The notes under the pieces were generated by a model. That model did not search any database, was not told where the DNA came from, and saw only the letters and a program-made list of their open reading frames with translations. Shown here in pieces: positions 1 through 39,480 of a DNA stretch of 39,480 bases (positions are counted from its first letter, which is position 1; each line of letters opens with the position of its first letter). The DNA comes from Rhodocytophaga aerolata. GTDB taxonomy: Bacteria > Bacteroidota > Bacteroidia > Cytophagales > 172606-1. Position numbers and translations under genes: made by a program. The stretch spans positions 1 through 39,480 of the forward strand of contig NZ_JAUKPO010000042.1 of the NCBI RefSeq assembly GCF_030503435.1, read 5' to 3'.

Positions 1-302
1 CTTTGAATATCGCCTAATTTATCGTATATTAACTCGGTATTTTTATCAAAATAGTGCAATTTCAAACCACCTCCAAAAAAGTGTTTGCGGAAAAACTGTG
101 TCTGGTTTTTGATGCCCGACTGCTCAAACACCCTGTCGTATACCTCTTTTTCTGCCTTGGTTAGATAAAAGCTGCCGACAGCATACTTTGTTTTTTGCTC
201 CTCCGGTTTAGGCTTGGGTCCACCAATGCCTTTACGGGATTTGACCTCTTTCCCGCTGACAGCATCCTTGCTGCCTTGGGCTTTGTCTGACTGCTTTTTC
301 AT
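1..302 (-). CDS. Mobilization accessory protein (MobA/MobC-like), C-terminus cut by window edge
   Basis: Read on the minus strand from the ATG at 300-302, the frame stays open to base 1, giving about 100 residues with no stop, so the gene is partial. The N-terminus is basic and low-complexity (MKKQSDKAQGSKDAVSGKE), followed by a conserved-looking block with 'YAVGSFYLTKAEKEVYDRVF' and 'SGIKNQTQFFRKHFFGGG'. This resembles the small ribbon-helix-helix mobilization proteins of Bacteroidota plasmids and conjugative transposons, which assist the relaxase at oriT. Inference: a relaxase gene (MobB type) should follow just to the left of the window. The divergent ParA-like cluster to the right fits the mob/tra boundary of Bacteroidota conjugative elements. 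An alternative is any other RHH DNA-binding protein; the family call rests on remembered similarity only. Confidence 0.6.
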   Translation of the reverse strand, partial: MKKQSDKAQGSKDAVSGKEVKSRKGIGGPKPKPEEQKTKYAVGSFYLTKAEKEVYDRVFEQSGIKNQTQFFRKHFFGGGLKLHYFDKNTELIYDKLGDIQ

Positions 303-557
303 AGAGTAGTTAGCCTTTGTATGTGTACCCTTTTTACCCGTCCGACTACGGAGGTAAGGGCTTTTTCCTCCATCCGTTAGGTGGAGGCTAGATCGTTCCA
401 ATGAGCTCATGTAACGAACTGACCAGAGGGAATTGAGTTATTTAGTGAATGGAACACATCTAGCTATTCTTTACCAAGAATACGATCTCCAAAGATATAC
501 CTTTCTGCTCAATTTCTAGCTTTTTGAGTAAAATTTCCTTTTTAACCTAGCTTCTTT
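303..557. other. Gene-free region, candidate oriT or divergent control region
   Basis: About 250 bases between the mobilization gene and the first iterated repeat hold no ORF. Visible structure: an inverted repeat CCTCCA (367-372) / TGGAGG (382-387), and a near-palindrome with TCGTT (393-397), the perfect ATGAGCTCAT (401-410) and AACGA (413-417). Small imperfect palindromes next to a mob accessory gene are typical of oriT, but no nic consensus was recognised, so oriT is inference. Confidence 0.35.
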
Positions 558-651
558 CTATTATTAGTCTATTATTAGTCTATTTTTAGTCAAAAGTTCT
601 ATTTTGATTAGGAATAGTCAATAATTAGTCTAATATTTGTCTATTATTAGT
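558..651 (+). repeat. 11-bp direct repeats (CTATTATTAGT), centromere- or operator-like
   Basis: Copies of CTATTATTAGT, exact or with few changes, start at 558, 569, 580, (608 degenerate), 619, 630 and 641. They form two blocks with an exact 11-bp period, so all units lie on one face of the helix. The last copy ends five bases before the ATG of the next gene (656). Such arrays upstream of a small DNA-binding gene and ParA-type ATPase genes are characteristic of plasmid centromeres and autoregulatory operators. The role is inferred; the repeats are directly visible. Confidence 0.65.
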
Positions 652-655
652 CAAC

Positions 656-1084
656 ATGAAAAAAATAACGAAAGAAGATATACTAGAAGCTTATGCTTTG
701 AAGAAAGGAAAGCGTAATCAACTCTTGTTTTACTATTATAAGCAGGAGTATTTTTCAGAGAAACTTCCTGCTGACATTATTGCTAAAAGGATATCTGAAG
801 ACTTAGGTATTCCTATTAATCGTAATATGATTTATCTAATCATTAAACGATATGCTAAAAACCAATTCTTTACTCTCCCCTCCAAAGTAGTAACTCTTCC
901 CCCTACTGTGGATACCTTTTCGGGTATACAGGTAATTAAGGAGGAGAAAGCAGAAGAGAGTAAAAAAGTACAAGCAGAGCAGGAAGATGATGATTATAAG
1001 TATATTCCTAAAAATACAGAAGACAAACCTAGGGTAAATCCATATGCTGGTTTGTTTAGTAAAAACAAGGAAAATAAAGAATAG
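656..1084 (+). CDS. Putative DNA-binding protein, first gene of ParA-like cluster
   Basis: 142 residues. The first ~70 are basic and helical ('ITKEDILEAYALKKGKRNQ', then 'ADIIAKRISEDLGIPINRNM', 'IYLIIKRYAKNQ'), compatible with a helix-turn-helix domain. The rest is an acidic linker (EEKAEESKKVQAEQEDDD) and a short 'RVNPYAGLFSKNKENK' tail. A DNA-binding domain plus a flexible tail is the layout of centromere-binding partition proteins, whose tail contacts the ParA ATPase. The gene sits directly behind the 11-bp repeats and about 80 bases before the first ParA-like gene, so it probably binds those repeats and represses its own operon. I do not recognise the family; function is inferred from context. 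Confidence 0.6.
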   Translation: MKKITKEDILEAYALKKGKRNQLLFYYYKQEYFSEKLPADIIAKRISEDLGIPINRNMIYLIIKRYAKNQFFTLPSKVVTLPPTVDTFSGIQVIKEEKAEESKKVQAEQEDDDYKYIPKNTEDKPRVNPYAGLFSKNKENKE

Positions 1085-1164
1085 ATAAATTTTATTCTTT
1101 TTTTTCTTGCAACAGTTTAAGTTATAGTCTAACTTCAACTATTAAATTACATTTAATCATTTAT

Positions 1165-1743
1165 ATGGAAACAACAGTAATTGCTTCAAAGCAAATCATT
1201 TTATCGACACAGGCAAAAGGCGGATCTGGTAAAACAGCAGTATCTACTTTCATAGCAGGGGAAAATCAAACAGCCCAAATCGCTGATTTTGATACTTTCT
1301 GCCGAAGTATATCTACTATACTGCCTTTCCGGAATCCCATGATTTTTTCCTTACATAACAAGAATGGAATCTATGACAAAAGCCGGATTCTCCAATTTTT
1401 TCAAGAGGTAGAACAAAGCACATTGGACTATTTCATCTGCGATCTGTCTTCCAGGGACTCCTGTGAAATTCCCTTTTATCTTCCAGCTAATGATGGGGTG
1501 ATAATGGAATATCTCAAACTTGCTGATATCCAGCTTTGCTTTGCTGTAGTTATTGCAGGGGGTAATATGTTTACTTCATGTCTTGAGTACTTAAAAAGTA
1601 TACATAAAACCTATAAGGGAGGTTCTATAATCCTTGCTTATAAAAACCTATTCTTTGAATTCAGCAACAATCAATCCTTGGCTTTGTCTCGCTTCTGTGA
1701 GGACAATAGCATTTTACTCAAACATCTTCCTGTACTTAATTAA
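1165..1743 (+). CDS. ParA/MinD-like ATPase, first of tandem pair
   Basis: 192 residues, short for ParA (usually 200-260). A deviant Walker A motif AKGGSGKT lies near residues 17-24, followed by 'AQIADFDTF' and a Walker B-like 'DYFICDLSS'. It is clearly paralogous to the next gene: both share TQAKGGSGK, a [FY]RNP motif, FICDL, [IL]PFYL, and G-G-N-[MI]-F followed by YLK-x2-HK. The C-terminus ends about 40 residues earlier than the paralogue, so it may be a reduced copy. Deviant Walker ATPases of this class dimerise on ATP and DNA or membrane and position plasmids, relaxosomes or protein complexes. Start: ATG at 1165; the next gene begins 34 bases downstream, so co-transcription is likely. Confidence 0.75.
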   Translation: METTVIASKQIILSTQAKGGSGKTAVSTFIAGENQTAQIADFDTFCRSISTILPFRNPMIFSLHNKNGIYDKSRILQFFQEVEQSTLDYFICDLSSRDSCEIPFYLPANDGVIMEYLKLADIQLCFAVVIAGGNMFTSCLEYLKSIHKTYKGGSIILAYKNLFFEFSNNQSLALSRFCEDNSILLKHLPVLN

Positions 1744-1777
1744 CATTTTCCACAATTAAATTTTAAAAACTATTCAA

Positions 1778-2479
1778 ATGAAAAAGAAACAATTAATTTT
1801 TATCACCCAAGCTAAAGGCGGATCTGGTAAATCTATTTTAACCTTTTTGCTGGCCGAGAAGTTTAGAAAAGCTACTATTATAGAAATGGATGATGCTACT
1901 AAAACAACCACTATTTATTTAGCCTATCGGAATCCTATACGCGTAACATTTTTAAATAAAAGAAAGCAGATAGACCGGGCCTTGTTTAACGATTTCTTAG
2001 AGGAAATTGCTCAAAGCGAAGATGAGTTATTTATTTGTGATTTGGGTGCTGCTATTTCTGAACAACTGCCGTTCTATTTAATAGAAGAAAATGAAATTCT
2101 GCCTGAGTTATTAGAAGCATTGAACCTAGAAATTATTTTCCTGATAGTAGTAGGCGGTGGTAACATCTTTTCTCAAACATTCTCTTATTTGAAAGAACTT
2201 CACAAAGTGGCAGGGCCAACGGTGCCTATGTATGTAATGAAAAATGGCCATTTTGATTTTGACCAAGAGCAGGAAGAGCTTTTAGAAGCCTACACTTCGG
2301 CTAAAAAGCTACCGGTTCATTACTACAATATTACTGAAGACAAGAATGATCCGGCTCAAAATAGAGTAAAGGAAGTACTCAAATCAGGTTTAGGGATAGA
2401 TGCAGCAATTACGTATTCAAAAATATTGTTCCAAAAAGCAATTAATAGATTAAATATCAGCTTTGATAACCTTTTGTAG
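1778..2479 (+). CDS. ParA/MinD-like ATPase, second of tandem pair
   Basis: 233 residues with Walker A AKGGSGKS (about residues 11-18), 'TIIEMDDATKTT' in place of the usual IDxDPQ segment, and Walker B-like 'LFICDLGAA'. The 'VVGGGNIFSQTFSYLKELHK' block matches the upstream paralogue. Unlike classical ParA there is no DPQxN motif, placing both proteins in a divergent subgroup. Tandem copies suggest duplication followed by division of labour, possibly a heterodimer. In the same orientation follow a tail-anchored protein gene and a terminator. By analogy with VirC1- and TraA-type ParA homologues in conjugation, a role in bringing the relaxosome to the transfer machinery is as plausible as plasmid partition. 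Confidence 0.75.
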   Translation: MKKKQLIFITQAKGGSGKSILTFLLAEKFRKATIIEMDDATKTTTIYLAYRNPIRVTFLNKRKQIDRALFNDFLEEIAQSEDELFICDLGAAISEQLPFYLIEENEILPELLEALNLEIIFLIVVGGGNIFSQTFSYLKELHKVAGPTVPMYVMKNGHFDFDQEQEELLEAYTSAKKLPVHYYNITEDKNDPAQNRVKEVLKSGLGIDAAITYSKILFQKAINRLNISFDNLL

Positions 2480-2545
2480 CAAAAACAAAGGCTGCCAAAG
2501 AATAACTTTAACTTTTACACTATCCTTAATTTAAAATCGCAATTT

Positions 2546-3007
2546 ATGCTAGATGCCAATGATGTTTCAGGCAAAATGCTAACAGAACAGCAGAAAAGAG
2601 ACTTCTGTGCCCTAATGCTTCGCCGGTATGGTGTACAACTGGAAACAGTCAATGAATTGCTACCGGCTTTCTATGTCAATTATCTGGCGGCCTCTATTTC
2701 TGAGAAAACAAGCAAAGAATCCAGGGAATCGATCATTATGCTTTTTAAAAGTTTTGCTGCAGAAACACAAAAGGCCAAAGAGGAATTTGTTTCTCATAGT
2801 GGGCAGGCGATTACACAGATTACCTCTATTGTATCCGAGTTTGAAAAAAACACGGCATCCAAGGTAGCGAATTTTGAAACCAAGCAGTACCGGTTTGATG
2901 ATCCCAAAACAGCTTTCTTTTTTGCTTTTGGTAAATATGGAATAGCTGGCTGCTTTGTTTCCCTGCTGCTCTTTATTTGTTTTATGGTGATGTATTTAAA
3001 CCGCTAA
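2546..3007 (+). CDS. Tail-anchored membrane protein with helical cytoplasmic domain
   Basis: 153 residues. Roughly residues 1-120 are soluble and helix-rich, with a heptad-like stretch around 'FKSFAAETQKAKEEF' and 'ITQITSIVSEFEKNTASKV' that could form a coiled coil. A single hydrophobic segment ('GIAGCFVSLLLFICFMVMYL') closes the protein four residues before the stop, so it is predicted to be tail-anchored facing the cytoplasm. It starts 66 bases after the second ParA-like gene and is followed by a hairpin terminator, so it is the last gene of the unit. A membrane-tethered partner for ParA/MinD-type ATPases would give spatial anchoring. No family recognised. Confidence 0.65.
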   Translation: MLDANDVSGKMLTEQQKRDFCALMLRRYGVQLETVNELLPAFYVNYLAASISEKTSKESRESIIMLFKSFAAETQKAKEEFVSHSGQAITQITSIVSEFEKNTASKVANFETKQYRFDDPKTAFFFAFGKYGIAGCFVSLLLFICFMVMYLNR

Positions 3008-3027
3008 TAAGTGGCTTTTTATAATCC

Positions 3028-3068
3028 TTCCCTCATTTTACGTAAGATAAGATGGGGGAAACTTTTTT
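3028..3068 (+). terminator. Rho-independent terminator of the ParA-like operon
   Basis: Inverted arms TTCCCTCATTTTA (3028-3040) and TAAGATGGGGGAA (3048-3060) pair at 11 of 13 positions around a 7-base loop and are followed by ACTTTTTT. It lies 21 bases after the last stop of the cluster. Confidence 0.7.
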
Positions 3069-3091
3069 AGAAAGTACTAATAAATTAAACC

Positions 3092-3889
3092 GTTTATTCA
3101 ATAATTATTAAAATTGACAAAAATAAATTTCCCATCACTGATCGCCTCTACAATAATAAAACCTTTGGACAGATAGCAGTAGATCCGGAAAGTTATGATT
3201 ATTTATTCTCCAAAAAAGAGATGCTTAATAAGCTTTATTAATCTTTTCTGCTGTTAAAACCCCCAGTCAGGTATGTATCGCAAGCAGTCATGGATGTGTT
3301 TAATAACGAACGATGAAAAAACTGCAAAAAAGTTATGGCATTTACGGGGTGAAGTAGAAACTTGCCAGGGCATATACACAAATAAATTATTGGCTATTAC
3401 AATTTATTCCATTAAGCGTGAAAAAGAAGGAATAGCTGTTTCTCTGATGAGTTTTTATAAAAACATGCTTACTACCGTTATAGATGCTACCTATAAATAC
3501 GATTTTAATGAAGAAAACAGTTTTCTGCCAGAGAGCATCAAAGACAAATCGGCTTCTCTTGTAGAGTTAGTGGTTAGTTTTGAGATATTCAGAAATATGC
3601 ACTGGTTGAAACCAAATATATTGCACGCAAAAAACAGATCAAGGACAAAACCATCAATTGTGTCTATCAGAACGAATCTACTTTCCCGGTAGAAATCATT
3701 GATTCTACTTACTTCACTACCCTTGTAAAATCGGATGCGTTCAAGGTATTTGGCCATTTCCGCCTGCAACCTTGTGGGGAGGGATCTAAAGAAAGGAAGC
3801 TGATCTGGATTAATGATTTTATTAAAGATAAATACACTGCTAGGGAACCTAAGATTCTTTCGCGTGGAGAAAAGGCAGAAAAAGCCTGA
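3092..3889 (+). pseudogene. Decayed hypothetical gene with stop and frameshifts
   Basis: Three protein-like pieces on the plus strand look like one broken gene. Piece 1 (frame of 3092, stop at 3239) includes 'ITDRLYNNKTFGQIAVDPES'. Piece 2 is open from an ATG at 3273 and contains 'TAKKLWHLRGEVETCQGIYT' and 'LVELVVSFEIFRN'. Near 3594 the coding sense moves to the frame of piece 1 and continues as 'YALVETKYIARKKQIKDKT', 'VFGHFRLQPCGEGSKERKL', 'IWINDFIKDKYTAREPKIL', ending at 3889. The join near 3594 is a clean -1/+2 frameshift; a second shift is likely near 3273-3320. The C-terminal block recalls uncharacterised Bacteroidota plasmid proteins. No function assigned. A sequencing error at 3594 is the alternative for one lesion. 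Confidence 0.6.
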
Positions 3890-3910
3890 CAGACGTATCT
3901 AGTCTGGTTT
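3890..3910 (+). terminator. Weak hairpin after the decayed gene
   Basis: CAGAC (3890-3894) and GTCTG (3902-3906) pair around a 7-base loop and are followed by GTTTTA. The stem is short, so termination is only possible. Confidence 0.35.
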
Positions 3911-4007
3911 TACTCCAGAGTCGAAAAACTAGCTCTTGACTGCTCCACCATGGAATGTTCATTTTTGAATGCAAACTTTCAACTCAGTGATAGAAGCATC
4001 CAAATAG

Positions 4008-4223
4008 GATATTTTTGAATGGTTCACGCAAAATAAAGGGATGCGTAGTGAATTACTTTATGAAATTTCCTTTATTGTATCTGACGCTGATGAATTAACA
4101 GCAAAGCATTTAGCAGCTATCAGATTTGAGGATATAGAGATTATTGTTTCCCTAGCTATGCTTCACAAAATCAGAAAAAAGCATAGCCAAAACATAAAAA
4201 ATAGGCTGCCTTTCTTCCAGTAG
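4008..4223 (+). pseudogene. Small ORF, probable gene remnant
   Basis: A frame open from 4008 (just after an in-frame TAG) runs to 4223. From the ATG at 4041 it encodes 60 residues beginning 'MRSELLYEISFIVSDADELT'. The sense-like sequence continues upstream of that ATG as 'DIFEWFTQNKG', with no start codon before the TAG, suggesting the front of a longer gene is lost. No family recognised; a real 60-residue protein from 4041 is the alternative. Confidence 0.35.
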
Positions 4224-4435
4224 ATGCTATAGAAGAAGCGCAGATGGGTACTTAGCTAACCTACAAAGGAAACCACTTAAGCCATTTGTAGCTCAAATCA
4301 TCAAAAGATAGGGAGAAGCCCTTTCATACGGGGACACTGGTATCTTTATACAAGATTATATATTAAATTTATTCGATTAATTCTAAATTTACCACCTGAA
4401 AAGATAAAAGTATCTGTATAGCAACCTTACAATCA

Positions 4436-4765
4436 ATGGATGAGCCAAAAAAAGATGACTTTAAAAATTATAGATCGTACTCCTACAATGATGCTCTCAG
4501 ACTTGTTCAATACGAGCTAAATCTATTAGAACAAAATCACGGAGTATTGAAAAAATGGTCTATTGAGCACCACTTTTCTTATACCACCATTGTGAATATA
4601 AAAAATGATAAACTTGGATCAGAGGCACCAAAAATGCTACTCAAAATACTCATTGCGCTAGGATTCGAGGCAAAATTGACCATTGATATAATCAGCACTG
4701 GCAAAGGAAGAAATGAGTTTGAAGAAAAACAATCCTATATCCTTAGAAGAATAAGTACTAAATAA
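4436..4765 (+). CDS. Small Cro/XRE-like regulator
   Basis: 109 residues. The centre ('LKKWSIEHHFSYTTIVNIKN' then 'APKMLLKILIALGFEAKLT') has the pattern of a degenerate helix-turn-helix of the Cro/XRE type followed by the usual 'LGFEAKLTI' strand. The C-terminal 'FEEKQSYILRR' resembles the end of the protein at 14120-14491, which suggests the two are distant relatives. It stands alone between decayed sequence on the left and a long gene-free stretch on the right. Targets unknown. Confidence 0.6.
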   Translation: MDEPKKDDFKNYRSYSYNDALRLVQYELNLLEQNHGVLKKWSIEHHFSYTTIVNIKNDKLGSEAPKMLLKILIALGFEAKLTIDIISTGKGRNEFEEKQSYILRRISTK

Positions 4766-5460
4766 TCGTAACTGTTCTTTTTTCAATTTAGACCCTATGA
4801 ATCTTATAAATAGGAGAAAAAAGCAACCTTCTTTCCCATCAGTAGCAAAACACCTACCAATTTTTGTTGATTCTGCCACATTCCGGTCCATGGATGGCTT
4901 AACAATACGCTCCCTGACAATAGAGAGCACACTCCCCTCCTATTTCTCACATAATTCTTTTTATGGTAAGGCTTAATACGTATGCAGACCTGTTAATCGC
5001 CTCATAGAAGACTTAAGAAACATGTAGGGTGTCTTCTGCGAAGTGCTTAATGAATCACCCGGCTGTGATGTGACAGGTCTTATGCCTTTGGTCAGGCCTA
5101 AGCCTAAATATTTTTTAGCGCATTGGCAGAGGCTGGTTACCGTTCAATGACTTTGCTGTGTCTTGAACTGCAGGAAATACAAGGGATGATGGCTTCCCCT
5201 TTCCCTAGAATTCTATGGTTGCGCCAGCAAAGACTTTAGACTAATGCACAATTACCGAAAGATCTTCGGCAGGTACAGTAGTATTACTATTTACTTTTAA
5301 CCCTTATCAAGTAATCTCTATACTATGAGATATAATGCCCTTGACTATTCCTAATAGCTTTTCTAAGTCATGTTTTATGTCTATTTAAATTTGTTTCATA
5401 TTTCTACTTAACCATATCAATTTCATTTGTACTAACTATATTTTCAATACAATTAATGCT
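4766..5460. other. Long gene-free region
   Basis: No convincing gene in about 700 bases. The longest ATG frame is 59 codons (4797-4976, beginning MNLINRRKKQPSFP), which matches no family I know and has no visible ribosome-binding site. Composition becomes strongly AT-rich towards 5400, where the partition repeats start. Confidence 0.4.
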
Positions 5461-5720
5461 TTTAATTAGTATTATTTAATATATTTTTTTGTTACTTTTT
5501 ATACTATCAAATAGTATTATACTTTTAATTCAAACTTAATAAATCAAATGTATTTCTCAAGTCCATATTTCCAAGGATATATATTTAAAACTTTGTCAAT
5601 AAAGAACAAAGAATATTATTAAAAGTATGCTACATATATAATGTATAATACTTTTAATATGTATTATACATTATAAAAGAGGTGTGCGTTTTAAAAGTAT
5701 TATACCATATAATACTTTTA
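5461..5720. repeat. Partition-site-like palindromes downstream of the par genes
   Basis: The motif TAATACTTTTA (or its complement TAAAAGTATTA) recurs with small changes near 5517-5528, 5618-5628, 5647-5656, 5692-5702 and 5710-5720. Two strong inverted repeats stand out: TATAATGTATAATAC (5637-5651) with its exact complement at 5661-5675 (9-base spacer), and TAAAAGTATTATA (5692-5704) with its exact complement at 5708-5720 (3-base loop). The second overlaps the stop of the RHH gene. The same motif occurs upstream of parA. Best reading: centromere (parS/parC) sites bound by the RHH protein; the last palindrome could also work as a terminator. Confidence 0.6.
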
Positions 5721-6002
5721 TTTAATTTTTGGTTTTCTGCCTACTTTTTTTCGGTTACGGACTTTTTCAGGGCGAGGTTTAACATCTTTATCTTTAAAAT
5801 ATTGACTTAATGCCTCATTAATGATCTCAATTTGTGTCATTCCTTCCCAATGGCCCCAATCTTTCATTTTTTCTATGATAGTAGAAGGTACAAAGGCAGT
5901 GACCTTACTTAAAGAATTGTCATCTGCTACAGTTTGCTCTACAATCGCTTGTTTAATTTGAGGAAGAGGTTTAAAATCAAATGTTTTATTTTCTTTCGCC
6001 AT
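5718..6002 (-). CDS. Ribbon-helix-helix partition protein (ParB/ParG analogue)
   Basis: 94 residues. The central 'KVTAFVPSTIIEKMKDWGHW' followed by 'MTQIEIINEALSQYFKDKD' has the strand-helix-helix pattern of ribbon-helix-helix DNA-binding proteins. The N-terminus is polar and probably mobile, and the C-terminus is very basic (RPEKVRNRKKVGRKPKIK). It overlaps the 3' end of parA by 17 bases, so the two are translationally linked. In type Ib partition loci such a small protein binds the centromere repeats, represses the operon and stimulates the ParA ATPase through its flexible tail. The flanking TAATACTTTTA palindromes are the likely binding sites. Confidence 0.75.
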   Translation of the reverse strand: MAKENKTFDFKPLPQIKQAIVEQTVADDNSLSKVTAFVPSTIIEKMKDWGHWEGMTQIEIINEALSQYFKDKDVKPRPEKVRNRKKVGRKPKIK

Positions 6003-6762
6003 AATTGTTTATTCTCTCAAGAATTTCTTTAGTTAGATTATAATAATCAGCAGCCCCATTACTTTCAGGAGCATAATCAAAAATATTAATGCCCTTGGCT
6101 TGTGCCTCAGATAATGCGATGTTATCACGAATATAAGTTTGCAGGAACCTATCTTGTAATTGTTCAGATGCACTAGCAATCAAATCATGACTAAGTTTTT
6201 TTCTTATTCTTGGATTGTAGCGTGTAGCAAAAACTCCACCTAACAAAATACCATTACTTATTTGCTGGATGTCATTTGCAAATTGTAAGAAATTTCTGAG
6301 TCCTTCATAGCTAAGAAATTCGGGCTGTAATGGTATAAAATACTCACTGCATGCAACTAGTGCTATTCTTGTTAACCCCGATAGAGCAGGAGGGCAGTCA
6401 ATAATCACATAATCATATCGACTTTTAATTTTGTCTAAAGCTATCTTTAAATTGAAGGGATATACTGCAGCAGACTTTATTGCTTCTTCTTTTGCTGTTA
6501 AAGCCACAGAAGAGGGTAATATATCTAATAGGCCATTGGAAAGTACTACCTGCTCGAACTTAGCTTCATTTAAGATAAAAGATCCAACATTTGTGTCTAC
6601 TTCTTCTTGTGAAAAACCGAACGACCTAGTCAAACTAGCTTGAGCGTCTAAGTCAATCATTAGTGTTCTGCCTCCACTTTTAGCAAGTGCTGCTCCTATA
6701 TTTTGTGCAGAGGTAGTTTTGCCTACTCCACCTTTGTTATTTACAATAGCTAATACTTTCAT
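5986..6762 (-). CDS. parA: ParA-family plasmid partition ATPase
   Basis: 258 residues from the ATG at 6760-6762. An upstream TTG (6774) would add four residues, but the ATG places the usual short lead before the P-loop. Deviant Walker A NKGGVGKTT is at residues 9-17, Walker A' 'LMIDLDAQASLT' near 34-45 with the D-x-D-x-Q signature, and Walker B 'YVIIDCPPAL' near residue 113. Length and motifs are those of standard chromosomal or plasmid ParA without an N-terminal regulator domain (type Ib-like). ParA forms ATP-dependent dimers on nucleoid DNA and moves plasmid copies with the centromere-binding protein, here the overlapping RHH protein. It is unrelated in detail to the two diverged ParA-like proteins at 1165-2479. 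Confidence 0.92.
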   Translation of the reverse strand: MKVLAIVNNKGGVGKTTSAQNIGAALAKSGGRTLMIDLDAQASLTRSFGFSQEEVDTNVGSFILNEAKFEQVVLSNGLLDILPSSVALTAKEEAIKSAAVYPFNLKIALDKIKSRYDYVIIDCPPALSGLTRIALVACSEYFIPLQPEFLSYEGLRNFLQFANDIQQISNGILLGGVFATRYNPRIRKKLSHDLIASASEQLQDRFLQTYIRDNIALSEAQAKGINIFDYAPESNGAADYYNLTKEILERINNYGERK

Positions 6763-6831
6763 GGTTTTTGACAAAAATAGTAATTAATGCATATCAAATG
6801 TTTTGTATTTACAATTAGATTAGAACTCTAC

Positions 6832-6914
6832 GAAAGTATTAAATTAAAAATACTTTTATGCTTATTAATATGTTTAATACTAAAATTTATATTAATACAT
6901 ATAATACTTTTTAT
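6832..6914. promoter_or_regulatory. Upstream copies of the par repeat
   Basis: GAAAGTATTA (6832-6841), AATACTTTTA (6849-6858) and ATAATACTTTTTA (6901-6913) repeat the motif found beyond the other end of the par genes. They lie between rep and parA and probably act as partition-protein sites controlling parA. Confidence 0.5.
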
Positions 6915-6950
6915 ACTAATAATTTATATTTTAAGAATTAGTAAGTATAG

Positions 6951-8090
6951 TTAGTAACTAAATCCTTCTACAATTATATTTTTATTTACTTTTAACATTT
7001 TCACAAAACCATTAAAAGGGTATGTTGTCGTTCCTTTTGCAATAGCTTCTTTGTATAGTTCTTCAGCCTTATTAATTGATATTAATTGTTGCAAAACTTC
7101 GATTTGTGATTTCGTAGCAATTTTGCTGGTCTTAGCCTTATTCTTTGATGATTTGAATTCTTCCATCAAATGAAGATCAACTATAGCTTTATAGATGGCG
7201 CCATTTAAGCTTTTAATTTTGCCTGTAGATTTCTCTTTCTTCTTAACTGAGATTACGTGATTTATATAGTCTTCATTGATAATACCTTCATTTATTAATT
7301 CAGCTATTTTAGGAATACTTTTAATACTTATTCCCAGGCTAATTAAAAGATTGTAAATGGGTTCTTCAAATTCTTTTTCTAAACTGTTCGAAGGGCCCAC
7401 ATTTACTTGAAATATAATTTCTTTGACCGCTCTACCGTCTTTAATCTCTTTAAATGAAAAAGGTCTATCACTTGTCTTGAGTTCATCTTGAACAGGAATG
7501 ATAATTCTTCTCTTAAAGTCAGCATATAAATCATATTTATCTTGGGCTTCCTTACCAAAAAGCATTGCTTTCAATTCAGATATAGAAATTTTGTATTGAT
7601 TAGTATTAAAGAGAGATTTCAACAACCAGTAAATACGAATTGCATGAGGATTTTTGATCTGAGTCAATTGATAGAGTTCTGCAGTAGTGAAATTACCAGC
7701 TAATTGTAGCAAAAATGGTTTTGCATCATCAAAAAATTTAGAATAAATGTAGCCACTACCTTTTTTATGCATACAACGTGCAACTATAACAACAAAATCG
7801 AAAGTGTCTTTTTCGTTCTTCTTTGCATTAATTTTAAAACCAGTTAGGTTGTCGCATGCTTCTTTCAATGATTTATAACTGTCCCCATCTAAAGTAGAAA
7901 TTACTTCATTTATAGGAATTCTTATCCAATCGAATGATGTATCACTTTTGTTCAATCGAGCAAGCATTGAAATAAATATCCGGCTCTCGATTACGCCCAT
8001 ACTATATCTACCGGTAATTAAATTATTATGCTGAGCCAGGTCTCTATTCTCTTGAGTCTTAAAGAGCTCAAATTGAGGCTTTAGTTTCAT
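6951..8090 (-). CDS. Rep_3-family plasmid replication initiator
   Basis: 379 residues from the ATG at 8088-8090; a TTG at 8108 would add six residues but lies closer to the operator palindrome. The N-terminal half has typical RepB/RepE (Rep_3) features: 'HNNLITGRYSMGVIESRIFI' (opening of the first winged helix) and 'LTQIKNPHAIRIYWLLKSLF' followed by 'ISISELKAMLFG' (second winged helix). The C-terminal third, with 'INEDYINHVISVKKKEKSTG', is a tail seen in longer Bacteroidota initiators. The protein binds iterons upstream of its gene as a monomer to open the origin, and as a dimer represses itself. Eleven iterons and an inverted repeat directly upstream fit this exactly. Confidence 0.9.
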   Translation of the reverse strand: MKLKPQFELFKTQENRDLAQHNNLITGRYSMGVIESRIFISMLARLNKSDTSFDWIRIPINEVISTLDGDSYKSLKEACDNLTGFKINAKKNEKDTFDFVVIVARCMHKKGSGYIYSKFFDDAKPFLLQLAGNFTTAELYQLTQIKNPHAIRIYWLLKSLFNTNQYKISISELKAMLFGKEAQDKYDLYADFKRRIIIPVQDELKTSDRPFSFKEIKDGRAVKEIIFQVNVGPSNSLEKEFEEPIYNLLISLGISIKSIPKIAELINEGIINEDYINHVISVKKKEKSTGKIKSLNGAIYKAIVDLHLMEEFKSSKNKAKTSKIATKSQIEVLQQLISINKAEELYKEAIAKGTTTYPFNGFVKMLKVNKNIIVEGFSY

Positions 8091-8113
8091 AGTAAGTATT
8101 TTGCTCAAAATAC

Positions 8114-8153
8114 AAATAATTATGACAATTAAATCAAGTTGTCATAATTATTT
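8114..8153. promoter_or_regulatory. Rep operator: inverted repeat carrying iteron half-sites
   Basis: AAATAATTATGACAA (8114-8128) and its exact complement TTGTCATAATTATTT (8139-8153) flank a 10-base spacer, 24 bases before the rep ATG. The inner TTGTCATAATT is the same as the 3' part of the iterons (for example 8228-8238). Known Rep_3 proteins bind such inverted half-iterons as dimers to repress rep. Confidence 0.75.
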
Positions 8154-8163
8154 CAATCATTTC

Positions 8164-8457
8164 GAGGTATCTGTCATAATTAGATTAGTTTCGAGTTATG
8201 TGTCATATTTAAAAATTTTAGTGGTAATTGTCATAATTCATCGTGGTATCTGTCATAGTTAAGTTAAATACATAGTTGGTGTTGAATTAAATAGTGGTAT
8301 ATGTCATAATTCAGATGTTTCGTGGTAAGTGTCATAGTTGTAGTGGTATCTGTCATAGTTTATAGTGGTAAGTGTCATAGTTGTAGTGGTATCTGTCATA
8401 ATAAATGAAGTGTTTTAGTGGTAATTGTCATAATTCATCGTGGTATCTGTCATAGTT
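8164..8457 (+). repeat. Eleven iterons of the replication origin
   Basis: Direct repeats of the form GTGGTATCTGTCATAGTT start at 8164, 8193, 8221, 8243, 8294, 8322, 8343, 8365, 8386, 8418 and 8440. Spacing is mostly 21-22 bases, or 28-32 where units are separated; one 51-base gap lies between the fourth and fifth. The first two units are degenerate (GAGG/GAGT starts). Alternating sub-types (ATCTG, AAGTG, AATTG in the centre) are visible. This is the Rep-binding core of the origin, transcriptionally upstream of rep. Confidence 0.88.
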
Positions 8458-8510
8458 GAAGTTTTAAATCATTGATTACAAGGGATTTATGGAGCTTTAA
8501 TAAGTAATAG

Positions 8511-8714
8511 TAAATAAAATAGCTACTAATTAGTTAGTAGCTATTTTATTTAGAAAGCATTTAAAAATGTATTAATAGAATATAATTCCTTATTGGAATT
8601 ATATTCTATTAAATTAGTCGAGTTTTAGCCAAATTGTATTAAACATGTTTATTTAAATTGGATAAATATAATATTAAATAATATTATATTTATAAAGTCG
8701 GGAAATAACCCGAC
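8511..8714. other. Four consecutive hairpins in AT-rich origin flank
   Basis: Perfect inverted repeats follow each other: 8511-8529/8534-8552 (19-bp arms, core TAGCTACTAA, 4-base loop); 8572-8589/8595-8612 (18-bp arms, core GAATATAATTCC, 5-base loop); 8662-8675/8680-8693 (14-bp arms, all A/T, 4-base loop); GTCGGG 8697-8702 / CCCGAC 8709-8714. They separate the iterons from the zinc-ribbon gene. The first two could be bidirectional terminators, the A/T-only part a DNA-unwinding element, and the group a secondary-structure origin (single-strand initiation). The palindromes are seen; the roles are inferred. Confidence 0.7.
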
Positions 8715-8765
8715 AAATATGACAAAACCCTCGAAGTAGGATTTATATTCTATAAAAGACTTCTA

Positions 8766-9065
8766 CTATTTAATTAAGTTTTGAGAATCAATTATAGCTT
8801 TCAATTCATCTATCTGTTTATAAGCCTGAGTAAGTTGTCCTTTGAGAAAAGCTACCTGGCTCATGAGTGATTCAATGGTAGGGTCGGGGGTAGGCCAGGG
8901 CACCAGCTCATCCCCTTTACGAGCCTGTGAAGCATAGCCCCGGCAGGTAGAAGAGCAGTACTGCGCTTGAGATCTGGAAGCAAAGAATTCAGTGCCACAC
9001 CAGGCGCATTGTTTATCAAAGACTTTTGCATTGGCTTTAAAATGGGCACGATTGAATTTAGGCAT
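8766..9065 (-). CDS. Small zinc-ribbon protein with C-terminal coiled coil
   Basis: 99 residues. An N-terminal four-cysteine cluster, CAWC (residues 20-23) and YCSSTC (residues 37-42), forms a probable treble-clef/zinc-ribbon. A helical region from about residue 63 ('IESLMSQVAFLKGQLTQAYK' then 'QIDELKAIID') has heptad spacing. Small proteins of this kind on plasmids often bind DNA or nucleic-acid complexes, but no specific family was recognised. It is transcribed towards the origin hairpins, and its upstream side faces the inverted repeat at 9114-9158. Confidence 0.6.
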   Translation of the reverse strand: MPKFNRAHFKANAKVFDKQCAWCGTEFFASRSQAQYCSSTCRGYASQARKGDELVPWPTPDPTIESLMSQVAFLKGQLTQAYKQIDELKAIIDSQNLIK

Positions 9066-9113
9066 AGGAGAGGAATAAGTGAGTTAGAAATAGTTTATAA
9101 TCATTAGCTGCCA

Positions 9114-9158
9114 ATATATGACATTTAAACGTTATAATAGCGTTTAAATGTCATATAT
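9114..9158. promoter_or_regulatory. 18-bp inverted repeat between divergent genes, iteron-like half-sites
   Basis: ATATATGACATTTAAACG (9114-9131) is exactly complementary to 9141-9158 across a 9-base spacer. Each arm contains TGTCATAT, close to the TGTCATA core of the iterons. It lies between the divergent genes at 9065 and 9223, so it may be an operator, possibly a Rep-dimer site. Confidence 0.6.
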
Positions 9159-9222
9159 CCAAAATCTACTATTCTTTTTTATTTAATTAATCATCTATTA
9201 ACTTTTCTACTATCTTGTATAC

Positions 9223-9630
9223 ATGTCCCAAGATATGAAAACCCACGAAATGCATCCCTTATTTCCCAGCGGAGAGTGGGAAGGTTTCTATTCCTATTAC
9301 CCAGGAGATAAACATTTAATGCAATGTAGCTTCACTTTTTGTAATGCCCTTATTACTGGAAGGGGTAATGATGATATAGGATCTTTTAGCTGGAAAGGAG
9401 TGTACAATACAGCTGTTCTCAGCTGTAGCATGACCAAGTTCTATAGCTCCCATACCGTATTCTACACAGGGGAAGTAGATGAAAATGGCATCTGGGGAAA
9501 CTGGGATATAGATGGAATATGGAGGGGAGGCTTTCATCTTTGGCCAAAAACCAAACAAGAAAATCAGCACGCTCAAAAGGTAGAAATTGAGACCTTGCTA
9601 CAGCAACCACTAATACAGGTATTAAAATAA
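9223..9630 (+). CDS. Conserved hypothetical protein, tryptophan-rich beta-type
   Basis: 135 residues. The sequence is rich in aromatic residues and glycine ('HPLFPSGEWEGFYSYYPGDK', 'GSFSWKGVYNTAVLSCSMTK', 'GIWGNWDIDGIWRGGFHLWP') with no signal peptide or membrane segment. The repeated W-G/G-x-W pattern suggests a small all-beta fold, perhaps lipocalin-like. I recall similar 'HPLFPSGEWEGFY' proteins in other Bacteroidota but no known function. It stands alone, with the iteron-like inverted repeat upstream. Confidence 0.65.
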   Translation: MSQDMKTHEMHPLFPSGEWEGFYSYYPGDKHLMQCSFTFCNALITGRGNDDIGSFSWKGVYNTAVLSCSMTKFYSSHTVFYTGEVDENGIWGNWDIDGIWRGGFHLWPKTKQENQHAQKVEIETLLQQPLIQVLK

Positions 9631-9837
9631 ATGGATACTTATTAATAGTATTTAAGTAGGGACCTTATAGATTTACACTTGGGTATTACTTACTAAAAAA
9701 GGATGTAAATTAAATAAGCGGGGAGGCTAATAAGAATAAAGACGGAGCAATGAAAAATTACACTCATTATCAGTTCTAAAAAAGCCATTGGGTAAAGAAT
9801 AACACCTGTTTAGGTAATAACCTTAAAAGCCACTCGA

Positions 9838-10314
9838 ATGACCAATCCAACACCTACACCTGGCAAGCAACCTTCCTTTCAGTTTATGGGTAACGCATCT
9901 TTGTACGGTCCTTGGCTACTACTAATCAGTTTACTGTTGGTGTTTAACCTTTTCAGTCCGCTCAATTTCCTGCTTACCCAGTTGAGTTATTCCAATTCTA
10001 TTAGTGATCTTCTGTTTAACCGGGCTACAATAGTTGACTGGTTTCTTCACGCCTCAATCACCCTCTTAACGCCCATTGCCCTTGTTAATTTTTGGTACAA
10101 AAAGTCAATTACGCCTTTGCTATTTATCGCTTGTCTATCTTTATCACTATTGGTCGATGTCCTGGAAAGCATTGCCGTTAGCCATAGTTCCGGAGTTTTG
10201 CGAATGCAACGGGAAAGGGTTTACTATAGCTTAGTATTCCGGAGCCTTTTTTGTTTGCCAGCTATTTTATACTTAGTCAGGTCAAGGCATGTCAAAAAGT
10301 TGTTCATTAGATGA
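9838..10314 (+). CDS. Hypothetical four-helix membrane protein
   Basis: 158 residues. Four hydrophobic segments are visible: around residues 24-48, 65-85, 94-110 and 133-148. The N-terminus (MTNPTPTPGKQPSFQFMG) is polar, and a basic tail (RSRHVKKLFIR) suggests the C-terminus is cytoplasmic. The 3' end overlaps the end of the broken minus-strand gene at 10307-10539 by eight bases. No family recognised. Confidence 0.55.
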   Translation: MTNPTPTPGKQPSFQFMGNASLYGPWLLLISLLLVFNLFSPLNFLLTQLSYSNSISDLLFNRATIVDWFLHASITLLTPIALVNFWYKKSITPLLFIACLSLSLLVDVLESIAVSHSSGVLRMQRERVYYSLVFRSLFCLPAILYLVRSRHVKKLFIR

Positions 10315-10539
10315 AGCGCTTAGAGTACTCTTCCAGCGAGTCATCGTCTGAGCAATAGAGCTCGTTGTCAAAAGTTGCCCATATTAGTTTGCCATCAGTT
10401 GTGATTTCTATCATGATTAAATCTCTCTGCAAGCGTTTGGTTTCAAACTCCCCGGCTAAGATCTGGCAAGCAAACATTTCTCTTCTTCATTTACCGGCAG
10501 CAGATTCAGATCAATTCGTAGATGATCAAACATGCCCAT
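10307..10539 (-). pseudogene. Frameshifted small hypothetical gene
   Basis: On the minus strand an ATG at 10537-10539 (or 10531-10533) opens 'MGMFDHLRIDLNLLPVNEEE', which hits a stop about 28 codons in. Protein-like sequence resumes in another frame as 'LAGEFETKRLQRDLIMIEIT', 'TDGKLIWATFDNELYCSDDD', ending at 10307. Joined, the parts read like one ~75-residue protein of the type 'MGMFD..L..LP....FETK.L....IEIT.DG.L' common in mobile elements. A single indel near 10465-10480 would explain it. Alternative: a real 56-residue protein starting at 10477. Confidence 0.55.
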
Positions 10540-10582
10540 TAGAATATAAATAAGAAGGATGAGTTAATTTAGTTCATGAAAG

Positions 10583-11266
10583 CTAGGTTAAGTTAGGGGA
10601 GGCTTTTTGCAATTCCCGCTCATAGAGCCTTTTGACAGCCATGGGATGAAAAGCTTTGCCATAGCGGGTTTTGAATCCGGCTTGATTTAGTTCTTGGGCA
10701 ATGGCTCGATAGGTTGACCCATTCTGGCGTAAGAGCCGGATCACGGTCAGAGCTCTTACCCAATGCTCATCACTTCTGGCATTCTCCATCAACTTAGCTG
10801 TGCCTTTTTTTCTTATCTCATCCGTGAGAGTAAGATATGGACTACCCAACTTATAGCCTCTCTCTTTTTTTGCAGCCAAGGCTGCCTTGGTCCGCTCTGA
10901 GATCATCTTGCGTTCTTTCTCTGCCAGCGCAGCAAACAGGTGCACCGTGAAATGATCCGCAACCGGTATATCTAAAGCTTTAAATGCTACGCCTGATTCT
11001 AGTAGCGATGAAATAAAAAATACATTACGAGAAAGACGGTCTAGTTTGGCAATCACCAGTAAGGCTCCTTTGGCTTTTGAGAGTGTGATCGCTTTTAAAA
11101 GTTCTGGTCGGTTACTGTTTTTTCCTGATTCAACATCGGTAAACTCTGCTAGTAGTGTTCCACTCTTGCAAAAGTCTGCGACCATTTTTTGTTGAGCCGA
11201 GAGGCCAAGCCCACTCAGACCTTGCTTTTGGGTAGAGACCCGGTAGTAGGCTATATAGATGTTCAT
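10583..11266 (-). CDS. Serine recombinase (resolvase/invertase family)
   Basis: 227 residues from the ATG at 11264-11266; a longer start at 11296 adds ten residues with no family match. The resolvase N-terminal domain carries 'YIAYYRVSTQKQ' with catalytic Ser at position 11, 'LLVIAKLDRLSRN' (the Arg motif), and 'AALAEKERKMISERTKAALA'. A C-terminal helix-turn-helix ('GSTYRAIAQELNQAGFKTR') binds DNA. The enzyme makes double-strand breaks via a Ser-DNA bond at short sites to resolve or invert DNA. It is divergent from, and about half identical to, the recombinase at 11633-12298. Two divergent paralogues on a plasmid suggest multimer resolution or remains of two elements. Confidence 0.88.
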   Translation of the reverse strand: MNIYIAYYRVSTQKQGLSGLGLSAQQKMVADFCKSGTLLAEFTDVESGKNSNRPELLKAITLSKAKGALLVIAKLDRLSRNVFFISSLLESGVAFKALDIPVADHFTVHLFAALAEKERKMISERTKAALAAKKERGYKLGSPYLTLTDEIRKKGTAKLMENARSDEHWVRALTVIRLLRQNGSTYRAIAQELNQAGFKTRYGKAFHPMAVKRLYERELQKASPNLT

Positions 11267-11386
11267 AGAAGAGGAGTGAAACGTAAATTTTCTCAATCTA
11301 CAAAAAAATTTCTTTTGTCACAACTCAGCAACGCACGTTTATGATCTGATAAATTTGGCTATATTTCCCAATTAATTTAAAAAAGC

Positions 11387-11566
11387 ATGATTGAACTCAA
11401 GAAAATCTCTCCGGAGGACACCCTGGAGGTAAGCAAAATGAAGGATAAGTTTAACCGCTACGTTATGCAGATGAAAATTCAATGGAGTGAACTTTCATTT
11501 GAGGAGCGAAAGGACTTGTATGCGAAGCTTCGAAAAGTGGAAGATAAGCTTAGTCAATATGAGTAG
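11387..11566 (+). CDS. Small hypothetical protein between recombinases
   Basis: 59 residues from the ATG at 11387 to TAG at 11564-11566. It is highly charged and predicted almost entirely helical ('VSKMKDKFNRYVMQMKIQWS', 'FEERKDLYAKLRKVEDKLSQ'). Codon use is unremarkable and no stop interrupts it. It precedes the second recombinase by 66 bases in the same orientation, so it may be its partner or an independent small regulator. No family recognised. Confidence 0.5.
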   Translation: MIELKKISPEDTLEVSKMKDKFNRYVMQMKIQWSELSFEERKDLYAKLRKVEDKLSQYE

Positions 11567-11605
11567 GAGCAAGGAGGGAGTATAACCACCAAACCTCTAC
11601 AATGA

Positions 11606-11617
11606 ATTGTTAACAAT
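11606..11617. promoter_or_regulatory. 12-bp palindrome upstream of second recombinase
   Basis: ATTGTTAACAAT is a perfect palindrome 15 bases before the recombinase ATG at 11633. It could be an operator or part of a recombination site. Confidence 0.35.
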
Positions 11618-11632
11618 CTATTATATATATGT

Positions 11633-12298
11633 ATGCAAACCTATATTGCCTACTATAGAGTCTCTACTAAAGGTCAGGAGCAGTCTGGCTTAGGCCTGGA
11701 AGCACAGCGGAAAGTGGTGGAAAGTTATATTAAAAACAAAGGTCACATTCTGGAAGAATTCACTGACATTGAATCAGGGAAAAATGATAGTCGAAAAGAA
11801 TTGCAAAAAGCCATCAGCCTGGCTAATCAAAAAGGAGCTACTTTGCTGATTGCAAAACTAGATAGGCTGTCTCGAAATCTAACATTTATTTCTTCACTCA
11901 TGGATAGTGGGGTAAAATTCCTCTGCTGTGACCTGCCCGAAGCCAATGAGTTTACCATCCATATTTTTGCTGCCCTTGCCCAGCAGGAACGCAAGATGAT
12001 TTCCCAGCGTACTAAAGCAGCTTTGGAGGTAAAAAAGAAAGCCGGCATCAGGTTAGGTTCACCTCAAAACTTCACTTATGAGCATCGAGTGAAGGGAGGC
12101 AGTAGCAGAACAGAAAAGGCCAAAGAGGTGCTGGCTAATAAACAAGCAGCTAAAATCATTGTAAGGCTGAGAAAAGAAAGGTGGACCCTTGCCGCTATAG
12201 CAGCTGAGTTGAATATGGACGGATATCGGACTTCCATGGGAAAGCTGTTTACACCCATGAGCGTTAAGCGACTTTTTGACCGCTATTGGCTAGTATAA
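11633..12298 (+). CDS. Serine recombinase (resolvase/invertase family)
   Basis: 221 residues. 'YIAYYRVSTKGQ' carries the catalytic Ser at residue 11; 'LLIAKLDRLSRNLTF' and 'AALAQQERKMISQRTKAALE' complete the catalytic domain. 'WTLAAIAAELNMDGYRTSMG' followed by 'FTPMSVKRLFDRY' is the DNA-binding helix-turn-helix. The layout, linker and C-terminal 'PM(S/A)VKRL' block match the divergent paralogue at 10583-11266, so the pair descends from a duplication or from two related elements. Expected role: site-specific resolution of plasmid multimers or inversion. Start: ATG immediately after an AT-rich leader. Confidence 0.88.
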   Translation: MQTYIAYYRVSTKGQEQSGLGLEAQRKVVESYIKNKGHILEEFTDIESGKNDSRKELQKAISLANQKGATLLIAKLDRLSRNLTFISSLMDSGVKFLCCDLPEANEFTIHIFAALAQQERKMISQRTKAALEVKKKAGIRLGSPQNFTYEHRVKGGSSRTEKAKEVLANKQAAKIIVRLRKERWTLAAIAAELNMDGYRTSMGKLFTPMSVKRLFDRYWLV

Positions 12299-12317
12299 TA
12301 GTCTATAGTAGATTTAT

Positions 12318-12644
12318 TTACTCATTGTGCTGATGTTTTAATTTCAGGCTAATTAGCTTTTGATACAACTTATGTGCCATCGTATCTAACTCTTGATGGA
12401 ACTCATACGCATCTATACTCAGATAACTTTTCATCCATTCATCATACAAATTATATAAATTTTCATTTTGCTCTTCTACGCTGAATCCTGTTAAGGTAAG
12501 TATACTATGTGTTAAATCACAATAATAGGGCTCGGTAATAATCAGCAGATCGTTTAACCCATAGATTAATTTATGAGATTTCATTTCTTCTTTAATCAGC
12601 TTTACAATAAGCTCAGGTGTTATCAAAGATGCGTCAGATTGCAT
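12318..12644 (-). CDS. Hypothetical helical protein
   Basis: 108 residues, no signal peptide and no membrane segment. The composition (acidic N-terminal two thirds, basic 'KLYQKLISLKLKHQHNE' tail) and residues such as 'YDEWMKSYLSIDAYEFHQEL' suggest an all-helical cytosolic protein. It is convergent with the second recombinase (20 bases between stops) and divergent from the XRE regulator at 12757, with a perfect 16-bp palindrome between the two starts. It might therefore be under that regulator. Function unknown. Confidence 0.55.
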   Translation of the reverse strand: MQSDASLITPELIVKLIKEEMKSHKLIYGLNDLLIITEPYYCDLTHSILTLTGFSVEEQNENLYNLYDEWMKSYLSIDAYEFHQELDTMAHKLYQKLISLKLKHQHNE

Positions 12645-12706
12645 ATAGTTAAACAGGTTGAATAAAATTTAAGTAATTACCAAATATACGCAATTTTATT
12701 ATATTT

Positions 12707-12722
12707 AGGAACTATAGTTCCT
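12707..12722. promoter_or_regulatory. 16-bp perfect palindrome, likely operator
   Basis: AGGAACTATAGTTCCT is perfectly self-complementary. It lies between the divergent genes at 12644 (minus) and 12757 (plus), 35 bases before the XRE gene, where an autorepressor of that family would bind. Confidence 0.6.
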
Positions 12723-12756
12723 GTTTTACTGAACTTTGCCTGCTTATTTTTCCTCC

Positions 12757-12993
12757 ATGGATACCATCGGGCAAGTTTTCGGGGCTGTTCTCTATAAAAT
12801 AAGACAACAGAAAGGGCTTACACAGGAGAAATTAGCCGAAAGAAGTAATGTAGATAGGAAATATATCTATCTACTGGAAAAAGGAAAAAGACAACCTACG
12901 TTGACCACTATATTTGCACTGGCAAGCGCATTGGCTATAAGCCCACTTGAATTAATTGAAGAAGTTTTAAAGCAGCTGAAATCTGAACAATAA
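12757..12993 (+). CDS. XRE-family transcriptional regulator
   Basis: 78 residues from the ATG at 12757; a TTG at 12736 would add seven residues without family support. The helix-turn-helix is textbook: 'LYKIRQQKGLTQEKLAERSN', then 'RKYIYLLEKGKRQPTLTTIF' and 'LASALAISPLELI'. A single-domain HTH_3 protein, probably dimeric, repressing its own gene through the palindrome at 12707-12722 and perhaps the divergent gene. No toxin or methylase neighbour marks it as part of a restriction or toxin module. Confidence 0.85.
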   Translation: MDTIGQVFGAVLYKIRQQKGLTQEKLAERSNVDRKYIYLLEKGKRQPTLTTIFALASALAISPLELIEEVLKQLKSEQ

Positions 12994-13520
12994 AAAACAG
13001 GGGGCATTCTATAGAAAAAGAAGGAGATAAATAACATTTTCAGTATCCATGCTTCTATCTTAATTCATTTTTGCTGAGCGGCTTATAAAGGTCATCCGGA
13101 GGAAATATTTCTCCTGGAGGGTTTTAAAATTTCATCTATATAAGCATTGGGCTATCTTAACCAGGGAAGGCGGTTTGCCATCGTGATCCTTATGGAATAT
13201 AACAACGTGGGCAATGACTGATGTTTTATTTGTTTTTCTTGAGCAACTAGAGAAAGTTTAATTGCTAGAATGGGTTATCATCTTGCCTGCCGTGTAAAAA
13301 ATTTATTAGTCTTCCCAGCTTAAGAACATGTTCTTTTTTAAACTATAAGGCCACCCTCGTTTGCTATGATATCATCTTTCGTTCTTTTTACGCGTGTGCT
13401 GCAAATATGTGATAAGTAAAGTGCTCATAATTGATTCTGTTCAAAATAAAAGCATCCATAGTCTACCTTATGATTATCTATTTCTAGGCAGGTAAAATGG
13501 TTGATAAAAAATGATAAAAA
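12994..13520. other. Gene-free stretch
   Basis: About 530 bases between two XRE genes. Only short frames are present (for example 'MTDVLFVFLEQLEKV' near 13218) and no strong hairpin or repeat was found. Possibly eroded coding sequence. Confidence 0.4.
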
Positions 13521-13757
13521 TTATCCCTCTAAATCTTTAAAAAACTCCTTCATGCTTATATTATGGATATCTAAAATCCGAAGCAGACTTGCAAAAGTAA
13601 AGTTAGTGCCTTTCTCATGATTACCATAGCCCACTCTTGGCAGGTCATGATCGTAGGCAAATTTTTCATAGGAACTATAGCCTTTTTCTATCCGGAGCCT
13701 TTTGATCTTGGCAGCAATTTGTAAAATTCTTGGATCGATTGATTGCTCTTTCACCAT
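13521..13757 (-). CDS. XRE-like transcriptional regulator
   Basis: 78 residues from the ATG at 13755-13757. Longer versions from an ATG at 13796 or a TTG at 13817 add a phenylalanine-rich lead that does not fit the family. The helix-turn-helix is 'IAAKIKRLRIEKGYSSYEKF', 'AYDHDLPRVGYGNHEKGTNF', then 'LLRILDIHNISMKEFFKDL', matching the 'FA..H.i.r..y...E.G.n.t...L.rIl..l.isl.eFF' pattern of Bacteroidota HTH_3 proteins. It stands alone; targets unknown. Confidence 0.75.
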   Translation of the reverse strand: MVKEQSIDPRILQIAAKIKRLRIEKGYSSYEKFAYDHDLPRVGYGNHEKGTNFTFASLLRILDIHNISMKEFFKDLEG

Positions 13758-14119
13758 TAGGAAACATTTTGAGGGAAAGTTGGGAAAGAAACGCATAAGA
13801 TTAAACCTATTTAACAATGTTTAAAATAAAATACATAATATAATTTCATAAATCTACTAATCTGTGTATCTTTGTCATATGTTATCGGTGTATAGATGTA
13901 CAATTGGTCATTAGAAGCTCTATTTTATCCGTGCTAAAAAAGAAAAATAAGTATGAAACAGATACAATGTAAATAGTAGACTATTCTTTCAATAAAGAAG
14001 TAAGCACCACAGATAGGGAAGATGGCAATGTGCGTAATCTTCATACATGATTTGACGGCAGAGAAAGGGATGAGCGGATACTAAGAGTGTATATTAATAA
14101 AAATAAGAAAAACCCTTTC
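13758..14119. other. Gene-free stretch with a promoter-like motif
   Basis: TATCTTTG at 13867-13874 matches the Bacteroidota -7 consensus TAnnTTTG, with TTTC 19 bases upstream as a weak -33 element, pointing right. The next gene start is about 240 bases downstream. No other structure seen. Confidence 0.35.
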
Positions 14120-14491
14120 ATGAACAAACCTAAAGATACCTTTTTTGCCACCATGCACCATAGCCAACAGGCAGACTTTGCCCTCATTGAAAAAGCTTCC
14201 CGACAACACATCAGCTATGAACTGATCAGCAGTCTGATCTGCCTGGAAATGGCTAGTAAGCCTGAGGGCTTTGTTAATGAATTTTGTAAAGGTGATAAGT
14301 CATTTATGCAGGCAATGATGGACTTTTTAAATAATTCTGAATTTGCCAGAGACACGTCAACATTCGTTTGCTACTTTCTGGCAACCCTTGGTTACAGGGT
14401 GAAAATGACGGTCGTTATTTCATTTTCCGACCAGGACATAGATAATCCCGTGGAAGAAGCTTCCTATTATTTTAGTAAGCCAAGCAATTAA
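14120..14491 (+). CDS. Small hypothetical regulator-like protein
   Basis: 123 residues from the ATG at 14120. The longer frame from GTG 14087 adds eleven lysine/asparagine-rich residues with no clear value. Helical N-terminal part ('QADFALIEKASRQHISYELI'), then 'FLNNSEFARDTSTFVCYFLA' and 'TLGYRVKMTVVISF'. That end resembles the strand following the helix-turn-helix in the protein at 4436-4765, as does 'VEEASYYFSK' near the C-terminus. Probably a diverged Cro/XRE-like protein; no DNA-binding helix is certain. Upstream of a clear XRE gene in the same orientation. Confidence 0.5.
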   Translation: MNKPKDTFFATMHHSQQADFALIEKASRQHISYELISSLICLEMASKPEGFVNEFCKGDKSFMQAMMDFLNNSEFARDTSTFVCYFLATLGYRVKMTVVISFSDQDIDNPVEEASYYFSKPSN

Positions 14492-14658
14492 CAAAACAGC
14501 CTCAGCAAATAGTAGCCATGTGCTTTTATAGACTGTCTACAAAATAAAGAAGCTTTGCTAGCTGACCCGTCAGGTAGCGTAAACAATTATGGGGGCGAAG
14601 ATTCCCTCCACTAGCTATAAATAGTCAACCAGTTTATCATTTTTAAACAATCCATTGT

Positions 14659-14904
14659 ATGAACGATCACAACAGCAGCCGTAGCTACAACCTTATCATA
14701 GAAGCCATCGGCAAACGCATCATCGCCTTACGCAAACTAAAAGGCTATTCTCAGGCAGAATTAGCCGAACGATGTGGAAAAAAGCCACAGAGTCTGGAAA
14801 GGGTGGAAAATGGAAAAATCAATCCTTCTATCAAATTTCTCCTTGCCATTGCCTTTGGACTAGGAATAAGCTTAAAGGAACTGCTAGATGTTCAGATGGC
14901 ATAA
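14659..14904 (+). CDS. XRE-family transcriptional regulator
   Basis: 81 residues. 'IGKRIIALRKLKGYSQAELA', 'ERCGKKPQSLERVENGKINP', 'SIKFLLAIAFGLGISLKELL' is a complete HTH_3 domain with little else. Located 167 bases after the small protein ending at 14491; the same orientation allows co-transcription. The stop is followed at once by an inverted G/A-rich repeat with an internal hairpin, which may end the transcript. Confidence 0.85.
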   Translation: MNDHNSSRSYNLIIEAIGKRIIALRKLKGYSQAELAERCGKKPQSLERVENGKINPSIKFLLAIAFGLGISLKELLDVQMA

Positions 14905-15035
14905 GGGGCAAAAGGGGAAAGAAATAGAATTATTTGTATGCTTATGTGCTGGGCGTAGATTCAAAAGCAGGCTCTTTCGAAAAGAAATGAGTCTGCTTCC
15001 ATAAAAGAATTTTTTACCCCTCTTGCCCTCCTTTT
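14903..15035. repeat. Inverted G/A-rich repeat with internal hairpin
   Basis: The arm AAGGGGCAAAAGGGGAAAGA (14903-14922) is mirrored as TTTTTTACCCCTCTTGCCCT (15010-15029), mostly complementary. Between them AAGCAGGCTCTTTC (14965-14978) pairs imperfectly with GAAATGAGTCTGCTT (14984-14998). Related G/A-rich units occur at 18103-18128 and as another inverted pair at 21184-21252, so this is a dispersed repeat family. Confidence 0.5.
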
Positions 15036-15197
15036 CAGTGCTCAAAGATGATCCATTAGATATAGGGTTTAGGTGGAAGAGATACTATACGCTCAACTAT
15101 TGCCAAAGAAAGCGGCCCCTGGAAAGTAGGGCATAAGAGCGGCTATAGTTGCTCAAGAGCATATTCAGTTTAAAATCATCCATAAAAGCAATAATTT

Positions 15198-15566
15198 ATG
15201 AAAACGGCTGTAATTGGTTCAAGAAGCTTTACTAACTATACCATTGTGGAAGATACCCTGGATGGCTATGATCTCCCGCTGATCATTTCAGGAGGAGCCA
15301 TTGGGGCAGACTCGCTGGCTGAGCGCTATGCAGAGGAGAAGGGAATACCTACCTTGATCTTCAAACCAGACTATGAGAAGTATGGAAAGAGTGCTCCCAT
15401 CCTGCGCAATAAAGAAATTATAGATGCCGCAGAAAGGGTGATTGCCTTTTGGGATGGCAAAAGCCGGGGTACAGCATACACCATCAAGTATGCCCTGCAA
15501 AAAGGGCTAACGGTTCATTGCATCCCTTACTATAAGCATAGGCTGATAGGGACATCCATTGAATGA
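15198..15566 (+). CDS. SLOG-fold protein, DUF2493/YspA-like
   Basis: 122 residues. The N-terminal 'MKTAVIGSRSFTNY' and the glycine-rich 'LIISGGAIGADSLAERYAEE' are the nucleotide-binding signature of the DUF2493 branch of the SLOG superfamily. 'FKPDYEKYGKSAPILRNKEI' and 'VIAFWDGKSRGTAYTIKYA' complete the Rossmann-like fold. SLOG proteins bind nucleotides or nucleotide-derived ligands; many occur on phages, plasmids and in defence or signalling loci (SMF/DprA, LOG, TIR-linked sensors). The precise ligand is unknown. A broken RHH gene follows 70 bases downstream in the same orientation. Confidence 0.85.
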   Translation: MKTAVIGSRSFTNYTIVEDTLDGYDLPLIISGGAIGADSLAERYAEEKGIPTLIFKPDYEKYGKSAPILRNKEIIDAAERVIAFWDGKSRGTAYTIKYALQKGLTVHCIPYYKHRLIGTSIE

Positions 15567-15636
15567 GGATAGCTCTAGTTTTGAAAAGCAGGCGAGCAAT
15601 CTCTTTTCTGAAACGTACAATATATATCCAGTAAAA

Positions 15637-15876
15637 ATGGCAAAAAAATCAAGAACCCAAGAAAGGCAAGAAGGGGATCTGGATCAGAGTAGTCTTCAGC
15701 AAACAGAAAGACAAAGATAAGCTCCAGAGAGGCCTGTACAAATGTCATTTGAAGTATCCGCAGACTTCAAGCGGGAATATAAGAGTTATGCCGTGGAGCA
15801 AGGAATGAGCCTGCTAAAGATTTTCAAAGAATCCTTTGAGCTCTACCAGAAAGTCTATCCGGCCAAAAGGCGGTAA
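15637..15876 (+). pseudogene. RHH-type small DNA-binding gene with internal TAA
   Basis: The ATG at 15637 starts 'MAKKSRTQERQEGDLDQSSL' and stops at TAA 15718-15720. The same frame continues 'APERPVQMSFEVSADFKREY', 'KSYAVEQGMSLLKIFKESFE', 'LYQKVYPAKRR' to TAA 15874-15876, so one substitution splits an otherwise intact 78-residue protein. The second part has the strand-helix-helix pattern of ribbon-helix-helix (ParG-like) proteins. It could still be made from the in-frame ATG at 15742 (44 residues). A nonsense mutation is the simplest reading. Confidence 0.6.
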
Positions 15877-16918
15877 ATGAAAGTAAATAATTGCCTGCCT
15901 TTGGTGTAACTCCACCGTCTTTAGTTCAATATGTTCTTCCTGCAAAATCAGCCATATTGGCAGCAGTTACAAAAACCGGTTAAATAAATCAAAGTTCACT
16001 TAGCTAATTTTCATGAGTTTTTGTTACTCTTCTAGAAAGCCAGAATTTGAATAAAGTAGTACATACACGATCTGTTTTAAAGTAATCTATTAGCCATAAA
16101 AAAAAGGTAAAAAAGTTAGGGCCAAAAATTGGCCACTCAAATAATTTTTGGCTCTACTTTCTGGCCCCATATTTCGGGCGTTTTTGCATGAATTTGTAAC
16201 GAGATAAGAGAGGGCCACAAAGGTATGACTTTTTGGTCTTGCTTTAACAATGTTGTTCAGGCTCTATAAGGATAAATACTTAAAGATTCGTGTAAAAATT
16301 GTACCACTTACTCGATACTTTCAGCAAACGATACACTTATATCCGGTACAAGATTGGGATACAAACCATAAGTTAAAGAGAGGACAATATACTGTCAGCA
16401 TAGGGCTTGCTCAGAAAGGGACGTTTATTTACAACTGATTTCCCCAAATATTCTACTAATTGAGTTGACTGTGTTAAAATACACCCTTTCTGTGGAAAGA
16501 CGTATCAAACAATTGTTCGAGCGCTTTAAGTAATGTAAAGTAGTAAAAGAAATTCCCCTTTGCTGAAACTCAAAAGTGTGGATACTAATTTTGCTCTATT
16601 TGCATCCTACACTTTCTAAGAGTAATTCAATTACACAAGATGAACTTGCCTGCAACAAGTCGCCAGGAGCTTTTTTTCCTGTAGTGCAAAATTATTAAAA
16701 CATGTCTATTTCATCATTTTCTTTTTAAGACAGTTCCTGAGCTCTCCTTGTAAGGGACTTGCATCCTCTGCAATAGTATGGTATATTCGATACCAGATGC
16801 CCATACTGGGCACACACCCTTTTGCCAGACAACCTCACCGCCTATGTACAAACTTCAACTAGAGGCTAGGGTTTGCAGCAGCAGTCGGGCCATTATGCAA
16901 TTTTGAAATAACGACCTA
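15877..16918. other. Kilobase without an intact gene; possible integrase remnant
   Basis: No intact gene was found. GGGCCAAAAATT (16119-16130) and AATTTTTGGCTC (16143-16154) form an inverted repeat with one G-T type mismatch. A 62-codon frame at 16250-16438 ('HLYPVQDWDTNHKLKRG') vaguely resembles the arm-binding domain of Bacteroidota tyrosine recombinases but has no catalytic part. A further stopped fragment near 16470-16533 reads 'LKYTLSVERRIKQLFERFK'. The weaker third copy of the 29.6/39.3 kb repeat lies inside (16299-16363). Probably eroded mobile-element sequence. Confidence 0.4.
16299..16363 (+). repeat. Copy C of a three-copy recombination-site-like repeat
   Basis: TTGTACCACTTACTC (16299-16313) is identical to 15 bases of copies A and B. 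GGTACAAG follows at 16345-16352 and TTGGGATACA soon after, matching the order and nearly the spacing of copy A (39293-39364). The orientation is the same as A. The middle is diverged, so this is the weakest copy. Confidence 0.5.
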
Positions 16919-18007
16919 ATGCGAATTAAATTAGCCTTTCTTGTTTTACTATTAACCATTAGCACTTGTCATAACAAAAAAGGAGAATACCTCTGTACAC
17001 CTTGCGATTTGTCTTGTGACCAACTCACTTTTTCCGAAGCTGGGATTTGCCCCCATTGTAGGATGAAACTCATAAAGAAAAGTGATTTAAAAGAGGAAAA
17101 AGAATTAGTATTGAACTTAATCCATATCCAAGAAGGCTCTGGTGAATTTTTAATTGAGGGAGGAAAATCCAATAAGGATAGACCAATACAAGTATTTTAC
17201 CATAGGCCTAAAAATTATGGGGCTCATTCTAAAATTTTGATGGTAATTCCTGGAGCCGGAAGAAACGCAGACAGTTACAGGGATGCTTGGATAGAGGAAT
17301 CGGAAAAATATAGTCTTCTTATTTTATCCCCTCTCTACCAGGAAAGTGAATACGGATTTGAGGACTACCATTTATGCGGTTTGATAAAGGGCTCAAACTT
17401 AAAAAATAGTATAGACTATGTGGAAGGTACGAACATAGCTAAACTCGATGAAGAAAAGGTGAATTTCAAATTCAACCCAAATTCGGATGAATGGATTTTC
17501 AATGATTTTGATAGAATATTTGATTTAGCTGTAAAGGCGCTTAACTCAAAGCAGATCAAATACGACATTTTTGGACATTCTGCGGGCGGGCATATTTTAC
17601 ATAGACTTGCTCTTTTTCAAAAAAGCTCAAAGACCAATATAATTTTAGCTTCAAATGCAAGTTTTTATACCTTACCAAGTTTTGATTATAGATTTCCATT
17701 TGGCCTAAAAGATTCATCCATAGACCGGGAAGCATTAAAAAATGCTTTTAGAAGAAAGCTGGTCGTCTTTTTGGGTGAACTCGATAATGAGAATGAGACA
17801 GGAGGAACTTTACTGCGTTCGAAAAGTGCTGATCAACAAGGCTTTCACAGATTGGCCAGAGGGAATTTCTTCTTTAAACATGCTAAAGAAATGGCTGCTG
17901 CTTTTGATTTTGAATTCAATTGGCAAATTAAAACTATTCCTGGTGTCGGGCATAATCATCAATTGATGGGTGATGCAGCTGGAAAATATCTCTATGAAAA
18001 TAACTAA
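16919..18007 (+). CDS. Lipoprotein alpha/beta hydrolase with metal-binding-like N-terminus
   Basis: 362 residues. A lipoprotein signal (MRIKLAFLVLLLTIST, then Cys17) exports it to the periplasm or outer membrane. Residues 24-52 hold 'YLCTPCDLSCDQ' and 'AGICPHCRMKLI', closely resembling the heavy-metal-binding domain (YxCPMHP...GxCPxCGM) of copper/silver-resistance proteins. From about residue 90 comes an alpha/beta-hydrolase: oxyanion region 'PGAGRNADSY' (111-120), nucleophile elbow GHSAGG with Ser221, probable Asp in 'GELDNEN' (about 283) and His in 'GVGHNHQL' (about 350). This is the esterase-like fold also seen in PHB-depolymerase-type proteins. Substrate unknown; the metal site may sense or anchor. 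Monocistronic. Confidence 0.8.
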   Translation: MRIKLAFLVLLLTISTCHNKKGEYLCTPCDLSCDQLTFSEAGICPHCRMKLIKKSDLKEEKELVLNLIHIQEGSGEFLIEGGKSNKDRPIQVFYHRPKNYGAHSKILMVIPGAGRNADSYRDAWIEESEKYSLLILSPLYQESEYGFEDYHLCGLIKGSNLKNSIDYVEGTNIAKLDEEKVNFKFNPNSDEWIFNDFDRIFDLAVKALNSKQIKYDIFGHSAGGHILHRLALFQKSSKTNIILASNASFYTLPSFDYRFPFGLKDSSIDREALKNAFRRKLVVFLGELDNENETGGTLLRSKSADQQGFHRLARGNFFFKHAKEMAAAFDFEFNWQIKTIPGVGHNHQLMGDAAGKYLYENN

Positions 18008-18213
18008 TGGCAAGCGCACATGATATGGTAGATAAGGCATTAACAGGTACCAGGTCTTCTCCGGCTATTACTTGACAAAATGGCCTATAATAGTCACTAA
18101 AAGAAGAGGGGCAGAGGGGAAAGAATTGTATGGTTTCTAATTCCTTAATAGTCATTCTTATCTCCTTATGCCTTTTTCTCATCTCAGTCAGTTTATGTTT
18201 TATTGGTAAGATA

Positions 18214-18265
18214 GAAAAATAATAGGGTTATTTTCCATCATTGAAAAATAACCCTATTATTTTTC
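18214..18265. promoter_or_regulatory. 21-bp perfect inverted repeat before hypothetical gene
   Basis: GAAAAATAATAGGGTTATTTT (18214-18234) is exactly complementary to 18245-18265 across a 10-base loop. It lies about 80 bases before the likely ATG at 18346. It could be a terminator for the hydrolase transcript, an operator, or the tip of a small inverted-repeat element. Confidence 0.6.
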
Positions 18266-18345
18266 GCTATAAGCGATACTCTCCCGTATACATAGCTATC
18301 AAAGATCCCTATCTACCTGACTGTAAAGAGTTGACTTCTAACCCT

Positions 18346-18648
18346 ATGTCTCATGAACTCTATCTCATCATGAGTATCTATATCAAGATAACTAAATCTT
18401 CCTTAACAGGCCAAGATGCTCTTAGTGCTCAGCTAGCAGAACTATCCACTCAAGTCAAAGAATTACCCGATGCTTGTTTGTATAAACCCAAGGCTGGCAG
18501 TCTATGGAAGTTCATCCAACTTGTCCATGAGGAAAATGTGCCATTAGAAATTATCTCTGAATTAGAAGAAGACCTGCCGATCAAAGATCTTGATAAAAAA
18601 CAGATAGACCTAGCAAAGAAAAACAGAAACGAAGATCCCACCCAGTAA
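18346..18648 (+). CDS. Hypothetical helical protein
   Basis: 100 residues from the ATG at 18346. The frame is open further upstream to a TTG at 18241, but that start would lie inside the hairpin arm. The protein has two helical stretches ('GQDALSAQLAELSTQVKELP' and 'NVPLEIISELEEDLPIKDLD') and a basic/acidic tail. Some phrases (GSLWKFIQLV) suggest a compact helical bundle. No family recognised. It is isolated between the hydrolase gene and the minus-strand outer-membrane gene. Confidence 0.45.
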   Translation: MSHELYLIMSIYIKITKSSLTGQDALSAQLAELSTQVKELPDACLYKPKAGSLWKFIQLVHEENVPLEIISELEEDLPIKDLDKKQIDLAKKNRNEDPTQ

Positions 18649-18825
18649 TTTTATGTGCCCTTTGGTTAAACTGATTGTTTGAAAAAAGGGCATACTTACT
18701 GCTGCCAGGTAGGGTAATTTATCAGCCATTCATGGGTAAGAAAGACAGGTTTCTTTCGCTAGGTAAGCAAAGGAAACCTGTAAAACTAACTTCTATGGTA
18801 TATATGTCTGTCTATTAGTGAGCGG

Positions 18826-19506
18826 CTAAAAACCAAACCCGATGTATAGTTGGGCAACAGAATTTCTAGAATCATTGGTTAACGTACCGGCTATACCGCT
18901 GTCGCCAACTTTGCGTAAGCCATAATTGTAGCGGGCCCCTATCATAAATTTATTAATATCTACCCCTATGCCTCCAACTAAACCGTAATCCATTCGGTTG
19001 AAATTATCTGCATTTAAGTCAGTAATTTCATTCGAATTCAGATCAGCTGATTTAAGATCCTTCACATTGGCACCTGCCAGGTAGGAAATATAGGGTCCGC
19101 CATGAAGCTGGACAGGCCCCAGGTTGGCTACTAAAGCAATCGGCACTTGGATATAATTAAGATTAAACCGCACTTCTCCCTCTTCAATCCCTAGTAAATC
19201 AGCTAAATCTGAACCTCCATAAGTCACCTTTGCACCTGTGTTGGTGTAGAGAAGTTCTGGCTGAATGGCTAGAAAATCAGTTACAGGTATTTTGCCAAAT
19301 AAGCCAAAATGGTAGCCTATTTTCATGTTTTCATCTTCTACGTTGGGCTGATTGATATAGAGTTGAGAAAGGTTGGCTCCCCCTTTGATACCGAATTTAG
19401 GACCAGGATTGTCCTCCTGCGCTTGTAGGGGAGCAGCTACAAAGAGTAGCAGAGCAAGAAGGTTCAGGAAGGCAAGTTTTTGCCAAAGGTTGTTTTTCTT
19501 TTGCAT
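18826..19506 (-). CDS. Outer-membrane beta-barrel protein (PorT/OMP_b-brl_2 type)
   Basis: 226 residues. The signal peptide is clear ('LLALLLFVAAPLQAQ', cleavage near residue 29). The mature part opens with 'FGIKGGANLSQLYI' and has alternating hydrophobic strands ('GYHFGLFGKIPVTDFLAIQP', 'NLNYIQVPIALVANLGPVQL', 'LVGGIGVDINKFMIGARYNY'). It ends on 'QLYIGFGF' with the terminal aromatic residue required for barrel assembly. This is the eight-stranded outer-membrane barrel family abundant in Bacteroidota; the specific role is unknown. Upstream on the template lies an inverted repeat AATGGCTTTG (19559-19568) / CAAAGCCATT (19594-19603) that could fold in the 5' leader. Confidence 0.9.
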   Translation of the reverse strand: MQKKNNLWQKLAFLNLLALLLFVAAPLQAQEDNPGPKFGIKGGANLSQLYINQPNVEDENMKIGYHFGLFGKIPVTDFLAIQPELLYTNTGAKVTYGGSDLADLLGIEEGEVRFNLNYIQVPIALVANLGPVQLHGGPYISYLAGANVKDLKSADLNSNEITDLNADNFNRMDYGLVGGIGVDINKFMIGARYNYGLRKVGDSGIAGTLTNDSRNSVAQLYIGFGF

Positions 19507-20031
19507 AATAGGTGGTTGATTAGATGTGGTAACGAGGAGAATCTATTGAATTTTCTTGAATGGCTTTGCTAGAATAAAGCGTATTGTTGCGCACAAAGCC
19601 ATTAACCGGCACTAGAAGGATATTAAAGGATACATAGTTAACTACAAGTGTCCTTCTAAACTATTCTTAATAAGGGCTTACGTAATAATTCAACAATAGG
19701 TTTACACATATTTATTCTTATTTAGTAACATTATATTTTTTCTCAGGCAGAAGTAGATGTGGAAAGTTCTTTGCTAACTCTATAAAAAATAAAAAAAGAG
19801 CAAGGTAAAAGAGGAAAAGATCTCCTATGCTATAGCCTTCAGCGGACCTTGCCCTTCCTGATTTGTAGGGACCTATCGTGCCGGAGGTACCTTGCCGATG
19901 CCGAAGGCTTCGGATGGCAAAGCACATCCGTTCGTCGGCGGATCAGCCACACGTCAGCGATTGAGAGAGGTTTTTTATTTGAGTATATTTTATATATTGG
20001 AATAAGTAACTTTAATTTTCATACACATATC

Positions 20032-20060
20032 AAAGAGCCCCTCCGATAGATGGGCTTTTT
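20032..20060 (+). terminator. Terminator-like hairpin 1 of the series
   Basis: AAAGAGCCC (20032-20040) pairs with GGGCTTTTT (20052-20060). One of four hairpins of the same design in this region. Confidence 0.55.
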
Positions 20061-20070
20061 GTTTGTAGGA

Positions 20071-20152
20071 TTGACTATAAAAGATTAAACGTATACTTTT
20101 GCCGATATGTAAGCTTTGGTAAAAGGGTCTTTCCATTGGAAGGGCTTTTTTT
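20071..20152 (+). ncRNA. Candidate very short transcript: promoter plus terminator
   Basis: TTG (20071-20073), a 20-base spacer and TACTTTTG (20094-20101) fit the Bacteroidota promoter pattern TTTG-N19-21-TAnnTTTG. Twenty bases beyond begins the hairpin AAAAGGGTCTTTCC (20121-20134) / GGAAGGGC (20138-20145) with a T-run, an intrinsic terminator. An RNA of about 45-50 bases would result. No homology to a known RNA seen; this may also be repeat debris. Confidence 0.3.
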
Positions 20153-20400
20153 ATTTGATAGGTAGACTGGAATTTATATATTGGGCTTAACTTTAAATAT
20201 TAAGTTGAATTACAAAGAGCTTACCTGAATCGCTGACGTGCCGCTCACCCACCGACGAACGGATGTGCTTTGCCATTCGAAGCCTTTGGCATCGGCACCA
20301 TACTTCCGGCACGACTTAAGAAGGCTTTTCAATTAGCATTTTTTTCCTATCGTACTATCGGTTTCAAACTGTTTATTCCATTTTAATTATAAATCCTCTT

Positions 20401-20430
20401 AAAAAGCCTTTCCCTTGGAAAGGTTTTTTA
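20401..20430 (+). terminator. Terminator-like hairpin 3 of the series
   Basis: AAAAAGCCTTTCC (20401-20413) pairs with GGAAAGGTTTTTT (20417-20429), one mismatch, followed by A/T-rich sequence. Confidence 0.6.
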
Positions 20431-20589
20431 TTCACTTATCGAATACCCATCGTATATAGTCTGGTATTGTTTTCATTTGCGATTGCACAAGTTTTGTTTT
20501 AATCCCATCGCTTGGCTATGGACTGTGAAGTTGCTTTCAGGCTAGTGATAGCATAAAGGATCGAAAGTTAACTACCCTTTGAATACATA

Positions 20590-20620
20590 AAAGAGCCTGT
20601 CTGATGGATAGGCTTCTTTA
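20590..20620 (+). terminator. Terminator-like hairpin 4 of the series
   Basis: AAGAGCCTGTC pairs with GGATAGGCTTCTTT around GAT. Same design as the other three. Confidence 0.5.
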
Positions 20621-20746
20621 TTGCTGCTCTTTAGCCGGAATCTATTCATAACTCTCCTATAAGGCTTACAGAATTTATCCAGCTGCTATTTGAAATGATC
20701 TTGCAAAAAGCTATATTTTGTTTTCACTTGAAAACAGGTAATTTTT

Positions 20747-20986
20747 ATGCGTTCTGCTTTTCTTTTAGAGAATGGTACCCGACTTGTGTTTGAAACCACA
20801 CCTACTAGTATATCGATCTACTTTTGTGATGAGCACTGGCATCCTGTAAGAAAATTTGCAAATATGGATTTGATAGGCAGTGAAGAGGAGTACCATGCAA
20901 ACATTCGGTTTGCCCACCAGGCAGCTCCTTTAGTAGCCGAACAATCTACTCAGCTAGGGAGTAGGGAAAGGGCTTCGCTACAGTAA
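20747..20986 (+). CDS. Small hypothetical protein
   Basis: 79 residues. The first ~55 look like a small beta-rich domain ('FLLENGTRLVFETTPTSISI', 'YFCDEHWHPVRKFANMDLIG') and the tail is polar. No family, signal peptide or membrane segment. Preceded by the structured non-coding region and followed by another gene-free stretch. Moderate coding quality; could be a chance frame. Confidence 0.45.
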   Translation: MRSAFLLENGTRLVFETTPTSISIYFCDEHWHPVRKFANMDLIGSEEEYHANIRFAHQAAPLVAEQSTQLGSRERASLQ

Positions 20987-21183
20987 GCAGGTAGCGGCCT
21001 TGTATGGTAATAGCTTGACATAAAATTAGGCTTTGATGATTTTAAAAATACGATTAGATCACAAAGAGAAAGATAAGTAAGCTCTGATAACACCCACTTC
21101 CCTTCTTGCCCATATATAAAGTTTCACAATAGGGGGAGTTTTATTAACCACCCTATTATTGTCCAACCTACTAATGAAAAAAT

Positions 21184-21252
21184 GGGCGAAAGGGGAAAAG
21201 AAAATTTTAAAGTAGGAAGACAAAAATTATTCATTCCCCTCTGGCCCCTTCC
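21184..21252. repeat. Second inverted G/A-rich repeat pair
   Basis: GGGCGAAAGGGGAA (21184-21197) is imperfectly complementary to ATTCCCCTCTGGCCCCTTCC (21233-21252). Same family as 14903-15035 and the single unit GAAGAGGGGCAGAGGGGAAA at 18103-18122. Confidence 0.45.
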
Positions 21253-21277
21253 TTTACATAATTCCATTTATGTAACT

Positions 21278-21325
21278 TCAAAAAAATGCCAAATTAAGGC
21301 CAAACGGACAGTAGTGATTTTGTTC
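21278..21325 (-). pseudogene. Rhs core remnant
   Basis: On the minus strand this frame reads EQNHYCPFGLNLAFF then stop. It matches the start of the Rhs piece at 22026-22877 (KHYCPWGLNLAGIEK) at nearly every residue and the family's 'E(E)NHYYPFGL.MAG' motif. The DNA stretch GGACAGTAGTG is identical at both places. It is the scar of a second displaced Rhs end. Confidence 0.6.
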
Positions 21326-21326
21326 T

Positions 21327-21368
21327 TATAATGATGAAGCCCAGCATATGCTGGGCTTCATCATTATA
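21327..21368. terminator. 42-bp perfect palindrome
   Basis: Bases 21327-21368 are perfectly self-complementary, centred on GCATATGC, with core GATGAAGCCCAGC. It lies 110 bases after the end of the immunity-like gene (minus strand) and directly beside the Rhs scar. Probably a bidirectional terminator, though T-runs are weak. Confidence 0.6.
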
Positions 21369-21480
21369 TATTATCTAACTAGCTTAATGTTTTTTAATCA
21401 AAACAATTGGCACAACTTAATTTTCAATCCTCCGATATCTAGGTGCGTATTACAGCTCGGAAAAGTGTCACAAATATTTT

Positions 21481-22029
21481 CTAATGCTTATTATCAAATT
21501 TCTTAAAGAAAATGTAATCTAATCCTGAGTAATCATCTTGTATAATATAATATTGGTGACCAAACATTATCTTAATCAAAGCTAATTTCTCACTATAACT
21601 TAAACCGGACATTAGAGTTAGTTTATTGGTCTTATAAACTAAATACTTTTGTTTGATCATATCAAAACCATTTGATTTATACTCTTTAAATATTTCAGTT
21701 TCTTCTTCGATTATTGAAAATGCTGTTTGATTCAAGGTCCGTTCTTCAAGGTAATAGTCATTTATGGTATATTGTGTCAGAAAACTGAAATAATTATGAA
21801 ACTTTGTTTTGTAGTATTTTAGGAATACCTCATTGTATAATGAGGTATTAGTAATACATATATTAACTAATTTATCCTTTACATTGGCTTTGACAACTAC
21901 AATAAAGGGTATATAAGTTTTATTACTGATTAACTTTAAATAATTTTCATTATCAAGATTTTGTTTTTGTTCAACATTACAAGATGTTATTAGACAAAAA
22001 AATAGATAGGTATAAATTAAATTTCTCAT
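21481..22029 (-). CDS. Lipoprotein, candidate immunity protein for the Rhs toxin
   Basis: 182 residues. The N-terminus 'MRNLIYTYLFFCLITSC' ends in a lipobox (LITSC, Cys17), so the protein is predicted to be lipidated and exported. The rest is hydrophilic with many lysines, aromatics and glutamates ('LKYYKTKFHNYFSFLTQYTI', 'LTLMSGLSYSEKLALIKIMF'). The start overlaps the toxin's stop by four bases (ATGA), giving translational coupling as in effector-immunity pairs. A periplasm-facing immunity protein would fit a toxin acting in or crossing the periplasm. No family recognised; the role is inferred from position. Confidence 0.55.
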   Translation of the reverse strand: MRNLIYTYLFFCLITSCNVEQKQNLDNENYLKLISNKTYIPFIVVVKANVKDKLVNICITNTSLYNEVFLKYYKTKFHNYFSFLTQYTINDYYLEERTLNQTAFSIIEEETEIFKEYKSNGFDMIKQKYLVYKTNKLTLMSGLSYSEKLALIKIMFGHQYYIIQDDYSGLDYIFFKKFDNKH

Positions 22030-22745
22030 TCTGAATTTGGTTTTGTAGGATCTTTAAGTTTTGATTTATCTATTTTTTTATCCCCATAAGTTGTTCTCAA
22101 CTTAAGTCCAATACGATATCTGACCCTATTTTCAAAATTAACTCCTCTAATTTCTTTTGGTCTTTTTTCAGGTGTCAGTTTATCCTCATCTAAATATCCT
22201 TTCATTTTGCCCTGATCATGATCATACATATGTCTTAGTTCATGAGCTAATGTCGTTAACGATATTGCTTTAGTTCCATCTTCTAAATTCTCTTCATCCT
22301 TTAGAGTAAGAATAGATCGTGATCCCATTGGTATTCCTTGTTTAGAAAGGTAAGGGCGCCTGGAAGTAACATAATTCGAATTTTGATTAAATTCGTCCTC
22401 TTCCATATAATGCCCATGCTTACTTGTTTCTAATGTTGAGATAACCTCTTGTACAAATTCATCATTAATTTTCTTTAAGTTATTTAAATTTGCCTGGACT
22501 TTTCTTGCAAATGCATGATTGCCTGTATAAAGTTTTCCATCAGCATTATAAAGCTTGCCATTGCTGTACTTTACTCTCTCAACAGTGCCATCTTCATTAC
22601 GTTGTGTGATAATAAAGATATCTTTACCATCAGGATCAATAGCTATGATTGGTGAATTACCTACATAAACATAGGGTGAATACTGAAAATACTTTTCTGC
22701 TAATGGATCCACGGCATGCCATCTGCCTAGTTGCGCATCATACAT
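22026..22745 (-). CDS. Orphan Rhs C-terminal fragment with predicted zinc metalloprotease toxin
   Basis: 239 residues from ATG 22745. It opens with the end of an Rhs core ('YDAQLGRWHAVDPLAEKYFQ', 'SPYVYVGNSPIIAIDPDGKD'), which marks the hinge before the variable toxin. The frame is open and Rhs-like upstream to 22877 ('HYCPWGLNLAGIEKQGAPDD', 'FALHWNDYGAR'), where a TAA cuts it off, so the ~1000-residue Rhs shell is missing. The toxin part contains 'LTTLAHELRHMYDHDQG': HELRH (168-172) is an HExxH zinc site, as in peptidase M91/NleD-like effectors. Without a shell or secretion signal this is a silent or recombination-donor module ('orphan CT'), with an overlapping immunity candidate. Confidence 0.7.
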   Translation of the reverse strand: MYDAQLGRWHAVDPLAEKYFQYSPYVYVGNSPIIAIDPDGKDIFIITQRNEDGTVERVKYSNGKLYNADGKLYTGNHAFARKVQANLNNLKKINDEFVQEVISTLETSKHGHYMEEDEFNQNSNYVTSRRPYLSKQGIPMGSRSILTLKDEENLEDGTKAISLTTLAHELRHMYDHDQGKMKGYLDEDKLTPEKRPKEIRGVNFENRVRYRIGLKLRTTYGDKKIDKSKLKDPTKPNSE

Positions 22746-22880
22746 CCTCGCTCCATAATCATTCCAATGCAGAGCAAACTCCTCCTGCTTCTCTTTGCCA
22801 TTATACTGGAACTTATCATCTGGTGCACCTTGCTTTTCAATACCGGCTAGATTCAGGCCCCATGGACAGTAGTGCTTTTA

Positions 22881-23205
22881 TAGCAGTACTTTACGTACTA
22901 ACCTTTGTGATAAGGGTTGGCCTCTTAAGATCAGGTCAAGTATCTTAAGGAAGAAAATACAAATCTTAAATGCCTATTTATAATTTTTCAATTGAATTTT
23001 ACAACTCTTATCGAGCGTTTAGGATTTGTAAAATGGCATTTATACGAGCAGGCAATGATTTTTGAGTAGGTTACTTTTATTAATAGTTGCGTATATTCGT
23101 CTATAGGGGCTGCTAAACGCAACTATTAATAGGAGTTGCGTTTAGCCAACTATTGGTTGCAATATGAAAGATTGTAAAGAAATGTAATCAGTAGATATCT
23201 AATAT
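22881..23205. other. Gene-free stretch with a strong hairpin, possible cassette boundary
   Basis: GCTAAACGCAACT (23112-23124) and its exact complement (23134-23146) form a 13-bp stem with a 9-base loop, followed by CAACTATTGGTTGC. The hairpin lies 60 bases before the first cassette-like gene and may be the attC-like end of a lost cassette. Remaining sequence unremarkable. Confidence 0.45.
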
Positions 23206-23421
23206 ATGCTCAACAAATACGTCTTAGTAGATATAATTTTTATAGTTGGAACAGCTATTCTTTTAGTTGTTTTAAATGAATTTGACAAGATGGATCTAAT
23301 AAAGACCTATGCTGTGCCTATTTTGTATGCATGCTATCTTATGGGTCGTTTATCTGTCAAACTAGTAAAGAAAGAGTCTTCAAACCAAGAATCAAAAATG
23401 GACAGTAGCCTAGAAAGATAA
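23206..23421 (+). CDS. Small two-helix membrane protein (cassette gene 1)
   Basis: 71 residues. A hydrophobic segment at about residues 5-25 ('YVLVDIIFIVGTAILLVVL') and a second at about 36-52 ('TYAVPILYACYLMGRLSV') give two membrane helices with a basic, polar C-terminus (KLVKKESSNQESKMDSS). The stop lies eight bases before an attC-like element. No family recognised; small membrane proteins of unknown role are common integron cassette products. Confidence 0.55.
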   Translation: MLNKYVLVDIIFIVGTAILLVVLNEFDKMDLIKTYAVPILYACYLMGRLSVKLVKKESSNQESKMDSSLER

Positions 23422-23429
23422 AGTAAAGC

Positions 23430-23523
23430 AACCAACACCATGCCCGAACGACAACTTGCCTTGCCTCACCACATAGCTAGAGCGCAGTAGGCACAATTTG
23501 CGTGGGCATTTGTTCCATTAGGT
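23430..23523 (+). repeat. attC-like element 1
   Basis: Begins AACCAACACC at 23430, right after the stop of the preceding gene, and ends CATTAGGTGTAAGC. ATTAGGT (23517-23523) fits a relaxed GTTRRRY core. ACACCATGCCC near the left end can pair with GGGCAT ... GGTGT at the right end. The next gene starts 20 bases beyond. Less canonical than element 2. Confidence 0.4.
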
Positions 23524-23542
23524 GTAAGCTGAAAAGAAACAA

Positions 23543-23959
23543 ATGATAAAAAACAAGCTTCTTTTATGGGTAAGTCTACTGTTGGTCAGTCTTAGTTTGA
23601 AAGAAAGGGAAGTACATAAAAGCGGATTGTGTTATTATTCAAGAGAAGGCCACAGAGTAGAAGGATATTTTATTGAAACGACGCAACAGTCATTAATTGC
23701 TTTCTTAGAAGTAGCCAAGAATGATACTATTCATAAGCCTGCTGTCTATGAGTTGAACTATCGACATTTTCAAGAAGCTAAGATTGACAATTGGAATCAA
23801 CTATCAATGAAAGCAGATAGATTTGTATATTGGAAATTTGTGAAAGCAGAAAAGTTTATACTTTCAGCCAATTCTAAAAATAGGATACAAGGCATTAATC
23901 TTATCACTGATAAGGGTAATTATTATTTTGAATTTAAAGTGAAAGGAGAGTTAAGATAA
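23543..23959 (+). CDS. Hypothetical exported protein (cassette gene 2)
   Basis: 138 residues. The N-terminus 'MIKNKLLLWVSLLLVSLSLK' looks like a signal peptide. The remainder is a mixed alpha/beta sequence ('GLCYYSREGHRVEGYFIETT', 'FVYWKFVKAEKFILSANSKN', 'GINLITDKGNYYFEFKV') without a recognised family. It is flanked by attC-like elements: 20 bases after the first and ten bases before the second. Such tight packing without promoters is typical of integron cassettes. Confidence 0.55.
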   Translation: MIKNKLLLWVSLLLVSLSLKEREVHKSGLCYYSREGHRVEGYFIETTQQSLIAFLEVAKNDTIHKPAVYELNYRHFQEAKIDNWNQLSMKADRFVYWKFVKAEKFILSANSKNRIQGINLITDKGNYYFEFKVKGELR

Positions 23960-23968
23960 AAGCTATAC

Positions 23969-24062
23969 GCCTAACATCCAACTCGAGCTGACAACCTGCC
24001 CATTCTAAGCGCAAAGCCACACCACAAGGGCACGGGGTGCGGGAGTTGTTGAGTCGTTAGAT
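23969..24062 (+). repeat. attC-like element 2 (best of three)
   Basis: Starts GCCTAAC (23969-23975, fits RYYYAAC) and ends GTTAGAT (24056-24062, fits GTTRRRY) followed by GCAATAAG, as in classical integron attC sites. ACTC and ACAAC near the left pair with GTTGT and GAGT near the right. Length 94 bp is in the attC range. It lies ten bases after one stop codon and 34 bases before the next start. Confidence 0.55.
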
Positions 24063-24096
24063 GCAATAAGAACTATCTTGAGTAACCATCAGATAA

Positions 24097-24849
24097 ATGG
24101 AAGCACAAGCAGGAAATGATTTTTATGATAGCAAAGGGGTGTTTGAAAGCTATATGCAGCATCGGGCCTGGGAAGAGAATCCGGTAGAAGTTATCGAAAA
24201 GCCACTGATTCTGGATTTATTGAATGATAAACTAAAGGGCGCAGTGCTGGATGTGGGATGTGGCTATGGTGATCTGGCAAAGGAATTAGTAAGAAGAGGG
24301 GTAAGCAGATATACTGGTATTGATGCTTCTAGGAAGATGATAGCGCTTGCCAAGAGTCAACTCTCTGATCCAAGAACTGAATTTATTCAAGCTGATATTA
24401 CTCAGTGGCAGTATGCTCCAACAGCTTATGATCAAGTTCTAGCGCGTCTGGTATTCCACTATATAGCCGATTTAGCGGCCTTGTTAGACAAGCTTCGGGA
24501 TTGTTTAGCTAAGGAAGGAAAACTGATTTGTTCAGTTGAACATCCCCTATTAACATCTTCGATGGAAATATACCGACCAGTAGGCAAAAAGGGCCCTTGG
24601 CTGGTGGATCAGTATTTTGAGTTGGGTCCTCGGACGCAGGAATGGATGGGCGGAAAAGTGGTGAAATATCACCGGAGTATAGAAGAATACTGGCGGCTGT
24701 TTACGGAAGCAGGCTTTCGAATTGAATCTTTGCAAGAAGGATACCCCCAGTTCAAATTTTTTAAGATGAGAGAGGAGTATGAGCGAAGAAAAAGAATCCC
24801 TCTGTTTTTAATTATAAAAGCAGTTAAAGATATAAACAAAAGCGTCTAA
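24097..24849 (+). CDS. SAM-dependent class I methyltransferase (cassette gene 3)
   Basis: 250 residues. Motif I 'VLDVGCGYGDLAKEL' (about 50-64), acidic 'YTGIDASRKMIALAK', 'FIQADITQW' and motif IV-like 'YDQVLARLVFHYIADL' define a Methyltransf_11/25-type fold. The insert 'VKYHRSIEEYWRLFTEAGFR' and 'FFKMREEYERRKRIPLFLII' near the C-terminus match small-molecule methyltransferases often annotated with UbiE/Coq5-like or resistance roles. Substrate unknown. The TAA stop lies inside the GTCTAAC that begins the third attC-like element, an arrangement typical for gene cassettes. Confidence 0.85.
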   Translation: MEAQAGNDFYDSKGVFESYMQHRAWEENPVEVIEKPLILDLLNDKLKGAVLDVGCGYGDLAKELVRRGVSRYTGIDASRKMIALAKSQLSDPRTEFIQADITQWQYAPTAYDQVLARLVFHYIADLAALLDKLRDCLAKEGKLICSVEHPLLTSSMEIYRPVGKKGPWLVDQYFELGPRTQEWMGGKVVKYHRSIEEYWRLFTEAGFRIESLQEGYPQFKFFKMREEYERRKRIPLFLIIKAVKDINKSV

Positions 24850-24934
24850 CACCCTTCACAATCGGCCACCAGCCCGCCCATGCGCATAGCTCCAGCTTGA
24901 GGGCATGACGTCGAATGCTATTGGGCCATTAGCC
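24844..24934 (+). repeat. attC-like element 3
   Basis: Starts GTCTAAC (24844-24850, fits RYYYAAC and overlaps the gene's stop codon) and ends GGGCCATTAGCC. The right core ATTAGCC only partly fits GTTRRRY. Internal complementarity (AATCGGCC near the left, GGGCCATT at the right) supports an imperfect fold. No gene on the same strand follows closely, so this may be the array end. Confidence 0.42.
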
Positions 24935-25177
24935 TTTATTTAACATAAGGCTACTTATTGAACTTTGAAAAATACAATTTTCAGCTAATAAGTTACCCCA
25001 TTAGATAGCCTACTTACCGAGCATTTTTTTAAAGCTATCCTCTACACAGGACAAGATTCCCAGCCTTAAAACCGAGTAAAGGGATTTCAGGAATAGATTT
25101 TTTAGTAATAGTCTTATTTTGCTGTACTTTAATAGGTATATATCCGTAGTATTATTTGAATATTATAGGTGCAAAAC

Positions 25178-26887
25178 TCATTTGCTTATAGGTTTCGATT
25201 TCTCCTTTTCTTGCTTTTTCACTTCTTGCCTGCAATAATTAATTGCAAACTGTAAGATGCTATCTCTGCCTATCTTTATATCAGCTGCAGTAGGTAGTAC
25301 GGTGTAATCTACTTTTATACCATTTTTTTGACTTTGGGTACCATCCGGATATTCGATGATTACATTGGTAAATATGGCATTTATCTTTCCCGGTAGCGGG
25401 ATGGAGGTGATACTGCCATCTGTTCCGGCTGTTTGTGATCCCATAAGAACCGTATTGGGAAGAGACTCAAAATACATGGCATACCATTCGGCCATGCTTT
25501 GGGTATACTCATTGACCAGGACAACTTTTAAGCCCTTATAGACTTTCCCACTGTCTACCTTTCCTTGAGCAATCTGGTAAGGTTGAAACACCCCTACAAA
25601 GTCTAATGTAGGGTCATACTCCCTGTATCCTGCTTTGTACTCGTCGGTGAGATAATGCATCAAGTCTCCTAGCATTACTTGGGGATAATTCCGCAAATCA
25701 AAGATGATTGCTTTTTGTTTTGTCGCTACCTGCATCACAGAGTCCACCTGCTCGCGTTTTAAATGGCCTAAGTCAATCATAGCACAAGATTCTGTAAGTG
25801 TTAGTACCTTTTTGGATGGAAATTTATAATTCCAGAAAGCCTTAAAGGGATACCTGGTTACTTCTACCGTTTTTACTTTTCCTCCTCTTTTCAGTTGCAC
25901 TTGTACTTTGTCTGAGGTTCCTGCAAACAATATATTGTTAATGGCTCCTTGGGTGACTACCTCGTTGGAACCCTTGAAAAAGGGATATACCCGTTTTCTT
26001 ATTTCCTGTTGGTCTACCTTATCTACTTGGAGAATTATGTCGCCTACTTGTATATCATTAACTTGATTCAACTCCGGATACCGGATCTTTGATACAATCG
26101 TTTGACTATCGAGGTAAGTTACCGAGAATGGCACGAGCTTACTCCATTTATTCTCTAATAAATAACGGCTATTGCCCATGACAGCATGTCCATCTTCCAC
26201 TTCTCTGGTTAATTTGGTTAGTGTTAGATGGTAGTGTTCTAAATCCATCTTCCTCATTAATTGTGGGATGTACTGTTCAAGAATTTGATTCCAGTTTCGA
26301 GACAACAGGTATTTGTAAGCAAAAAAGTATTCTACTGCATTCCAGTGCCTGGCTAAACTCAACAAGCGATAGGTATCCTGTGCTAGTAAAAGTGAATCCG
26401 CATACTCCTTTTCATTGCGAAACGCTACAGGACCAGGACCAGTTTTTCGCTCTTCTGCATAGCCGACATAATAACTTTCGCCCTGATGCCTGTTTTCCCT
26501 TAGGTATTGCAGTTTACTTTTTATAGCAGGTGACAAAAGCGTATCCTGATATAACCAGCTAAAGTTCAGGTTCCGCTTCCATTCATCTGGCATATCGCCA
26601 AGGGGCTGACAAGAGACACATTTTTCAACCCTGCCTAATTTTTGCAAGAGCTCTTCTAAGAGCCTATTATATGATTCCTTCTGCTCATGTCTGATCAAAG
26701 GCACATTGCTTACAAACAAGGAATCCCAATCAAGTTTTCCTGCTGCTAGGGTTGGATGATAGTATTTCAAAAATCCCCACACTTTGATAAAGGTGGCAAT
26801 CCTGTGAATTTCTTGTGTTTGGTTTTGTCCGCTAACTTGGTAATACATCAAAATGGAAAGAAGTGTAAGCACAGCTTGTTTGTACAT
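25178..26887 (-). CDS. Exported S41-family serine protease
   Basis: 569 residues. Signal peptide 'AVLTLLSILMYYQVSGQ'. An N-terminal helical region (about 25-250) has 'WGFLKYYHPTLAAGKLDWDS' and four Cys/Trp-rich features ('CVSCQPLG'). A PDZ-like part follows at about 250-350 ('VGDIILQVDKVDQQEIRKRV'), then the peptidase S41 domain at about 365-545. The catalytic Ser is probably S464 in 'VNEYTQSMAEW', followed by 'GSQTAGTDGSITSIPLPG' as in many Bacteroidota S41 proteins, where the classical CtpA lysine is absent. Expected in the periplasm or at the cell surface. Neighbour: a TolQ/ExbB-like gene upstream, same strand. Regulation unclear. Confidence 0.88.
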   Translation of the reverse strand: MYKQAVLTLLSILMYYQVSGQNQTQEIHRIATFIKVWGFLKYYHPTLAAGKLDWDSLFVSNVPLIRHEQKESYNRLLEELLQKLGRVEKCVSCQPLGDMPDEWKRNLNFSWLYQDTLLSPAIKSKLQYLRENRHQGESYYVGYAEERKTGPGPVAFRNEKEYADSLLLAQDTYRLLSLARHWNAVEYFFAYKYLLSRNWNQILEQYIPQLMRKMDLEHYHLTLTKLTREVEDGHAVMGNSRYLLENKWSKLVPFSVTYLDSQTIVSKIRYPELNQVNDIQVGDIILQVDKVDQQEIRKRVYPFFKGSNEVVTQGAINNILFAGTSDKVQVQLKRGGKVKTVEVTRYPFKAFWNYKFPSKKVLTLTESCAMIDLGHLKREQVDSVMQVATKQKAIIFDLRNYPQVMLGDLMHYLTDEYKAGYREYDPTLDFVGVFQPYQIAQGKVDSGKVYKGLKVVLVNEYTQSMAEWYAMYFESLPNTVLMGSQTAGTDGSITSIPLPGKINAIFTNVIIEYPDGTQSQKNGIKVDYTVLPTAADIKIGRDSILQFAINYCRQEVKKQEKEKSKPISK

Positions 26888-27029
26888 AGTAGTTGGAGTT
26901 AGATAGCTTAGATTAGGAATAGATACAAGGGGTAGTCTACTTTATAAATCAGGATAAAGCTTGAGCGCTTTCATAAAAGCTAAACACTTTTACTAATCCC
27001 TGAGGCAAGGAATGCGTAGGAAAGCTTGA

Positions 27030-27440
27030 TTACCTACCCTTGGAGAGAGTGTCTTTTTTTAAGAGCTGTTTGTACCTGCTTTGGAGTAAAAACCAGCATG
27101 AAGAGGCAATAATAAATATACCTAGCCCATAGAGGGTAGGGATCATAGAAATCTGTAAACCTGCTGCAATGATGTGAGGAGAGATCTCTTTCCCGGATCC
27201 TGAGATCACTTGTAGCATCTGATAGATGCCCATCGTTTGTCCTAGTGCCCCATAGGCAAAACACAGGCTTCCCATAAACAAAATGGCCGGTAAGCCCTTC
27301 TTCAAGGAATCTATAGATGTGCTCTTAGGTAAAACTAGCTGCAGTGTTTTTACTAGAATAAGTACAAGTAGTAGAAGGGCTACTAGGGTAATAGGCAGCA
27401 TAAACTCTACTCCTCCGGAGATAATCAATTCTTGTAGCAT
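27030..27440 (-). CDS. MotA/TolQ/ExbB-like membrane protein
   Basis: 136 residues. Three hydrophobic segments: about 14-36 ('FMLPITLVALLLLVLILVKT'), 50-68 ('LPAILFMGSLCFAYGALGQT') and 95-118 ('ISMIPTLYGLGIFIIASSCW'). The 'GLGQ..GIYQML' and 'I..GL..sliPTlyGL' patterns match the two C-terminal helices of the TolQ/ExbB/MotA proton-channel family. It is shorter than canonical TolQ/ExbB (about 230), because the large cytoplasmic loop is missing; similar short versions occur beside Bacteroidota signalling genes. It probably conducts protons or only acts as a scaffold; no ExbD/TolR partner is adjacent. Divergent from the LytS gene 260 bases away. Confidence 0.65.
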   Translation of the reverse strand: MLQELIISGGVEFMLPITLVALLLLVLILVKTLQLVLPKSTSIDSLKKGLPAILFMGSLCFAYGALGQTMGIYQMLQVISGSGKEISPHIIAAGLQISMIPTLYGLGIFIIASSCWFLLQSRYKQLLKKDTLSKGR

Positions 27441-27701
27441 ACATGCGGTTAGTTGAAAGTATATAAATCATTTTAGGCAAGAATACAAGAGAAATCAATA
27501 CGAAAAAGCCTTTCTCGATACATGACCTGCTAGGGAGGTAATACAACCTGCAGGAAGCCTTATCTGCTAGCTAGAGACCAAAAGCTGTTATATTCCCTTT
27601 AAAATAGGTTGTCGGTCTATAATCTTGTTTCTTATTAGGGAAACAGCAGAAAAACACACAATTTAGGGAAAGCTTATTGGTAGCCTGAAGTTATTTTCTT
27701 T

Positions 27702-28784
27702 ATGAACATTGCCTTTGAAGCTCTTTTTTTAAAAAAATATTTAGTTGTGAGGCATCTGCTCTTTTGGAGCTTAGTGCTGCTGTTTTATACCCTCTTTTAT
27801 GGGCATGTCCGGGGAGAGTACTACAAGACATTCTTTTATGTCTGTTTGCTGCTGCCTGTTACTATACTGACTACGTATCTGGCGATCTACATCCTACTGC
27901 CTAGGTACTTGTTAACGGGCAAATATGGCTATTTTTTCTTGTTCTTTGCCTACACCTTCCTATTCTCTGTCTGGCTGGAGTCTATCATCTTCTTGGTGGC
28001 TTTTATCACTATAGCCCAAAATAAAGTAGCTAACCTGAATCCGGCAACTTTTGATATCTTTTTCTTGATTGTGAGTATGTATCTAGTAGTATTTTTAGCT
28101 ACGGCCATCAAGTTACTGCAACACGCCTATCAGGTCAGAGGAGCCCACCAGCAACTACTTACTAATCACTTAGAGGCCCAATTGAAGCTCAAAGAAGCAG
28201 AACTTGCTTTATTGAAAGCTCAATTTCATCCCCATTTTTTATTCAATACCTTGAATAATCTCTATGGTTTGACCTTAGAAAAATCCGATCAAGCTCCGGA
28301 AGTAGTGCTCAAAATAGCCGATCTACTCGATTATATGCTTTATAAGTGTAATGTGCCAAAAGTCGCTTTAGCGCAGGAGATCAGCCATATAGAGAACTTT
28401 GTTGCCTTAGAAAAGCTTCGCTATACGCACCGCTTGCAGCTGTATTTTGCTGTGAATGGCTGCACCCAAGACAAGTTCATTGCTCCTATGCTGATCCTTC
28501 CCTTCATTGAAAACAGCTTTAAACACGGGCTAAGCAAAGAAATAGGCGGTGGGAAATTGCACATTGAGCTGTCCATAGAGGGAAATCTACTGAACTTACG
28601 GGTAGAAAACACAAAAGGGTCTGGTCAGGAGCATAGGCAGTATGAAGCGAGAGAAGGCATTGGCTTACAGAATGTAAAAAAACGCTTAGCATTACTCTAT
28701 GAGGATAAACACCATTTGCAGGTGATAGAAAAAGAAAAGACGTATCTTGTCCAATTAGCCATTCAGTTAGAAGAACACCCATGA
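27702..28784 (+). CDS. LytS-type sensor histidine kinase
   Basis: 360 residues. Four transmembrane helices within residues 15-140 form the sensor ('HLLFWSLVLLFYTLFYG' and following segments). A short coiled linker precedes the His_kinase domain (PF06580 type): 'LKAQFHPHFLFNTLNN' with phospho-acceptor His178. The ATPase N-box 'LPFIENSFKHGL' has Asn271, and the G-box 'GIGLQNVKKRLALLY' lies near residue 325. Kinases of this family phosphorylate LytTR response regulators; the partner overlaps the stop by four bases (ATGA). The stimulus is unknown. Start: ATG 27702, with no RBS-like purine run, as usual for Bacteroidota. Confidence 0.93.
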   Translation: MNIAFEALFLKKYLVVRHLLFWSLVLLFYTLFYGHVRGEYYKTFFYVCLLLPVTILTTYLAIYILLPRYLLTGKYGYFFLFFAYTFLFSVWLESIIFLVAFITIAQNKVANLNPATFDIFFLIVSMYLVVFLATAIKLLQHAYQVRGAHQQLLTNHLEAQLKLKEAELALLKAQFHPHFLFNTLNNLYGLTLEKSDQAPEVVLKIADLLDYMLYKCNVPKVALAQEISHIENFVALEKLRYTHRLQLYFAVNGCTQDKFIAPMLILPFIENSFKHGLSKEIGGGKLHIELSIEGNLLNLRVENTKGSGQEHRQYEAREGIGLQNVKKRLALLYEDKHHLQVIEKEKTYLVQLAIQLEEHP

Positions 28785-29509
28785 AAACAAGCTGTTTGCT
28801 GGTAGATGATGAACCCATCGCCTTACGCGTGCTGCAAAGCCATCTAGCCAAGATTCCTACCTTGGAAGTAGTGGCTAGCTGTGGACATGCCATGGAAGCT
28901 TTTGGAGTCTTATACGAAAAAAAAGTAGATCTACTTTTTTTAGATATACATATGCCTGGGCTCTCAGGTATTGAGTTTCTCAAATCTCTCAGACAAACAC
29001 CAAAAGTAATACTGACCACCGCGCATAGAGAGTATGCCTTAGAAGGGTATGAACTGGATATAGTAGACTACCTGTTAAAACCCATCTCGTTGGAAAGGCT
29101 CTTGAAAGCTGTGGATAAATATTATAAAAGTATTCCTACCCAAATATTAGCAAATTCTCCTTTTCTTAACCCCCTTTCTCAGGACCAACAGGACTATGTA
29201 TACATAAAAAGTGAAAGAAAAATGCGTAAGCTTTACTATAAGGATATTTTCTTCATTGAAAGTATAAAAGATTATGTGAAGATCCATACCGGCAGTGAAG
29301 TGGTAGTGACCAAACAAGCCATTAGCCATTTTGAAGAAAGCTTGCCTAAGGAGCAATTTATCAGAATACACCGGGCATACCTGATAGCAAAAAGCCATAT
29401 CAAAGTAATTACAGCAAATACGATTGAGGTGGCCAGCCATGAGCTGCCCATTGGCAGAAGTTATAAAAAATCAATCTTGCTTCTCCTCAATTATCCAAGT
29501 AATAAGTAG
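28781..29509 (+). CDS. LytTR-family response regulator
   Basis: 242 residues. The receiver domain (1-120) has 'LLVDDEPIALRVL', phospho-acceptor Asp55 in 'LLFLDIHMPGLSG', Thr in 'VILTTAHREYALEGYELDIV' and the terminal Lys in 'DYLLKPISLERL'. The LytTR DNA-binding domain (about 140-240) shows 'YIKSERKMRKLYYKDIFFIE', 'IHTGSEVVVTKQAISHFEES' and 'FIRIHRAYLIAKSHI'. It is translationally coupled to the LytS kinase. Targets are probably nearby or chromosomal; the S41/TolQ-like operon facing the other way is the obvious local candidate. Confidence 0.94.
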   Translation: MKTSCLLVDDEPIALRVLQSHLAKIPTLEVVASCGHAMEAFGVLYEKKVDLLFLDIHMPGLSGIEFLKSLRQTPKVILTTAHREYALEGYELDIVDYLLKPISLERLLKAVDKYYKSIPTQILANSPFLNPLSQDQQDYVYIKSERKMRKLYYKDIFFIESIKDYVKIHTGSEVVVTKQAISHFEESLPKEQFIRIHRAYLIAKSHIKVITANTIEVASHELPIGRSYKKSILLLLNYPSNK

Positions 29510-29598
29510 GAGTAACTTGTCTCAAATAGTTGCACAAATTCGTCCCTTTTCGGATATAACTCTGTCCATTAGCTTTCCTGCATTTCTATATCAAAAAT

Positions 29599-29668
29599 TT
29601 GTACCGAAAATCTATATCCATAATCAATATACTCTATTTTTAGAATCATTGAGTAAGTGGTACAAAAT
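29599..29668 (-). repeat. Copy B of the recombination-site-like repeat (inverted)
   Basis: Read on the minus strand: ATTTTGTACCACTTACTCA (19 bases identical to copy A), 17 bases, GTATATTGA at the same spacing as in A, then CGGTACAAATTTTTG, 13 bases further out than in A. It lies just left of the minus-strand genes that begin the putative defence island and is inverted relative to copy A at 39293-39364. Confidence 0.65.
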
Positions 29669-29808
29669 AGGGAATCTAAAAATTAGACATACTTACAGAT
29701 TTACAGTTTACTTAAATGTGCATTTAATGATTGCTCCAAAAATTTAAAAGCTTTTAGTTTTGTTTTTGCAAGTTTGTGGATTATCACATAGCCATTATAG
29801 AGTATAAA

Positions 29809-31074
29809 TTAAATTTTACCTAGCATTACATGTTGTTGCTTAAGTTTTCTTTGTGTTTTCAGGAATTCTTCGCCTATTTTCTTCTGCAGTTTTGTTAATA
29901 AACTGCAAATGGTCAGAGAATCAAAATTTGGCTTAGTCATTAAAAAAGTTGTTGTTATTTGAAGCAAGGAGATCACTGTTCCATGGGCAGGGTCTGTAAA
30001 ACCGTAATTCGTTGCTCCTGCTAATAAAATACGCCTTTCGGTCGGTAAGGCTCCCAATTGAAAAGCTATTCCTTTAGCATTTCCATGTACGTTATAGCTG
30101 GCCATCTTATAATATGGCCGCCACTTTTCTAATCCTACATTCATTTCAATGTCTGTGAAATTGGGTTTCTTCATGCTGAGAGTATTTGCGGCCCATCCAT
30201 ACCCCTCTTTAAATTCATTACCATAACGGCTTAATACATTATTATAGGCAAACTGAATTTTATTAAGTTCTTCCTCAGTTAATGGCTCCTGGCCAAGTGC
30301 CACACAATGCTCTTGGTATTGATTAGCGGCTTTATATAATTCCACTATCTCATGTTCCAGATATTTTTCGGCAACCTTATCACCATGCTTGGCAACAAAC
30401 ATTGCGCTAACTGTAATTTCATGTAAAGTCCGCCATCTGGCATGGGCTCCGTCTGCGAAACCTGATTCTAATAAAACCAAAACTTCTGATGCAACTTGAC
30501 AGGCGCGGGCATGAAGTCTGGTTAGTACTTCAAAAACCAGATCATTTTCATTAGTAGCATTTTGATGATATTGCTCATTGAAGCTTACGCCCGCATCAAG
30601 AACAATTAGAATAAATTGCTCAAATAATTCAAAAGGCTCTTTCCAATAGTTCCATAACCTTTGTTCAAATCCCTTTCGATTCTGAATGTGCTCTTCCACT
30701 ACTGAATGAATGTATATTTTATTTAGAACAACATCTGCTGTTTTATCAATTATTGAAGGTAATTCTTCAGATAAAGATAATATGATTCCCTCTAAAGCTT
30801 CCTTAATATATTCATTATTAAACTCAAGAGTAATGTTATTGGTCAACTCCGTGACGGAGGCAATCTTTGATCCTAAGAGTTGTTCATCCTCCAGATCAAT
30901 ACTGATGCCATCTTCATCTGAGCTTTCAACATGGGAAATTATTTGATTGATTTGGCTCTCTTTTATCTTAATGCCCAAATCGCCGAATTTCTTAAGTAAT
31001 ATCTCCCTAATGAGTGCTCTTGCATCCAGATGTTCTTGCAAGACAGAATCGAACAGATTTTGTAGTATATTCAT
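29809..31074 (-). CDS. DUF5677 domain protein
   Basis: 421 residues. The N-terminal ~140 residues are acidic and helical ('SSDEDGISIDLEDEQLLGSK'). From about residue 185, 'VFEVLTRLHARACQVASEVL', 'SGFADGAHARWRTLHEITVS', 'KHGDKVAEKYLEHE' and, further on, 'YKMASYNVHGNAKGIAFQLG' match the all-helical DUF5677 family. Its H-x-R and R-x-L-H-E signatures look like a conserved helical core, perhaps HEPN-like. Biochemical function unknown; members are frequent on mobile elements and near defence genes. It leads a minus-strand row with the next gene and lies just inside repeat B. Confidence 0.7.
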   Translation of the reverse strand: MNILQNLFDSVLQEHLDARALIREILLKKFGDLGIKIKESQINQIISHVESSDEDGISIDLEDEQLLGSKIASVTELTNNITLEFNNEYIKEALEGIILSLSEELPSIIDKTADVVLNKIYIHSVVEEHIQNRKGFEQRLWNYWKEPFELFEQFILIVLDAGVSFNEQYHQNATNENDLVFEVLTRLHARACQVASEVLVLLESGFADGAHARWRTLHEITVSAMFVAKHGDKVAEKYLEHEIVELYKAANQYQEHCVALGQEPLTEEELNKIQFAYNNVLSRYGNEFKEGYGWAANTLSMKKPNFTDIEMNVGLEKWRPYYKMASYNVHGNAKGIAFQLGALPTERRILLAGATNYGFTDPAHGTVISLLQITTTFLMTKPNFDSLTICSLLTKLQKKIGEEFLKTQRKLKQQHVMLGKI

Positions 31075-31293
31075 TATTATATCATTCTAGAAATTAGAGG
31101 TTATCCGATTTAGTAGTGAATAAATAGCTTAAATAAGCCAATTTTTATGAAAGATGAGTACTTCACATTGATTAAATTTAGGCCATAATAGTTGCTACTG
31201 TTATACTCCCATTAGTCATAATTTCATTGATAGTATTCCTAAATTTTGCTGTAAGTGCCTGCTCAAACGTAATTATAGACTTTTTATAAATCT

Positions 31294-32250
31294 TTAGTTT
31301 AAGACTTTCCAAGCATCATTAATCGAAAAATTCTCCCCCCTTATCATTTTGTTATATGCATTTAACATAATTTGGAGTTCAATAGGCAAACTATCAAAGG
31401 TTTTCTGTGTACCGGGAAATACTTTTATATAGTCTGCAATGAATATACTAAGTAGGGCAAAACAGTATCTCATATTATTGGTTGTTTTAAATTTATAAGC
31501 TTCGTCATCTTTACCAAACATTTCAGCAAACTGGAACACAGAAACATTAGAAGGATGTGCATATAATGAAAAATAAGTATACATTTCTTCGAATAAAGGG
31601 TGTTTATTTGTTAATATATCACTTATTTGCTGCCAAGAAAGCGGCTTAACTTTATTATCTTCAAAGCAAATTTTATAGTCTTTATCTTGTATTTTACTAA
31701 GGATTATTTTTTGGCTTTTTTCATCAATCTGTAAAAACAAAGATGATTTTTTAATTTTTTCAACTAAACTTTCAATATTTAGTTTTTCTTCTTCATGCTT
31801 CTGTTGATTCTCTTTTTGAGTGGTTATTTTAGCAAATCTTTGGCGAAATTTTAAGCCTGCAATAACCCATAAGTAATACAAAATCTCTCGTTCATCCTTG
31901 GTCTGGGTTTTAATATAAATTAAATGGAACATACATACTGTTTCATATATATTTCTAACTAATGATGCTATTATTGTTGGATCAACAATGGAATTAATTC
32001 CTGTATTAAGCATTATAGATTCATAACCCACACCTTCAAGAAGTTTTCTCAAATGCATAGCTTTACTAAGCATCATTTGATTAACCATTTTAGCATCTCT
32101 AGTTGCATAAGAAAATACCGGTTCTTGATGGTGTACAATTGTTACTTTCAATAAGTATTCTATAAACATATCTAGGTGATTAATACAAACATCAATACTC
32201 GATGCATCCATCAAAGTGGTATATAGGAGTCTTAATTCTGATTTATTCAT
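31294..32250 (-). CDS. Helical protein of unknown function, distantly DUF5677-like
   Basis: 318 residues, cytosolic, predicted all-helical with an internal lysine/glutamate-rich segment ('KENQQKHEEEKLNIESLVEK') that could be a coiled coil. 'IIASLVRNIYETVCMFHLIY' and 'EMYTYFSLYAHPSNVSVFQF' recall the architecture 'arsl.E......Y..ls...H.s' of DUF5677-type proteins on the same strand. It may be a second, diverged member, but the match is weak. The gap to the neighbour (about 220 bases) has no gene. It faces the DUF2971 gene across a divergent promoter region. Confidence 0.55.
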   Translation of the reverse strand: MNKSELRLLYTTLMDASSIDVCINHLDMFIEYLLKVTIVHHQEPVFSYATRDAKMVNQMMLSKAMHLRKLLEGVGYESIMLNTGINSIVDPTIIASLVRNIYETVCMFHLIYIKTQTKDEREILYYLWVIAGLKFRQRFAKITTQKENQQKHEEEKLNIESLVEKIKKSSLFLQIDEKSQKIILSKIQDKDYKICFEDNKVKPLSWQQISDILTNKHPLFEEMYTYFSLYAHPSNVSVFQFAEMFGKDDEAYKFKTTNNMRYCFALLSIFIADYIKVFPGTQKTFDSLPIELQIMLNAYNKMIRGENFSINDAWKVLN

Positions 32251-32457
32251 TTTTCTAGTCTATTAAATAATTTGATATATCTTTCTTCAAATTTCTAATA
32301 TAACTGCGCAGTCTTTTTGCGCAGTTATATTTTTTTTGGTGGTGATTATTTTATTTATGGACTGACTTTGATAAAATTATTCACATTGATAATTTAAAAA
32401 GTGTTCTATTTTTATTTACTTATCGATTTAAAATAAACAGTGGTTAAACTCACTCCT

Positions 32458-33177
32458 ATGATAGGTCTTCATGATCAGTGCAAGATTACAAAAGATGATA
32501 GCAAGAAGATTTGGAGGTATATGGATTTTGAATGGTTTGCTGACATGTTAGAGTCTGAAACTCTCTATTTTAGAAGAACTGATTTGTTTTCAGACATTTT
32601 TGAAGGCTCTTTGCCAGTTAAAACTATAAAAAAAAGAGAAGCACACTTCCATGAAGATAGTAGAAGGAATACGGTTACACGTGAAACCAAGAAAGAAAGG
32701 GTGATCTGCTGCTGGCATATGAACGACCAGGAATCAGCAGCTATGTGGAACCTATACATAAAAGGAAGAGAGGGTATAGTAATTCAATATACTATAGAAA
32801 GATTAAAAGCAGCACTTGGCCAGAGTAAAGAAACAGTTTGGTTAGGTGAAGTTGAATATATTGACTATGAAGAGGCTGAAATTACTCACACGAATGGATT
32901 GACTCCTTATTTACATAAAAGAAAAAGTTTTAAGCATGAAGAAGAATTAAGAGCAATTATTTGGAATAAAAGCCCTGAGAATAAAATCTTAAAGCTGGAT
33001 TTTTCTCCTGGAGGTTATAAACTGTTTATATCAATTAATACCCTTGTTGAAAATGTTTTTGTTTCTCCAAATTCACACAAATGGTATGTGGATTGGGTTA
33101 ATTTTTACATTCAAAAACATAAAAAATATCAATTTAAAGCCATTAATTCCTATATGGATAATGAACCGCTTTTTTAG
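32458..33177 (+). CDS. DUF2971 domain protein
   Basis: 239 residues from the ATG at 32458; a GTG at 32440 would add six residues. 'IWRYMDFEWFADMLESETLY', 'FRRTDLFSDIFEGSLP', 'CWHMNDQESAAMWNLYIKGR', 'GIVIQYTIERLK', 'HEEELRAIIW' and 'VFVSPNSHKWYVDWV' are the conserved blocks of DUF2971. The fold and biochemical activity are not established in what I know. The family is common on plasmids and prophages and often sits next to defence genes. Convergent with the large nuclease-STAND gene (about 70 bases between their ends). Confidence 0.82.
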   Translation: MIGLHDQCKITKDDSKKIWRYMDFEWFADMLESETLYFRRTDLFSDIFEGSLPVKTIKKREAHFHEDSRRNTVTRETKKERVICCWHMNDQESAAMWNLYIKGREGIVIQYTIERLKAALGQSKETVWLGEVEYIDYEEAEITHTNGLTPYLHKRKSFKHEEELRAIIWNKSPENKILKLDFSPGGYKLFISINTLVENVFVSPNSHKWYVDWVNFYIQKHKKYQFKAINSYMDNEPLF

Positions 33178-33246
33178 AGTAAGGAACAGCAAAGCTTTAG
33201 GCTTCAGCTAATAACAAAAAGCGATGTTTAGTACCTACCTGGCTGT

Positions 33247-36200
33247 TTAAACTTGTGCTAAAACCGCATTCAATTCTGCTCGGCAATCAGGTCTAGCTAG
33301 AAGTTTATCCAATAAGTTAAGAGCTGCTTGGCTTTCAGGTGAGTCAGAGGTATGATGGGATAAGCTAGTGTAGATTTCAATCAATATTTCAAGTCCTCTT
33401 TGGGCTCCTACGTAATTGCGTTTAGGGGGAATCTGTGAGAAAAGAGCATCAAGTATGGTTATACATTCTCTTGCATGGCTCCTGATATTTTGGGCAAGGT
33501 ACTCTAAAATATAATGATCATGGTCAAATTTTGAAGCACATGCCTCCAGATAAGAAATTAGTAGGGGAGCCATCCTGCCAAAAGTGTCAGATGGCAAGTG
33601 AAGGAATACAAAATTATAGGCTCTCCGGAGCTTTTCTGTAGGCTGTAGTGTGAGAAATAAAGCAAATGCATTGAAGAATACGCCTTTATCTGGCCAAACA
33701 TCGTAACCCTTTATTAATTGTTCAAGTGAAGTAGCTTTCAGCTCGGGTTCAATCTCCCATAGCTCTTTTAATAATTCAATGGCACCTGCTTTATCATGTC
33801 CCCACAAAACCGTAAGAATTTTAGTCATTGGCTCATAGGCTTTTTTCTCTCCCATAGCACAACGAAATAGTTTTGAAAAGGTATTATAATCTCGCCAGAC
33901 TAGGTATTGAAGCGACCAGAGGCCAGGTTCTATAAGCTCATAGTCTTCTCCTATTAAGTCTACAAATAGATTTACCGTTTCTTGGGGTGGGATTTCTGTA
34001 TTCAAAAGCATGGCTAGGTGATGCACAGCACCGGCTCGAACATAAAGTGATCCTTTCAAAGCTACTAATCGCAGGGTATCTACTACTTCCGGAATTACTT
34101 CTTTAGGCAAATTTTCCCTTAGTAGATTATACACTGCATAACCACCTGTCGAACTTAGTGCGTCCATCAATATATCTTTTTTTTCACCTGAGATAGTAGA
34201 TACTGAATCAAGATTGGCCCCAATTATCTTGAGCTCTGCCCGAATATCTTCAGGATCGGCTTTCTGCAGATTGCCATTTAAGTCCACACGGGTATTTCGG
34301 CATATTCGCCGAAGGTCGCCATCTGTCAACAAGCCCAGCTGGTGTGCTTCTTCAAGAAGTGGGCTAGCTAATAGAGGATTTGCATCATAAAGAATAGATA
34401 CGAGTGTAGCTACAGATTCATCCTGGTGTTTAATAAGGTATTGCACTAGTGGCTGCCATTGGGAAGGATTATCCTTTATTAATCTTGTAAGGTGATGCAA
34501 TAAACCCTCATATGTACCTTCCTCACTCATAAATTGGCGTTCTTTTACCCGATACTTACGCAGCGCCTTTAGCCAATTTTTAGCTGGTATTACATCTATT
34601 TTCCAATGTTGAGCTGGAGAAGGGTAACCGCTAGTAACTTTTACTCCTGAGTGAGGAACACTATTTGGTATATAGCCCCATTTACGTAAAAGTTCCTTAT
34701 ATAACTGCAGCAATTCAGGGAAATGAGAAAGTCTTTCCGGACTCAGAGCAAGTAAGTAATGTAAGGTTGCTCTACCGAATCTGGTATAAAACTTACTGTG
34801 ACCTTCGTATTTATATACCTCCTCATCAACTAATGTGATTCTGCTGGTTAAAGCCTTGGCTAACGACTGCTTTTGATCTAGAGAAGCAGCATCCCATATT
34901 ACCGGGAAAATCGTAAGGCAATAATAACTAAAACTATGGTCAGTTGCTTCAGCCAGCCAACCAGGTTTCAAAAACAATTTGAAAACGGCATCTGTAAAAT
35001 GGGCAGGTTTTGCGGCTATTGTTACTAAAGAAATATTAATTAATAGATTGACGCGGCTATGTAGCCATTTTTTTACAGTTCTGCGATCTGGTGCAGTGAG
35101 ATAATTAGTGGGGTCAACCAAATATTTCTGAGCATAAAATTGTACTGCATCTGTTGTATCCCGTAGTGTCTCCTCCTTCTCTGGAAAATCTTGCTCTAAG
35201 GAATAAGGTGCGGGTAAAAGTAGATATTTACTCTTCTTATTTTTATAGTATGGGTCTCTATAATTATTGGCTTGCCTTATCCAAGTGCGAAGTAACTTGC
35301 TACATATATTAAAGCAGATATCAGGAGCCGCTCTATAAAGTGCCTTAAAAATCTCTGTTTGTTGGTGATTTTCATGTTGGCTATTTCGGCTACATACCTT
35401 TGTCCATTCTTTTAACTGCTCATACATTTTGGAAGCTACCCATTGGGGCAAATCTTTTACAGCCTCCTGCAAAATATGCCAAAAGATAAACTGCTGGTTT
35501 GGAGTAACAAAGGATTCAAACAGCTTCTCAAAGAGTGGAATGAATAAGGGATGCTTAAAAGCTTTAAGCCTAAACAGTATATAAGCTATCCATTCCCGCT
35601 TATGTGTATTTTCAGGCAGTGCATCAACCTGTTCTATAGCTAGGCTAGGTGCGTAGTTAACAAGTCTCCAAAAGAGAGTTCGACCATCAGGTGTATCATC
35701 TAATGCCCCCACCTCTGGTATCAATTGTCTAAAAATTCGAGGCGAAGTCAGCCATTCCAACCATGGCCGGGCATTTACAGCTTCCAAGAAAGCAAGCCGC
35801 AGCGCATCATTTCTTAAAATGTAGTCTTCCACAACAGAAAACTCCTCAGTTAGTGGATTGGATTGCGATGCTATTTGTTGAGTTAGCAGCAGCCTAATAT
35901 GGAATCGACAGTGGATTGAGCCAAGCAATTGCCCAAGTGACAAAATATACTCCGAAGCATTGACACCCCTTAAATAAGTGAGCACTTGCTGAATGAGGGA
36001 CCGCTGAAACAGTCCCTGACCAGAACTTAGTACAAAATCAGCTAGGGACTTGTCAGATACTGCAAAATGGCGAGCAAACAAATATTCGTAGAAGGATTGG
36101 TGGAAGAATGCTATTTGTTGATCCAAAGGGCCCGTCACCACGAGAGCCCCACGACTACACAGATACTCAAAAACCTCTTCATCCTGATCCTGGTATTTAA

Positions 36201-37854
36201 ATCTAGGAAGTGTCAAAGTTTGACCATTGTACATGGCCACAGCTAGGTTAGTTAAGTAATCCTTGACCCGTTTTGGTTCAAGATTAGCAGGCAGCCGGTT
36301 ACGGCGAACTAAATAATTGCTAAATAAACGCTCATACAACCCCTGTAAACTTGAAATAGGCATTCCCCCACGATCTTCCTCATCTAATGCACAGTATAAA
36401 GCCAGATGCAGGGGAACACGTAGTAGTTCTTTTAGCACAGGAGAAATACCTTTTAGATTTGGCGCAATATGGGTAGCTTGTAGCGCTTCTTCTACTTGTG
36501 CAAGACTAAGCAATGGAACCTCAATCCGTTGCGCTTGCCGGAAAGAGGCTAAATCTGGATCATGTTCTAAGTCGAAGGTACGGCAAGACAGAATGATTCG
36601 GATATGTGTTAAATTGTAAAGCTCAGAAAGGAGTTCAGTATAACTGTTTAGATGCCCACGCTCCGCTGACAAACACATAGACAAAGCATCCAGTTGGTCA
36701 ATGATAACCACCGATGGCCTTTCGGGAGAAGCCACTGTAGCCAAAGCCTGCAGCAAGGGATGATGCAAGCCAGCAAGCCTGATCTCCCTTAGCAACTCTC
36801 CTTTGGTGCTACCTTTCACTCGGTCGGCTTTTAAGCCTAATACCGGAATATCTTTATTCTGTAAGGCAAGGCAGAGAGAACGAGTTAACACTGTCTTACC
36901 TACTCCGGCTCCCCCAATTAAAATTTTGCTTTTTTGGCTGGCTGCTGAATCGCCAGTTTGGGGCACAGGCAATGGGTTTAATATCCAAGCTAGCAATTCA
37001 TCTATTTCCGGACGGGTGATATGATGGGGGCTTAGGAGACCAATAGTAGCATACTCGCTAGTAAGAGATGAACTAGCTTGCTGCAATTGAGATAATACTT
37101 CATTAATAGCAGGAGGTACAATGAGCGGATAGCCTTCTTCTTGTAATTTGCGTCGAATAGAGTCAGGAGTGATTATTTGTTGAGTAGCTCCAGCTCTTAA
37201 AGCGAGCGCATGTAGACTTTTCTTAACTGCACTGGCATTAACAACATGTGGCTGCAACCGTAATATCAGGTTTTCTGTGATCGATATAGCTGGCAAACAA
37301 TAAAATTCAATTTGATGAATAAATCGAAGTATATATGTGCGGGATAAAGCAGCATTTTCAAATGTTTTTTGTAGATATATTTCTATTTCCTTAAAAACCT
37401 GATAGGGTTTTGCTCCCAAATCATCTTTTAAACTGTCAAGTTTAGAAGTATTAACTCTTTCCACACAGTCCTCCAAGTCTCGATCCATGGGAGACTGGGA
37501 AACCAGTATCAGTCGGGCGGTTGCATCCTGCTGGTGCTGGTTAAAAAAGTCTCTTAATACTTCACGAGCAATCAATTGCTTAACATCCCAACTGCCTTTT
37601 CCGTCTCGATATTTTAAGCTGATATATTCTGTTGGTTCACTGAGGTGGACAATGACTAAGTCATCTACGGCAGGTTGTTGCGGCATCAAAGGTGCAGACT
37701 GACCATCAATAGGTATAGGTAGTTCGGTGTGGTGAGCCTCCGGTCGTAAAGAGATGATATCATCTTCAGTAATAGCTTCTGCAAAACGTGAAGCAGTGTA
37801 TAATGCTTGGTATTCTACCCCTGATAACGTTGCTGAACCTCCTTTGCGTGACAT
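33247..37854 (-). CDS. Nuclease-STAND NTPase, Avs-like antiviral protein
   Basis: 1535 residues. Residues 1-130 resemble the Cap4/DUF4297-type PD-(D/E)xK nuclease: 'GGSATLSGVEYQALYTASRF', then Glu39, Asp64/65 in 'AVDDLVIVH' and Lys81 in 'YISLKYRDGKGSWDV'. A STAND/NACHT ATPase follows: Walker A 'GGAGVGKT' (314-321), Walker B 'SVVIIDQLDAL' (381-391), 'IRIILSCRTFDLEHD' (sensor region) and the NACHT-helical hallmark 'FFHQSFYEYLFARHF' (about 590). The remaining ~900 residues are helical repeats, the probable sensor. This is the architecture of Avs proteins, which bind phage terminase or portal proteins and then cleave DNA. It is likely solitary, with no partner gene required. Assigning a particular Avs type needs homology search. 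Confidence 0.82.
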   Translation of the reverse strand: MSRKGGSATLSGVEYQALYTASRFAEAITEDDIISLRPEAHHTELPIPIDGQSAPLMPQQPAVDDLVIVHLSEPTEYISLKYRDGKGSWDVKQLIAREVLRDFFNQHQQDATARLILVSQSPMDRDLEDCVERVNTSKLDSLKDDLGAKPYQVFKEIEIYLQKTFENAALSRTYILRFIHQIEFYCLPAISITENLILRLQPHVVNASAVKKSLHALALRAGATQQIITPDSIRRKLQEEGYPLIVPPAINEVLSQLQQASSSLTSEYATIGLLSPHHITRPEIDELLAWILNPLPVPQTGDSAASQKSKILIGGAGVGKTVLTRSLCLALQNKDIPVLGLKADRVKGSTKGELLREIRLAGLHHPLLQALATVASPERPSVVIIDQLDALSMCLSAERGHLNSYTELLSELYNLTHIRIILSCRTFDLEHDPDLASFRQAQRIEVPLLSLAQVEEALQATHIAPNLKGISPVLKELLRVPLHLALYCALDEEDRGGMPISSLQGLYERLFSNYLVRRNRLPANLEPKRVKDYLTNLAVAMYNGQTLTLPRFKYQDQDEEVFEYLCSRGALVVTGPLDQQIAFFHQSFYEYLFARHFAVSDKSLADFVLSSGQGLFQRSLIQQVLTYLRGVNASEYILSLGQLLGSIHCRFHIRLLLTQQIASQSNPLTEEFSVVEDYILRNDALRLAFLEAVNARPWLEWLTSPRIFRQLIPEVGALDDTPDGRTLFWRLVNYAPSLAIEQVDALPENTHKREWIAYILFRLKAFKHPLFIPLFEKLFESFVTPNQQFIFWHILQEAVKDLPQWVASKMYEQLKEWTKVCSRNSQHENHQQTEIFKALYRAAPDICFNICSKLLRTWIRQANNYRDPYYKNKKSKYLLLPAPYSLEQDFPEKEETLRDTTDAVQFYAQKYLVDPTNYLTAPDRRTVKKWLHSRVNLLINISLVTIAAKPAHFTDAVFKLFLKPGWLAEATDHSFSYYCLTIFPVIWDAASLDQKQSLAKALTSRITLVDEEVYKYEGHSKFYTRFGRATLHYLLALSPERLSHFPELLQLYKELLRKWGYIPNSVPHSGVKVTSGYPSPAQHWKIDVIPAKNWLKALRKYRVKERQFMSEEGTYEGLLHHLTRLIKDNPSQWQPLVQYLIKHQDESVATLVSILYDANPLLASPLLEEAHQLGLLTDGDLRRICRNTRVDLNGNLQKADPEDIRAELKIIGANLDSVSTISGEKKDILMDALSSTGGYAVYNLLRENLPKEVIPEVVDTLRLVALKGSLYVRAGAVHHLAMLLNTEIPPQETVNLFVDLIGEDYELIEPGLWSLQYLVWRDYNTFSKLFRCAMGEKKAYEPMTKILTVLWGHDKAGAIELLKELWEIEPELKATSLEQLIKGYDVWPDKGVFFNAFALFLTLQPTEKLRRAYNFVFLHLPSDTFGRMAPLLISYLEACASKFDHDHYILEYLAQNIRSHARECITILDALFSQIPPKRNYVGAQRGLEILIEIYTSLSHHTSDSPESQAALNLLDKLLARPDCRAELNAVLAQV

Positions 37855-37882
37855 GATGAATAGGCAGAAAATTTTATAGGTT

Positions 37883-37944
37883 GTTGTAGATATAAGCTCT
37901 ACAACCTTTGATTCTTAACAGCTCCATCACTTTGTTAAGCTGTT
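37883..37944 (-). terminator. Two hairpins between parE and the STAND gene
   Basis: GTTGTAGA (37883-37890) / TCTACAAC (37898-37905) and AACAGCT (37917-37923) / AGCTGTT (37938-37944). Possible terminator of the toxin-antitoxin operon. Confidence 0.4.
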
Positions 37945-37980
37945 GCCCACTAAAGTGGCCTTGCAAATCGTACATGTCTT

Positions 37981-38280
37981 TTATTGCCCTAATATAGTAT
38001 CAATATCCCTGCTCTGATGAAGCACTCGCCGTACCACAATATAGTTTTGAGCAATGCTATCATAAAAAATGGTGTAGGGATTGACCGGAAAGCTTCGTAA
38101 GCCTGATTTTAGCTCGGGACGTAACCTTCCCATCGCAGGGTTCAGGGCTAGACTCTGGCATTGCTGCTCAATTTTGTCAATCATTTGATCAGCCTGCTTA
38201 TCACTAGAGTTATCTGACATATATAGCCAAATTGCTATCAGGTCTTCTGCCGCTGCCTGACTAAGTTCGTACTTGGCCAT
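37981..38280 (-). CDS. parE: ParE/RelE-type toxin
   Basis: 99 residues. 'LSQAAAEDLIAIWLYMSDNS' opens the ParE fold; 'LALNPAMGRLRPELKSGLRS' and 'FPVNPYTIFYDSIAQNYIVV', 'RRVLHQSRDIDTIL' form the beta-sheet and C-terminal motif that distinguish ParE (gyrase poison) from mRNA-cutting RelE. Its start overlaps the antitoxin's stop by one base. It stabilises the island or plasmid by post-segregational killing. Confidence 0.92.
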   Translation of the reverse strand: MAKYELSQAAAEDLIAIWLYMSDNSSDKQADQMIDKIEQQCQSLALNPAMGRLRPELKSGLRSFPVNPYTIFYDSIAQNYIVVRRVLHQSRDIDTILGQ

Positions 38281-38528
38281 TACTGCAGGTTCTGATCAGC
38301 TCTATTTTGCTTAAGGGCACGTGCTTTCTTTTTGATTGATGCCCCATCAAAGGGTTTAAGTTCACCGAAATATCCTTTCTCTATTTCCAGTTGTAATTGG
38401 GCTAATTTTTCCTGCTGTTCGAGAGCTCGCAAACCGGCCCTGACTACTTCACTTGCATTGTTATAGCGGCCTGAAGTAATCTTGTCATTGATATATTCTT
38501 CAAAATGTTTGGTTAGATGTATGTTCAT
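38280..38528 (-). CDS. parD: ParD-type antitoxin
   Basis: 82 residues. The ribbon-helix-helix N-terminus 'MNIHLTKHFEEYINDKITSG' with 'RYNNASEVVRAGLRALEQQE' is diagnostic of ParD (CopG-like); the charged C-terminal half ('FDGASIKKKARALKQNR') wraps ParE. First gene of the operon; a 12-bp inverted repeat lies 42 bases upstream as probable operator. Confidence 0.93.
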   Translation of the reverse strand: MNIHLTKHFEEYINDKITSGRYNNASEVVRAGLRALEQQEKLAQLQLEIEKGYFGELKPFDGASIKKKARALKQNRADQNLQ

Positions 38529-38569
38529 AACAGTTGTAATTTACAATACAAAAATAGGAAAAGGTCTGG

Positions 38570-38606
38570 TATATGTCAATATTTGACAGGCAATTATTGA
38601 CATATA
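38570..38606. promoter_or_regulatory. Likely ParD operator
   Basis: TATATGTCAATA (38570-38581) is exactly complementary to TATTGACATATA (38595-38606) across a 13-base spacer, upstream of parD. RHH antitoxins bind such inverted sites to repress their operon. Confidence 0.6.
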
Positions 38607-38675
38607 TGTATAAAGAATTGCAATCTTTACATTATTGAGAGGATGGATGAGTTAACATATAAATTGAAATCACTT

Positions 38676-39281
38676 CTAATTTTCTCTAGTGGCTTTGCTA
38701 AACTCCTTTACTTCAACTCCTGCAAAACGCAAGATTTTATACAAAGTTCTACGACTACCAATCCCAAAATACTGCATGATCTGCGTAGTAGATTGCTTAT
38801 TCAATTCATACAGTTCTCCTACAGCATTAGCTATCTTTTGATATTTAGGAGCGAGTCCTTGTGGCCTTCCTCCTTTCCGACCACGGGCTCTAGCCGCTTG
38901 CAAGCCTGCCTTGGTCCGCTGTATAATCACATTGCGTTCATGTTCTGCTAAGGCACAAAAGATCTGAAACACCAGCACTCCACTTGGGGAAGTAGTATCA
39001 ATGGGATCATTGAGCGAGATAAGATTTATCCCTTTCTTAGAAAGCATCTCTACAAGTTCCAGCAGACCTTTGGTTGAACGGCCTAGCCGATCCAGCTTCC
39101 AAATGACAATCGTGTCTCCTTCCCTTACATAACTCATCAGTTTTTCAAATTCTGGTTTATGTGCTTTCATCCCCGATACCTTATCAGTATAGATCTTCGA
39201 GCACCCATGTTTTTCTAAGGCATCTAGTTGCAGATCTAGAATTTGTTCTTGGGTGGACACCCGGGCATAACCTACCTTCAT
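38676..39281 (-). CDS. Tn3-type serine resolvase
   Basis: 201 residues. 'MKVGYARVSTQEQ' carries catalytic Ser9; 'IVIWKLDRLGRSTKGLLEL' and 'FQIFCALAEHERNVIIQRTK' are the Tn3/Hin-family signatures. 'GRKGGRPQGLAPKYQKIANA' and 'YELNKQSTTQIMQYFGIGSR' form the hinge and helix-turn-helix. Closest in layout to plasmid and transposon resolvases of about 185-205 residues, and distinct from the two recombinases at 10.6-12.3 kb. The repeat copy at 39293-39364 starts 11 bases upstream of its ATG, where a res site is expected. Probably resolves co-integrates or inverts DNA at that site. Confidence 0.92.
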   Translation of the reverse strand: MKVGYARVSTQEQILDLQLDALEKHGCSKIYTDKVSGMKAHKPEFEKLMSYVREGDTIVIWKLDRLGRSTKGLLELVEMLSKKGINLISLNDPIDTTSPSGVLVFQIFCALAEHERNVIIQRTKAGLQAARARGRKGGRPQGLAPKYQKIANAVGELYELNKQSTTQIMQYFGIGSRRTLYKILRFAGVEVKEFSKATREN

Positions 39282-39292
39282 GTATTATCATA

Positions 39293-39364
39293 ATTTTGTA
39301 CCACTTACTCATGTGTTTTCAATATACGGTATATTGAAATAAGGTACAAGTTTTGGGTACAGTA
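39293..39364 (+). repeat. Copy A of the repeat, candidate res site
   Basis: ATTTTGTACCACTTACTCA (39293-39311), 17 bases, GTATATTGA (39329-39337), GGTACAAG (39343-39350) and TTTTGGGTACA. The GTACC and GGTAC ends are inverted to each other. Just beyond, AAATTTGGC is repeated at 39364-39372 and 39394-39402. Directly upstream of the resolvase gene, as expected for res. Matches copies B and C. Confidence 0.6.
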
Positions 39365-39480
39365 AATTTGGCGAGAAATAGGCAAAAATTGTCAAATTTG
39401 GCATATGAGGGGTTGTACCGGAAAAGGGAGGTGGCTGTGGCACAACTCCTTCTTTCATTATTTCTCGTAGCTGAGTATCT
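39309..39480 (-). CDS. Possible C-terminal part of a gene cut by the right edge
   Basis: A minus-strand frame open from the edge to a stop at 39309-39311 (56 codons) reads 'DTQLREIMKEGVVPQPPPFS' then 'GTTPHMPNLTIFAYF'. The first 20 residues look protein-like; the rest runs through repeat copy A. No family recognised, and it may be a chance frame. Confidence 0.3.
   Translation of the reverse strand, partial: DTQLREIMKEGVVPQPPPFSGTTPHMPNLTIFAYFSPNLLYPKLVPYFNIPYIENT

Follow-up and report, generated by a model that had tools for sequence, protein, structure and literature searches.

The question raised by this locus is which kind of system is formed by four consecutive plus-strand genes beside a mobilization gene in Rhodocytophaga aerolata, and why two of them encode ATPases. 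The window is the whole analysed stretch of 39,480 nucleotides. In the list of open reading frames, gene 1 (656..1084, 142 aa), ATPase 1 (1165..1743, 192 aa), ATPase 2 (1778..2479, 233 aa), and gene 4 (2546..3007, 153 aa) follow one another on the + strand. Gene 1 encodes a small helical protein, presumed to bind iterons, at the position of StbA/TraK. ATPase 1 is a diverged, C-terminally shorter paralogue of the TraL/StbB type, ATPase 2 is a TraL/StbB-type deviant-Walker ATPase, and gene 4 encodes a tail-anchored protein at the TraM/StbC position. The operon probably belongs to the StbABC / TraK-TraL-TraM class of leader operons that flank oriT, here on a mobilizable Bacteroidota plasmid. It is a variant and not a plain member, because an extra ATPase gene has been added. 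As far as the sequence tells, what is new is the class in the order of the window (Cytophagales) and a tandem ATPase pair, in which the ParA-like motor gene is duplicated with one copy strongly altered.

Mobilization genes beside the operon

The sequence-only reading had placed a four-gene module with 11-bp sites next to a mobilization gene, which was confirmed by the open reading frames, the repeat array, and the MobA/MobC-type neighbour. This relaxosome accessory protein, encoded at 3..410 on the minus strand and cut by the contig end, reached 29.7 bits against PF19514 MobC_2 (cut-off 27.5) and 28.9 bits (E 9.4e-7) against NF041324 Bacteroid_MobA, below the curated cut-off of 150. The true start of mobA is probably near 302, as derived by comparison with contig C150 of the same genome. 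Contig C196 overlaps the window start by 55 bp and continues with the remaining part of mobA, followed by parts of a MobB-type relaxase with an in-frame stop. The operon adjoins these relaxase and accessory genes and is transcribed away from the candidate oriT, with mobA divergent. Because the contig ends within mobA and the C196 relaxase contains the stop, the MOB and relaxase family models gave no score on the window itself. TraG-type and coupling-protein genes are located elsewhere in the genome. In the 9 kb read of C150, mobA and gene 1 were present with neither an ATPase nor gene 4, so gene 1 can stand alone.

The class was present in 30 of 390 Cytophagales genomes. The survey gave 53 ATPase places, of which five fragmentary ones were not fetched, and one locus (L068) had no full ATPase; near full-length places scored 140-311 bits with the module's ATPase profile. 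Searching with the ATPase alone gave 46 non-redundant loci, of which 42 had gene 1, 45 gene 4, 41 MobA/MobC, and 38 a relaxase; here the window counts as a MOB/relaxase miss, and the counts lean towards inclusion, since the family models were built up from the fetched loci themselves. The mob genes were co-directional rather than divergent in 25 of the 46. The co-occurrence to be checked in relatives held in most of these loci, where an ATPase, gene 1, gene 4, and MOB/relaxase genes stand together, and the repeats recur on the mob side. The DNA itself shows which parts are present and in what order, that relatives link them to MobA/relaxase genes, and that phased iterons lie on the mob side.

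Phased sites and the candidate oriT

Tandem Repeats Finder reported one array at 557..652 (+, unit TATTATTAGTC) with a period of 11, 9.2 copies, 62% matches, and 8% indels. Iteron clusters flank an irregular stretch near 592-608. In the region 411-655, the best lag among lags 8-33 was 11, and the best all-lag value was reached by 1% of 300 dinucleotide shuffles. Lag 11 had a z of 4.3 over the 200 bp upstream of gene 1. Both the array and the lag-11 signal bear out the helix-phased 11-bp repeats that had been claimed. Over the whole window, the unit occurred 25 times with at most 2 mismatches against 24.9 expected by chance, so only its clustering is special.

The repeat test in relatives was first performed with layouts pooled. 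Lag 11 gave a z of 9.1 in 31 loci, and the intended control region after gene 4 gave a z of 8.0 at lag 10. The loci were then split by layout, omitting six of the 46 clusters (L067, L053, L095, L102, L103, and L107); L105, which lacks gene 1, is not in the test upstream of that gene. The 14 divergent loci reached a Stouffer z of 12.8 at lag 11 upstream of gene 1, with at most 2.4 after gene 4. Where mob is co-directional, its side gave z values of 12.3 (15 loci) and 9.1 (10 loci) at lag 10, a post hoc result of the split. The mob-side repeats are helically phased, at 11 bp where mob is divergent and at 10 bp where it is co-directional. The region before stbA of R388 gave a z of 6.1 at lag 11, and six TraK-upstream regions gave 8.6 at lag 20 and 7.8 at lag 10, with one region contributing most. 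The idea that iteron sequence tracks the helix of gene 1 was dropped, since the consensus agreement of 7/11 positions between the window and C150 hardly differed from the 8/11 between C150 and L011/L012.

A candidate oriT (369..505, no strand) lies between mobA and the iterons, with a stem at 387-400/450-464 and a hairpin at 465-471/476-482. The blocks at about 369-408 and 448-505 are nearly identical to C150, whereas the surrounding DNA differs. The same stem and hairpin were predicted in the window and C150 (z -1.6 and -2.6). The candidate oriT DNA had no match in the plasmid collection.

Sites between divergent genes could also mean a mainly transcriptional circuit, in which gene 1 acts through the iterons as the repressor of both divergent promoters, mob and leader, and the rest is accessory. 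In R388, the 9-bp motif of the stbDRs also occurs in other promoters (PMC3098194). However, such a circuit leaves unexplained the conserved ATPase and membrane protein, as well as the phased mob-side sites of co-directional loci, and we regard it as very unlikely.

Comparison with Stb and TraKLM operons

The leader-operon reading was examined against known systems. The stbDRs-StbA-StbB-StbC set of R388 has the same order and orientation as the window set. In R388, stbABC and the MOB operon point away from each other on either side of oriT (PMC3098194), as the four genes and mobA do around the candidate oriT of the window, and the stbDRs likewise have an 11-bp period (9 bp plus 2). Both sets contain a first protein that binds DNA in R388 and is presumed to do so in the window, a ParA-superfamily ATPase, and a small protein with its most hydrophobic stretch near the C-terminus. 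Unlike the window, R388 has a MOBF relaxase and a single ATPase with an altered Walker A, SGxxGK[T/S] (PMC3098194). Similarity of its proteins to the Cytophagales profiles was weak (StbA Prob 3.0, StbB 39.5), and the gene 4 profile did not match StbC (Prob 0.6). The RP4-type TraK-TraL-TraM set also has the order and orientation of the window set. In RP4/IncP-type relatives, compared in RP4's stead, relaxase-traJ is divergent from traK-traL-traM and the ATPase has KGGxGK, as in the window; phased repeats lie before traK. They differ from the window in having one ATPase and a distant sequence. The statement that no described system has this exact set was wrong, as stbABC and TraK-TraL-TraM match it part by part, the second ATPase excepted.

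ATPase 2 matched NF010461 TraL almost end to end (residues 8-216, E 4.7e-13); it scored 49 bits against a curated cut-off of 360, which makes it a distant TraL relative. The Cytophagales ATPase profile (n = 45) matched TraL (n = 8) with Prob 99.9 and 6e-33. Beside the ATPase, gene 1, and gene 4 comparisons, seven mismatched pairings gave P 0.58-0.98. The profile sets excluded L089 for gene 1, L089 and L093 for gene 4, and L107 for the ATPase. The first 57 residues of ATPase 2 matched a ParA-like PHROGs family (2.8e-5); PHROGs gave nothing useful for gene 1 or gene 4.

Gene 1 fits StbA/TraK in position and size. Its profile (n = 41) compared weakly with TraK (n = 6; Prob 13.8, 4.6e-4) and with R388 StbA. 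The structure model predicts four helices in residues 6-70, with block pLDDT of 75-88 there and 49-61 beyond. Gene 1 had no Pfam family at E <= 10, and its profile had no match among PDB sequences. The fold, modelled with low confidence past residue 70, gave 61 PDB matches at E <= 10 and none at E <= 0.001.

The most hydrophobic 19-residue stretch of gene 4 is 133-151 of 153. The gene 4 profile (n = 43) matched TraM (n = 7) with Prob 68 and 6.3e-6, and tblastn of gene 4 against plasmids gave no match. The claimed tail anchor stands for gene 4 of the window but not as a general trait. In 39/43 Cytophagales counterparts, 44-92 more residues follow the hydrophobic stretch (the L013 value is an artefact caused by its long N-terminus, and no clear helix was seen in L095), whereas the IncP-type protein ends at most 5 residues past it in 7/7. 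After 3007, no trace of a C-terminal domain remnant was found, the only match being on the opposite strand (E 0.44). The claimed terminator at the end of the operon exists as a hairpin with 13 pairs and a T-run (3028..3060, +), but it is weak evidence, as 4 such sites against 3.5 expected were found in a scan of 1-4500.

VirC1 of Agrobacterium, like the window ATPases a member of the ParA superfamily, is cited in PMC3098194 as a proposed carrier of the relaxosome towards the cell pole and the secretion channel. Membership in its family was rejected, as neither ATPase had PF07015 among its Pfam matches at E <= 10. The broader claim, that deviant-Walker ATPases form a module of the positioning type with a tie to mobilization, fits the TraL match and the MOB linkage. 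In CTn-type elements of Bacteroidota, a ParA gene stands next to DUF4134/TraG genes, which we take to be TraA. Like the module, it belongs to the ParA superfamily and a conjugation locus, but it is a canonical ParA in a different place. Emticicia pEMTOL01 carries the module beside a relaxase and, separately, a ParA-family gene beside DUF4134/DUF4133/TraG genes; the ATPase profile of the module gave this ParA-family gene only 15 bits. The CTn TraA set was therefore rejected; the one-to-one match to TraA and its neighbours, named earlier as counter-evidence, did not occur.

Most likely the operon would place the plasmid and its relaxosome at the inner membrane and so keep transfer and stability in balance. 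R388 and RP4-type plasmids use the same kind of operon to trade off retention in the cell against transfer to another. Gene 1 would coat the 11-bp sites along one helix face beside oriT, and the TraL-type ATPase would work on this complex. Via the membrane-anchored gene 4 product, the ATPase would recruit the plasmid and relaxosome to the inner membrane or keep them there, close to a secretion channel provided in trans. Gene 1 on the iterons might also favour even distribution and vertical stability. In R388, StbA binds the repeats, is required for stability, and inhibits transfer, and deletion of stbC had no effect (PMC3098194).

The requirement for StbA also suits a second plasmid partition system, with gene 1 on its sites as the centromere complex, the ATPases as ParA, and transfer incidental. 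The layout of a site array, a presumed DNA-binding protein, and a ParA-superfamily ATPase fits this explanation. However, a canonical ParA (AAA_31, E 1.5e-47) already lies at 5986-6774 on the minus strand, consistent with the claim that the module is distinct from the par locus. ATPase 2 fell below the AAA_31 cut-off (E 0.11), AAA_31 was not listed for ATPase 1 in Pfam at E <= 10, and in Pfam the ATPases and gene 1 did not show the AAA_31/ParA ATPase and ParB-type partner of type I ParABS. Furthermore, the module accompanies MobA/relaxase genes, on a 9-Mb contig (L012) as well, and StbB of R388 is needed for transfer but not for stability (PMC3098194). Partition is thus an improbable explanation. 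The leader-operon reading would extend the stb/TraKLM class to a branch of Bacteroidota, a phylum that the available part of PMC3098194 does not name beside the several Inc groups it lists. It suggests two class-wide testable traits, namely helix-phased mob-side sites and a membrane-anchored third protein.

The tandem ATPase pair

The claimed pair of paralogous P-loop ATPases with a common block was borne out when both copies were read, with 58/185 aligned residues identical. The tandem pair occurred in 1/65 loci, the window, and each of the other 64 had one ATPase. ATPase 1 may be a decaying duplicate with no role in an ordinary three-gene leader operon. The rarity of the pair is consistent with decay, as are the branch length of ATPase 1 (3.01 vs 0.69 for ATPase 2) and its codon score of 0.084, the lowest of the four genes (others 0.115-0.219). 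In addition, of the 18 positions that 90% or more of 45 ATPases conserve, ATPase 1 has changed or lost 7; several switch residues are altered, and the C-terminal part is missing. However, the open frame scored as coding (z 4.8), and 0/300 neutral-drift simulations to 31% identity kept it open. The P-loop, the signature lysine, and three conserved aspartates are retained, and the model, with a pLDDT of 92.7, predicts that the fold is kept. ATPase 1 reads as a coding gene, and we consider decay rather unlikely. No remnant of an ATPase C-terminus was found after ATPase 1. The search for an ATPase 1 orthologue matched 11/194 relatives, own genome included, at 23-32% identity (ATPase 1 itself aside), and found none in viral contigs, where A4 likewise had no match.

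Most likely ATPase 1 does not act by itself but partners or modulates ATPase 2. As a functional paralogue with P-loop and signature lysine and with altered switches, it would pair with ATPase 2 or restrain it. A tentative further possibility is an asymmetric pair on the relaxosome, in which one subunit hydrolyses ATP and the other, with altered switches and no C-terminal region, binds ATP and gives the signature lysine. If so, the pair, with gene 4 as membrane receptor, would set the balance of staying and transfer via the subunit ratio, and would be, to our knowledge, the first motor of the Stb/TraL class built from two components. This naturally occurring pair, one subunit of which is altered, gives an entry point to how the leader-operon ATPase moves the relaxosome. 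The block common to the two window ATPases reads GGNMFTSCLEYLKSIHK and GGNIFSQTFSYLKELHK. Near relatives retain its GG[AG]NIF and YL and distant relatives retain little, so the block is a motif of the local family.

Kinship of the module to TraK-TraL-TraM and StbABC

The sequence-only reading had proposed a unit of four genes, and ORF calling bore out all four: gene 1 (656-1084), ATPase 1 (1165-1743), ATPase 2 (1778-2479) and gene 4 (2546-3007), on the plus strand. A repeat search placed the 11-bp array at 557-652. The TraL profile NF010461 matched ATPase 2 at 4.7e-13 but ATPase 1 only at 0.057. When profiles were compared with profiles, the ATPase matched TraL (Prob 99.9, 6e-33) and gene 4 matched TraM (Prob 68, 6.3e-6), while gene 1 matched TraK weakly (Prob 13.8, 4.6e-4); seven mismatched pairings used as a control gave P 0.58-0.98. 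Against single R388 proteins, the Cytophagales profiles gave Prob 39.5 for StbB, 3.0 for StbA and 0.6 for StbC. StbC is termed an orphan in PMC3098194; the TraM profile matched it (R388, 8603-8989) with Prob 42.1 over 24 columns only.

The TraM-position proteins of the IncP-type set end no more than 5 residues past a hydrophobic stretch (7/7), the best such stretch of R388 StbC (residues 98-116 of 128) lies near the C-terminus, and the gene 4 proteins of the window and Emticicia also end at theirs. In contrast, 39 of 43 gene 4 proteins in the Cytophagales set continue for 44-92 further residues. In IncP-type plasmid records, relaxase-traJ is divergent from traK-traL-traM.

An ATPase-only search, with the window's own genome included in each count, found the family in 6/98 relatives, 30/390 genomes of the order and 2/395 genomes of a phylum sample; the named relatives include Chryseolinea, Ohtaekwangia, Pseudochryseolinea, Dyadobacter and Emticicia. 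Of the window and 65 further loci, 66 sequences in all, 65 had a family ATPase, and only the window carried two. After loci with the ATPase were grouped at 95% identity, the 46 clusters contained gene 1 in 42 cases, gene 4 in 45, MOB in 41 and a relaxase in 38, with the window entered as negative for both MOB and relaxase. The mob genes were divergent from the module in 15 clusters, downstream with gene 1 first in 15 and downstream with gene 1 last in 10; 6 had other layouts. No paper on the module in Bacteroidota was among the matches listed (titles and abstract openings), which is weak evidence because most subscription papers lay outside the coverage.

Helically phased sites and a proposed mechanism

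Phasing was scored against dinucleotide shuffles, with loci treated as independent and the best of 40 lags given; the split by layout was chosen post hoc, after a pooled run of the same test. Where mob is divergent, 14 loci gave a Stouffer z of 12.8 at lag 11, and of 8.5 at lag 22, for the 200 bp before gene 1; for the 200 bp after gene 4, 15 loci gave z of at most 2.4. In the co-directional layouts the signal was on the mob side, at lag 10 (z 12.3 in 15 loci and 9.1 in 10 loci), with z of at most 2.9 in the upstream regions. Co-directional loci such as L014, L061 and L016 have repeats with a period of 10 bp rather than 11 bp between module and mob genes, and a long oriT-like inverted repeat was noticed by eye beside these repeats. 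At lag 11, the 250 bp before stbA of R388 gave z 6.1. Six TraK-upstream regions combined gave z 8.6, 7.8, 6.6 and 5.9 at lags 20, 10, 42 and 11, the largest contribution coming from the 200 bp before the TraK-position gene of Acinetobacter lwoffii pALWED2.2 (z 9.7 at lag 20, 7.3 at lag 10).

According to PMC3098194, StbA of R388 binds the repeats; stability depends on this protein, which also restrains transfer. StbB is required for transfer while StbA is present, and deletion of StbC has no effect. By position and kinship, gene 1 and the ATPase of the window may have the roles of StbA and StbB. The membrane anchor of gene 4, together with the comparable stretches of TraM and StbC, suggests that it may be a receptor at the inner membrane. 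TraG-type genes were above the cut-off on contigs C131 and C111, and a third, on C117, was below it. Coupling-protein genes were found on the same three contigs; this family also matched in 5/14 control genomes. Such genes on other contigs could serve the module in trans. On both C111 and C131, genes for a relaxase, a coupling protein and a TraG-type protein lie within tens of kb of one another, and these regions are likely integrated conjugative elements. The ATPase search of the source genome found the module ATPase on C111, not C131; C111 holds its own three-gene copy of the module and a relaxase.

Divergence of ATPase 1

ATPase 1 and ATPase 2 are identical at 58/185 residues. A set of 45 ATPases, made up of ATPase 2 and 44 relatives, has 18 positions that are the same in at least 90% of its members. 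ATPase 1 retains 11 of these, including the P-loop lysines and three aspartates, whereas each of the 45 retains at least 16. S19 (to T), T41, T43, R67, G90 and A91 are altered, and F183 and the C-terminal region are absent. In the tree, its branch was 3.01 against 0.69 for ATPase 2; it fell within an 18-row clade (98/99) holding ATPase 2, its exact place being unsure because the branch is so long. The predicted structure (pLDDT 92.7) resembled FtsY, FlhG, MipZ and ParA/ParF in a fold search. ATPase 1 had the lowest coding score of the four genes, yet it scored as coding, and in neutral simulations to its divergence the frame stayed open in 0/300. The gene is therefore unlikely to have been dead for long.

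Replicon, mob neighbourhood and other genes

The window is one entire contig, C139, of a 9.07 Mb genome in 202 contigs. Family searches of its ORFs placed a Rep3-type initiator at 6951-8108 and a canonical ParA at 5986-6774, both on the minus strand, and C139 is therefore probably all or the greater part of a plasmid. Short ORFs (3270-4770) separate the module from the par locus; the two that were tested had no Pfam match.

A MobA/MobC-type protein (3-410, by family match) is divergent from the module, and its ORF runs off the end of the contig. Over 55 bases the start of the window is identical to the end of C196, which carries the remainder of mobA followed by a MobB-type relaxase (3300-5693) in two open parts with an in-frame TAA between. 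C150, another contig of this genome, starts with the same 55 bases. Since its end opens both contigs, C196 is probably a repeat common to two replicons, and the stop in its relaxase may be an assembly effect. C150 has a separate mobA at 1-1182, together with a homologue of gene 1 (57% over 106 residues) that is preceded by an 11-bp repeat array of C150's own, with a consensus of about ATTACACTTTC; the ATPase and gene 4 were not found in its first 9 kb. Two blocks between mobA and the iterons are nearly identical in C139 and C150, and the same stem and hairpin were predicted from them in both; they are a candidate oriT.

Elsewhere in the window, a 1535-aa protein with an AAA/NACHT-like domain (32440-37854; PDC-M54A, E 1.5e-16) adjoins a PDC-S31-type protein (6.1e-21), and the two are candidate defence genes. 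A ParE-type toxin (PF05016) lies at 37981-38280, possibly with an antitoxin directly upstream. Three serine recombinases (PF00239) were found at 10583-12298 and 38676-39281, the first two divergent.
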